Assembly: GCA_903926565.1 (NCBI GenBank) | Contig: CAIYJU010000002.1 | Coordinates: 1-43,545, forward strand | From: an uncultured Bacteroidales bacterium | GTDB lineage: Bacteria; Bacteroidota; Bacteroidia; Bacteroidales; FEN-979 | DNA: 43,545 bases | Direction of reading: 5' to 3' | Part shown: piece by piece, positions 1 through 43,545 of the stretch | How the letters are laid out: the number at the start of each line of letters is the position of its first letter | Position numbering within the stretch: the stretch's first letter is position 1 | The notes under the pieces: model-generated | Databases searched by the model: none | What the model saw: only the letters and a program-made list of their open reading frames with translations | What the model was told of the DNA's origin: nothing | Program-made: the position numbers and the translations under genes

Positions 1-632
1 ATGTTGCAATTATCAACAGTGCAATTGCTTACAACGCCAGTTGCGGCAGTAGGAGTAATCGCGGTGGTAACTGTTCCATTGTGGTTTTTCGAATAGATCC
101 CGCTGGAATATGGGCTTGCGGTATAGGCTTTCTGCAACGTAATATTGCAGTTTACCAGGGTGATGTTTTGCGATGCATCTGTAGCCGAGGTCATCAGGAT
201 TGCATACCCCCACTCCATGCGGGTGGTTGCTGTTGCATTTGAGACCGGATCGACCAGGTTGATCCCATTAAAGGTGACATAATCTGTTCCCTGGATCTTG
301 ATGATCCCGTCAACAGATGTAGAAGTTCCGGCTGCTGCAGTTACCAGCGGATTGGCTCCTGCACCGGTTTTGATAAAAACAATCGGGTTGGCAGCCGAGG
401 CTGTTGTCGTGGTTAATAGAATGTTGGCGCTGGTCTCCGTGTGACCGGCCGCAACATCAAAAGTAACCCCACCGGCACCAACTCCTGATGTATTGAGCGC
501 GGTTACCGCGGCAGCAATGGTTGCATAATCATTCGGCCCCCCGGCACCCGGGATGTTTTTGATCCCTGTTAGCTGTCCGAAAGTCGCGCTGCTGATTATC
601 AGCGCAACAATGATAAGTAGAAAGTTTCTCAT
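1..632 (-). CDS. Secreted beta-helix surface protein, N-terminal part (runs off left edge)
   Basis: The reading frame is open from an ATG at 632 down to the window edge, giving about 210 residues without a stop. The start MRNFLLIIVALIISSATFGQ is a clear signal peptide; cleavage is likely before Gln20. The mature part is rich in Thr, Ala, Ser and Asn, and motifs such as DYVTFNGINL and ITLVNCNITL match the rungs of right-handed parallel beta-helix (pectate lyase-like) domains common in large Bacteroidota surface proteins. The C-terminus, where a T9SS sorting domain would sit, lies outside the window. The start resembles those of the three T9SS cargo genes to the right (MRK/MRN), and the leader holds the same TTAACNAA-type element. 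The substrate is unknown; it may be an adhesin rather than an enzyme. Confidence 0.75.
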   Translation of the reverse strand, partial: MRNFLLIIVALIISSATFGQLTGIKNIPGAGGPNDYATIAAAVTALNTSGVGAGGVTFDVAAGHTETSANILLTTTTASAANPIVFIKTGAGANPLVTAAAGTSTSVDGIIKIQGTDYVTFNGINLVDPVSNATATTRMEWGYAILMTSATDASQNITLVNCNITLQKAYTASPYSSGIYSKNHNGTVTTAITPTAATGVVSNCTVDNCN

Positions 633-671
633 GTTTTTGTTTGTTTGGTTGTTAATAAGAGAATTCGCGGG

Positions 672-703
672 CAAATATATTGATGATAAAATGTTTGTTA
701 GGG
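672..703 (-). promoter_or_regulatory. Candidate Bacteroidota promoter for the beta-helix gene
   Basis: On the minus strand, TATATTTG (672-679) matches the Bacteroidota -7 consensus TAnnTTTG exactly and lies 40 bases before the ATG at 632. No TTTG is found at the -33 position. That place is instead occupied by CCCTAACA (696-703), an octamer that also recurs upstream of the genes starting at 13785, 18175 and 34771. Confidence 0.4.
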
Positions 704-837
704 TAGGTGGGGAAGACAAATAGGTTCGCCGGGGACGTTGCTAAGTTCACTTCAATAACCTGTTAATCAGGTTTTGCATAGCAAGTAGAGATCGCAAAAA
801 TAATAAAATAAGTATCTCCGATGATGACCCCTGAGAC

Positions 838-855
838 TTTTAACGTTTTTTAACA
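838..855 (-). promoter_or_regulatory. GTTAAA direct repeat with 10-base period
   Basis: The minus strand reads TGTTAAAAAACGTTAAAA, two GTTAAA units one helical turn apart, 206 bases upstream of the beta-helix gene. The same arrangement lies exactly 221 bases upstream of both T9SS cargo genes at 13785 and 18175, so it may be a shared operator. The rest of 633-944 shows no gene. Confidence 0.3.
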
Positions 856-944
856 TGTGGAACTTCGCTGCCTGTGGCGGATTGATTTATCCCTGAAAAG
901 TCAAGGTTGGTGAAACATACAATGTGACCGTAACCTATCAACAG

Positions 945-981
945 AAGAGCCGGAACCCTTACATAAAGGATTCCGGCTCTT
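945..981 (-). terminator. Hairpin terminator of the 1869-residue T9SS gene
   Basis: AAGAGCCGGAA (945-955) pairs perfectly with TTCCGGCTCTT (971-981), and the inner bases extend the stem after one mismatch. It lies 136 bases beyond the stop codon at 1117 and beyond an inverted-repeat element. It has no long U run, unlike the equivalent hairpins at 9371 and 14065, so it may also act on transcripts from the other strand. Confidence 0.6.
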
Positions 982-984
982 AAT

Positions 985-1112
985 ATTTACGATTGGACGA
1001 TTTACGATTGCAGATTGAACTGTTTGATTGACAATTTATGATTGAGCAACGCTAATCGTCAATCGGTTAATCGTCAATTCAATCGTCAATCGTCAATCGT
1101 CCAATCGTCAAT
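985..1112 (-). repeat. Inverted-repeat element, copy A (AATCGT-rich)
   Basis: The 26-base left arm (985-1010) contains GATTGGACGATTTACGATTG and is matched by a complementary right arm (1087-1112) with two mismatches. The interior is made of further ATCGTCAAT/ATTGAC units. The element begins 4 bases after the stop codon of the T9SS gene. Closely related copies follow the stop codons at 9547 and 14243. In RNA it would form a long hairpin between the stop codon and the terminator. Confidence 0.8.
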
Positions 1113-1116
1113 CATC

Positions 1117-4100
1117 CTATCTTGTTTTGATAAGTTTAATAGTTTCAACATACTCATCGGCCACGATTTTTACAAAGTAGAGGCCGACAGGAATGTTTGA
1201 GAACTGGAATTCATGGCGCTGTTCGCCAATCATACGCTCGGTCATCACATTCTTACCATTCATCGAATAGACTTCAACCTTCACATTACCGTAGGTTTTT
1301 TCTCCCTTTTGCACGAGGGTAAAATTGCCGCTGGTCGGGTTCGGGTAAAGTGTGAAATTGACCGTGGAGAGGTTCATCTGTGGTTCAACCTGGCCGGTAA
1401 CTGCAGCAGTGACCGGAGCCGAAGGATTCAGACAGAAGGTGCCTGAAATATAGCCATGCATATGACCACCGCTTGCAACAGATGTTCCCGGCATGAACAG
1501 GATGTTCTGACCGGCAATGAACGTTGCGTCTCCCGGAGAAACTACCGAGAACGTGGTAATGCCGCCGGCCACGGTGATCGTGGTGAGTGCGTTGTAACAA
1601 ACTGTTGTATTAACAGCTCCTGTTACAGTAATGTTCGCGCATACAGCATTTGTAAGCAAGATTGTCCAGTTACCGGTTTTCGTACAACCGTTGGCATCGG
1701 TAACCGTTACCGTGTAGGTACCAGCTGCCAGGCCGCCGATGTCCTGTGTTGTGGCTCCGTTGCTCCATGCATATCCAAATGCAGGAGTTCCTCCAGATAC
1801 ACTCAGATCAATGCTGCCGTCGGAAATCGAAGGACAATTTGCATTGGCAGCAACAGCTGTCAGGATAATCTCAGCAGGCTGGTTAACTGTCCAGCTGCCT
1901 GTTGCAGTTGCCATAGTTGCATCAGTTACAACAACTGTAAAGGTTCCTGCAGGCACACCGGCTAAGTTTACCGTAGTTGCACCATTGCTCCATAAGTAGG
2001 CGTAACCAGGAGTTCCACCTGAAACAGCAATAATAATAGTACCATTGGAATTACCGAAACAACCTGTAACATCGGTTGCGGTTCCGGATACTGCAAGAGG
2101 AGCGGCAGGTGCCATGACCTCAGTCAGAACCTGTGTGGCTGATGTTGGTGCGGTGCCGGTATAACCAGAGGCCACGATCAGTTTCCAGGTATGTATGCCC
2201 CCGTTGTTCAGGTCAACAGAACCGGTGGATGCACCGAGTACCGGTGTGGGAACATCGGGTTTTGCTGTCCACACGTCTGTTGTGGGATTGTAGGCATAAC
2301 ATGGGTTTGGAGTCGCTGGTGTCCACGCTGCTGTCGGACTTCCGGCGGCAACAATAATTCCATTGGTACCCCATGGCGCTCCGTCGAAACGGTACATCGT
2401 TCCTCCCGGATAATTCACCCTGTTACTGGTTGGCTTAACATGGATGGCAGAGGTTCCGGCGATATCTTCAATAAGTTCGCCTGAAGGCTGACCAGTGGTT
2501 CCAGGATAAGGACTCTTGGCAGTTGCCCATGTGATGATCGTAGGATCAATCGCGGAAATCGTACCAACATATACAGTATTGCTGATAACGGTTAAATCTG
2601 CACCGCCAACATAAACAATTTTATTCCCGGTTCCTGCAAAGGCTCCACCGAATCTTGCACCAGGCATCGATGTGGCTGTTGCCCAGGTGTCTGTGAGAGT
2701 GTTGTACACATAAACAGTTGAGAAAACGGTAGTCGCAGGTACATCAAGACCACCTGCAAAATAGATGTTGGTGCCATGGGCTACAGCCTTGCCCCATCCT
2801 GTCGCAACAGGCAAGCTGGCAACTGTTGACCAGGTATCCGTCAGAATATCATACTTGTAAACAGTGGAATTATACCCCACTGCATCAGCCCCTCCAATGA
2901 TATAGATATTGGTGCCTACAATGGCAGAAGCCATTACAACTTTTTTACCAGGCAGGGAGGCAATGGCACTCCAGGTGTTGGTTGTTTCATTGTATTTGTA
3001 GCATTCTGTTCCCAGGGTAGAGGTAGTATTTCCACCAAAGCTGAACAGGTAACCAACCGGGGGGGAAACTGAATTGTCGGTATATCCGACACCTGTACCC
3101 ATATAGGTTGTTACAGGATAAGCAGTCCCCGCTGACCATGCCAGGTTTGAAACCACAACACTTTTCGTTTTGCAATTGTTTGTTGGATCCAAATCACCAA
3201 CAAGCTGGGTGCAAACCTGGACGTTGAACGTTCCGCCGGCAGGAGTCCAGTTAGCAAACGTAACCTGTGTAGAAGCGCCTGCGGCAAGGCTCACCCCGGT
3301 TACAGTAGAGGCATAACCACCATCTGCGGTCATGTGAACATCAAAAACTTCAGCATTGGTACCGAAGTTTTTAACTGTTGCCTTCGGAACAATGGTTGCA
3401 CCGATCAAGCTGGTAGATGGAACATTGTCAATGGAAACTGTACTGGCATCATGAGCCAAAGGAACTGTAACACACACATTATCAACGTACCAGAAATTAA
3501 TGTCATACGTATAACCGGCCAGTGTAAAAGCAATATATGTTGTACCGCCAAGATTGTTGGTGATATCCATCTCCTTTTGTTCTGCAGGAATAGAAACGCC
3601 GAGTCCTCCATTGTGCACCCATTCGTCTGTCCATGTAACGCCATCAGCGCTTGACTGAACCTTGATCCATACATCGTTGATGCCCGCAGCATAGTCATCC
3701 AGCATCTGGCGGAAACTCAGATGGATGGAAGTTAACCCTGTTGTATTAAACCCCGGAGAAACAAAGCGGTCGTTGTCGGCCTGTGTTGCACCCTGACCCG
3801 GAGAATAAGTTGCCTCGGCCTCATATGGAGTTCCACCTGCAACGTTGGTATTGGCCATAAACCAGTGGTTGGTCGTGATTAAACCGGTTTTTTGTTCTGT
3901 CCAGCATGCAGGAACTGCGGCTGTCGGGAAACTCTGGCAATATGGTAACTGAAGAACACCGCAAGTTGTTGCGAATGTATAAGGACCAGACCATAAGCTG
4001 TTGCCATAATTGCCACCGCAGACGGCTCTAACGTAATAGGTATAAGAGGTTGCCGAGGTTAATCCGCCAACATTAAATGGGTTGCCAACACCAGGATCAG

Positions 4101-6726
4101 TGGGTGTTCCCGTGAAAGTTGAACCAGTTGTCCTTAGCTCAACATCCCAGGAGGTTGCGGATCCGTTTTCTGTCCATTGCAGTTTTGCACCGGTTTCACT
4201 GATGCCTGATGCAATCCCACCTGTTGGAGCAGGACAGGCCACCGCTGTTGTGAAAACTTTTGGTCCTGACCATTGACTGTTCGAATTTGAACAGTTTGCA
4301 CGTACCATATAGGTGTATCCTGTGGAAGGAGTTAATCCTGGCAAAAGGTATGGATTTGTGACTCCGGCAACAGTTGGTGTTCCCGTAAAGACATGACCTG
4401 TAGGCCCGTACTCGATATCCCAGGAGGTTGCAGTACCGTTTTCGGTCCATCCAAGTGTGGCATTAAATGCTGTGGGGACTGCTGTCAGGAAAGTTGGCTG
4501 AGGGCAGGCAGGAATAGGTTCCCAGGTTATATCATCAAGGTAAATATACGAATAGGTCGTTGTTAATGGATGCTTGAAAGCAATATACGTGTCAGCTCCT
4601 GCATATGAAGCAAAATTTACAATAAATTCCGTGTAGGTAGTTGTATTTAAACCTGTAACCGTTTGGAATGTAGTAAAAGTAGCGGGATTCAATGGATCAG
4701 TCATCGTTCCCACGATCACAGAGAGATTTGTGCTTGCTCCTTTTGCATAGAACTTTAACTGATGGGTACCAGCACCAAGGTTGTTAAGAACTGGAGATAT
4801 AAGCAACGGGGCATCAGCGGCTGCAGATGCATAAGAACTGTATAACTGAACACAGTTGGGGGCCGTATTGGGAAGATATGTATAAGATGTAACAGATTGC
4901 GAGGTGTACAATGGCGAAGTATATTTACCCCAGCAACCGGGAAGTGCCGGCACTGTAACCCCGTCAAAATTCTCTGAGAATAAAGCTGTCGGCGAACAGA
5001 GTGTCGTGAATGAATAAGGACCGGACCAGGCACTTAAGGGTCCTTCGCAATCAGTCCTCACATAGTATTGGTATGCGGTATTTGGGGTAAGACCGGAAAT
5101 CGGGTTGACAGTACTTGAAAATGAAGGTGTTCCCGCTCCTGCAGGTTCACTGAACGGAGCAAGGCCATAAGCATATTCCCAGGCTCCTGCAGTACCCGGT
5201 TGGGTCCAGCTTAAATTTGCCCCGGTTGAGGTGATGGCGTTTGCAGTGAGGAACGTTGGAGCAACGCAAGCCGGCGTTGGTTCCAGCTTAAAATCATCAA
5301 ATCCAATTCCATTTGGTGCGTATGTCGGGCAAACATTATGCAGCCCAAAATAATAAACAGCCGTTGAAGCAGGGGTGAATGTCAATGTCCGCTGTGTCCA
5401 AACAGCAATGTTGAGATCTGTTTCTGCATTCAGCACATTGGTCATTGAAGCAACATCCTGGCCAGTTCCATAGGCGAGGCTCACATTATATCCCAAGACT
5501 GCATCAGTACATTTGAACCAATATGTGAAATCGTAGGAAGTACCGGCAGTAAGCTGAAAGCCGGGAGTGAAATTCCAAACATCAAAACTCCATGATCCGC
5601 CAATGAATTTAGTACCGGTATGCGCGGTATTTGAATTACAGGTTCCATTACAGGAGTAGTTTGTACTGGTCACGTTGGTATATGCCCAGCATGACGGAAG
5701 AATGTTTGTTCCAACAGTAGCCATTCCTTCAAAACCTTCGGTCCATGGTAAGGCAGAGGCGGCGCATACTGTTGTAAAACTCCAGGTTGAACCAGCTGTA
5801 GATAAGGCACCATTGTGTTCAATAACCTGCCATTGGTAAACGGCACCGTTTACAAGACCTGAGTAGGTATATGAACCTGTACTTCCGGCAGATGCACCGG
5901 TAACCACCTGTGTCATCGCTCCTGTCGGGCCGAACTTCAGATCATACGTAGCTGTGTTTGCACCGAAAGTCCATGTAACTGAACCATTAACAGGTACGCC
6001 GATAGCTAAGTCAGCAGGGCTGGGTGTTGTTGGCAAACCGGGCGCTCCGGCAGCAGGAGGAGTAAAGGTATAAATCGTTCCGCTTGGGAAATATGTTGCT
6101 GATGAGATGCTGTTATTGGCACTGGCTGAAGATACAGTGGCGGGTGCACCTGGCGTAACACTTAAATAGTTCCCAATTGCTCCTGTGATGCCAATTGAAG
6201 CTGATGTACTTAATAAGGCTGCACTGGTTCCTCCATAAATGAATTCGACCACATTGGTGGTTTCATGCAGCCTGATCTGGAAAGAGGCTGTCGGATTTGA
6301 AGAGTTCCCAACACCGCCAATAGCGCAATTTGTCCACTGTATGGTACATATCTGACTACCTGCAGCACCGGTAGTTGAATAAATGATCGATCCGGATCCT
6401 AAATTATTGTCATCCCAGAGAGGAGCGACAATATTGGTTAATGTTGGTGCATTCAAAGAATTTGTCCATCCGGGGGCGGAAGCACCGAAAGCAATAGAAC
6501 CATTCGTTGTTACACTGAAAACGGTCTGCGTCGCCCCATTGTATGTAAAGTTAAATCCGATGGGAATGGAGGACTGGGTTCCATCATCTCCTGAAGCAGT
6601 ACTTGCCGTGCCGGTAATGGCGGCATACGTACCGCTGGTCTGGGCAAAAGAGTAAGTGGCCACCTGTGCCCACGAACTTCCGGCCCAAAGTGTCATCACA
6701 ATTAGCATTGATAAAAGTTTTCTCAT
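1117..6726 (-). CDS. Giant T9SS-secreted mosaic protein with FN3, kelch and SprB-type repeats
   Basis: 1869 residues, start ATG at 6726. A signal peptide (MRKLLSMLIVMTLWAGSSWA, residues 1-20) is followed by a nidogen-like beta-sandwich (about 22-228), a fibronectin III domain (229-322), three MAM/choice-of-anchor J-like jelly rolls opening with WTEGFEG, FSENFDG and YCQSFPT (about 325-486, 576-740, 923-1093), FN3 domains between them, a CARDB-like domain (1091-1193), kelch repeats with IYIIGGADAVG and TDTWSTVASLP signatures (1196-1543), two SprB-type repeats with SGGTPGYAYLWSNG (1545-1693), a 70-residue module with FIAGQNILFMPGTS (1696-1763) and a type A T9SS sorting domain (NFTLYPNPTSGNFTL to the end, about 1788-1869). 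It is expected to be exported by Sec, carried across the outer membrane by T9SS and anchored to or released from the surface. No catalytic motif was recognised; a role in adhesion or polymer binding is likely. Confidence 0.85.
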   Translation of the reverse strand: MRKLLSMLIVMTLWAGSSWAQVATYSFAQTSGTYAAITGTASTASGDDGTQSSIPIGFNFTYNGATQTVFSVTTNGSIAFGASAPGWTNSLNAPTLTNIVAPLWDDNNLGSGSIIYSTTGAAGSQICTIQWTNCAIGGVGNSSNPTASFQIRLHETTNVVEFIYGGTSAALLSTSASIGITGAIGNYLSVTPGAPATVSSASANNSISSATYFPSGTIYTFTPPAAGAPGLPTTPSPADLAIGVPVNGSVTWTFGANTATYDLKFGPTGAMTQVVTGASAGSTGSYTYSGLVNGAVYQWQVIEHNGALSTAGSTWSFTTVCAASALPWTEGFEGMATVGTNILPSCWAYTNVTSTNYSCNGTCNSNTAHTGTKFIGGSWSFDVWNFTPGFQLTAGTSYDFTYWFKCTDAVLGYNVSLAYGTGQDVASMTNVLNAETDLNIAVWTQRTLTFTPASTAVYYFGLHNVCPTYAPNGIGFDDFKLEPTPACVAPTFLTANAITSTGANLSWTQPGTAGAWEYAYGLAPFSEPAGAGTPSFSSTVNPISGLTPNTAYQYYVRTDCEGPLSAWSGPYSFTTLCSPTALFSENFDGVTVPALPGCWGKYTSPLYTSQSVTSYTYLPNTAPNCVQLYSSYASAAADAPLLISPVLNNLGAGTHQLKFYAKGASTNLSVIVGTMTDPLNPATFTTFQTVTGLNTTTYTEFIVNFASYAGADTYIAFKHPLTTTYSYIYLDDITWEPIPACPQPTFLTAVPTAFNATLGWTENGTATSWDIEYGPTGHVFTGTPTVAGVTNPYLLPGLTPSTGYTYMVRANCSNSNSQWSGPKVFTTAVACPAPTGGIASGISETGAKLQWTENGSATSWDVELRTTGSTFTGTPTDPGVGNPFNVGGLTSATSYTYYVRAVCGGNYGNSLWSGPYTFATTCGVLQLPYCQSFPTAAVPACWTEQKTGLITTNHWFMANTNVAGGTPYEAEATYSPGQGATQADNDRFVSPGFNTTGLTSIHLSFRQMLDDYAAGINDVWIKVQSSADGVTWTDEWVHNGGLGVSIPAEQKEMDITNNLGGTTYIAFTLAGYTYDINFWYVDNVCVTVPLAHDASTVSIDNVPSTSLIGATIVPKATVKNFGTNAEVFDVHMTADGGYASTVTGVSLAAGASTQVTFANWTPAGGTFNVQVCTQLVGDLDPTNNCKTKSVVVSNLAWSAGTAYPVTTYMGTGVGYTDNSVSPPVGYLFSFGGNTTSTLGTECYKYNETTNTWSAIASLPGKKVVMASAIVGTNIYIIGGADAVGYNSTVYKYDILTDTWSTVASLPVATGWGKAVAHGTNIYFAGGLDVPATTVFSTVYVYNTLTDTWATATSMPGARFGGAFAGTGNKIVYVGGADLTVISNTVYVGTISAIDPTIITWATAKSPYPGTTGQPSGELIEDIAGTSAIHVKPTSNRVNYPGGTMYRFDGAPWGTNGIIVAAGSPTAAWTPATPNPCYAYNPTTDVWTAKPDVPTPVLGASTGSVDLNNGGIHTWKLIVASGYTGTAPTSATQVLTEVMAPAAPLAVSGTATDVTGCFGNSNGTIIIAVSGGTPGYAYLWSNGATTVNLAGVPAGTFTVVVTDATMATATGSWTVNQPAEIILTAVAANANCPSISDGSIDLSVSGGTPAFGYAWSNGATTQDIGGLAAGTYTVTVTDANGCTKTGNWTILLTNAVCANITVTGAVNTTVCYNALTTITVAGGITTFSVVSPGDATFIAGQNILFMPGTSVASGGHMHGYISGTFCLNPSAPVTAAVTGQVEPQMNLSTVNFTLYPNPTSGNFTLVQKGEKTYGNVKVEVYSMNGKNVMTERMIGEQRHEFQFSNIPVGLYFVKIVADEYVETIKLIKTR

Positions 6727-6773
6727 ACGTTTTAAATTTGTGTTTGGTTAAATAGTAAAGAAAATTCCCTGGG

Positions 6774-6804
6774 AAAATATATTGAGTTTAAGTAATTGGA
6801 GCAA
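6774..6804 (-). promoter_or_regulatory. Candidate Bacteroidota promoter for the 1869-residue gene
   Basis: The minus strand has TTG (6802-6804), a 20-base spacer and TATATTTT (6774-6781), close to the Bacteroidota TTTG/TAnnTTTG pattern, 48 bases before the ATG. The following leader contains TTAACCAAAC. The rest of 6727-7021 holds only a short GTATC/GATAC dyad (6817-6833) and no gene. Confidence 0.4.
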
Positions 6805-7005
6805 GGGGAAGGGTACGTATCGAGAACAGATACTCATGTGACTTTGTATTGGTTAGCCCGTTAACTAAAAATGTCACGCTCCAAACAAATCTGGTTCCCA
6901 AAAATATGAAAATAATGGTTGGTAAAACATCCCCGGTCGCAGTTTAGTATTGGTTTAAATAAACGGATGCCCCGGCGGGAAAAGGCTTTTGGCCGAAGAT
7001 TTAGC

Positions 7006-7024
7006 TGAGGGCATGCTGCCCTCA
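7006..7024 (-). terminator. Short GC hairpin overlapping the stop codon of the ATPase gene
   Basis: TGAGGGC (7006-7012) and GCCCTCA (7018-7024) pair around a 5-base loop; the right arm contains the TGA stop of the gene at 7022. No U run follows, so termination is only possible. Confidence 0.35.
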
Positions 7025-8215
7025 ATACAAAAATCCAAAGAGCCACAATGGGATCTTGTTGTCAAATCCAAATTCGAGCTCATCCGCAGCTACGAAAGAA
7101 TTCTCAATACCAGAGATTTGCTTCCTGCTTTTTTGTCTGCTGCCAATTTCAAACAAATATTTCCCGTCAACCAGGAAATCTCCTTTTTCGGGAAATGTAA
7201 GCAGGTGTTCATAGCTTGTCTGATTCGCAAAGAAGGTTTCCCGCACATTGCCAATGTTGGTCTGTTCATTGGGAAAAGTGGTTGCCAGGTTGCTGTTTTC
7301 AAGAAATATTTTCTCAGGCTTTTGAAGTTTGGTAATCCCGAAAGCTTCCTTATAAAGATTTCGCGTAAGTCCCGCTTCCTGCAGATAATTAAGGTACATT
7401 ATAAGAGTTGTACGGTTAATGCCAATTCTTTCGCTGAGTTTGGAAATATTGGGTATAAATGGGGCTGATTGTGCAATGATCAGCAGAAGTTGCTTTAACC
7501 GGGAGGTATAAGCGACATCGACGCCGCGCAACAAAGGCAACTCCAGCTCGATGATCATGTTTACCACTTCCCCGACACGCATGTGATACAGCAGTTCGTT
7601 TTCCTGAAAATAAGGATAGTATCCTCCCGAAAGATACCGGGAAAAATACTGCAATGGTTTCACCTTACCAATAATTTGTTCGGTTATTCCGGTGGCGTGG
7701 GTTAACATATCCTCAAGTGAAAAAGAGGGTAAATTAAGCTTAAGCGTCAAACCGAGATATTCGCGGTATGAGAGTCCCTGCATTTTATAGATTACAGCCC
7801 TTCGGCTCAAATCAGCCCGGGCATTGATAATTTCAAGCAAAGATGAGCCGGTGAATACTACTTGCAACTCAGGTAAATCATCGTAAATATTCTTTATCTC
7901 CTGTGACCAGTTGGGATATTTATGAACCTCATCAAGAAATAACCTGGTGCCACCCTGCTTCGCAAACTGAATTGCGAAATCGATCAAATGATTGTCCGAA
8001 AAATATATATCATCCAAACTTACATACAAAACCAATGGATCATTTGGGTAATGAGTCTTAATATATTGCAACATCAGTGTGGTTTTCCCAACACCCCTGG
8101 CACCCTTGATCCCGATCAGCCTTGAACTCCAATCGATACGATCCATCGTACTCCTGATAAATTCAAGCGAAGTATTGGCTGATTTTTTTCGATGTTTCTC
8201 TTTTATTGCATCCAT
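7022..8215 (-). CDS. AAA_14/DUF4143 family ATPase
   Basis: 397 residues, ATG at 8215. Walker A is GARGVGKTT (residues 38-46) and Walker B is LFLDEVH (92-98); the sensor-like stretch VVFTGSSLLEI follows. The C-terminal half is a DUF4143-type domain with the degenerate PD-(D/E)XK-like stretch KGDFLVDGKYLFEIGSRQK, typical of this family of cytosolic ATPases. Length is normal, so the gene looks intact. The cellular role of the family is poorly defined; these genes are multiplied in Bacteroidota and behave as accessory genes. A second family member survives only as a fragment at 8798-9223, with a repeat-rich stretch between the two. No operon partner is evident. Confidence 0.85.
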   Translation of the reverse strand: MDAIKEKHRKKSANTSLEFIRSTMDRIDWSSRLIGIKGARGVGKTTLMLQYIKTHYPNDPLVLYVSLDDIYFSDNHLIDFAIQFAKQGGTRLFLDEVHKYPNWSQEIKNIYDDLPELQVVFTGSSLLEIINARADLSRRAVIYKMQGLSYREYLGLTLKLNLPSFSLEDMLTHATGITEQIIGKVKPLQYFSRYLSGGYYPYFQENELLYHMRVGEVVNMIIELELPLLRGVDVAYTSRLKQLLLIIAQSAPFIPNISKLSERIGINRTTLIMYLNYLQEAGLTRNLYKEAFGITKLQKPEKIFLENSNLATTFPNEQTNIGNVRETFFANQTSYEHLLTFPEKGDFLVDGKYLFEIGSRQKSRKQISGIENSFVAADELEFGFDNKIPLWLFGFLY

Positions 8216-8353
8216 AATTGCTTGGTGTAATATGCAAATATAGCCAATTATTGCTTATTTCACTATACATTATTTATCATTTCATCAAAATGTCACAAAT
8301 CGCCTTTAAAGTGGCAGACAACAGATAGCTGCCGTGTCCTGATTCAATTACAG

Positions 8354-8595
8354 GAGGCAATTAAGCTGGCGGCAGCTTGGTTGCCTCTTCAATTGCCGGT
8401 ATGTCCAGGCCTCTTCCCCGGTCTCCCCTTGAAGAGAAGGGGGCCCCTTTACCAGCCAAAAGAAATTTGGCTAAAGCCAATATGGATTCTGATCACCAGG
8501 ATCCTCCAGCTAAAGCTGGAGGCAATTTAACTGGAGGCAATTTAACTGGAGGCAATCTGGTTGCCTCTTCAATTGCCACTGGCTTTAGCTAGTGG
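8354..8595. repeat. Cluster of REP-like hairpins with GCTAAAGC cores
   Basis: Five stem-loops lie within 242 bases. At 8354-8387 a 15-bp stem (GAGGCAATTAAGCTG, loop GCGG) holds two G-T pairs. At 8467-8480 is TTGGC-TAAA-GCCAA. At 8503-8522 is CCTCCAGC-TAAA-GCTGGAGG. At 8549-8567 is GAGGCAA-TCTGG-TTGCCTC. At 8576-8595 is CCACTGGC-TTTA-GCTAGTGG with one G-T pair. Stem sequences differ but the pairing is kept. The open frame across 8377-8592 (with Gly-Gly-Asn-Leu-Thr repeats) is produced by these repeats and is not called as a gene. Confidence 0.75.
8516..8560. repeat. Three tandem 15-base repeats
   Basis: CTGGAGGCAATTTAA occurs twice in tandem (8516-8530, 8531-8545), followed by CTGGAGGCAATCTGG (8546-8560). 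It overlaps two of the hairpins in the surrounding REP-like cluster and looks like local slippage duplication. The following 8596-8797 contains only a 34-codon frame on the plus strand (8621-8725) that I cannot support as a gene. Confidence 0.85.
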
Positions 8596-8797
8596 TTTGT
8601 GGTAGATCGATGGGATATCAATGGTAAGTTACAGGAAGGTTAAAGGATGGTTAGAGGAACGTCAGAGTAAAGTTGCTCAAAATGGATCGGTTCAATTTCA
8701 AATGATTCTGAAAGATAAAAAATAATACGCACGGGAGCGTTTCATGAACCGGAAAGCAAATATACTAAAACCGGATAAAAAAAACTCACTTTAGCGA

Positions 8798-9223
8798 TTA
8801 CATTGCCAATATTTTTTTTGTATGGTCAATCATAAACAGCGGGATATTGATCAGATCGTCATCACGCTTAAGATTGCGCAACGAATACCGGATGCTTCGT
8901 TCAGGATTAAAGGTTTTACGATATAATGCGAGACTTTTACTTTTAACATTTTCATCTGATTTTACCTCAATGGGCACAATCATATTCTCATACTGAACTA
9001 AAAAATCGACTTCTGCCGTGTTTTCTGATTTCCAGTAGCGCGGAACTCCTTCAAATTGCTGAACCAAACTCTGTAACACAAAATTTTCAGTCAGCGCGCC
9101 TTTAAACTCCGTTAACAACCTGTTACCCCCGGAAATGGCGATCGGGTCGAGCAGTGATAACCGCCTGAGCAAGGCCACATCGAGCATGTATATTTTGAAA
9201 GCCGATAAGTTGACGTAAAACAC
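8798..9223 (-). pseudogene. C-terminal remnant of a DUF4143-type ATPase
   Basis: The 141-residue frame, which would need a GTG start at 9223, matches only the C-terminal half of AAA_14/DUF4143 proteins: FKIYMLDVALLRRLS, then the PD-(D/E)XK-like core AEVDFLVQYENMIVPIEVKS. The AAA domain with Walker motifs, normally about 200-250 residues, is absent, and nothing upstream to 9370 restores it. It is most likely the tail of a decayed gene. A free-standing nuclease-like domain is possible but less likely, because no independent start signal is seen. The intergenic stretch 9224-9370 shows nothing else. Confidence 0.7.
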
Positions 9224-9370
9224 CCCTTTCTATTTCCATACATCACATCTTTAATGTGTTTTTCGTGATTTTTATCACACAATCAACACTTATTATCGGC
9301 AAAGATAGCGCATTTTCTATTTTCCTGTCTCAAAATGAGGAAAATTCCAGGAAACATAACCCGTGATGCT

Positions 9371-9410
9371 AAAAAAAAGCCGGAACCCCGATGTAAGGAG
9401 TTCCGGCTTT
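9371..9410 (-). terminator. Intrinsic terminator of the 1412-residue T9SS gene
   Basis: AAAGCCGGAA (9376-9385) pairs with TTCCGGCTTT (9401-9410). Read on the minus strand the hairpin ends in eight T residues. It lies 136 bases past the stop at 9547, beyond inverted-repeat copy B. Confidence 0.85.
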
Positions 9411-9413
9411 CAT

Positions 9414-9541
9414 ATTTACGATTGGACGATTTACGATTGCAGATTGAATTGTTTGAGTTCCGATTTACGATTGATGAGCACTAATCGTAAATCGGTTAAT
9501 CGTCAATTTATTCGTAAATCGTAAATCCTCCAATCGTCAAT
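9414..9541 (-). repeat. Inverted-repeat element, copy B
   Basis: The left arm 9414-9439 is identical to that of copies A and C. The right arm 9516-9541 is complementary with three mismatches. The total length of 128 bases is the same as the other copies. It starts 5 bases past the stop codon of the T9SS gene at 9547. Confidence 0.8.
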
Positions 9542-9546
9542 CAGTG

Positions 9547-12500
9547 TTATCTGGTTACAATCAACTTGATCGTCTCAGTATAGTCCTCAGCAACAACTTT
9601 CACAAAGTAGAGGCCAACAGGGAGGTCGGATGTTGAAAACTCATGCTGTTTCTCGCCGATCATCTGTGAGGCAAGCACCCTGTTTCCACGCATTCCGTAA
9701 ACTTCCACCGTTACATTGCCAAATTGCCTGTCGCCCTTTTGTACCAGCGTGAAATTGCCGTTGGTCGGGTTCGGGAAGATGCTGAAGTTGATCTGCTCAA
9801 CACTGCTGTATTGGGTAGTCGGTTCTGTACTTGCGAGAACGGAAGGCCTGGCAGGCGCGCCGCCGCAATAAGGACCATTTGGTGCAATATAGCCATGAAC
9901 GTAAGCACCGCTTGCAACACTTGTTCCGGGCAGGAAGCTGATCTTCTGGCCTGCGATAAAGGTTGCGCTGGCACCAGTCGGAATTGTAACCGGGCCGACA
10001 GTGATGGTGTTCGTTGCATTGAAACATACAGGTGTTCCGGCAGCAACACTGCCTGTAACTGTTGTAAATGCATCTACGGCGGACTGAACCTTTACATTGT
10101 CAAGGAACAGGTTGTTTCCGTAGCCACTGATTGCCGTGAACCTTACCATGTTGGTTCCCGAAGGAAGGGCCAGCGTTTGTGTTGCCCATTGATTGGCTAA
10201 AGGTATAAATGAGGAAGCAGTGTTACCGGCAGTATTCAGGATACCCGTGAATCCGCCCGGCATAGCCAGGAGCATCGTAAAGGTAGCTCCGTTGTCAGTA
10301 GAATAATATACATCCATCTCGTCAACAGAACCATCTGTATAAGTAGCATAAGCGTAGTCAAATTTCAATACCGGGGCGTAAACTGTGCTGGCATCAAATG
10401 GCATTGTCAATAGGTGGAAAGGAGTCGCTGAACTATAGCCGTAAAAATTAGCAACTACAGAAGCCGTACCTGTTCCATAACCACTGGCTAAAGCCGTCCT
10501 GAACCACAACTGGGTTCCGGTTGTCCTGCTCCAGCATGCCGGAGGGAAGGTTGCCAGTTCAAAATCTTCAGCAAAAGGAGCCGCGGTTGGATTACAAAGA
10601 GTGTTGAAGGTTGCAGGTCCTGCCCAGACACTGTAAATACCGGGGGTGCAAACTGCATGTACATAGAAACCATAGGCTGTATTTGCCGTCAAACCTGACA
10701 ACACATAAGGATTTGTAACACCTGTTGTGACCATGGTTCCGGTTCCCTGTACAAAGCCTGCAGGGCCAAATTCAATCTCCCATGCAGTCGAGCCGTTGGC
10801 TGTCCAGCCAAGGGTGGCAGAGGTCGTACTGAAGCTGGAGGCTGTAAGTGCTGATGGAGCAACACAGGCACCAGTGCCGGCTAAATTGACAAAATGGTCA
10901 GTCTCATTTTCAGAGAGTCTGAGGTATGCAACTTTGGCTCCGGTAGATGTGGGTTGGAACAGAACACTCACCGTATAGGATGCACCGGCAGCCAGTGATT
11001 TCGGGTATGTCGCTCCATCCGTCTTAACAAATTGGCTGGCATCTGCACCCTCGAGGAACAATCCGTCAATCAAAATAGGAGAAACGCCGTTGTTCTGAAT
11101 TGTGAAAACCTGTGAAGCAGAAGATAAGCCGACGTTTAAAGTTCCAAAATTGAAAGGATTCGGGCTGATATTTAAAATAGCCAGGGTGGTAAAGTTGAGC
11201 GGTCCGGTCCAGGTGCTGTAAATTCCTGCACCGCACTCCTGCCTGAGATAAACATCATAGCTGGTTCCGGGTGCGAGGGTAGACAGGGTATAAGGATTGG
11301 TTACCACAGGGTTGATGATGGTTCCGGTACCGGCAGCATGTCCTGGTGTGCCGTAATCCAATACCACGACTGCAGGGCCTGTCCAGCCAATTGAAGCACT
11401 GGTGGTCGTTATGCTGCCAACGGTTGGCAAAGTAGGCGCAGCGCATAATGGGAGTTCTTCTACAACAAAATTATCGATGTCAACATAATAGTCACCAAAA
11501 CCCCAGGTGCCATAAAAACGAATCATCGCAGCCCCTGCATAAAGAGGGAGGTTGACAGTCTTGTTTACAAAATCAATACTGGTTACATGGGTGAACATGT
11601 CAATGGTGTACAACGTGGTCCAGGTACCTCCATCGTTTGTTGAGATCTGTACTTCAACTTTGTCGTTTGCGGTCATTAGCTTTGCAGGGCCCGGATAAAC
11701 TCCTGAAACCCAGTCGGTAAGACGATAATCAAAGGACACCTTGCATTGGGTAGCGGGTAACACGACATGCGGAGAAACACCATCGCAGTTAAGATAATTA
11801 GGATCCTCAAAAAGGTCAAAGGTCATCCCCTGGCTGGAGGCAGTGCCATGAAGCGGTTCAATACCCATGTTTCCTGACCATGACGGGGGCAACGGGGTTG
11901 CCACTTCAAAATTCTGGGTATAAGGTACAGGGAAATAGGTTGCTTCGGAAGTATAGACTTTGGAAGAATATACGTTTGATCCGTCAACAGACCAGGCCTG
12001 GTAATAATAGATGGTACCTGCGGTAAGTCCTGTATGGCTATATGCTGTACCTGAGGCATTGTAAATCACGGTGCCGCCGCCGGGGAGTACTGAACCAACC
12101 GCATAAGTTGTTCCATCAACTGGTGTTCCAAAAGCGTCTGTTGTGCTTACAACAACCATCACCGGGTTGACACTCGGATTTTGTAACCAGCTCAGGTTGA
12201 TCTGGCTTGCACTTGCAGGGGTAGCTGCAAAGTTCCTGGGATAGATAACACCGGTAAATGGTGCAACCACTGCCTCGATAGCGAATTTATACCCTGAGAT
12301 TTCAGCAGGTGTAGATCCGCCAAGTTCGAAACGGTAGAACGTAGTTGGCCTGAGCGGTGATTCACCAAAATATCCCATCGGGTAATATGTTGCTGCCGCT
12401 GTGGTCGTTGCCAATCCGACGTAAAATTCTTCCGGGGCAACGTTGGGTGGTGTTGCAAACGGGAAATTTACGTTGACGCCCAAATCACCGGCGGCTATCA

Positions 12501-13785
12501 CGTAAGGGGCTGATTCGGCAAGCACATTTCCCTGTTTGTTCAGGACCACACCGGAAACGGTCTGCCCGGTATTCCCTGCTGAATTGCCAATGATAATATT
12601 GACACCGGTAATGGTAGCTGCAGATTTCATCTGGTACTTGGTGGCAAAAATGGCAGCATAGGGTGCCGTCCAGCCAACAGCGCCAGTGGCAGCCGTACTG
12701 TAATTGTATGAGAAGCGATTGTCATTTATACTTCCGACAATACTCATCGTATTGTTTGTCAGGAAATTCTCTCCCGGTGCAGCCGCGGCTGTTGCGATGA
12801 TGTTTACATCCTCCAGAATAGTCGGTGTCCAGGTGAAATTGACGGTTGCTGCCGAATTGGCTGCCAGTGCGGTCACCGTTTGAGTTGAGGTATACCGGAC
12901 AATCGTATTGGTAGCATCCATAACAGTAAGGGTAACATCAAATGTTGCAGGAGCCGCTGAAGTGTTAAGAACTCTTACATCATAAGGCACCGGGGCACCA
13001 AAAGGAATAGGAGCGCGTTCAAGTGCGTAGATGTTGCCGATGGCAAGAATGTCAGTGTATACGTTATTCCCGAATAAGGTAGCAGGGCGGTACGGCGAGA
13101 CAGCCAGAGTGGTGGGCATAGAAACATTGCTTCTTTGTCCCATTAATCCGGTGGTCAGGTCGAGATTGCACAATGCAACCGTAGCACCGGTTGTATTGAG
13201 GATAGGGCCGGCAGGATTGCTGAATTCCCATGCAACATAAACGCCGCCGCCGGTGTAGGTAAAGGTGGATCCTCCTATAAAAGGAACCTCAAAGGCACCG
13301 GCAACAATTGGTGTAGTCCATGATGCAATATTGCTTACCATCGTAAAGCCGGTGGTGGTCCAGGTCGTCCCAAGATTATAGGCAATATCGGCGGTATTCA
13401 TCAGATAGATTTTGATGTTGCCTGTCTGGGCGGTATCACCGGCACTGTTGAGCAGCCAGCCAATCGAAGTGACATCAAAACCATTGGGGAAACCACTTGC
13501 TGCCATTTCTGCGGCAGTAATGAGGTACTCAGTACGCTGGTAAAGAAAGACATTGCTCGGACACCTGCTGTTCCCGGAGGTAGCTCCGGTACTTGGCAAA
13601 ACCCATGCAGACATGTAATCTGATTCCGGGGTCATGCTTGTTAAGTCCTGACCCTGCATGCTGAAGGGAAGGACTATTGCTGGTGTTCCTCCATCAGTCA
13701 TGAGCGACGACACTGATTGAACTTTCTGCCCGATCGAATACACAGATACCATAAGGGCAATCATTAAAAGTAACATTTTTCTCAT
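9547..13785 (-). CDS. T9SS-secreted mosaic protein with FN3 and Hydin-like domains
   Basis: 1412 residues from ATG 13785; an ATG two codons upstream (13791) is possible, but MRKMLLLMIALMVSVYSIG matches the MRK starts of its paralogues. After the signal peptide come a beta-rich N-terminal domain shared with the 1310-residue neighbour (YQRTEYLIT.AEMAASGF, about 45-230), a CARDB-like domain (245-348), a beta-sandwich, FN3 (515-615), an anchor J-like jelly roll (615-775), FN3, an ASPM/SPD-2/Hydin-type domain (FNFGTLNVGLSSASQVFTI, 867-972), FN3, a second J-like domain (1062-1235), the 70-residue FIAGQKISFLPGTS module and a type A T9SS sorting domain (NFSIFPNPTNGNFTL onward). It should reach the cell surface through T9SS. 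No active site was recognised; binding or adhesion is likely. It is a paralogue of the genes at 1117 and 14243. Confidence 0.85.
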   Translation of the reverse strand: MRKMLLLMIALMVSVYSIGQKVQSVSSLMTDGGTPAIVLPFSMQGQDLTSMTPESDYMSAWVLPSTGATSGNSRCPSNVFLYQRTEYLITAAEMAASGFPNGFDVTSIGWLLNSAGDTAQTGNIKIYLMNTADIAYNLGTTWTTTGFTMVSNIASWTTPIVAGAFEVPFIGGSTFTYTGGGVYVAWEFSNPAGPILNTTGATVALCNLDLTTGLMGQRSNVSMPTTLAVSPYRPATLFGNNVYTDILAIGNIYALERAPIPFGAPVPYDVRVLNTSAAPATFDVTLTVMDATNTIVRYTSTQTVTALAANSAATVNFTWTPTILEDVNIIATAAAAPGENFLTNNTMSIVGSINDNRFSYNYSTAATGAVGWTAPYAAIFATKYQMKSAATITGVNIIIGNSAGNTGQTVSGVVLNKQGNVLAESAPYVIAAGDLGVNVNFPFATPPNVAPEEFYVGLATTTAAATYYPMGYFGESPLRPTTFYRFELGGSTPAEISGYKFAIEAVVAPFTGVIYPRNFAATPASASQINLSWLQNPSVNPVMVVVSTTDAFGTPVDGTTYAVGSVLPGGGTVIYNASGTAYSHTGLTAGTIYYYQAWSVDGSNVYSSKVYTSEATYFPVPYTQNFEVATPLPPSWSGNMGIEPLHGTASSQGMTFDLFEDPNYLNCDGVSPHVVLPATQCKVSFDYRLTDWVSGVYPGPAKLMTANDKVEVQISTNDGGTWTTLYTIDMFTHVTSIDFVNKTVNLPLYAGAAMIRFYGTWGFGDYYVDIDNFVVEELPLCAAPTLPTVGSITTTSASIGWTGPAVVVLDYGTPGHAAGTGTIINPVVTNPYTLSTLAPGTSYDVYLRQECGAGIYSTWTGPLNFTTLAILNISPNPFNFGTLNVGLSSASQVFTIQNNGVSPILIDGLFLEGADASQFVKTDGATYPKSLAAGASYTVSVLFQPTSTGAKVAYLRLSENETDHFVNLAGTGACVAPSALTASSFSTTSATLGWTANGSTAWEIEFGPAGFVQGTGTMVTTGVTNPYVLSGLTANTAYGFYVHAVCTPGIYSVWAGPATFNTLCNPTAAPFAEDFELATFPPACWSRTTGTQLWFRTALASGYGTGTASVVANFYGYSSATPFHLLTMPFDASTVYAPVLKFDYAYATYTDGSVDEMDVYYSTDNGATFTMLLAMPGGFTGILNTAGNTASSFIPLANQWATQTLALPSGTNMVRFTAISGYGNNLFLDNVKVQSAVDAFTTVTGSVAAGTPVCFNATNTITVGPVTIPTGASATFIAGQKISFLPGTSVASGAYVHGYIAPNGPYCGGAPARPSVLASTEPTTQYSSVEQINFSIFPNPTNGNFTLVQKGDRQFGNVTVEVYGMRGNRVLASQMIGEKQHEFSTSDLPVGLYFVKVVAEDYTETIKLIVTR

Positions 13786-14005
13786 AATCATGTGTTTTAG
13801 GTTTGGTTAATAATAATTGAATTGTAAAAACTAATATATATCGGGGAAGTAATTTTAGTGAAGGGAAAATCAACAAAACGATCAGTAATCATATTTACAA
13901 TTAGTTAATAAATCTAATTTCCGAGAACAGAATGATCGAAATAACGTTTTGATATGGGATGCTAAAAGTAATAAAATATAAGGCTCATTCTAGCCAGTTT
14001 GAGAA

Positions 14006-14049
14006 TTTAACATATTTTAACAGATGAATATTTGCCCCATGTGTTAGGG
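14006..14049 (-). promoter_or_regulatory. Putative operator: GTTAAA direct repeat plus CCCTAACACATG
   Basis: The minus strand carries CCCTAACACATG (14038-14049) and then TGTTAAAATATGTTAAA (14006-14022), two GTTAAA units with a 10-base period, starting 221 bases upstream of the ATG at 13785. The same pair of motifs lies at the same distances upstream of the gene at 18175. A -7-like TATATTAG (13831-13838) is nearer to the gene. The remainder of 13786-14064 shows no gene. Confidence 0.35.
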
Positions 14050-14064
14050 TGAAAAGGCGGACAT

Positions 14065-14100
14065 AAAAAAGCCGGGATCCAGATGTTCGTGATCCCGGCT
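14065..14100 (-). terminator. Intrinsic terminator of the 1310-residue T9SS gene
   Basis: AGCCGGGATC (14070-14079) pairs with GATCCCGGCT (14091-14100) around an 11-base loop, followed on the minus strand by six T residues. It lies just past inverted-repeat copy C. Confidence 0.85.
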
Positions 14101-14105
14101 ATAAT

Positions 14106-14233
14106 ATTTACGATTGGACGATTTACGATTGCAGATTGAATTGCTTGATTTACGATTTAAGATTAGCGTTGCTCAATCGTAAATCGGTTAATCGTAAATA
14201 TATTCGTCAATCGTATATCGTCCAATCGTAAAT
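14106..14233 (-). repeat. Inverted-repeat element, copy C (best paired)
   Basis: The left arm 14106-14131 and the right arm 14208-14233 are complementary over 26 bases with a single mismatch. The interior has smaller nested complementary ATTTACGATT/AATCGTAAAT units. It is 128 bases long, as are copies A and B, and starts 9 bases past the stop codon at 14243. Confidence 0.85.
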
Positions 14234-14242
14234 CAATCAACC

Positions 14243-17200
14243 CTATCTGGTTTTTACCAGCTTGATTGTTTCAGTATAATCATCGGCAACCACTTTTACA
14301 AAGTAGATGCCAACGGGGAGCTGAGATGTTACAAACTCATGTTGCTTCTCGCCGATCATCTTTGAAACAAGTACTTTGGCTCCATGCATGCCATAAACTT
14401 CAACCTTTACATCGCCAAATTTCCTGTCGCCTTTTTGTACCAGGGTGAAGTTACCACTGGTCGGGTTCGGGAAGATGCTGAAGTTGACCTGCTCGAAGCT
14501 GGAGGAGGTAGCAGGATCCGTTCCGGCAATAACTGCAGGCATTGCAGGAGGTCCTCCCGCGCAATAGGATGCATTCGTAGTGATATACCCATGCATGCTG
14601 GCACCGCCCGGAATGGTGGTACCCGGCATGAAACTGATCTTCACACCAGCGATGAATGTAGCACTCCCGCCTATTTGAACTGTAAACGGGTTGGCTCCGC
14701 CTACTGTGATTGTATTGGTTGCATTGTAACAGGTGGTTTCTTCTCCGGTTACCGTTCCGGTAACCTCTGTGAACGGCTGAATATAGGTATAGGGAATGGC
14801 AAACCCGGTAATTTCGCCGCCCCCTTCAAATGCACCTATTCTGATTGATGCTCCCGTAGCCTGGTTTACCCATGCAAGCCATCCGCTTGACAGATCTTCT
14901 GCGGCCATATATAGCTCACCTGATTCACGGTCAAACTCCATATCCTGGGCATAATTGGCATTGAATCCAAGTGGCCCGACAACGGTGAATGCACCGGTTG
15001 TGAGGTTAATAGTTCCAAGATTATCATTGGTAAGATCGATCGAGTAACATACCCCTGCGTTATTGATGGCAAGATTGATCAGCAGAACACCCGCTGCTGA
15101 ACCAACAAGGGTCGAGGCACCGGTAGCCATGTTTATGGTATATAAATCCGTAGCTAAAGTTATGCTGTTATAGGTAATACCATACAATAAACCATTTGCG
15201 GTATTGTATGACAGGCCGTTCATCGAAAATCCCATGTCACCTATCACTGTTCTTGCCCCGGTGGTCGTATTCATGGTAACAAGGTTGTAAGGTGCCACGG
15301 TGTTTGTAATGGCGGCATACCATGTATCCATTGCCCAGGTGCCTCCTGTGGCGATCGGAAGTGTCGACTGGTCAGCAATCGAATTAAGTGTTCCGGGAGT
15401 TGCAAGCGTGAAGGTTGTCGGTCCGGCAAGGTCGGTTCCTGTACCCTTATAGGCCAGGTAGGCATAAACCTGTTTGTTCAGGTTGAGCACCTTCACCGCC
15501 TGTGGTTTGCAATCATTGGGAGTGTTCATGTCGGGCACAGGGGTTGTAAGACCAGTGCAGACATTAATTGTATAATCGCCCAAGCCGGCCGACCAGGCAT
15601 CGAAAGTAACCTGTGTTGAAGCAAACGGGGCCAAAGCTGTAACAGTTTTGGTTGATGTGTAGGCACCGATGGTCATGGTTACAGGGAATGACTCCGTATT
15701 GGCTCCAAAGTTTGTGACCGTTGCCATGGGCGTGCTGCTCCCAACAGTGACAATCGGGGATACATCAACGGTTGCAACTCCAACATCATGGGCATAAAGC
15801 TGGAACACCTTCACATTGTCAAGGTAGAGGTTGTTTCCGTAGGCACTGATGGCTGTAAACTTTACCTTGTTTGTTCCGGCGGGCAGTGGAAGTGTCTGGG
15901 AAGCCCATTGCGCCGCTGTAGGCACAAATAAAGTTCCCAGGGAAACCGGCCCGTATGTATTCAGGATCCCTGTCAGGCCTCCCGGCATCGGCAACAGCAT
16001 GGAATAGGTTGCACCGTTGTCGGTGGAATAATATACATCCATTTCATCAATATACGGACCGCTGGCATCGTCGTAAGCTGCATAAGCATAATCGAATTTC
16101 AACACCGGGTTCGGCATGGCAGCTGCATCAAACTGCAGGGTGACCAGGTCAAATGGGGTGGGACTGGTAAAATCAAAGAAATTCGCTTTGGCAGAAGCTG
16201 TGCCTACTCCATATCCGCTGCATGCTGTTGACCTTGCCCATGCATTGGAAGTATTACTTACTGACCAGCACATGGGTTGGAAAAGAGCACCTTCAAAACT
16301 TTCAGTCCATGGTGCAGTTGTCAGGGTACAGTCAGTTCTTCCATTGGTAATCGTTCCAACAGAATAGGTCGTTCCGTCATAAGACCAGGCTTTGTAATAG
16401 TATATGCCGGCCGGCAACAGAGGGGTATGATTGTAGGAAGTGGACGTATTGTATTGCAAAACCGTCCCGCCACCCGTGATGGTTGCTCCTGCAACATACG
16501 TAGATCCGTTGACAGGCGTGCCAAAAACCCCCGTAAGACTATACGCCACCAGTACATTGTTGCTATTGGGGTTCAGCGCCCAACTCAAATTAATCTGAGT
16601 TGTACTTACCGGAGTGGCTGTGAATGCAGTCGGATTCTCAACCCCGGCGTAAGCTGCAACAACTGCCTCATTGTTGAACCGGTATGTCAGGGTGAATTCG
16701 CTTGGAGTACCTCCGGTTGCCGCGAATGTATAATAAGAGCCTCCTCTTTGAGGAACTTCATACGAGAGTCCGCATGGATTCCACTGGACTGTTCCAGGAG
16801 TAGTAAGCATTCCAACATAATAGATTTCATTATTAAATGATGGAGGTGTCGGGAATGTGAAGCTTTTCAAGGTATTCAGATCTCCGGCAAGAATCACATA
16901 AGCTGCTGAGGTGGCAACGATGGCGCCTGCGCTGTTCAGGCAAACTGCGGAAATTGTATTGCCTGTATTTGCTGCCGTATTTCCAATGAAAAGCTTGGCG
17001 CCGGTGACAATTCCCATTCCATTCATGGTATATTTGTTTGCAAATATGCCTACTCCGGGGTAGGTCCACCCGTAATTCACATTTAGCCCAGGTGTTCCGT
17101 ATGCATAGGCATTCGTACTGGCATTTACAGTAGAATATATATATTGTGAATTGTTTGCTGTATATGTTTCTCCTGCCGGGGCAGTGGCTGTTGCAGTGAT

Positions 17201-18175
17201 ATAAACATCCTCAGATATTGTCGGAGTCCACCCTGCAAAATTTGTAACTGCATTGCTGCTGGCAGCAACTGTCACTCCTGCAATTGTGTTCGTGTACCTG
17301 GTAGTGCTTGTCAAAACATCTTTAACCGTAATTGTAAGGTCAAAAACAGCAGGAGATGCAGATGTATTTAAAACCCGTACACCAATGGGAGCGGGAGTTG
17401 CAAATGGTGTGGCCACCTTCCCCTGGGCGAAGATATTGGTTACGTTGATCACATCTGTAAAGGTTGGTGCTGTACTGAACAAAGTGGCTGGTCTCCAGGC
17501 GGCAGCGGTAAGAGCAGTTCCCAGTGTAGTGCCTCTGTAGCCATAAAGCAAGGTGGATCCGTTAATCCAGTTACAATAATGGGTGGTGGCGATTGTTCCG
17601 ACTGTCCCCGTTGGTGAAGCGAATTCCCAGGCAACATAAATTCCACTTCCAGTATAGTTATACGCTGTATTGAGGGGTATAAAAAATGAATTATTTACAA
17701 TAACCGGTGAAAAACTCGCATTGGAATAAACTTGTGTAAACCCGGTTGTGGTCCAGTTAGTGCCAAGGGTGTAGGTAGCATCAGTAGTATTCCTCAGATA
17801 GATATTCAACGTTCCGGATAAAGTACCTGCCCCGGCAGCCTGTAACAGGTAACCGATAGAATTGATATTAAGTCCGGAGGTGAAACCACTTGCCGCCATC
17901 TCTGCAGGTGTGATCAGATATTCCGTTCTCTGGTATTTAGCGTTATTGCCAGGAGCCCTGGTGTTCGAAGATGTACCTCCATTTTCAGGCAAGACCCACA
18001 AAGTGGTTTCCGTTAACGGCGCATCTGAATTGCTGCCCTGGTAGACCCCTCCGGGGACTTTCGCTCCGGATGGCGCCATGTCTTCACCGGTCGCATTTGG
18101 TGAAAACATTGTTTTTTGCCCGATGGTGTAAAGCGACATCACCAGTGCAAACAATAAAAGTAATGGTTTTCTCAT
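14243..18175 (-). CDS. T9SS-secreted mosaic protein, paralogue of the 9547 gene
   Basis: 1310 residues from ATG 18175. A signal peptide (MRKPLLLLFALVMSLYTIG) is followed by the same N-terminal domain as its neighbour (YQRTEYLITPAEMAASGF, about 45-230), a CARDB-like domain (245-345), a beta-sandwich, FN3 (505-605), an anchor J-like jelly roll (615-785) nearly the same as the C-terminal one of the neighbour (EMDVYYSTDNGAT, GNNLYLDNVKV), a second CARDB-like domain (795-898), a repetitive region that looks like a beta-propeller (LYTINMATGAS, LGTINLTTGAF; about 902-1128), the FIAGVKISFMPGTT module and a type A T9SS sorting domain (NFSIFPNPTSGNFTL to the end). It is predicted to be exported and surface-attached. 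No catalytic residues were recognised. Confidence 0.85.
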   Translation of the reverse strand: MRKPLLLLFALVMSLYTIGQKTMFSPNATGEDMAPSGAKVPGGVYQGSNSDAPLTETTLWVLPENGGTSSNTRAPGNNAKYQRTEYLITPAEMAASGFTSGLNINSIGYLLQAAGAGTLSGTLNIYLRNTTDATYTLGTNWTTTGFTQVYSNASFSPVIVNNSFFIPLNTAYNYTGSGIYVAWEFASPTGTVGTIATTHYCNWINGSTLLYGYRGTTLGTALTAAAWRPATLFSTAPTFTDVINVTNIFAQGKVATPFATPAPIGVRVLNTSASPAVFDLTITVKDVLTSTTRYTNTIAGVTVAASSNAVTNFAGWTPTISEDVYITATATAPAGETYTANNSQYIYSTVNASTNAYAYGTPGLNVNYGWTYPGVGIFANKYTMNGMGIVTGAKLFIGNTAANTGNTISAVCLNSAGAIVATSAAYVILAGDLNTLKSFTFPTPPSFNNEIYYVGMLTTPGTVQWNPCGLSYEVPQRGGSYYTFAATGGTPSEFTLTYRFNNEAVVAAYAGVENPTAFTATPVSTTQINLSWALNPNSNNVLVAYSLTGVFGTPVNGSTYVAGATITGGGTVLQYNTSTSYNHTPLLPAGIYYYKAWSYDGTTYSVGTITNGRTDCTLTTAPWTESFEGALFQPMCWSVSNTSNAWARSTACSGYGVGTASAKANFFDFTSPTPFDLVTLQFDAAAMPNPVLKFDYAYAAYDDASGPYIDEMDVYYSTDNGATYSMLLPMPGGLTGILNTYGPVSLGTLFVPTAAQWASQTLPLPAGTNKVKFTAISAYGNNLYLDNVKVFQLYAHDVGVATVDVSPIVTVGSSTPMATVTNFGANTESFPVTMTIGAYTSTKTVTALAPFASTQVTFDAWSAGLGDYTINVCTGLTTPVPDMNTPNDCKPQAVKVLNLNKQVYAYLAYKGTGTDLAGPTTFTLATPGTLNSIADQSTLPIATGGTWAMDTWYAAITNTVAPYNLVTMNTTTGARTVIGDMGFSMNGLSYNTANGLLYGITYNSITLATDLYTINMATGASTLVGSAAGVLLINLAINNAGVCYSIDLTNDNLGTINLTTGAFTVVGPLGFNANYAQDMEFDRESGELYMAAEDLSSGWLAWVNQATGASIRIGAFEGGGEITGFAIPYTYIQPFTEVTGTVTGEETTCYNATNTITVGGANPFTVQIGGSATFIAGVKISFMPGTTIPGGASMHGYITTNASYCAGGPPAMPAVIAGTDPATSSSFEQVNFSIFPNPTSGNFTLVQKGDRKFGDVKVEVYGMHGAKVLVSKMIGEKQHEFVTSQLPVGIYFVKVVADDYTETIKLVKTR

Positions 18176-18352
18176 AGGTGGTTGGATTTGGTTGGTTAAT
18201 ACTAACTGAGATAGTGGTAGATGATATGGTTATAAAAACTAAACGCCATCAGAAAGGGAAGGTTCAATTAATGACCAAAAATCATATTTACAACAAGTTA
18301 AACAATGATTTCACGGTTAAGATTGTGGCAGGTCCCCTAACAATCAGGGCGG

Positions 18353-18439
18353 TAAATTTAGCAAAAAAACCGACTTATTCAATCTGAATAAAAGATTTAA
18401 CAAATTTTAACAAATCGGGATTGTGACGACATGTTAGGG
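18353..18439 (-). promoter_or_regulatory. Candidate promoter and operator of the 1310-residue gene
   Basis: The minus strand has ATTG (18380-18383), a 19-base spacer and TAAATTTA (18353-18360), a fair Bacteroidota promoter. Upstream are TGTTAAAATTTGTTAAA (18396-18412), a GTTAAA direct repeat with 10-base period starting 221 bases from the ATG, and CCCTAACATG (18430-18439). The implied leader is long (about 170 bases). No gene is seen in 18176-18481. Confidence 0.35.
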
Positions 18440-18481
18440 AGGACAGGAGGCCGAATGGCATGTGCGGCAAACGCCATAAGC

Positions 18482-19067
18482 CTAAGATTTAAACAGTGCA
18501 CCCATCGAGACCTCATTGTGAACAAGACCTGGAAAATTTTTTCCGTTTTTTAATCCATGTGTCGTTATCATTGTCAGAAATAATGTTTTACGGGTTCCGG
18601 TGCGATCACGAAAAACTTTCATTTTCAGTTCAAGGTCTTTTGCGTAACTTTTGCAGTGAAGCCCATGAATTCCAGAAATTCTCAAACGCTGGTAAAAATC
18701 CTGAACGTGGGGTGTTGATCCATGGAAATTCATCAAAAAATATTACCTTTTTATTTTTTTTAATCCGGGGGGTAAGATATTCAGCAAGCATTTTAAACGC
18801 CTGAATCCAGCTGACCGGCTTTGCAATCGTCAGATGCCCGATTGCCCCGGATAATGATCCGCTGAAGTTTTCCAATTGCTGATTAAGGGTGGCATCATGA
18901 ATACCGGAAAATTCAAAAACCAGTTCTTTTTTGTATGCATTCCTGATCAGAAATGTCTTCCCAACCCTTCTTCGTCCGAATACTGCCAGCAGTTCAGCTT
19001 CTTCGGATTTAGCAATTTTCAACATGAGATCCAATTCATCCGTTCTTCCAATAATTTTTTCCGCCAT
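18482..19067 (-). pseudogene. Archaeal-type AAA ATPase (COG1672-like) with large internal deletion
   Basis: From ATG 19067 the frame gives MAEKIIGRTDELD, Walker A GRRRVGKT (residues 31-38), Walker B VIFFDEFPW (about 108-116) and FENFWNSWAS, then stops at 18630 after a few extra residues. In another frame, 18482-18655 continues with KSYAKDLELKMKVF, TGTRKTLFLTMITTHGLK and FPGLVHNEVSMGALFKS, the usual C-terminal end of the same family. Full proteins are about 380-470 residues, so roughly 200-300 residues are missing and the two ends are fused out of frame near 18655-18660. An intact member would be a cytosolic P-loop ATPase of unclear function. This copy cannot make the C-terminal domain. Confidence 0.8.
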
Positions 19068-19176
19068 ACTGCTTTTATATTTTGCCAAATGTGCAAATTA
19101 TTTGAGTGTTTACCACTGTCCGATAAGAAAAATGCTTTTAACTACCGTCGCGGATGGAACAGTAATCTACTCTTTC

Positions 19177-21033
19177 TCAATTAATAACAACCATGCCATT
19201 CACTGTCAGGGTAACACTTGGATTGATGGTCAGCATACCCCCTGGCAGGATGACAATATCTTTTCCAAGATTCAAATTTTTGTTCAGGATGGTAGTGGAA
19301 GTTACACCAACTGTGACATCACAGGCGGCACCGATCACGAGGTTTCCGGCACCACTGATTGATTGTGTGGCCGTTCCGTCAAATTTGAGCATGCCCGGAG
19401 CGGGATTGAACCTGAGGGTTCCGGCTGCGACGACCAGGTTGCCCCTGATGATGCATCCGCCCGGAAAGTCGAATCCGGCGGTCACTGCGTTTGTAACGGT
19501 GAGGTTGTCGAATGTGCAGGTGGCTGTACCCGTGCTTACGGTCTGGTTGAATGTTACTGCATCGATCTCAAAATTCGAATAGGTTCGTCCGGGGAGGGAG
19601 GGTGCTGAGTTTGCTTTATGTTTATATAGGCTGCCCGGCTGGAAAACCACGACACTTCCGGGGGTAGTGGCACCGAAGGGGGGCAACCCTGATTCAAGGG
19701 TATAAACCGAACCACCGGCAAAGGTCACCGAATTGAGGGCGGTTGTTCCGAATGGTGTTCCGCTGAAAGCAGTTCCTGCAGTAAACAATGAGCCGCTGTT
19801 AAAGACAATGGAACCGGCGCTGGTTCCGGTTAACTGATGGGCTGCATTCTGAAACACCAGGTTGCCCGAGATCGTCGCGATGAACCCGGCCGGGAGGCTC
19901 ATCAATACAGGACCGGTACTGCTGACTGTCAGGGCCGACCCTGCCGTGACTTCAAATTGCGGGGAGACTGCTCCTGCAACCCCGATGGTGACTGCAAAAG
20001 CGGAAGTGTTCCCTGTGAAAGTAACTACTGCATTGTTGATTACCCGGAGCCTTCCCAGGGACTGGGCAGTTGTGACATCGACCGTTACCGCTGCTACCGG
20101 TCGGATTGCACCGTCGAAGATGAGGATATCACCCGGTACGGCAACCGTCCTTGCCGGTGTCCAGCTTGAAGCGGATGACCAGTTTCCGGAGGCAACATTC
20201 CAGGTATAGGTTCCCGGTACCGGCATGGATGCCGGCCATATCTGGGCTGCATATTCAGGATGGTCGATAAATGGATTCCGGTTATGCTGTACAAGCTTGT
20301 AAATCGAATCGTTACGGTTGATCTCCTTTTGTGAAACCGGATCCTGCAGGTTCCAGAGCATCATCAGGCTTTGCGCCCAGGGTTTCAGCTGAGATCTGGT
20401 CGTCATGTCAGTGATATCCCATCCGCTGTCTTCATTGTAATAGCGTGTTGCCATGTAAAAGTAGGTGCGGGCAAAGTCACCCTTGTATTCATCACGGGGT
20501 TCAAAAACAACACCACCATAACCAGCAGATACGTTAGGACCCAGTTTACCTCCATTCAGGGATGTCCATGTTGCTGTTCCTACTTCCCCATGCGGATAGT
20601 TACTTCGTTTTCCGTTCACATACCCATCAGTCGGATAAAGGTGGAATATGTCGGAATACATGGGTGATGCGCCATTGAACCAGCTTGAAGGAAAAGAATG
20701 CTCCCTGTTGTAGCAATCACCTTCTCCCCCATAACTGCCACATTGGTCAGCCGAAATAAACGAGTATTCATAGGGCGGGGTTCCGCCCGGGATATCCGAA
20801 TACATATCCCATACCTTCCCGTTTGCCTTTTTATCGGTTTTGACGAACCAGGTCGTCTGGAGCGAAGTATAACTCACCACCGTATGATTGTCGATGATGT
20901 CATGGAGGGCCTGCTGCAGGGCTGTTCCGGAAAGTCCGTTGGCGGGTGTATAATAACCCGCAGGTATTTGTGCGTTTACATAAGCAAACGTTGAAAACAA
21001 GAAGAAGAAAAAACTACTGCGAATACCTTTCAT
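19177..21033 (-). CDS. Secreted endonuclease I family nuclease with beta-solenoid tail
   Basis: 618 residues using ATG 21033; an upstream in-frame start (21081) would put 16 residues before a good signal peptide (MKGIRSSFFFFLFSTFAYVNAQ). Residues about 20-245 form an Endonuclease_1 domain: NREHSFPSSWF (about 110), DIFHLYPTDGYVNGKRSNYPHG (about 125-147, His and Asn of the beta-beta-alpha metal active site) and DFARTYFYMATRYY (about 188). It should cut DNA or RNA non-specifically outside the cell, for nutrient scavenging or matrix degradation. The remainder starts with a WNVASGNWSSASSW motif and continues as a Thr/Val-rich repetitive beta-solenoid, ending at ILPGGMLTINPSVTLTVNG plus five residues. 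No type A sorting domain is present, though the C25 peptidase at 27310 ends in a similar way. Confidence 0.85.
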   Translation of the reverse strand: MKGIRSSFFFFLFSTFAYVNAQIPAGYYTPANGLSGTALQQALHDIIDNHTVVSYTSLQTTWFVKTDKKANGKVWDMYSDIPGGTPPYEYSFISADQCGSYGGEGDCYNREHSFPSSWFNGASPMYSDIFHLYPTDGYVNGKRSNYPHGEVGTATWTSLNGGKLGPNVSAGYGGVVFEPRDEYKGDFARTYFYMATRYYNEDSGWDITDMTTRSQLKPWAQSLMMLWNLQDPVSQKEINRNDSIYKLVQHNRNPFIDHPEYAAQIWPASMPVPGTYTWNVASGNWSSASSWTPARTVAVPGDILIFDGAIRPVAAVTVDVTTAQSLGRLRVINNAVVTFTGNTSAFAVTIGVAGAVSPQFEVTAGSALTVSSTGPVLMSLPAGFIATISGNLVFQNAAHQLTGTSAGSIVFNSGSLFTAGTAFSGTPFGTTALNSVTFAGGSVYTLESGLPPFGATTPGSVVVFQPGSLYKHKANSAPSLPGRTYSNFEIDAVTFNQTVSTGTATCTFDNLTVTNAVTAGFDFPGGCIIRGNLVVAAGTLRFNPAPGMLKFDGTATQSISGAGNLVIGAACDVTVGVTSTTILNKNLNLGKDIVILPGGMLTINPSVTLTVNGMVVIN

Positions 21034-21092
21034 GATCAAGCGTTGGAACATAACAATTCGCAAAGATATGGAAATAATCAAATTGCATCATT

Positions 21093-21611
21093 TCATTGTT
21101 TTTCCGGGATCTCAAGTTCACTGGGATCTGTCATGTTTTCATCGTAAAACCATTCGTTGCTGCCCATAACAGCTTCGGTAATTTTATCAAACGGAATCTT
21201 CATGTACTTTCCTTCGGCCGACACAGCTATTTCTCCGTTTTCGAGGATAATTTCACCGGTTCCGTCATAAAACCTGGGGCCCTCCTGCACAACTCTTCCA
21301 ACAATCTTTATCTCCTGGTCCAATGGGATCGGCTTTCTGAACTTAGTCGTAAGTTCAAGGGTAACACCCCAAAGTTGTTCAGACTTTCCATTGCCAATGG
21401 CCCGCCCGATCGTTTCGTCGAGTATGGTGGCCGCAATCCCCCCATGCATCCTGCCGGGATAACCCTGGTGCTGTTCCGAAGGTTTAATCAATGCAACCAG
21501 CTCGTTGGCATCTGTCTCAAAAAAGGAGGCGTGCAGGCCAAAATCATTTTGAAGGCCGCATACAAAGCACATCTTTGAATTATTCTGTTTTCTTAAAACT
21601 TTATGTTTCAT
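21093..21611 (-). CDS. PaaI-like hotdog thioesterase
   Basis: 172 residues from ATG 21611. The hotdog signature GRMHGGIAATILDETIGRA carries the HGG loop of the PaaI/THEM4 superfamily, followed by VTLELTTKFRKPIPLDQEIKI. Near the N-terminus is KMCFVCGLQNDFGLHASF, a CxxCG stretch common in this subgroup. It likely hydrolyses an acyl-CoA thioester in the cytoplasm; the acyl group cannot be told. It follows the methyltransferase gene at 21637 after 25 bases from this start, so the two are probably cotranscribed. Confidence 0.85.
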   Translation of the reverse strand: MKHKVLRKQNNSKMCFVCGLQNDFGLHASFFETDANELVALIKPSEQHQGYPGRMHGGIAATILDETIGRAIGNGKSEQLWGVTLELTTKFRKPIPLDQEIKIVGRVVQEGPRFYDGTGEIILENGEIAVSAEGKYMKIPFDKITEAVMGSNEWFYDENMTDPSELEIPEKQ

Positions 21612-21636
21612 AGGTATGTTGACTAAAATCAAGTCC

Positions 21637-22812
21637 TTACTTATAACCTAATAACCCCTCAAGGTAATGCTGTTTAATCCCGAAAAGCTCTTTGATGGCA
21701 ACGATTTGTTCCAGGCTTTTTTTTATTTCAGCCGGTTTTCCGGCAACTTTTCGCCCGACAATCATCACATTTTTATGGGTGTGCTCGGTCGAGATAAACT
21801 CAAACACTTTGGTTTTGTATCCATGTGCTTCAAGTAACAGGGCACGGATGGCATCGGTAACAACCTCTGCCTGCCGCTCCTCCAGGATGCCATGTTTTGT
21901 AATGGATTTTAACGCGTTGTTCACCCGGAACTCCCTGCGAATTTGCTTGTGACAGCAAGGTGCGCAAACGATCAGGGAGGCCCCCGAGGCGATCCCTCTG
22001 AAAATAGCGTCATCCGTCGCAGTATCACAGGCATGGAGGGCAATTAAAATGTCGATTTTTTCAAGCACCGCCTTGCCGATGGTCCCGCAAACAAATTTCA
22101 ACTGGCTGAAGGCCGCTTTTTCAGCTATTTCATTGGATAATTTCACAAGTTCTTTCCGTGACTCCACTCCTGTCACTGCAGGCTTTTTCCCCAGGATATT
22201 TGTCAGGTAGTCATACAACGCAAACGTCAGGTAGCCTTTGCCCGAACCCATGTCGGCAACATGAAACTGATCAGGCAAAGCAAGCTCTTTTATAAATGGT
22301 TCAACAAGTTCAATGTACCTGTTTATCTGCAGGTATTTATCATTCATCTCATTCCGCACCTCAAATGCAGAATTCAGCACACCCAGTTCACGCAGGTAAA
22401 TGTTGTTGTGTGCCGGTATCACCCGCTCCTTCACGCGATCGTGACCAAAGGAGGCAACCGGCTTCAGTGCCGGGGCATTTGACCGTATTTTCACTTTTCC
22501 TTTGACATTAACAAGCAGCCTGACCGATTCGGTGGTGGTAAAAAGGTCGGCATTCAAAAAATCATCCTCCATTGCTTTGAAAGTAAGGGCTACTCCCTCT
22601 TCAACATCAAAATTTTTTGTAACATCATTTGTTTTATGACGATAAACGAAATTCAGCCTGACCCCTTTTTTGATCTCAATGATGGTAATGATGATGCTTT
22701 TCAGGTCGGATGCGTGATTTCTTTGATTGCTTAACACCATCTTTATCAATGATTTTGAATTGATAACGTTGTGAAAGTATTCAAAGAAGGCAATCATTTG
22801 CTTGCTTTCCAT
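21637..22812 (-). CDS. SAM-dependent methyltransferase (Methyltransf_32/METTL25-like)
   Basis: 391 residues, ATG at 22812. The first 150 residues have no clear assignment. The SAM-binding motif I is VADMGSGKGYLTFALYDYL (about 186-204), followed by VTGVESRKELVKLSNEIA (acidic residue at the end of beta 2), ILIALHACDTATDDAI and VCAPCCHKQIRREF (about 280-293). The combination of HACDTATD with PCCHKQ is typical of the Methyltransf_32 family, which includes eukaryotic METTL25 and GSTCD; the substrate is not established. The enzyme is cytosolic. It lies just upstream of the thioesterase on the same strand. Confidence 0.8.
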   Translation of the reverse strand: MESKQMIAFFEYFHNVINSKSLIKMVLSNQRNHASDLKSIIITIIEIKKGVRLNFVYRHKTNDVTKNFDVEEGVALTFKAMEDDFLNADLFTTTESVRLLVNVKGKVKIRSNAPALKPVASFGHDRVKERVIPAHNNIYLRELGVLNSAFEVRNEMNDKYLQINRYIELVEPFIKELALPDQFHVADMGSGKGYLTFALYDYLTNILGKKPAVTGVESRKELVKLSNEIAEKAAFSQLKFVCGTIGKAVLEKIDILIALHACDTATDDAIFRGIASGASLIVCAPCCHKQIRREFRVNNALKSITKHGILEERQAEVVTDAIRALLLEAHGYKTKVFEFISTEHTHKNVMIVGRKVAGKPAEIKKSLEQIVAIKELFGIKQHYLEGLLGYK

Positions 22813-22940
22813 TTTGTTTTTTTAAATTCTGCAGGGATTTGAACGAGCCAGACGAATATCATACAAAGTTACGGTTTTTGGGAAGGAAAAAAATCGCTCC
22901 GATCTTAATATTTTCTTATTTTCACGGCAAATTCTGTCAC

Positions 22941-25181
22941 ATGAACCGCTGTCATTTATCTCATTCACGATCAGTACGGATACTGCTCATATTATTATGC
23001 ATGACTGTCATTTCTGCAATGGCTCAGCCCCCCTCCGCCTCCACACCAAAAAAACGCCCGGCAGTTGGCCTTGTTCTCAGCGGAGGCGGTGCGAAGGGCT
23101 TTGCCTACATCGGTCTGCTCAGGGTCATTCAGGAGGCGGGTTTGCCCATCGACTACATCGGCGGATCGAGTATTGGCAGCATCATTGGCGGGTTGTATGC
23201 CATCGGCTATCACCCCGACACCATTGCCCGGCTGATCAGGAGCCAGAATTGGGATGCCTTGCTGAAAGACATTACCGAACGTAAATACATCGCCTACGAG
23301 GAGAAAGGGATCAGTGAGAAAACCATCGTGAGTCTGCCCCTGAAAAACAAGAAATTGGGAATATCATCCATGTACCAGGGCCAGGAGATCAGCCTGCTGT
23401 TGAACAAATTCTTTTCTCCTGCATACAAAATCAATGATTTTTCGAAATTTCAAACCCCGTTTTTGTGCATCGGAACCAACCTGTTTACCGGTGAGGCCAT
23501 CGTCCTCAACAAAGGATACCTGCCCCAGGCGATTCGCGCCAGCATGTCGATCCCCGGATACTTCGAACCCACCGACTATATGGGCTACTATCTCGTTGAC
23601 GGTGGCGTGGTTAACAATTACCCGGTTAAAGAGGTTAAAGAGTTGGGAGCCGGGATCATTGTTGGCGGTGATGTTCAGTCGGGTCTCTATACAACCCGGG
23701 AAGAACTTGGCTCCCTCACTGCCATCGTCGATCAGATCACCTCCTTTTCAAGGATCAGGGCCAATGAAATAGGTGACAGTCTGACCAACCTGAAGGTGAG
23801 GATCACGATGAAGTACGGGCTGATGGATTTTGAACAATACGACTCCATCATGGCAGTGGGGGAACGGATAGCACGGCAGCACTTCAGCGAGATCAAAGCG
23901 CTGGCTGACTCCCTGAATGCCATTGAATATAAGCCACTTAAGCAATACAATACAACACCCGTCACAACTGTTGATGTTGACAGCCTCATCATCAGGGGAA
24001 ACAAAAAAATGAATGACCACTATTTCAAAAGCATTTTTGGCGGATTTCAGCATCGGAAAGTGTCGCTGGATGAACTGGAGAAGGAGATCCGGCTTACATA
24101 TGGATCGGGGTATTTTGACCGTGTTACCTATGAACTGGAATATCGCAACGGAAAAACAAACCTGGTTATCAATGCAGCAGAAGGAGGGCCCGGTGAAGTT
24201 TCAGCCGGGGTTCATTACGACCAGGATTATGGCATCAGCCTCATGCTGGGGGGTACATTCCGCAATGTGCTCGGAAACAATTCAAAGTTAATTGCCGATA
24301 TCAATGTGGCTGTTAACCCCCGGCTCAGGGCAACCTATCTGCTTGGGGTGGGTGGAAAAGGTTCATTCGGGGCGAGCGCCGAGTTTTACACCTTCAGGGT
24401 AGACACCTACGATAAAGATACCAAGAAAAATAAATTCGACCTTACCAACTACAAGGCCTCCGCCTTTTTCAACTACAATTTCCGCAACATGCTTAATTTA
24501 AAAACCGGTTTTGAATACGAATATTTTCGCTTCCGGCAGGATATTGTCATTGACAGCGCTTTTATCCCGTTCGAAAATTTTTCCAGTTACGGCAGCGCAT
24601 TTGTCACCATCAATGCTGATACGCGCAACCGGGCATGCTATCCCACCTCAGGCGTGAAGGCCACGCTGAAGGTTGAATACGTGATGCCATTGTCAAAAAA
24701 CTTTTCGGAGGAGATTTTTTCCAATTCGGCGCTGGTCAGTTTAAAATTTAACCAGAACATACAACTGATGAGGAGGATTGTACTGCAGCCTGGCCTTTTT
24801 GCCGGGGCTACGCTCAACAAATCGGGGTTACCTCCCATTCAGCATTGTTTCGGAACAGGCGGCCTGACAACAGATAATTATATTGAATCTTTTGTGCCAT
24901 TCACAGGGATAAATTTCATTCAGGAATTCGGCTATTATGCACTGATCGGGCGGATGAAGCTCCAATGCAACGTGTATAAAAAACTGTATCTGACCCCCCG
25001 TGTTGATGCGGGCGCCAATGAAGCGAGCCCGGATGCTCTTTTTGCAGGGCGCAATTTCCTGGTCGGATATGGGGTCACAGCCGGATATGACAGTTTTATC
25101 GGGCCACTCGAAATTTCGGTCATGAGTTCAAACATCAACCCCGGGCTCATGTTATTTTTGAATCTGGGGTATTGGTTTTGA
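22941..25181 (+). CDS. Patatin-like phospholipase with POTRA and outer-membrane barrel (PlpD-like)
   Basis: 746 residues from ATG 22941; the frame is open to 22839, but this start gives a proper signal peptide (MNRCHLSHSRSVRILLILLCMTVISAMAQ). The patatin domain has the oxyanion loop GGGAKG (48-53), the nucleophile elbow GGSSIGS with Ser77 and the catalytic Asp220 in LVDGGVVNNYP. A POTRA domain follows (DVDSLIIRGNKKMNDHYF, about 341-427), then a roughly 320-residue BamA/TamA-type beta-barrel ending LMLFLNLGYWF with the expected terminal aromatic residue. The architecture is that of type Vd (PlpD-like) autotransporters: the barrel sits in the outer membrane and presents a Ser-Asp lipid acyl hydrolase. 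Substrates are unknown. Confidence 0.9.
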   Translation: MNRCHLSHSRSVRILLILLCMTVISAMAQPPSASTPKKRPAVGLVLSGGGAKGFAYIGLLRVIQEAGLPIDYIGGSSIGSIIGGLYAIGYHPDTIARLIRSQNWDALLKDITERKYIAYEEKGISEKTIVSLPLKNKKLGISSMYQGQEISLLLNKFFSPAYKINDFSKFQTPFLCIGTNLFTGEAIVLNKGYLPQAIRASMSIPGYFEPTDYMGYYLVDGGVVNNYPVKEVKELGAGIIVGGDVQSGLYTTREELGSLTAIVDQITSFSRIRANEIGDSLTNLKVRITMKYGLMDFEQYDSIMAVGERIARQHFSEIKALADSLNAIEYKPLKQYNTTPVTTVDVDSLIIRGNKKMNDHYFKSIFGGFQHRKVSLDELEKEIRLTYGSGYFDRVTYELEYRNGKTNLVINAAEGGPGEVSAGVHYDQDYGISLMLGGTFRNVLGNNSKLIADINVAVNPRLRATYLLGVGGKGSFGASAEFYTFRVDTYDKDTKKNKFDLTNYKASAFFNYNFRNMLNLKTGFEYEYFRFRQDIVIDSAFIPFENFSSYGSAFVTINADTRNRACYPTSGVKATLKVEYVMPLSKNFSEEIFSNSALVSLKFNQNIQLMRRIVLQPGLFAGATLNKSGLPPIQHCFGTGGLTTDNYIESFVPFTGINFIQEFGYYALIGRMKLQCNVYKKLYLTPRVDAGANEASPDALFAGRNFLVGYGVTAGYDSFIGPLEISVMSSNINPGLMLFLNLGYWF

Positions 25182-25186
25182 ATATG

Positions 25187-26092
25187 TCACAATATTCTCT
25201 TCTTTTTAAACCACCAGAAAATAATGATGCAGATCACAAGCATCAGCATCATGACCACCGGGTAACCCAGTTTCCATTGTAATTCGGGCATGAACTCAAA
25301 GTTCATCCCATAAATCCCGACGATGAAGGTAAGCGGCATGAAAAAGACTGAAAATATCGTCAGTAGTTTCATTACATCGTTGGTTTTCAACGACACCATC
25401 GAGAGATAAATGGATGACAGGTTGGTCGCGTCGTCATGGGTTTCTTCAAAGCTCATGCTGAGTTTCTGAAGAAGATCACGCACGTCCTGCAAGGCATTGG
25501 CATCGCGGTCGGTGGTGGAATGCTGCACAACCACTTCCCTGGAAAAACTTAAAATCCGGCGGTTCAGCCGGCAGGTGTTCTTTAAAAAATAGAGGTGCTC
25601 AAGTGTCGTTCTTGTTTGACGGCCCATAAAAACCTGCTTTTCCATCTGGTCTATCTTTTCAGAAAGGCTGACTGAATTAGCTTCATAAGACTTGACCGCA
25701 AAATACATGATCTTGGTTACAATTTCAGATGGCACACTGATGATACCCGAATCGAGGTATTTTGTCCTGATCTCCTCTATCATGTCCTCATGGACCCGGT
25801 GCACGGTAAGGATCACTTTGTCGCTGAAAAACACAGCAATCTTGTGGCTCATCTGCTGAACAGAGGTCGGGCTTTTTGACTGGGCATCATATACCCTCAT
25901 GATGATGAAGGTAAAATCCTGCAACACCTCTTTTTTGGGAAGATGCGCAGGTTCCAGGCAATCAGCAAGGGTATAATAATCAAGGTGGTACTGCTTTGAA
26001 TACTCCTTCAACTCATCCTCTGTCGGGTCGGTAATATCAACCCACGTTACATGTTCGTTGCTCCAGGTTGATATGTTGGCGGGTTTGTTCAT
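25187..26092 (-). CDS. corA: CorA-type magnesium/divalent cation transporter
   Basis: 301 residues, ATG at 26092. A long N-terminal cytoplasmic domain is followed by two closely spaced membrane helices near the C-terminus (about 243-262 and 272-294). The CorA signature GMN follows the first helix in FIVGIYGMNFEFMPEL, and the protein ends in KKKRIL on the cytoplasmic side, all standard for the family. It should form a homopentameric channel in the inner membrane for Mg2+, possibly Co2+ or Ni2+. It starts 47 bases after the superoxide dismutase gene, so the two may share a transcript. Its stop lies 5 bases from that of the convergent patatin gene, with a weak GAATAT/ATATTC dyad across the junction. 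Confidence 0.9.
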   Translation of the reverse strand: MNKPANISTWSNEHVTWVDITDPTEDELKEYSKQYHLDYYTLADCLEPAHLPKKEVLQDFTFIIMRVYDAQSKSPTSVQQMSHKIAVFFSDKVILTVHRVHEDMIEEIRTKYLDSGIISVPSEIVTKIMYFAVKSYEANSVSLSEKIDQMEKQVFMGRQTRTTLEHLYFLKNTCRLNRRILSFSREVVVQHSTTDRDANALQDVRDLLQKLSMSFEETHDDATNLSSIYLSMVSLKTNDVMKLLTIFSVFFMPLTFIVGIYGMNFEFMPELQWKLGYPVVMMLMLVICIIIFWWFKKKRIL

Positions 26093-26139
26093 GTCAATAG
26101 GTTGTTGAACCGATTCGGATTAGTTGATCAGCCTGGTTT

Positions 26140-27159
26140 TCAATGCCTGCAAAGCCCCTGGATTGTGTGAAACACATCGTGCAATGACGACAGGCTTTTG
26201 GTGATGGTCTTATCATCGGCCTTTTTAACTACCAGCTGATCCAGTTTAACGGAACCCGTGACCAGGTCGTTGATGGATTTTTTAATGTCCGGGGTGTTGA
26301 ACGATGCTGGAATCTTGCCGCTTTGCAACGCTTTTGCCTTTGCGAGCAATTCTCCCGAACGCTCACGGATCGGCTTCAGGTCGCCATTCTCGGAGGGGTG
26401 GAACGTTCCGGCCATCACTTCGTGGAAGTTGTTCAATTCCGTCCAGGTCTCCTTTTCAATGGTTTTCAGCAACGGACTCACCAATGCCTCCTGGTAATTT
26501 TTGTTTACAGCCTCCCAGTTAATAGCATTCATAATAGCAGTAAGATAATCACCACGTAAATTCTTGTATTTCAAGTAATAAGCATGTTCCCAAACGTCGA
26601 TTCCAAGAATCGGGATTCCTCTTTCAGGGGATACATCCATGATGGGATTGTCCTGATTCGGAGATGAGCATACAGCAAGTTTTTTATCTGTGGTCACATA
26701 AAGCCAGGCCCAGCCTGATCCAAACCGGGTTGCACCAGCCTTGCTCAAAAGCATTTTCAGGGTGTCGGGGGAGCCGAAAGTACTTACCACAGCTTTGCCC
26801 ACCTCACTTTGGGGGTTAAACGGACTGGTCAGCGACAATATGTTCCAGAACATGGTATGATTGTAATGTCCTCCACCGTTGTTGCGGATGGCAGCATTCA
26901 ATTCGCCGGCATACAGCATCAGTTCTTCCAGGGAATAGGATTCGTATTTGCTTTCCTTCAGCGCGGCATTGAGATTTTTAACATAGGCGGCATGGTGTTT
27001 TGAATAGTGAATTTCCATGGTAGCTGCATCAATGACAGGCTCCAGGGTGTTGTATGCATAGGGTAATTTCGGCAGTTCAAAAGGATAGTTTTGTGCGGAG
27101 AGGATTGTGCTAAATCCTGCAATCAGGGCGAAAATGACAAAAGTGATGATGTTTTTCAT
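26140..27159 (-). CDS. sodA: Exported Mn-type superoxide dismutase with C-terminal extension
   Basis: 339 residues from ATG 27159, which gives the signal peptide MKNIITFVIFALIAGFSTILSA; the frame is open further upstream. The SOD body (about 25-235) has all metal ligands: His in IHYSKHHAAYV, His in GGGHYNHTMFW, and Asp and His in DVWEHAYYLKY. GGHYNH and the Gln in NQDNPIM favour manganese over iron, but a cambialistic enzyme is possible. About 100 extra residues follow (MAGTFHPSENGDLKPIRERS to FHTIQGLCRH), mostly helical and containing conserved-looking His and a terminal Cys-Arg-His. Most bacterial SODs end near residue 210. It should remove superoxide in the periplasm or outside the cell. 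corA follows after 47 bases. Confidence 0.9.
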   Translation of the reverse strand: MKNIITFVIFALIAGFSTILSAQNYPFELPKLPYAYNTLEPVIDAATMEIHYSKHHAAYVKNLNAALKESKYESYSLEELMLYAGELNAAIRNNGGGHYNHTMFWNILSLTSPFNPQSEVGKAVVSTFGSPDTLKMLLSKAGATRFGSGWAWLYVTTDKKLAVCSSPNQDNPIMDVSPERGIPILGIDVWEHAYYLKYKNLRGDYLTAIMNAINWEAVNKNYQEALVSPLLKTIEKETWTELNNFHEVMAGTFHPSENGDLKPIRERSGELLAKAKALQSGKIPASFNTPDIKKSINDLVTGSVKLDQLVVKKADDKTITKSLSSLHDVFHTIQGLCRH

Positions 27160-27191
27160 TTTATATATTGTTACCGTTAAAGTGTTGATTG

Positions 27192-27222
27192 TATAAATAT
27201 TAATAGTATTATTTAGTGCAAA
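27192..27222 (-). promoter_or_regulatory. Possible promoter of the superoxide dismutase gene
   Basis: The minus strand has TTTG (27219-27222), a 19-base spacer and TATTTATA (27192-27199), an imperfect match to the Bacteroidota TTTG/TAnnTTTG promoter, 33 bases upstream of the ATG at 27159. Confidence 0.35.
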
Positions 27223-27309
27223 TCTAAATAATATTTTGCGCACAACCAAATTATCACTTGTTTTTTCCTTGGCATGATGATGATTAAGGGAAAAAACAGC
27301 TTTGGCAGC

Positions 27310-29382
27310 CTATTCCGCGCTCATGGTTACTGTTCCATACACAACCATCGATTTGCCGGGATTAATGGTAAGGTTCCCTCCCGGCTGAAGTGTGATGTTA
27401 TGACAGAACGTTGCATTGACGGTGGTAATTACCGGATCGTTGGGGGTGTCGGGAATAATTACATCGTACAGGGTCGTTGGAACCATGGCAAGGTTCCAGT
27501 TAGCAGTTTTATTCCAGTCATTATCAACATTGCCTGTCCATGTGATGGTTGTAAAAGCGGTTGGTTCCTGTGTGCGGATTTCCAGTGCCGGATCGCCGAA
27601 GACATTGCAGCAGTAATGGCACCATCGCTGAGCGCCGGGTTCAAATTCCCCGGGAAGAGAGATCCAGGGCGCAGTCATGACCTTGGAGATCAGATGGGCG
27701 GTCCCAAGGTGTTTTTCCGGTTGGATATCATCGTAAAGTGCACTGACGAATTCTCTCTCAAGGTGCTCTGACGGTCCTTCGGTGAATCCCTGGTTAAACC
27801 AGCCATAGCGAGAATTAAAAATGCCGGCGACAAGAAAATTATCAATGGTAACCGCTTTTGCAGCAATGCATCCCTGGTCAAAGGCACCATCGTAGCAACC
27901 CTGGGTGTACAGCAGCTGGAAATTATGGATGATCCCGTTCACCTGCGAAAAATTGGCATTGGTGATCGACGAAGTCGAAAGCCGGAGCATAGAGTTGGTA
28001 TTTGCATGTCCAAGATGGTGAATAAAGGAGTTTCCCTGGTTGATTTTTGCCAGCAGCAGTGCTGCACTCCATTGCCAGTATGTTGATGGTAGCGATATGA
28101 GTGTATCATAAAGGGTTGTGATTTGATTGGAAGCCGAAGGAATACCATGGGTTGCATATCCGTTGTCGGTATGATCATCAACCAGCAGGTCCATGTAGTC
28201 GCCGCCAAAGGTGAGGGGGTCACTCCACAGATGCTCTCCTGCCAGCAAGGGTCGTGAAAACTCTCCGAGTACCGGGTTGGTTTGATAGGAGATCGTTTTT
28301 CGGATCATCCGGTGAAGTTCGGCCGTGTCATTTACAGTGAAACGTCCCACCGGGATGTCAGGGAGCAGGTCGGGATTGTCTGCGACTTCCCCGTAAATAT
28401 GATTTCCATTTGAATCATAGTTTCCATCAATGCCCGAATAGTAAATGTCTGACGGAATGTTGGAGTCCGAATAGCCTCCACCTGAGATCACATAACAATA
28501 AAAGCCCCGGGAAGGGATCAGCGATGGATTCCCCGCAAGTAGTACATATCCGATACCGCTGCTCTGATGCTGGCCGATGATGAAGTTCCGGATCTTTTCC
28601 TGGTTATCAATTCCTGCAACATTGGCATAAATGGTGTCGGTGGCAACCACCTTTACAGTAATTCCCTTTGCTCCATACATGCTGATGAGCGGCTGGAATT
28701 CATTCTTAAAGCTTACCGGGGAGATAATGAGGTACTGGTAGCTGGTTAAAGGGGCTCTCCTGACCGGGTAAGCCTTCATCATCTCAGGATTCATGGCGAA
28801 GGCCTTTACCCGATTCAATGAAGCTTCATCTGCCTGCAGGTTACTGAGCGCCAGCCGGGATTGGTTATCGGCCCGGGTTGTAATTCTGATGGTTACCTTG
28901 CTGAAATAGGACAGTGATTTCCTGGCCGGGTTGTATTTTACCGGCGTAAAGGTGCACAGTGCGAAGGAGTAGCCATTAAGGTATTGTGTGAGCAGATGCC
29001 CGGTTCTGCTTGCCGGATAAATGCCATCTGTTCCGTAAACCTTGTTGTTTCTGACAAATTCACCAGGTTTTTCTGTGTTCGTGGGCTGTACAGGCTGTGC
29101 AGGATAAAGCAAAAGTGAACCGGGAACAGCGGTTTCCTGTTCATCAATTATTTCGACTGATGCTGCAGTTTCACCGGGAGGCAGCATCAGGGCTACCTGG
29201 TGCCAGGGTAAGGTGGGCTCACCGGGTATTCCGGAAAGTATGGTGTTTCCGAAAGTGACTGTTTGCCAGGGGCCCCTTGATTCAACTTTGTACCTGCTAA
29301 AGTAAAATGTTTTTTCAACAGTGCCAGCCTGCAGGATAATTGCCTGAAGTATCCCCATTAAAAACAAAAGGCCTGTTTTCAT
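27310..29382 (-). CDS. Gingipain-like C25 family cysteine peptidase
   Basis: 690 residues from ATG 29382, which gives the signal peptide MKTGLLFLMGILQAIILQA. A propeptide-like N-terminal domain (to about 215) precedes the C25 catalytic domain: YQYLIISPVSFKNEFQPL, GIGYVLLAGNPSLIPSR, DIYYSGIDGNYD, VGRFTVNDTAEL, the catalytic His in FIHHLGHAN (about residue 460) and the catalytic Cys in YTQGCYDGAFD (about 495). The family includes gingipains and the T9SS sortase PorU, but this protein is much shorter than PorU. The last 90 residues hold a WTGNVDNDWNKTANW motif and a solenoid tail ending in LQPGGNLTINPGKSMVVYG plus seven residues; no type A sorting domain is present. It lies 57 bases after the nonahaem cytochrome gene with no terminator between, so it may be the last gene of the cytochrome operon. 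Confidence 0.85.
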   Translation of the reverse strand: MKTGLLFLMGILQAIILQAGTVEKTFYFSRYKVESRGPWQTVTFGNTILSGIPGEPTLPWHQVALMLPPGETAASVEIIDEQETAVPGSLLLYPAQPVQPTNTEKPGEFVRNNKVYGTDGIYPASRTGHLLTQYLNGYSFALCTFTPVKYNPARKSLSYFSKVTIRITTRADNQSRLALSNLQADEASLNRVKAFAMNPEMMKAYPVRRAPLTSYQYLIISPVSFKNEFQPLISMYGAKGITVKVVATDTIYANVAGIDNQEKIRNFIIGQHQSSGIGYVLLAGNPSLIPSRGFYCYVISGGGYSDSNIPSDIYYSGIDGNYDSNGNHIYGEVADNPDLLPDIPVGRFTVNDTAELHRMIRKTISYQTNPVLGEFSRPLLAGEHLWSDPLTFGGDYMDLLVDDHTDNGYATHGIPSASNQITTLYDTLISLPSTYWQWSAALLLAKINQGNSFIHHLGHANTNSMLRLSTSSITNANFSQVNGIIHNFQLLYTQGCYDGAFDQGCIAAKAVTIDNFLVAGIFNSRYGWFNQGFTEGPSEHLEREFVSALYDDIQPEKHLGTAHLISKVMTAPWISLPGEFEPGAQRWCHYCCNVFGDPALEIRTQEPTAFTTITWTGNVDNDWNKTANWNLAMVPTTLYDVIIPDTPNDPVITTVNATFCHNITLQPGGNLTINPGKSMVVYGTVTMSAE

Positions 29383-29439
29383 TTTCTGGTTTTGATTGGT
29401 AAAAGTACAAACAAATTGCCCCCAAAACCAAATCATCAT

Positions 29440-30303
29440 CTACCTTTTATAGGAGTATTTCCCATGGCATCCGGGGGCACATGATCCGCCGCTGTCGGAT
29501 GGCGTATAATTAAGGGAGAACGACCATTGGCCAAATGCAATTTTGTCAATAATCAGGAATTTGTTGTTTGATGCATGAACATCGTGACAAATAACACAGC
29601 TTCTTCCCCGCAGTCCTTTCAGATGGGCATTATGAAGGTTCTGCTCGCCGTTCCTGAAGCTGGTCGCTGTGGATGTTTTGGCTAAATCAAGTAAATCGCT
29701 GTCGTGACACTCCCAGCAAATCGCGTAATTTTCCTTTTTCCCGGAAGTATACATCTCCGTAGGAAAAGCGCTGATCAGCAAATAATTTTCGGTTGAAGCA
29801 TGTGGCTTGTGGCAGGAAGTGCATCCCCCGTTCAACGCGGGATGGATCACTTTGCTGGTGAGGAGCAACTGTTTGATGTTCCTGGTTTTTTTCCCGTTTA
29901 CATCCATCTCCCTGTCGTGGCAATTAATGCACAACGCCTTTTTGTCGGCGGATAACAACTTTTTAACATCCGACGAATGAGGGGAGTGGCAGTTCATGCA
30001 CTTCTTAGTATCTTTCACCACCTGGTGTACATTCCTCGTCGTATCAATTTCCTGCTTCACACCATCGTGACAGGTGTAGCACAATCCTGGAATGGAGTCG
30101 GTCAGGAACAATCCTTTTGGCGCCTTCTCCGGATGCTCTTTGATATTCACCCCATGGCACGTTTCGCACCCCTCCTTTGCCGGGGTATGCAAGATTGCCT
30201 TTTCGATCAGGTCGGAGTGACAATCAGTGCACTTAGGCTGATCTAAATAGCCAGCCAGCGTAATCACTGGTAGAAAAACGAATAAAATCAACCACTTTCT
30301 CAT
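29440..30303 (-). CDS. Nonahaem c-type cytochrome of the electron-conduit operon
   Basis: 287 residues from ATG 30303, with signal peptide MRKWLILFVFLPVITLAG. Eight CXXCH motifs are present (CTDCH, CETCH, CYTCH, CMNCH, CINCH, CTSCH, CWECH, CVICH) plus a terminal CX3CH (CAPGCHGK), so up to nine covalently bound haems. Pairs such as CMNCHSPH and CTSCHKPH are the doubled-CXXCH arrangement, where the second His of CHxPH can be the distal ligand. There is no lipobox, so it is periplasmic or passes to the surface. It starts 1 base after the stop of the outer-membrane barrel gene (30305), so translational coupling is likely. I infer that it hands electrons through or beyond the barrel; the direction of flow cannot be read from sequence. 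Confidence 0.85.
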   Translation of the reverse strand: MRKWLILFVFLPVITLAGYLDQPKCTDCHSDLIEKAILHTPAKEGCETCHGVNIKEHPEKAPKGLFLTDSIPGLCYTCHDGVKQEIDTTRNVHQVVKDTKKCMNCHSPHSSDVKKLLSADKKALCINCHDREMDVNGKKTRNIKQLLLTSKVIHPALNGGCTSCHKPHASTENYLLISAFPTEMYTSGKKENYAICWECHDSDLLDLAKTSTATSFRNGEQNLHNAHLKGLRGRSCVICHDVHASNNKFLIIDKIAFGQWSFSLNYTPSDSGGSCAPGCHGKYSYKR

Positions 30304-30304
30304 G

Positions 30305-32266
30305 TTAAAATTTTCTGGAAATCTGGATATAAGTTCCTTTGAAATTGATCTTCTCCCCGATATAGTTCCGTTTGTAAACCTCAATGCCTGCCGTCAGGTA
30401 TAACCGGTAAATGATGGAGGTAAATTCAAGCCTGGCTGTGAGCAGATCCAGGTCAATGCCCCGCCCCTGCTGCTTGCGGTACATCACATCGAGGTTGACC
30501 TTTGTTTGCCTGACGATTGCATACTCTACTTTTCCCGTAATATCCATATATTGCTGAACCCTGGCGGTAGGTTCATTCAGCATGGTGTAATTCTGGATGT
30601 TGCCATTGAGTACAAGGGTTAGTTTGTTTCTGAAACATTTCTGCATGTTTATATAAACCCTGACCATGTTGTAGGGGAGAATGGAGCTTCTGTAATCCTC
30701 ATACTCTGCACCCCCGTTGATCATATTATACCCGGCACGGAGTCCGACAATGTTCTGGGTGAAATAGTTCAGGGTAATGTAATCAGTGTTTTCAAGGTTT
30801 TTGTAATCCTGCAGAGCAAACCGGTAATAAACTTCAAGCCGCCCGTTAAGCATTGAATAGTTTACGGAAAAGTTATGATTGTCGGAATCATACTTATATG
30901 AACTTGGCTGTTTTGATGTATATTCTAGGAAAACAGTTCCTTCGTTGGGTATCTGCCCGCTGGGAATCCTGCGTATTTCAATATAATTTCCTCTTGCAAT
31001 CAGAAAATAGTCAAGATTGGGCTGATAAATAATTGTTCCGGTAACATCCTTAACTACAACTGTTTGCATGTCAATATATGGCCTTTTCAGCAAAACTATT
31101 TTGCTGTCGGAAAGAACATACTCCTCGTTGACAACCCTCAGGTCTACTGAATCACTATTGAATTTCTGCTGATAATGGAAATAACCGTATGACAACATCA
31201 GCTGCCCCCAGGGAATTTTTTTATTATAGCTGAAATCAAAGCCCGTTTTACTGTTATACATTGAATAGGCAGTATGGTTCAGCGTCATGTATTCAAAATA
31301 GAACCTTGAATTCAGACTTTTATAGAGCTGCTGAGTGAGCGTATTTGTTGAAACCTGCTGGATCAGCCTTCCAAAGTATTGGCTCGTATTGTTATAGTTG
31401 TAATTGGAAGTAAACGTGAAATTTAAAGGCAGTTTGATCATCATGTTCTCAATGCCCTGGAGGCTGTTGTATTTAAAGCTGCCATGTTGATTAATGTTCG
31501 AAATGGTCGTGTTGAAGGTGAATATTCTTTTTGCACCCAACCCTACAATGCTGTTAAAAAAAATCTCATCCGATGTATTTGTGGTATTGAAACTGTTTTC
31601 ATTTATGGATGAAGCGAGCCGATGGGTGTAAACAAATTTTTGCTTGTCATATATTGTGAAAGACTGCTCGGCCCTGCCTTCAAAAAGGGTCTGGTCAAGA
31701 TTCAGCTTCCGGCCTGTTTCTACTTCGGTCTGCTCTAACTTCTTACGGTAAAAATCAAACGTAAGCGGCAAATACTTGTTGCTGTATGACAATGACCCTC
31801 CAAGGTATTTGCTGGTTGTTCTGACATTGGTCATATTCTCACGTTTTGCATAGCTTTCATCATAGCTGGCAGAGGCAATTGCGTTGACCTTTTTGCCGTT
31901 GAAGAAAGAGGAAAGAACATTCAGTTTTTTAATTGTTCTCACCTCTGAAAAATCGGGCGACACCAGGTAGTTATCCCTGTTCGATTCGGGCATGTAGCCC
32001 GCACCAAGCTGAAGTTCACAAAAGTTTGGATGGAGTATGTATGTGGAAGCATTTAATAAAATTCCGCCTGAATAGTAATAGCTGTTCTGTTTTTCAAAAA
32101 TCTTATCCCCGCTTTGATCCTGCTCACGGTACGACCCGCGGAATATCAGTTCTCCTGAATAAGACCTGATACCCATAAAATGAAAAGACTCCGGTTTTTT
32201 CTGTGAAAAACCAGGCACGGTATGCATTAACAAAAAAGTCAGTAAAAGTAGTTTCCCTGCTTTCAA
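30305..32266 (-). CDS. Outer-membrane beta-barrel, likely porin of a porin-cytochrome conduit
   Basis: 653 residues. The start is TTG at 32266: no in-frame ATG lies nearby, and MKAGKLLLLTFLLMHTVPGFSQ is a proper signal peptide. The mature protein alternates polar and aromatic residues in many predicted strands (for example YFHYQQKFNSDSVDLRVV and FCELQLGAGYMP), is rich in Tyr, Asn and Phe, and ends in QISRKF with the terminal Phe used by the BAM machinery. There is no TonB plug and no POTRA. It lies inside an operon with pentahaem and nonahaem cytochromes, 11 bases after one and 1 base before the other. By analogy with MtrB/PioB and Geobacter Omb barrels it probably sheathes a cytochrome across the outer membrane. 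Similarity to those families was not tested. Confidence 0.7.
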   Translation of the reverse strand: MKAGKLLLLTFLLMHTVPGFSQKKPESFHFMGIRSYSGELIFRGSYREQDQSGDKIFEKQNSYYYSGGILLNASTYILHPNFCELQLGAGYMPESNRDNYLVSPDFSEVRTIKKLNVLSSFFNGKKVNAIASASYDESYAKRENMTNVRTTSKYLGGSLSYSNKYLPLTFDFYRKKLEQTEVETGRKLNLDQTLFEGRAEQSFTIYDKQKFVYTHRLASSINENSFNTTNTSDEIFFNSIVGLGAKRIFTFNTTISNINQHGSFKYNSLQGIENMMIKLPLNFTFTSNYNYNNTSQYFGRLIQQVSTNTLTQQLYKSLNSRFYFEYMTLNHTAYSMYNSKTGFDFSYNKKIPWGQLMLSYGYFHYQQKFNSDSVDLRVVNEEYVLSDSKIVLLKRPYIDMQTVVVKDVTGTIIYQPNLDYFLIARGNYIEIRRIPSGQIPNEGTVFLEYTSKQPSSYKYDSDNHNFSVNYSMLNGRLEVYYRFALQDYKNLENTDYITLNYFTQNIVGLRAGYNMINGGAEYEDYRSSILPYNMVRVYINMQKCFRNKLTLVLNGNIQNYTMLNEPTARVQQYMDITGKVEYAIVRQTKVNLDVMYRKQQGRGIDLDLLTARLEFTSIIYRLYLTAGIEVYKRNYIGEKINFKGTYIQISRKF

Positions 32267-32277
32267 CTTTATCGTAT

Positions 32278-32883
32278 TTATTTTAACATTGTCTGGTCAT
32301 CACCTCCGTGCGGATTGTGACATTCAGTGCAGTTTGCATCTGCAATATCCTTGTGCATCTCATTTTTCATCACCCGGCCTGAATCATGGCAATAAAGACA
32401 TAGCTTCGGGCCTTTGCGTATCAACAATTTATTGTCGTCGGCCAGGTGAGGGTTATGGCAGGCTGTGCAATATCCACTTGCAACCGGACCGTGTACTTTT
32501 TTATATTTCCTTCCAAAATCTTCATGGCATTGATAACAAATCTCCGTTTGAGCACTTTTGGGCTTACCAATGGCCGACTTGGCATGGCAAACATTGCATT
32601 GCTTTTCCTTATAGGGTGGATGAAACGTGGATTTTGCAATTTCATCCCGGCCGGGGATTGTTCCTTTCCCTGTAAATCTTGAGTTTTGAGTGACTGAATC
32701 ATGATTCTGAAGAGCCAGGCTATCTGCAGGATTTGGAACACCGTCGAAAAAGAAGGAGAGGGTCTTATAGTTATGTGTAGAGGAACATCCGGAGAAAATG
32801 AACAGCAAAATGATCAATAACCCAAAGAACAAAAGGAAGATTTGTCTGGCCGGCATCCGTCTGCGTATCATGTTATTGATCAT
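32278..32883 (-). CDS. Pentahaem c-type cytochrome lipoprotein
   Basis: 201 residues from ATG 32883; a second ATG at 32871 would also serve. A hydrophobic segment ends in the lipobox IFSGC with Cys33 as the lipidated residue. Five CXXCH motifs follow: CNVCH, CYQCH, CTACHNPH, CLYCH and CTECHNPH. No acidic surface-export signal follows the Cys, so it is more likely anchored to the outer membrane facing the periplasm. It probably receives electrons on the periplasmic side of the barrel encoded 11 bases downstream. The NHL lipoprotein gene ends 8 bases upstream. Confidence 0.85.
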   Translation of the reverse strand: MINNMIRRRMPARQIFLLFFGLLIILLFIFSGCSSTHNYKTLSFFFDGVPNPADSLALQNHDSVTQNSRFTGKGTIPGRDEIAKSTFHPPYKEKQCNVCHAKSAIGKPKSAQTEICYQCHEDFGRKYKKVHGPVASGYCTACHNPHLADDNKLLIRKGPKLCLYCHDSGRVMKNEMHKDIADANCTECHNPHGGDDQTMLK

Positions 32884-32891
32884 CAAATCTA

Positions 32892-33992
32892 TTAATGATT
32901 ATTTTTGAGTTTCAGCGCTTTCTGCTCAGGAGTAATGGGTTCTACTGCCCCATAGATATTCAGTTTGTCAGGTCCGAATTGATTTGTAACCAGGATCAGG
33001 TATTTCAGGTTAAAATCCGGATCTACATATTTTTGAAAGTATTTCAAATTATCATAATCAATGGTTACCTTGGCCGGGAGCCACATATCCCCGGGGCCTT
33101 TATAATTACCTCCAAAGAACATCAGCAACTTGTCGTTTTTGTCAAAGATCTGTACGTTCTCGAAACCGGCATCCACAACATACAAATTTGATTCACGGTC
33201 AACTGAAGTACCTTTCGGGCGGGTGAACTGGCCCGGGCCGTCACCATACGTCCCGATAGGCCCCAGATATTTACCATCCTTGCTGAATTTCTTTACGATA
33301 AAATCTCCAAAATCGGTCACATATACCTGGTTTCCTGTCACACAAAGATTTGTCGGAGAAAACAAATATCCTGCACTGTCGGTATTTACGCTGGGGAAAC
33401 TACTTAACTGCCTGTATGATGAATCATTACTGTAAACCATGACCTGATGGCCTGTCATATTGAGCACCCATATTTTACCATCAGAAACAGCAAGATCGGT
33501 CGGTTTGAAGTTCTCTTTCTCCCCGAAGCTGGAGATGTATTCTCTTTTTTCATTAAAAATCACGACCTGCTTCCTTTCAGCATCCGCCACGTATAAATAT
33601 CCCCGCTGGTCAATGAAACAGTTGAGCGGCGTCTTCAGCTCTCCCTTTCCTGAAGGGATAAATTCCGTAAACGTATTTTTTTCCAGGTCGATAATGTCGA
33701 ACCCATGTTTAAAGGTATCACAGATATATATTTTGCCGTTAAACATGGCAACACCATAGGGTTTACCAATCGTCTGAACGGCCTCAGCACCAAGGATGAA
33801 GCGCTTAAAACCCCCGCGCTTGCTTGTAATATCGCTGGAATTTGAAACTTTAAAGAGAAACTGGATCCTGGTTGTGTCCGGTGGCGGCGGATAGATCACC
33901 AGGTTTGGCGATGTACCGGTAGGATGAAGGCTGCGCGAACAGGAGAGAAAAAGAGAAACGGCAAAAAACAGTAAAAGAAATCTGAAGGTCAT
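32892..33992 (-). CDS. NHL-repeat six-bladed beta-propeller lipoprotein
   Basis: 366 residues, ATG at 33992. The lipobox LFLSC (Cys18) ends the signal peptide. A proline-rich linker with YPPPPDTTRIQFLFKV precedes about six NHL blades, for example GKPYGVAMFNGKIYICD, GYLYVADAERKQVVIFN, VYVTDFGDFIVKKFSKDG and NLYVVDAGFENVQIFD. This proline-rich opening followed by NHL blades is a pattern I know from NHL proteins encoded next to multihaem cytochromes in other phyla. It is first in the operon NHL, pentahaem lipoprotein, barrel, nonahaem protein, possibly followed by the C25 peptidase. It is probably a scaffold or assembly partner of the conduit; no enzyme function is apparent. Confidence 0.85.
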   Translation of the reverse strand: MTFRFLLLFFAVSLFLSCSRSLHPTGTSPNLVIYPPPPDTTRIQFLFKVSNSSDITSKRGGFKRFILGAEAVQTIGKPYGVAMFNGKIYICDTFKHGFDIIDLEKNTFTEFIPSGKGELKTPLNCFIDQRGYLYVADAERKQVVIFNEKREYISSFGEKENFKPTDLAVSDGKIWVLNMTGHQVMVYSNDSSYRQLSSFPSVNTDSAGYLFSPTNLCVTGNQVYVTDFGDFIVKKFSKDGKYLGPIGTYGDGPGQFTRPKGTSVDRESNLYVVDAGFENVQIFDKNDKLLMFFGGNYKGPGDMWLPAKVTIDYDNLKYFQKYVDPDFNLKYLILVTNQFGPDKLNIYGAVEPITPEQKALKLKNNH

Positions 33993-34048
33993 AGGTGAAA
34001 TTTTGTACGAAATAAGTAAAAATCGGCAACCCGGAATGAGTCATTGTT

Positions 34049-34064
34049 TGAGAAAATTGTGCCA
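34049..34064 (-). promoter_or_regulatory. Weak sigma-54-like promoter of the conduit operon
   Basis: The minus strand reads TGGCACAATTTTCTCA, with a perfect -24 TGGCAC but a poor -12 element (TCTCA instead of TTGCA). It lies 57 bases before the ATG at 33992, the same distance as better candidates of the locus. Confidence 0.3.
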
Positions 34065-34081
34065 TCCTGTATTATATGGCA

Positions 34082-34104
34082 AAGGGCGAAATAAATTCGC
34101 CCTT
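34082..34104 (-). terminator. Hairpin after the tetrahaem cytochrome gene
   Basis: AAGGGCGAA (34082-34090) pairs with TTCGCCCTT (34096-34104) around a 5-base loop, 37 bases past the stop at 34142. The T run after it is short. It separates the single-gene tetrahaem unit from the conduit operon. Confidence 0.65.
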
Positions 34105-34141
34105 CGACATAGAATTAGTTTTAAACGAATTACGCCACTCT

Positions 34142-34771
34142 CTATTTGTCATGGCATGTCAAACATAAAGCACTTGCTGCATTGCTTTTAATCAAAAGAT
34201 GTGCAGGAGTACCGGTAGCACCATTGTGTACATCGTGACATGAAGCACACTGCATTTTGCCGGCAAAGAGCATATCTGCGTTAATTGTTCCGCCAAGTCC
34301 TGACAAAGCAGTGCTGGGAGGGAATAAACTGCCGTCTGTTGTGGCCAACGCGTCATTGTAAGTAAAAGAGACAGGATGGTCGTTGCTCAGGTCGGTTCCA
34401 AGCAGAGCTGCACCGGTTGCATAAACATTGGGTGTTACAACACCGTTACCGCCAAAGTTATTGAGGGCAACACTTCCGTCATGGCAGCTAAGGCACAATT
34501 TTGAATTTCCGTCAGGCTGTCCAACAGTTGCATTTAATGTTGAAGAGGCATAGGTGCTGTAATTGGTTACTGCTGATAATGCGTGGTTCCATAAAGGTGC
34601 TTCTGCAAGCATGGCGCCGTTGTGAGGAATATGGCAAACTTTACAGATTTCTCCGGTTGTGTTCCATGTTTTGGATTTAAAATCATGGGCGGAATTGAGG
34701 ATTTGCGCATTGATGATCTGAGCAAACATGATCAACGCGATGGTCGTTAATAATAGGTTTAATTTTTTCAT
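34142..34771 (-). CDS. Tetrahaem c-type cytochrome, possible nanowire subunit
   Basis: 209 residues, ATG at 34771, with signal peptide MKKLNLLLTTIALIMFAQIINAQ. Four motifs are present: CKVCHIPHN, CLSCHDGSVA, CASCHDVH and CLTCH. Landmarks between them (APLWNH after haem 1, a Tyr-rich stretch, NDHPVSFTYNDAL before haem 3) recur in the N-terminal third of the dodecahaem protein encoded at 38009. Secreted tetrahaem cytochromes with CHxPH and PLWN landmarks bring to mind the OmcE type that polymerises into extracellular filaments; this is my recollection of the layout, not a tested match. The gene forms its own unit, with a sigma-54-like promoter upstream and a hairpin downstream, as expected for a highly expressed structural subunit. 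Confidence 0.85.
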   Translation of the reverse strand: MKKLNLLLTTIALIMFAQIINAQILNSAHDFKSKTWNTTGEICKVCHIPHNGAMLAEAPLWNHALSAVTNYSTYASSTLNATVGQPDGNSKLCLSCHDGSVALNNFGGNGVVTPNVYATGAALLGTDLSNDHPVSFTYNDALATTDGSLFPPSTALSGLGGTINADMLFAGKMQCASCHDVHNGATGTPAHLLIKSNAASALCLTCHDK

Positions 34772-34819
34772 CGTTTTTTGTCCTTTTTTGGTTAGTGAAT
34801 GTTTTCCGTGTTAGCCAAT

Positions 34820-34835
34820 TACAACAAGTGTGCCA
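34820..34835 (-). promoter_or_regulatory. Sigma-54-like promoter of the tetrahaem cytochrome gene
   Basis: The minus strand reads TGGCACACTTGTTGTA. The -24 TGGCAC is perfect, spacing is correct and the -12 element is TTGTA instead of TTGCA. It lies 49 bases upstream of the ATG at 34771. Confidence 0.5.
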
Positions 34836-34896
34836 TAAAATTCAGCATATTGTATGTCAACGTGTTATGATATTGTTCATAGGTTCTCATACTTAG

Positions 34897-34908
34897 CATG
34901 TGTTAGGG
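34897..34908 (-). promoter_or_regulatory. CCCTAACACATG motif
   Basis: This 12-mer is identical to the one at 14038-14049 upstream of a T9SS cargo gene, and its CCCTAACA core recurs at 696-703 and 18432-18439. Here it lies 126 bases upstream of the tetrahaem gene, above the sigma-54-like promoter. Confidence 0.3.
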
Positions 34909-35044
34909 ACTCCCTCAAACAACCATGATTAGCCAATAAATTCACAACATTGTTAATTAACAAACAGTCGCGGATTGTTGTCATCACATGTTATACTCTG
35001 ATAATATGCTATTTAACTGTTTTCACCTGTCACAATCCGACATT

Positions 35045-35081
35045 GGGTCATATGCCCCCATGGCGATGGGTGATATGCCCC
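35045..35081. promoter_or_regulatory. Candidate activator-binding sites: two GGGTSATATGCCCC repeats
   Basis: GGGTCATATGCCCC (35045-35058) and GGGTGATATGCCCC (35068-35081) are direct repeats whose starts are 23 bases apart, and each is an imperfect palindrome. They lie 210-262 bases upstream of the sigma-54-like promoter at 34820, a normal distance for enhancer sites of NtrC-type activators, and just past the stop codon of the response-regulator gene. Confidence 0.4.
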
Positions 35082-35088
35082 ATTGCGC

Positions 35089-36504
35089 TTAAAGCCGATA
35101 CTTTTTAATCTTATACCGCAGCGTATCCCTTGATATTTTCAACAACTTTGACGCTTTTGTCTGATTATTTTCAGCCATATTCAACGCCTGTTTGATAACC
35201 TGTTTTTCCAGTCCCGACAGCGAGAGGCCTTCTTCCGGGATCTCAATTTCAAAAGGAGATACCGGTTTTTCGCCGGGCGAAGGTCCTTCTGCAGCTTCAA
35301 CCCTCCTGGCTTCGGAATGTACGTTCAGATGAACTATTTCACCCGGGAGGCTGTCTGCCTGAAGTTCAGACATCGTTTCAAGAATGACAGCCCTTTCCAT
35401 CACGTTCCGCAATTCCCTGATATTCCCGGGCCAGTTGTAGTTTGTTAACAATCCGATGGCCGATTTATGTATGCCTTTTATACTCTTTTTGAACTGGTTG
35501 TTATAGTATTTTATAAAATAATCGGCCAGCAGCGGCACGTCCTCCCTGTGTTCCCGCAACGGAGGAAGGGTGATCTGGAATACTTTCAACCGGTAATAGA
35601 GATCCTCCCGGAACGTTTTTTCCTCCACCGCCTTCTTTAAATCCTTATTGGTTGCCGCGATAATCCTGATCTCCACCGGAATGTTGGCAGTACCTCCGAC
35701 CCGCCTGATCACCCTGTTTTCAAGAACGCCCAGCAGTTTGATCTGTGTTGACATATTGATTTCCCCGATTTCATCGAGAAATACAGTACCGCCATCAGCA
35801 ATTTCAAACAGTCCCTTCTTTTGTTGCTTCGCATCGGTAAAGGCACCTTTCTCATATCCGAAGAGTTCACTTTCCAGAAGTGTTTCGGGGAGAGAAGCAC
35901 AGTTAATGGTCACAAATGGTTTCGTGCTCTGGGAGCTTTCAGCATGTATCGCCCGCGCGAAAAGATCCTTCCCCGTGCCGCTCTCGCCCAGGAGTAAAAT
36001 GGTTGTCGTTTGTGTCCTTGCAATTTTTTTTGCCAGCTGAACGATCTGTTTTAAAACCAGCGACTCTCCTATAATGTTATCAAATGTTACTGTCGCCTTT
36101 TGCTGACGTCTCAGTACATGAACTTCACGGGTTATTTCAAGATTTTGCTTGACGGCATCCAGGATGACATCCACTTCTTCAAAAGTAAACGGTTTGTTAA
36201 TGTACTCTGAAGCCCCTGCTTTCATGGCACTTACCGCAGTATCTATCGAGCCAAAGGCGGTCATGAAAACAATGGCCGTATCTGCATCCAGGGATTTGAT
36301 TTTGTGAATCACCTCCAGCCCCTGCATTTGAGGCAGTTTATTGTCAGTGAAGATAATTTCAGGGTGATGCGATTCAAACAGTTTTATACCCTCTTCTCCG
36401 GTTTCTGCCGTAATAACCTTGTAACCCGCTGAACTCAGATGCTTTTCGAGCGACCAGCGGATCAACTTTTCGTCCTCGATAACGAGGATTTTCAACTGTT
36501 TCAT
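35089..36504 (-). CDS. NtrC-family sigma-54-dependent response regulator
   Basis: 471 residues, ATG at 36504. The receiver domain (1-120) has Asp54 as phospho-acceptor in IIFTDNKLP, Glu10/Asp11, Thr82 and Lys104. The AAA+ domain has Walker A GESGTGKD (173-180), Walker B GTVFLDE (239-245) and the sigma-54 contact loop as GAFTDA (220-225) instead of GAFTGA. Glycine-to-aspartate at this place is a known natural variant and the Thr needed for sigma-54 contact is kept. A Fis-type helix-turn-helix closes the protein (about 430-471, ATKASKLL-like NQTKASKLLKISRDTLRYKI). It should activate sigma-54 promoters when phosphorylated by the kinase encoded 14 bases upstream; the candidate promoters of this locus are the obvious targets, including that of its own operon. 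Confidence 0.95.
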   Translation of the reverse strand: MKQLKILVIEDEKLIRWSLEKHLSSAGYKVITAETGEEGIKLFESHHPEIIFTDNKLPQMQGLEVIHKIKSLDADTAIVFMTAFGSIDTAVSAMKAGASEYINKPFTFEEVDVILDAVKQNLEITREVHVLRRQQKATVTFDNIIGESLVLKQIVQLAKKIARTQTTTILLLGESGTGKDLFARAIHAESSQSTKPFVTINCASLPETLLESELFGYEKGAFTDAKQQKKGLFEIADGGTVFLDEIGEINMSTQIKLLGVLENRVIRRVGGTANIPVEIRIIAATNKDLKKAVEEKTFREDLYYRLKVFQITLPPLREHREDVPLLADYFIKYYNNQFKKSIKGIHKSAIGLLTNYNWPGNIRELRNVMERAVILETMSELQADSLPGEIVHLNVHSEARRVEAAEGPSPGEKPVSPFEIEIPEEGLSLSGLEKQVIKQALNMAENNQTKASKLLKISRDTLRYKIKKYRL

Positions 36505-36518
36505 GTAGTTAAAATTAG

Positions 36519-37985
36519 TTAAAATTGCCTGTTTCCGTTTTTAACAGGCAAGGTAATATAGAAGGTACATCCCGTGTCGCTATTGTTCTCAAACCAGATT
36601 TCTCCGTTATGTTTCAGGATGATGTCTTTCGAGATTGCCAGACCGAGGCCGGTGCCTTTGGTATGGGTCGTGAAAAAAGGTTTAAAGACATCATCCTTAA
36701 CCTCATCCGGAATGCCGGCTCCGTTATCCCTCACCGAGATAAGCAGGAAATGCCGGGTTTTGTCATACCTGGTCGAGAATAAAACAACACCGCTTTCATG
36801 TATTGCCTTTACGGCGTTAAAGCTAAGGTTAAGCAGTACATTTTCCAACAGTTCATGATCAAAAAGAACCATCGGGATATCTTCCTGAAGATCAAGATCA
36901 AAGCGGATGGATTTATCATGCGATTGATGCCGCAAAAAGAAAATCATCGATTTTATTACCTCATTCATGTCGCCCTCATGCAACCGGATATCCTGTGATC
37001 TGGAATACTTTAACAAGTTGGAAATGGCCTGTTCCACACGATTTGCCTGGCGCTGAATCTCTTCCAGGATCGGCTTGTTCTGATCTTCCTTCAGGTCGGC
37101 GATAATAATTTCCATGGCCCGGGCGATACCCGTGATCGGGTTCCTGATTTCATGTGCGATGCGTGCCGACATCTCTCCGATGGTTGCCAGTTTCTGAGAA
37201 TTCTCCAGCTCCTTCTGATGATAGGAGTCCAGCTCCTTCCTGGTTTTAACAAAGGTGTCCAGCATCTCATTGAAGTTTCTCCCGAGCGTGCCCAGTTCCT
37301 TCACTTCAGGGATGGCCAGTCTCATCTCCAGCTTCCCCTGGTTTATCTGTGCAATCGTTGTCCGGAAGTGGTTCAGCGACCGCCTGATGAAGCGGTAATG
37401 CAGGAACGCCACAAGGGCAAATATGCCAGCCAGCAGAAAAACGGTATAAAGAAAACTGAATTTCCAGGTATAGGAGAGTATTTTTTCCGTGCCATGATTT
37501 GACAAATCCAGGATGATCAGTCCCAGGGTTTTTTGTGCAGGATTATGGCATGGGTAGCAGGAAGGGGTGTTTTGCATACGGATGAATACCCTGTTAAATG
37601 GGGTGGCGCATTTTTCGTATGTCTTGATGGTGATATCCTTCTCCTCTGAAAACAATTTGCTGAAGTTTTGGGTGTCGCTGTCGAGGGGACGATAGTTTGC
37701 CGGGTATATCACTTTTGCCTTCTCATTAACAAGGTAGCTCCTCAGCACATCCTTGTTCCGTTCCATGTTTTTTAAAATCGGGCGAATGATGGTGCCGTCA
37801 TGCTGTCTGATAGAAAAATAATACTGATCGCGCAACAGGTTAATATGTTCGATATTCTCCTCCGAATTTGATAATAATTTATCTTTCAGAAGATAATTGT
37901 ATATTGAAAAAGCGATGACCGAATACACAGTTATCCCGATGACCAGCGTTGCAATAATTTTAACCCGAAAAGATAACCATTTCAT
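36519..37985 (-). CDS. Sensor histidine kinase with c-type haem motif in its periplasmic domain
   Basis: 488 residues, ATG at 37985. Transmembrane helix 1 spans about 9-31 and helix 2 about 176-198, enclosing a 145-residue periplasmic domain. Within it, NTPSCYPCHNPAQKTLG holds a CXXCH motif at 143-147, so a covalently bound haem is likely; Cys126 lies nearby. A HAMP linker (about 199-255) leads to the HisKA domain with His278 in IAHEIRNP, and an ATPase domain with N box LLNLSFNAVKAI, DNGAGIPDEV and GTGLGLAI. It is a complete transmitter. The haem suggests sensing of redox state, oxygen, nitric oxide or the electron load of the cytochromes. It sits between the dodecahaem cytochrome gene (23 bases upstream) and the response regulator (14 bases downstream), in one operon. 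Confidence 0.92.
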   Translation of the reverse strand: MKWLSFRVKIIATLVIGITVYSVIAFSIYNYLLKDKLLSNSEENIEHINLLRDQYYFSIRQHDGTIIRPILKNMERNKDVLRSYLVNEKAKVIYPANYRPLDSDTQNFSKLFSEEKDITIKTYEKCATPFNRVFIRMQNTPSCYPCHNPAQKTLGLIILDLSNHGTEKILSYTWKFSFLYTVFLLAGIFALVAFLHYRFIRRSLNHFRTTIAQINQGKLEMRLAIPEVKELGTLGRNFNEMLDTFVKTRKELDSYHQKELENSQKLATIGEMSARIAHEIRNPITGIARAMEIIIADLKEDQNKPILEEIQRQANRVEQAISNLLKYSRSQDIRLHEGDMNEVIKSMIFFLRHQSHDKSIRFDLDLQEDIPMVLFDHELLENVLLNLSFNAVKAIHESGVVLFSTRYDKTRHFLLISVRDNGAGIPDEVKDDVFKPFFTTHTKGTGLGLAISKDIILKHNGEIWFENNSDTGCTFYITLPVKNGNRQF

Positions 37986-38008
37986 AGTTTAACGCGTAAG
38001 CAATATTA

Positions 38009-39706
38009 CTAATAACTCAGGGGATTATGATTTTTCCCATGGCATGTCAGGTAACACTGGCCATGATTGCTGCCCATCCCCACGAATTTTAACTGTCCGC
38101 CTGAGCTGGGGGTGACCACTCCGGTCCGGAAATTTATCAGGTTGCTGTTATTCGAAATGTTTCCCTGCGTCATGCTTATTCCATGCGGATCATGGCAGGT
38201 GTTGCAGGGAGCCCGGACCTCTGATTGCAGGTGCTTATTGTGCTGTTTAAAGGAAACATCGCTTAATATGGAAGCGCGGCTGTGACAGCTGTAGCACAGT
38301 GCATAGGCCGATGCTGATTCTGTTGTTCCGGTCGAAACAGTACCTCCGTCATTGGTAATGTTCTGCAATTTTAATATGTGGGGGTAAATTGATCCGTGGG
38401 GTGCCGGTGAAGTACCTGAGCCATCACCTGCATGGCAGCTGGTACAATACATGATACTGGAAGCCGACCAGGGAGAAATCAGGCTGGGCACCGAGGTGTT
38501 TTTACCGATTGCCGCCACCGGGTGATATGACGGATTTGCCGGGGCAAATTCGAGGAGAAGGTTGTTCTGGACAATAACCCTGGATGTTGCTGCAGGAGGA
38601 GAACCGGCACTGCCTGCATGACACCTGTAGCATACTTCATAAGCGAAGGTTGCCGAACTGACCGCGGTACCGGTTTGGGAAACACCCTTCACCCCCGCCA
38701 GCGCACCACCGGCATAAGGCGCAACCGCAGACCGGCTGTTTGACGCATGCGGATCGTGGCAGTCAACACATTCAACATGCATGTTTGTAAACAGCTGAGC
38801 CGGCTCATTGGGAGTGTGGATATTCAGGTAGTTGCCTATATTGTGGCGGTAACTCTTGCTGAATTCAGCCGCAACATTTTTCGCCGCCACATTCCCGTTA
38901 TGGCAATCGAGGCAGTTATTCTCCTCCTTCTGGTACTTCAGCAACATCACATCTGATCCGGAATTATGGGGATTGTGACAACTTTCGCACCCGTTCTGAG
39001 CCACCGTGGTGCTTGACGGCGGGGTATATGGCCACGGATCAGGAAGCACGCCATTCCACGTTTTAACGGAGGTGTTGTGGCTGCCTGAATTCCAGTTGTT
39101 GCGCTGATGACATGCATTACACAATTCCGAATTCCTTGTATCGGCTACGAGAAAATCAGGAAATAAGTTCTTATGGGGATCGTGGCAGGATGTACATTGA
39201 ACCTTCTCATTTTCAAGTGAAACCGGCGGAAGGATCGCGGCCGGGGGCTTTAGCTGGCCATCGGCCATGGCAAGTGCTGAATTATAGAGGAAGGAGACCG
39301 GATGATCATTACGGAGATTGGTTGAAAGGTTGCTGAGTCCGGCAGGCATTGTTGTGATCCCCGATTGAAAACCGGTGACAGTTGACCTGCTTAATATGCT
39401 CCCAAGGGCGATTGTTCCGTCGTGGCATGAAAGGCAAAGCATCGAAGTGCCATCGGGTTGCCCGGGCAAAGCCTGCATGGTGGCGCTTTTATAAAGAGTG
39501 TAGGTAACCCCGGGATCCCGCCTGTTCCACAGCGGCGATCGCGGCAGGGCTGTGTGCGGGGTATGACAAAAAAGGCAAATTTCCGTCTCTCCGGCAGACC
39601 TCATTCCTCCCGGCCCGTTCACTGAAAGGTTATGCTTTGAATTAACAATGGACTGGGCATAAATCAGGCCCGGAAACGAAATTAATATGATCAGTATGTA
39701 GCGCAT
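38009..39706 (-). CDS. Dodecahaem c-type cytochrome
   Basis: 565 residues from ATG 39706, with signal peptide MRYILIILISFPGLIYAQ. Eleven CXXCH motifs (CLFCH, CLSCH, CTSCH, CNACH, CESCH, CLDCH, CVDCH, CYRCH, CTSCH, CYSCH, CNTCH) and a final CX3CH (CYLTCHGKNH) give up to twelve haems. The first four occupy a module matching the tetrahaem protein at 34142 (CHTPH, PLWNR, LCLSCHDGTIA, NDHPVSFLYN, CTSCHDPH). Later haems are widely spaced, with many CHDPH/CHNPH doubled-type sites. There is no lipobox and no T9SS domain. It is probably extracellular or conduit-associated. It starts 10 bases after the NHL gene, and the haem-motif histidine kinase follows after 23 bases. Confidence 0.88.
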   Translation of the reverse strand: MRYILIILISFPGLIYAQSIVNSKHNLSVNGPGGMRSAGETEICLFCHTPHTALPRSPLWNRRDPGVTYTLYKSATMQALPGQPDGTSMLCLSCHDGTIALGSILSRSTVTGFQSGITTMPAGLSNLSTNLRNDHPVSFLYNSALAMADGQLKPPAAILPPVSLENEKVQCTSCHDPHKNLFPDFLVADTRNSELCNACHQRNNWNSGSHNTSVKTWNGVLPDPWPYTPPSSTTVAQNGCESCHNPHNSGSDVMLLKYQKEENNCLDCHNGNVAAKNVAAEFSKSYRHNIGNYLNIHTPNEPAQLFTNMHVECVDCHDPHASNSRSAVAPYAGGALAGVKGVSQTGTAVSSATFAYEVCYRCHAGSAGSPPAATSRVIVQNNLLLEFAPANPSYHPVAAIGKNTSVPSLISPWSASSIMYCTSCHAGDGSGTSPAPHGSIYPHILKLQNITNDGGTVSTGTTESASAYALCYSCHSRASILSDVSFKQHNKHLQSEVRAPCNTCHDPHGISMTQGNISNNSNLINFRTGVVTPSSGGQLKFVGMGSNHGQCYLTCHGKNHNPLSY

Positions 39707-39716
39707 TGCAAAGTGT

Positions 39717-40754
39717 TCAATGTTGTTTATTACTATATACCAGTTGAAAAACCTGGACCCTTGAATTGTAAGAATCTGCGACATAAATAAAGTCGTCCTT
39801 GTCAATATATATTCCTGATGGCATCCAAAACTCAGCTTCTCCCTGGCCCTGGGAGCCCAGGCTGATTAAATACTTTCCTGTCAGATCAAACGCCTGAACC
39901 GTATGAAACAGGGCATCCACAATGTATATGTTCCCATGAGAATCTGTCGCAACACCCTTTGGCCTTGCGAAATACCCTGAAGCATCGCCCTGCTGGCCGA
40001 AAACTGACACAATCCCGCCGGTACTTTTCAACACCTGGATTCTGAAATTCATCGCATCAACGATGTAAACCAGGCCTGCGCCGTCAATATGGATATGGGT
40101 AGGGTAGTTAAACTCACCCGGTGCCGTACCCCTCGACCCGATACGTTTTACGATTGCACCTTCCCTGTTCAACACGGTTATCCGGTGGGCATTTGTTTCA
40201 ACAACCCATATTTCACCTGTGATGGCTGACCAGGCAATTCCGGTGGGCTGCCCCAGCAACAGGGTATCGTTTACAATCTGTACCGTTTTTTTTTCAGGTG
40301 CAACCCGATAAATTTTCCCGGCATGTGAATCAGTTACAAACATGCTGTTGGATGGCCCGGCACAAATTCCTATTAACGATGAGAAATCGAATTGAGCCTT
40401 TTGCAAAAAGTGGGGGATATCACCCACCCCCTCTTTTACACCAAAAATCGACATCACCTCCTGGTCCAGCACCCAAAAGTTTTCCTTATCAACCGCAAAA
40501 ACATTCACCGGGCGGATTAATGCAGGCATTTTTTTGCCCAGAAAAATGGCATTGAAGCGATTTCGAAAACCATGGGCCTTCTGTTTATTATCTGCTGAAG
40601 GCCATTGTTTTACCCATTTCACCTGTGGAATTTCAACCAACTTTGGGTCAATTAACCCAGCTGGTTCCTGACCTTTAACGGCAGTGAACAGTGCGATCAA
40701 TATCAGGCACTGGAATACCGGGTTTTTCAGATGGTTCAGGATACTGGATTTCAT
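39717..40754 (-). CDS. Secreted NHL-repeat beta-propeller protein, first gene of the sensor operon
   Basis: 345 residues from ATG 40754; the signal segment is NPVFQCLILIALFTAVKGQ, without a lipobox. About six NHL blades follow: SMFVTDSHAGKIYRVAP, EIWVVETNAHRITVLN, LVYIVDAMNFRIQVLK, NIYIVDALFHTVQAFD and FIYVADSYNSRVQVFQ. A Trp-rich stretch (VKWVKQWPSADNKQKA) stands before the propeller, where the other NHL protein has its Pro-rich linker. NHL propellers bind proteins or other polymers. Its place directly before the dodecahaem gene, 10 bases away, suggests it helps assemble or anchor that cytochrome. A sigma-54-like promoter lies 61 bases upstream. Confidence 0.85.
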   Translation of the reverse strand: MKSSILNHLKNPVFQCLILIALFTAVKGQEPAGLIDPKLVEIPQVKWVKQWPSADNKQKAHGFRNRFNAIFLGKKMPALIRPVNVFAVDKENFWVLDQEVMSIFGVKEGVGDIPHFLQKAQFDFSSLIGICAGPSNSMFVTDSHAGKIYRVAPEKKTVQIVNDTLLLGQPTGIAWSAITGEIWVVETNAHRITVLNREGAIVKRIGSRGTAPGEFNYPTHIHIDGAGLVYIVDAMNFRIQVLKSTGGIVSVFGQQGDASGYFARPKGVATDSHGNIYIVDALFHTVQAFDLTGKYLISLGSQGQGEAEFWMPSGIYIDKDDFIYVADSYNSRVQVFQLVYSNKQH

Positions 40755-40814
40755 GGAGAAAAACAAGAGGATACAAAGTTAGGAGGATTATTCGTGTTAC
40801 TGTTCCTATGCCTT

Positions 40815-40830
40815 AGCAAATTTCGTGCTA
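40815..40830 (-). promoter_or_regulatory. Sigma-54-like promoter of the NHL-cytochrome-sensor operon
   Basis: The minus strand reads TAGCACGAAATTTGCT. Relative to TGGCACGNNNNTTGCW only the second base differs, and the -12 TTGCT is perfect. It lies 61 bases upstream of the ATG at 40754. If used, the response regulator of this operon would activate its own transcription. Confidence 0.5.
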
Positions 40831-40888
40831 TAAATTTGGAGCCCTCGTTAAACTCTCATTATAAGACCATTACGAGACAACTCCCCAA

Positions 40889-40922
40889 ATCTCTGGCAGA
40901 TTGAATTTATGGCAGATCTCTG
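40889..40922. promoter_or_regulatory. Repeated ATCTCTG/GGCAGA units in the divergent promoter region
   Basis: ATCTCTG occurs at 40889-40895 and 40916-40922, and GGCAGA at 40895-40900 and 40911-40916. They lie between the two divergent sigma-54-like promoters (40815 and 41082) and could be activator sites, but they do not resemble the repeats at 35045. The rest of 40831-41081 shows no gene. Confidence 0.2.
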
Positions 40923-41081
40923 TTATCCGGCATTGCGTCTCCTTGAGTACCTGACAAGCGTGTTTTTAACCATTCAACGTGCCGCCCCGAATAAAAGACT
41001 TTTAATATCCGCATCTTATAAGTTTGATATACCGTATCTTAACTTCCATTGATGCTAATTTTAAGATGGGAATAATAATGG

Positions 41082-41097
41082 TGGCATAATTGTTGCA
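41082..41097 (+). promoter_or_regulatory. Sigma-54 promoter of the c554-like cytochrome gene
   Basis: TGGCATAATTGTTGCA matches the sigma-54 consensus with GG and GC at exact spacing (TGGCA, then TTGCA). It lies 67 bases upstream of the ATG at 41164. It is the best of the four such sites in the locus. Confidence 0.65.
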
Positions 41098-41163
41098 AAA
41101 GGGGTGCTGTTCTTTATAAATAAGGTGAGAAATAACAAAGTATTTACAAATTCAAAAAGCACT

Positions 41164-41682
41164 ATGAAAAAATCAGCACTTGTTATTGGTTTGTTTTTTA
41201 TCGGGTTTTTACTCCATTCCCAGGATTTCAAGTATGTCGGCGCACAGAAATGTAAAATGTGCCATAATTCAGAAGAGAAGGGAAAACAGTTTACAAAGTG
41301 GACTGAAAGTTTGCATTCAAAAGCATTCGCAACACTGCAGGGCCCGGAAGCCATCAAGTATGGCAAAGAACACAACATTGCTGATCCTTCCAAAGAACCA
41401 AAATGTCTCAAATGCCATGCAACCGCTGCCGGCGTTGATGCAACTTTGATTGCAGGGCTGACGATGGAAGAGGGTGTTTCCTGTGAAACTTGTCACGGAC
41501 CAGGAAGCGCTTATAAATCCATTCCTGTCATGAAAGACCAGGCACAGTCCATAAAGAACGGGCTCATCGTTCCAACAGAGGCTCTTTGCAAAAAATGCCA
41601 CAATCCGGAAAGTCCGAATTACAAAACATTTGATTTTGCAACCTTTTCAGCCAAAATAGCTCATCCCAACCCAAAAAAATAG
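41164..41682 (+). CDS. Tetrahaem cytochrome, c554-like
   Basis: 172 residues from ATG 41164, with signal peptide MKKSALVIGLFFIGFLLHSQ. The mature protein begins FKYVGAQKCKMCHNSEEKGKQ, the usual opening of cytochrome c554-family proteins, followed by WTESLHSKAFATL. Haem motifs are CKMCH, CLKCH, CETCHGPGSAY and CKKCH. In nitrifiers c554 takes electrons from hydroxylamine oxidoreductase. In Bacteroidota such small proteins serve as periplasmic electron shuttles of unknown partner. Here it is transcribed divergently from the NHL-dodecahaem-sensor operon, so it is a candidate soluble carrier between inner membrane and conduit. The next gene follows on the same strand after 84 bases. Confidence 0.85.
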   Translation: MKKSALVIGLFFIGFLLHSQDFKYVGAQKCKMCHNSEEKGKQFTKWTESLHSKAFATLQGPEAIKYGKEHNIADPSKEPKCLKCHATAAGVDATLIAGLTMEEGVSCETCHGPGSAYKSIPVMKDQAQSIKNGLIVPTEALCKKCHNPESPNYKTFDFATFSAKIAHPNPKK

Positions 41683-41766
41683 TCCAACGTAATCTGCATG
41701 ATTTTGCCTTTGCAGAATCAGAGTTGATAAACACGGGGATTGTATCATCACTTACAAAAGAATGTC

Positions 41767-43545
41767 ATGGTTAAAATTTACAAACTAGTAGTTGTTCTGA
41801 GCATTCTGGTTGTTTGCTTTAACGACAATTATGGCCAGGGGCCTCCCGCCGGTTTTGCCTTTTCGGCAACAATAACGGATAGCCTGGCAACACCGGTGCG
41901 AATGGCCATCGACAACATGGACAATATTTATGTAACTGATGCGTACGATAAGCTGATCAGGAAATACAATTCAGCCGGGAGTTTTACCGGGTCGATCATG
42001 ACGGGAGGTTCCCCGATATCCATCGCCATCAATGATGCGAATACCCTCTTTTTCGGAGATGGAGTCACGGGGAAAATTTTCAGGGTCAATTCAAATGGAA
42101 CAACCGCTGAAATATATTCCGGAGCCGCTTTCCCCTCTTCCATGGTGTTTGGTTCAAACGGGAATCTCTACATTTCCGACAGCAAGCTGAAGCGGATCAC
42201 GGTCATCAATATTTCGGGGAATCTAATCCGAACCATTGGTGAAGGTGTCTTAACCTATCCTACAGGAATTACTTTTGACAAAAAGAACAACAGAATTCTG
42301 GTTGCAGAACACGGAGGTATCGGCGATGGTTTTACTCCTGTCGTCAAGATAAGAATTTATGACCTGGCAGGCAACCTGATCACCAGCTTCGGTTCCAATG
42401 GAAACGGAGACGGAAAGTTTTACAGAATCCAGGGGCTTGCAGTTGGCCGGTGTGGTGAAATCTATGTTCCGGAACCTTACCAGGGCAATGTCAGTGTGTT
42501 TAATGAAAATACCATTTTTGCCACCAGGTTTGCCCATTACGGAGATAGCATCAGCCAGTTGCGGGTCCCGCTCGATATCGCAATCAATTCAGCGGATAAA
42601 ATTTTCATAACTGCAGAGAATAATGGTAAAATTGAAATTTTCAACATAAACTACCTGTTGCCGACCTCAGCGATCAACTGCGGAAATAAAACCATTTGCG
42701 CAGGGACAACGACCCAGATTCCGGTTCATTTTACGGGGAGAGCCCCATGGACTTTCACCTACACCATCGATGGCACCAATCCTGTGACCATAAGCTCCAC
42801 CAGCGACAACCCCTACCTGATAACCGCATCAGCCCCGGGAAATTACCAGGTAACCGCCTTGTCTGATTCAAGCCTGGCCGGAACCTGCTTTTCGGGCAAT
42901 TCGGTCATCACTGTCAACAACACGATTCCAACATCAACGATATCAGTGCAAAATGCAGCATTCTGTTCCGGTCAGTCCGTTGATATTCCCGTTGTACTTA
43001 CCGGGATAGCCCCATGGACCTTCACCTACACAAACAATGGCGCCAGCCCGCAAACTGTCAGCAACATATTGGCAAGTCCCTACCTGCTGAATATCTCCGC
43101 TCCCGGCGATTACCAGGTCACCGCACTTTCGGGGGCAGGATGTCCGGGGTCAACTTTTACCGGAAACACAATTATTACAGAAAACCCATTGCCCACCGCT
43201 GCAATAGCCACCGGAAACACCAGTATCTGCGAAGGGGATTCAACCTCAATCGCCATCGCATTTACCGGTAATGCTCCATGGTCGTTCACCTATTACATCA
43301 ATGAGGATAATGCAGTTACCGTTTATAACATTACTGACAATCCATATCTGCTGAATGTAACCCAGGCTGGCAAGTACCGGATTACCCATGTGCAGGATGC
43401 TTTTTGCATTGGCAATGCCTCTGCCGGAAGCCATGAAATAAGTATCAGGTCGTTGCCGACATCCAACATAATTTCCGCAAACTCGTCTGTTTGCGTCGGC
43501 AACAGTACAACCATCATCATTGATTTTACGGGAACAGCGCCATGG
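41767..43545 (+). CDS. NHL beta-propeller fused to Ig-like repeats (runs off right edge)
   Basis: The frame is open from ATG 41767 to the window end, 593 residues so far. The signal peptide is MVKIYKLVVVLSILVVCFND plus NYGQ. An NHL propeller (about 25-300) has IYVTDAYDKLIRKYNSAG, LYISDSKLKRITVINISG and IRIYDLAGNLITSFGSNG. From about 300 on come tandem 88-89 residue Ig-like repeats, each with two Cys, an FTG.APWTFTY core and NPYLL..APGNYQV. Three are complete and a fourth begins. The PW cores start at 42745, 43012, 43276 and 43540. Such repeats usually form stalks of T9SS surface proteins; the C-terminus is outside the window. It may be cotranscribed with the c554-like gene, and no promoter is evident in the 84-base gap. 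Confidence 0.8.
   Translation, partial: MVKIYKLVVVLSILVVCFNDNYGQGPPAGFAFSATITDSLATPVRMAIDNMDNIYVTDAYDKLIRKYNSAGSFTGSIMTGGSPISIAINDANTLFFGDGVTGKIFRVNSNGTTAEIYSGAAFPSSMVFGSNGNLYISDSKLKRITVINISGNLIRTIGEGVLTYPTGITFDKKNNRILVAEHGGIGDGFTPVVKIRIYDLAGNLITSFGSNGNGDGKFYRIQGLAVGRCGEIYVPEPYQGNVSVFNENTIFATRFAHYGDSISQLRVPLDIAINSADKIFITAENNGKIEIFNINYLLPTSAINCGNKTICAGTTTQIPVHFTGRAPWTFTYTIDGTNPVTISSTSDNPYLITASAPGNYQVTALSDSSLAGTCFSGNSVITVNNTIPTSTISVQNAAFCSGQSVDIPVVLTGIAPWTFTYTNNGASPQTVSNILASPYLLNISAPGDYQVTALSGAGCPGSTFTGNTIITENPLPTAAIATGNTSICEGDSTSIAIAFTGNAPWSFTYYINEDNAVTVYNITDNPYLLNVTQAGKYRITHVQDAFCIGNASAGSHEISIRSLPTSNIISANSSVCVGNSTTIIIDFTGTAPW

Follow-up and report, generated by a model that had tools for sequence, protein, structure and literature searches.

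A probable Uet-like cassette around an OmcE-type cytochrome

The window, that is, the whole 43,545-nucleotide stretch of Bacteroidales DNA analysed here, carries what is rather probably a Uet-like extracellular electron transfer cassette, in which an OmcE-type cytochrome, perhaps one that forms filaments, is coupled to a conduit in the outer membrane. An earlier sequence-only reading had taken the locus for a Bacteroidota electron transfer conduit modelled on MtrCAB or Omb-Omc; the conduit is well supported, but because the composition of the locus is nearest to that of Uet, MtrCAB and Omb-Omc are not the best analogy. Its statement that such systems are little described in this lineage stands as far as a limited literature search goes. 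The genes are as follows.

29440..30303 (-): nonahaem cytochrome, 8 CXXCH and 1 CX3CH; secreted (judged by eye)
30305..32266 (-): outer-membrane beta-barrel, 653 aa; C-terminal Phe
32278..32883 (-): pentahaem lipoprotein, 5 CXXCH
32892..33992 (-): NHL beta-propeller lipoprotein (NHL1)
34142..34771 (-): OmcE-type tetrahaem cytochrome, candidate nanowire subunit; 4 CXXCH
35089..36504 (-): NtrC-type response regulator; receiver, sigma-54 activation domain and Fis HTH (Pfam)
36519..37985 (-): histidine kinase; sensory region contains a c-type haem motif
38009..39706 (-): dodecahaem protein, 11 CXXCH and 1 CX3CH; UetJ-like by composition
39717..40766 (-): NHL beta-propeller (NHL2)
41164..41682 (+): cytochrome c554-type tetrahaem protein, 4 CXXCH; accessory
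41740..43545 (+): NHL and Ig-like protein; gene cut off at the contig edge

The composition reported previously (five secreted cytochromes, two propellers, a barrel with terminal Phe and a two-component system) was borne out, with signal peptides and lipoboxes of the window cytochromes called by eye. The intergenic distances (8, 11 and 1 bases) are correct, given ATG starts at 32883 and 30303, and the total of 34 haem motifs (9+5+4+12+4) is reached if both CX3CH motifs are counted, the number for CXXCH alone being 32. This clustering is not due to chance, since only 7 of the 42 CXXCH motifs that a six-frame translation of the window yields lie outside the region, and the 15 genome-wide matches to PF09699 are confined to the window contig and contig C60. 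The Pfam matches of ten window proteins are electron-transfer haem domains, with no nitrite-reductase catalytic domain and no chaperone-usher domain among them, and no inner-membrane quinol dehydrogenase was seen within the cassette.

The OmcE-type protein and the other cytochromes

The lone tetrahaem protein had gone unrecognised as OmcE-type in the sequence-only reading, a kinship shown by its full-length match to 7tfs_A in the PDB sequence search (E 5.8e-24); a second full-length match was to 9yuq_N (E 3.8e-26). When the predicted structure, whose confidence is modest (pLDDT 70.6), was searched with Foldseek, 7tfs was the sole PDB match (E 7.2e-8, TM 0.51/0.53, 33% identity in the Foldseek alignment). 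Four CXXCH motifs and four distal histidines (8 His) were invariant across 41 OmcE-type sequences, a hand-picked set of mostly full-length tetrahaem copies; in a wider set distal His 29 was absent in 1 of 10, the divergent copy L037, whose start was chosen by us. As judged from its sequence, the tetrahaem protein is a full-length OmcE homologue with a retained ligand pattern, and it probably polymerises into a wire.

Sequence comparison also identified an OmcE-like domain at the N-terminus of the dodecahaem protein, in which the counterparts of OmcE histidines, H25, H51, H135 and H178, are kept in 48 of 48 loci, these having been selected for 11 CXXCH and 1 CX3CH and including duplicates. The count of UetJ-like proteins was limited to those of 481-719 aa with 10-13 motifs. 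Identities co-vary between barrel and dodecahaem protein (Spearman 0.69), tetrahaem and dodecahaem protein (0.50) and barrel and tetrahaem protein (0.46), with species relatedness uncontrolled.

The pentahaem lipoprotein resembles part of MtrA, matching 6r2q_A with an E value of 1.6e-14 (we take chains A and B of 6r2q to be MtrA and MtrB, respectively), and is a candidate barrel occupant or periplasmic donor; the nonahaem protein matched the same chain weakly (E 0.0019). Both fall far under the 192.2-bit cut-off of TIGR03508, the DmsE/MtrA decahaem family, at 50.4 bits (pentahaem) and 65.6 bits (nonahaem). Among relatives the slot after the barrel, here filled by the nonahaem protein, varies from 9 to 26 motifs.

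The barrel and conservation of gene order

The barrel model has approximately 28-30 strands with short turns on both sides (pLDDT 90.5, pTM 0.70) and one inserted domain at residues ~386-456. A substrate porin unable to hold a cytochrome, the outcome that had been set against a conduit, was not seen: the model is a large barrel whose highest TM among the best 50 of 813 fold matches was to 6r2q_B (0.43/0.43), a low value, with better E-values among the matches listed going to barrels of other functions. By sequence, the barrel had no match in Pfam, NCBIfam or PDB.

Gene order is kept in relatives, which was the other point on which the conduit had been made to depend. We assembled 79 named loci, all fetched by the OmcE-like protein, so that this gene is constant in them by construction; the set includes repeat genomes (L038 = G013, L081 = G022; L049, L088 and L092 are one MAG). 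Where at least 3.5 kb of downstream sequence was available (64 loci), the barrel lay within 4 kb in 56, and the 8 loci without a downstream barrel include 4 with no barrel anywhere in the locus. Of 69 loci, 59 carry an NHL gene adjacent to the OmcE-like one, and 19 of 59 have no ORF of at least 100 aa in the slot that separates the tetrahaem gene from the barrel. In the Bacteroidota-Calditrichota-type clade the barrel is usually flanked immediately by a multihaem gene on either side. Barrel, propellers and cytochromes co-occur in loci of many phylum labels.

Searched for independently, the full-length barrel was always accompanied by an OmcE-like gene (7 genomes): it was found in 6 of 61 genomes, precisely the six with that gene, and in 2 of 395 sampled phylum genomes, both with that gene, G220 being the seventh genome. 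One further match in the 395-genome search, in G208, was rejected as a partial alignment with no cassette around it, and six more were short and partial. Three phylum members with OmcE-like genes (G107, G232 and G315) have only a ~560-aa protein; these proteins are at most distant relatives of this barrel, since their profile match (probability 90, E 1.5e-6) spans only 100 N-terminal columns. On viral contigs, none of 19 pattern matches encoded a barrel relative. A set of 44 barrels was hand-picked and mostly full-length. In the barrel tree, a clade of Bacteroidota, Calditrichota and others (SH-aLRT 100, quick method) stands apart from the proteobacterial barrels. Phylum label accounts for most of the grouping in the tree; some spots are mixed, perhaps through mis-binning or paralogy. 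We make no claim of transfer between phyla.

A putative redox-responsive sigma-54 circuit

The previous account omitted both a haem motif in the kinase and a set of sigma-54 elements. The kinase carries its own CXXCH (aa 143-147), outside the 34 motifs counted there, and C143, C146 and H147 are aligned in 27 of 27 kinases, a set chosen for having CXXCH. The elements are listed below.

34820..34835 (-): sigma-54-type -24/-12 site TGGCACACTTGTTGTA; its start lies 64 nt upstream of the tetrahaem start codon
35045..35058: candidate enhancer half GGGGCATATGACCC (minus strand), GGG-N8-CCC inverted repeat
35068..35081: candidate enhancer half GGGGCATATCACCC (minus strand), GGG-N8-CCC, 23 bp from the other half
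40815..40830 (-): weaker sigma-54-like site before NHL2, 13/15 points, 64 nt
41082..41097 (+): full-scoring sigma-54-type site TGGCATAATTGTTGCA; its start lies 82 nt upstream of the c554 gene

With regulator, paired upstream repeats and -24/-12 site, all parts of an NtrC/sigma-54 circuit are present by sequence, and the regulator may bind the GGG-N8-CCC repeats. Of 24 loci that have the regulator, 22 show a sigma-54 site 40-130 nt upstream of the OmcE-like gene (the exceptions are L051 and L088); of 41 that lack the regulator, 6 do, two of these six (L061 and L011) having a cut or split regulator; the 12/15 cut-off was fixed only after the first scan results had been seen. Control distance windows gave p values of 1.0 and 0.81. 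Paired repeats occur upstream of the OmcE-like gene in 17 genomes (duplicates removed), the pattern being derived from the same sequences on which it was counted; control spacers N9, N5 and N11 were not enriched, and N7 was (11/27 vs 4/38, p 0.0054). Loci with less than 330 nt upstream were dropped from the sigma-54 comparison and those with less than 400 nt from the repeat comparison, and shuffle controls preserved single-base composition only. It is mainly loci with the kinase/regulator pair that have the site and the repeats. The site before NHL2 has counterparts in G012 (13/15, 62 nt) and G022 (12/15, 48 nt), with none comparable within 330 nt in G013 or G015, and a site nearly identical to TGGCATAATTGTTGCA (14/15) precedes the c554 gene in G013 and the NHL/Ig gene in G012.

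Proposed mechanism

In the cassette as we picture it, periplasmic electrons would enter a haem chain inside the large outer-membrane barrel, whose occupant could be the MtrA-like pentahaem lipoprotein, the dodecahaem protein or both, and would pass from there to cytochromes on the cell surface, namely the nonahaem protein and the OmcE-type tetrahaem, the latter probably polymerised into a wire. The NHL propellers would aid cytochrome export or assembly, and the haem-binding kinase and NtrC-type regulator would switch production through the tandem enhancer repeats and the sigma-54 promoter before the OmcE-like gene.

A wider proposal, which we rate as less likely than not, is that OmcE-type nanowires are the working end of an old and widespread outer-membrane machine rather than a Geobacter speciality. 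Barrel, both propellers and dodecahaem protein would then form a docking station, with the OmcE-like N-domain of the dodecahaem protein capping or nucleating the wire; the haem-sensing kinase would start wire production via sigma-54 in Bacteroidota and relatives, and UetA of electroautotrophs would be a nanowire subunit too.

Comparison with known systems

The closest known system by composition is Uet of Ca. Tenderia electrophaga and Gallionella, described with an extracellular tetrahaem UetA, a barrel UetC, NHL proteins UetHI and a UetJ of 11-12 motifs (PMC10734462). The window shares the tetrahaem protein, the barrel, two NHL proteins and an 11/12-motif protein, and adds the MtrA-like pentahaem lipoprotein, a terminal multihaem protein and the haem-kinase/NtrC pair. 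It has no trihaem counterpart of UetDEG in the cassette, the window cytochromes having 9, 5, 4, 12 and 4 motifs, and no Pfam domain of a peptidyl-prolyl isomerase (UetB) in ten proteins. Beta- and gammaproteobacterial loci of the order tetrahaem-NHL-barrel-NHL-dodecahaem have a barrel homologous to that of the window and, from their composition, would be Uet.

With the OmcE nanowire of Geobacter sulfurreducens (7tfs) the window protein shares four haems, the pattern of CXXCH and distal His and, in the predicted structure, the fold; it differs in that its gene sits with a barrel (viewed on the window side only) and that its filament is a candidate. The locus resembles MtrCAB in the match of the pentahaem protein to chain A of 6r2q and in the top listed TM of the barrel to chain B, and here the window adds the OmcE-like gene, the propellers and the dodecahaem protein; membership of the barrel in the MtrB family finds no support in Pfam or PDB sequence matches.

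OscE, OscF and OscG are beta-propellers. The Osc operon encodes companions of OmcS for which roles in folding and secretion have been proposed, secretion in the case of OscE/F/G (PMC13194489), and since these propellers have a proposed secretion role, the two NHL propellers most likely, by analogy, help cytochrome export or assembly. The likeness, drawn by description, is that companion genes adjoin a nanowire cytochrome; OmcS and OmcE are reported to have neither sequence nor fold similarity (PMC9473688). Oet of syntrophic sulfate reducers, also likened by description, unites a porin, periplasmic and extracellular cytochromes and filament-type cytochromes in one cassette, its named wires being OmcX/OmcS-like (PMC10553843), whereas the candidate wire of the window is OmcE-like. 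PCC3, with median haem numbers of 34 (extracellular) and 21 (periplasmic) for its multihaem proteins (PMC5566968), was rejected as nearest system on haem numbers, the window maximum being 12.

Alternative explanations

The locus might be a plain porin-cytochrome conduit, in which the barrel holds the nona- or pentahaem protein and the OmcE homologue stays monomeric, either diffusible or at the surface, and forms no wire. The MtrA-like pentahaem protein and the best listed TM of the barrel, to 6r2q_B, are consistent with this, polymerisation is not proven by homology to OmcE, and UetA is described merely as an extracellular tetrahaem cytochrome in the available text (PMC10734462). In Geobacter, OmcE itself is reported to be dispensable both for current and for Fe(III) oxide reduction (PMC13194489), which counts against wire plus conduit. 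We nevertheless consider a plain conduit rather unlikely, given the kept OmcE ligand pattern, the constant company of full-length barrel and OmcE-like gene (six of 61 genomes, and G220) and the slot between them, which 19 of 59 loci leave empty. That same slot, together with the size and short turns of the barrel, the NHL gene beside the OmcE-like gene (59/69) and the secretion role proposed for OscE/F/G (PMC13194489), would suit a barrel and propellers serving as secretion or assembly pore for a cytochrome wire rather than as electron conduit. Multihaem genes usually flank the barrel on both sides in the Bacteroidota-Calditrichota-type clade, however, and the Pfam matches of the ten proteins include no chaperone-usher domain, so that such a pore appears unlikely.

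Electrons might instead flow inward, with Fe(II), minerals or other cells as the source, as proposed for Uet, a system of Tenderiales that oxidise cathodes which has also been considered in iron oxidisers (PMC10734462 and PMC13386937). Direction is not decided by anything in the window. The nearest hosts are Bacteroidales MAGs, which are not known to be lithoautotrophs, and this argues against uptake, and we hold it to be improbable. Least plausible by far is a set of cytochromes for periplasmic storage or for detoxification of nitrogen oxides or metals with a substrate porin as chance neighbour: a c554-type protein does adjoin the cassette, but barrel, propellers and cytochromes are linked across many phylum labels, and the Pfam matches are to electron-transfer haem domains, with no nitrite-reductase catalytic domain.

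Implications and extent of the locus

Nanowire assembly, secretion and wiring to the cell are "little known" according to a 2025 review (PMC12307469). These questions become testable where one conserved, compact cassette places a barrel and an MtrA-like protein next to an OmcE-type gene. Two loci bear the names of cultured Bacteroidota strains, L108 (Carboxylicivirga marina N1Y132) and L109 (Aestuariivivens marinum MT3-5-12); for Carboxylicivirga, no paper was among the 12 listed of 357 literature matches. The combination of OmcE-like, NHL and barrel genes could serve as a simple marker when looking for electron exchange in groups that have received little study, and the haem-motif kinase and its regulator are a candidate redox switch.

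The locus seems to extend beyond the window, past the contig end. The c554-type gene adjoins the cassette in 1 of 4 same-genus relatives, and relatives of the NHL/Ig gene in G012, G013 and G015, the G013 copy with a sorting domain, are followed by a giant cytochrome of 20 haems.

Gene content and conservation of the cassette

The window, a complete contig (C2, 43,545 bases) of a genome of 4.69 Mb in 210 contigs, carries genes for a nonahaem protein, a barrel, a pentahaem lipoprotein, an NHL lipoprotein, a tetrahaem protein, an NtrC-type regulator, a kinase, a dodecahaem protein and a second NHL protein where the sequence-only reading had placed them, with the c554-type tetrahaem gene on the opposite strand. 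Its count of 34 haem motifs also stood, and comprises 32 CXXCH and two CX3CH, one in the nonahaem and one in the dodecahaem protein; the kinase carries one CXXCH beyond these. In both CX3CH proteins the single motif lies near the C-terminus and is followed by Gly-Lys, and most multihaem genes directly 3' of the barrel likewise have a single CX3CH:
29440-30303, minus strand, nonahaem protein
38009-39706, minus strand, dodecahaem protein

Among 61 genomes (our own and 60 relatives) the barrel was found in six, and a separate search found the OmcE-like gene in exactly those six. The nine-gene order is kept in all five barrel-bearing relatives. G012 and G016 have some of the genes broken into two frames, and in G022 the nonahaem position is taken by a protein with 15 motifs. 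Of 395 sampled phylum genomes, two have a full-length barrel, our own and G220, the remaining seven matches being short; seven have an OmcE-like match, five of them full length or nearly so. G220, kin at phylum level only, keeps seven genes, with kinase and regulator absent between them. An OmcE-like gene, propellers, a 10-haem protein and a regulator also occur in three other phylum-level genomes (G107, G232 and G315), together with a protein of about 560 residues whose kinship to the barrel is distant at most; the haem-motif kinase is present in G107 and G315, and the G232 stretch stops at the regulator.

The barrel and its neighbouring cytochromes

No sequence family was found for the barrel in Pfam, NCBIfam or PDB sequences. 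In its model (pLDDT 90.5, pTM 0.70) we counted by our own reading 29 strands of at least 11 residues, leaving aside a domain inserted around residues 386-456; the turns are short on either side. The Foldseek matches include TonB receptors, ushers and LptD, several of them with lower E-values than 6r2q_B of the Mtr complex; 6r2q_B has the highest TM-score (0.43/0.43) among the best 50 of 813 matches. The pentahaem protein matches 6r2q_A at 1.6e-14 and the nonahaem protein does so weakly (0.0019). Taken together, these model and sequence matches would suit a barrel that holds a cytochrome, short of proof. Two of the four invariant barrel columns, D419 and R433, lie in the inserted domain:
30305-32266, minus strand, barrel

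The tetrahaem and dodecahaem proteins

The tetrahaem protein matches 7tfs_A, the OmcE nanowire, over its full length, as it does 9yuq_N ("putative multiheme cytochrome c"), and 7tfs was the sole PDB match of its AlphaFold model (pLDDT 70.6). Four CXXCH and His 29, 50, 132 and 182 are invariant in 41 chosen sequences, thus providing four distal ligands for four haems; His 63 is nearly invariant, and His 29 is absent from one divergent copy in an earlier set of ten. OmcE subunits are reported to be joined through a haem for which the adjacent subunit supplies a ligand (PMC9473688, PMC12954529). We consider the chances that the tetrahaem protein polymerises to be evenly balanced.

The dodecahaem protein begins with an OmcE-like domain, whose four corresponding His are kept in 48/48 chosen proteins. 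In the same 48, 15 His outside the motifs are invariant, against 12 haems; bis-His ligation would need three fewer, and the three spare ones might ligate the haem of a partner protein. That the dodecahaem protein docks the wire is a tentative and rather doubtful proposal of ours.

Distribution and relation to known systems

With ten OmcE-like proteins as queries, a scan of named genomes returned at least 548 relatives, from which 79 distinct loci were kept, nearly all from MAGs and two from named Bacteroidota strains. Their record titles cover Bacteroidota, Chlorobiota, Calditrichota, Ignavibacteria, Marinimicrobia, Desulfobacterota, Beta/Gammaproteobacteria, Verrucomicrobiota, Sumerlaeota, Planctomycetota, Nitrospirota, Gemmatimonadota and others. 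Of the 69 loci with at least 1.5 kb downstream, 59 have a same-strand NHL gene no more than 700 bp away. Where at least 3.5 kb is available downstream (64 loci), a barrel follows the OmcE-like gene within 4 kb in 56 and occurs anywhere in the locus in 60, being absent from the whole locus in L056, L089, L090 and L105. In the 59 loci where the barrel lies downstream, the stretch separating it from the tetrahaem gene holds a 5-motif cytochrome (26), a 9-motif one (8), a 7-motif one (1), two small cytochromes (5) or none of at least 100 aa (19). UetJ-like proteins, taken as those of 481-719 aa with 10-13 motifs, have exactly 11 CXXCH and one CX3CH in 44 of 48 cases. A quick barrel tree of 67 rows, with seven long and uncertain terminal branches, unites Bacteroidota, Calditrichota, Chlorobiota, Ignavibacteriota, KSB1 and one Deferribacteres-labelled MAG in a clade with SH-aLRT 100; proteobacterial and desulfobacterial barrels fall outside it.

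By its published description, the undecahaem electron transfer (Uet) cluster matches the cassette in composition, but its isomerase and trihaem proteins are absent from the cassette, which in turn adds MtrA-like, terminal multihaem and regulatory genes; these additions set the cassette apart as a variant belonging to Bacteroidota and their relatives. Oet and Osc offer possible analogies. On the features tested, Mtr and PCC3 membership were both rejected. An open-literature search, too limited to show absence, found no paper describing the cassette in Bacteroidota. The cassette probably serves electron exchange across the outer membrane.

Regulation

The kinase CXXCH aligned in 27/27 kinases, all picked for carrying it; free of that selection, it is present in 20 of 23 kinases above 300 aa in the named loci, and the three lacking it are all in loci titled Proteobacteria. 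Just past the regulator stop, upstream of the OmcE-like gene, are two GGG-N8-CCC repeats 23 bp apart, and the same gene is preceded by a further element:
34835-34820, minus strand, -24/-12 site

Such a site lies 40-130 nt upstream of the OmcE-like gene in 22/24 loci with the regulator versus 6/41 without (Fisher 6e-10; control distance windows 1.0 and 0.81); kinship among the sequences makes such p-values look stronger than they are. A GGG-N8-CCC repeat is present in the 400 nt upstream in 16/27 loci with the regulator versus 6/38 without. Across 1.55 Mb of loci there are 21 close pairs in 20 entries, duplicates included (17 genomes once three duplicate entries are removed), 20 upstream of the OmcE-like gene and one upstream of an NHL2-type gene in cassette L041; no such pair appeared in 40 shuffles of the window. 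The c554 gene has a full-score sigma-54 site in front of it, and a near-identical one lies upstream of c554 in G013 and of the NHL/Ig gene in G012. Judged from these sequence elements, the kinase/regulator pair would very probably exert its control via sigma-54.

Giant cytochrome and possible secretion

In G012, G013 and G015, the NHL/Ig gene is followed by that of a 1771-2307-aa protein whose 19 CXXCH and one CX3CH sit on an extended stalk, which Pfam marks as PKD-like in G013. In our own genome, a giant gene of this kind runs off the start of contig C60, and PorP/SprF lies downstream of it.

Giant cytochromes (19 CXXCH and one CX3CH, long PKD/Ig-like stalk)
G000:C60:1-5865 (L135), own genome
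L136:4755-11633
L137:4801-10116
L138:3708-10631

The giant gene of G013 is followed first by a small gene and next by a PorP/SprF gene (type IX secretion), and a ResB/CcsA cytochrome assembly gene lies further on; by eye, G012 has frames resembling this arrangement, and no PorP/SprF-like frame was seen in the G015 stretch. Pfam and NCBIfam searches found no sorting domain on the G013 giant cytochrome, and the G013 NHL/Ig protein has a type A sorting domain. Possibly the giant cytochrome is a type IX-secreted surface cytochrome. A search of our own genome gave three matches for cytochrome c assembly.

In the window, a C25-type (gingipain/PorU-like) peptidase gene adjoins the nonahaem gene and is kept there in G012, G013 and G015 (64-72% identity). 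OzpA is a maturation protease serving OmcZ, and by analogy a similar role for the peptidase is possible. By eye, the peptidase and an endonuclease-like protein share a similar short C-terminal domain, PGG.LTINP....V.G.V, perhaps a sorting signal, and the C-terminal ends of three very large secreted proteins resemble type IX sorting domains:
27310-29439, minus strand, C25-type peptidase
19177-21081, minus strand, endonuclease-like protein
1117-18175, minus strand, three very large secreted proteins
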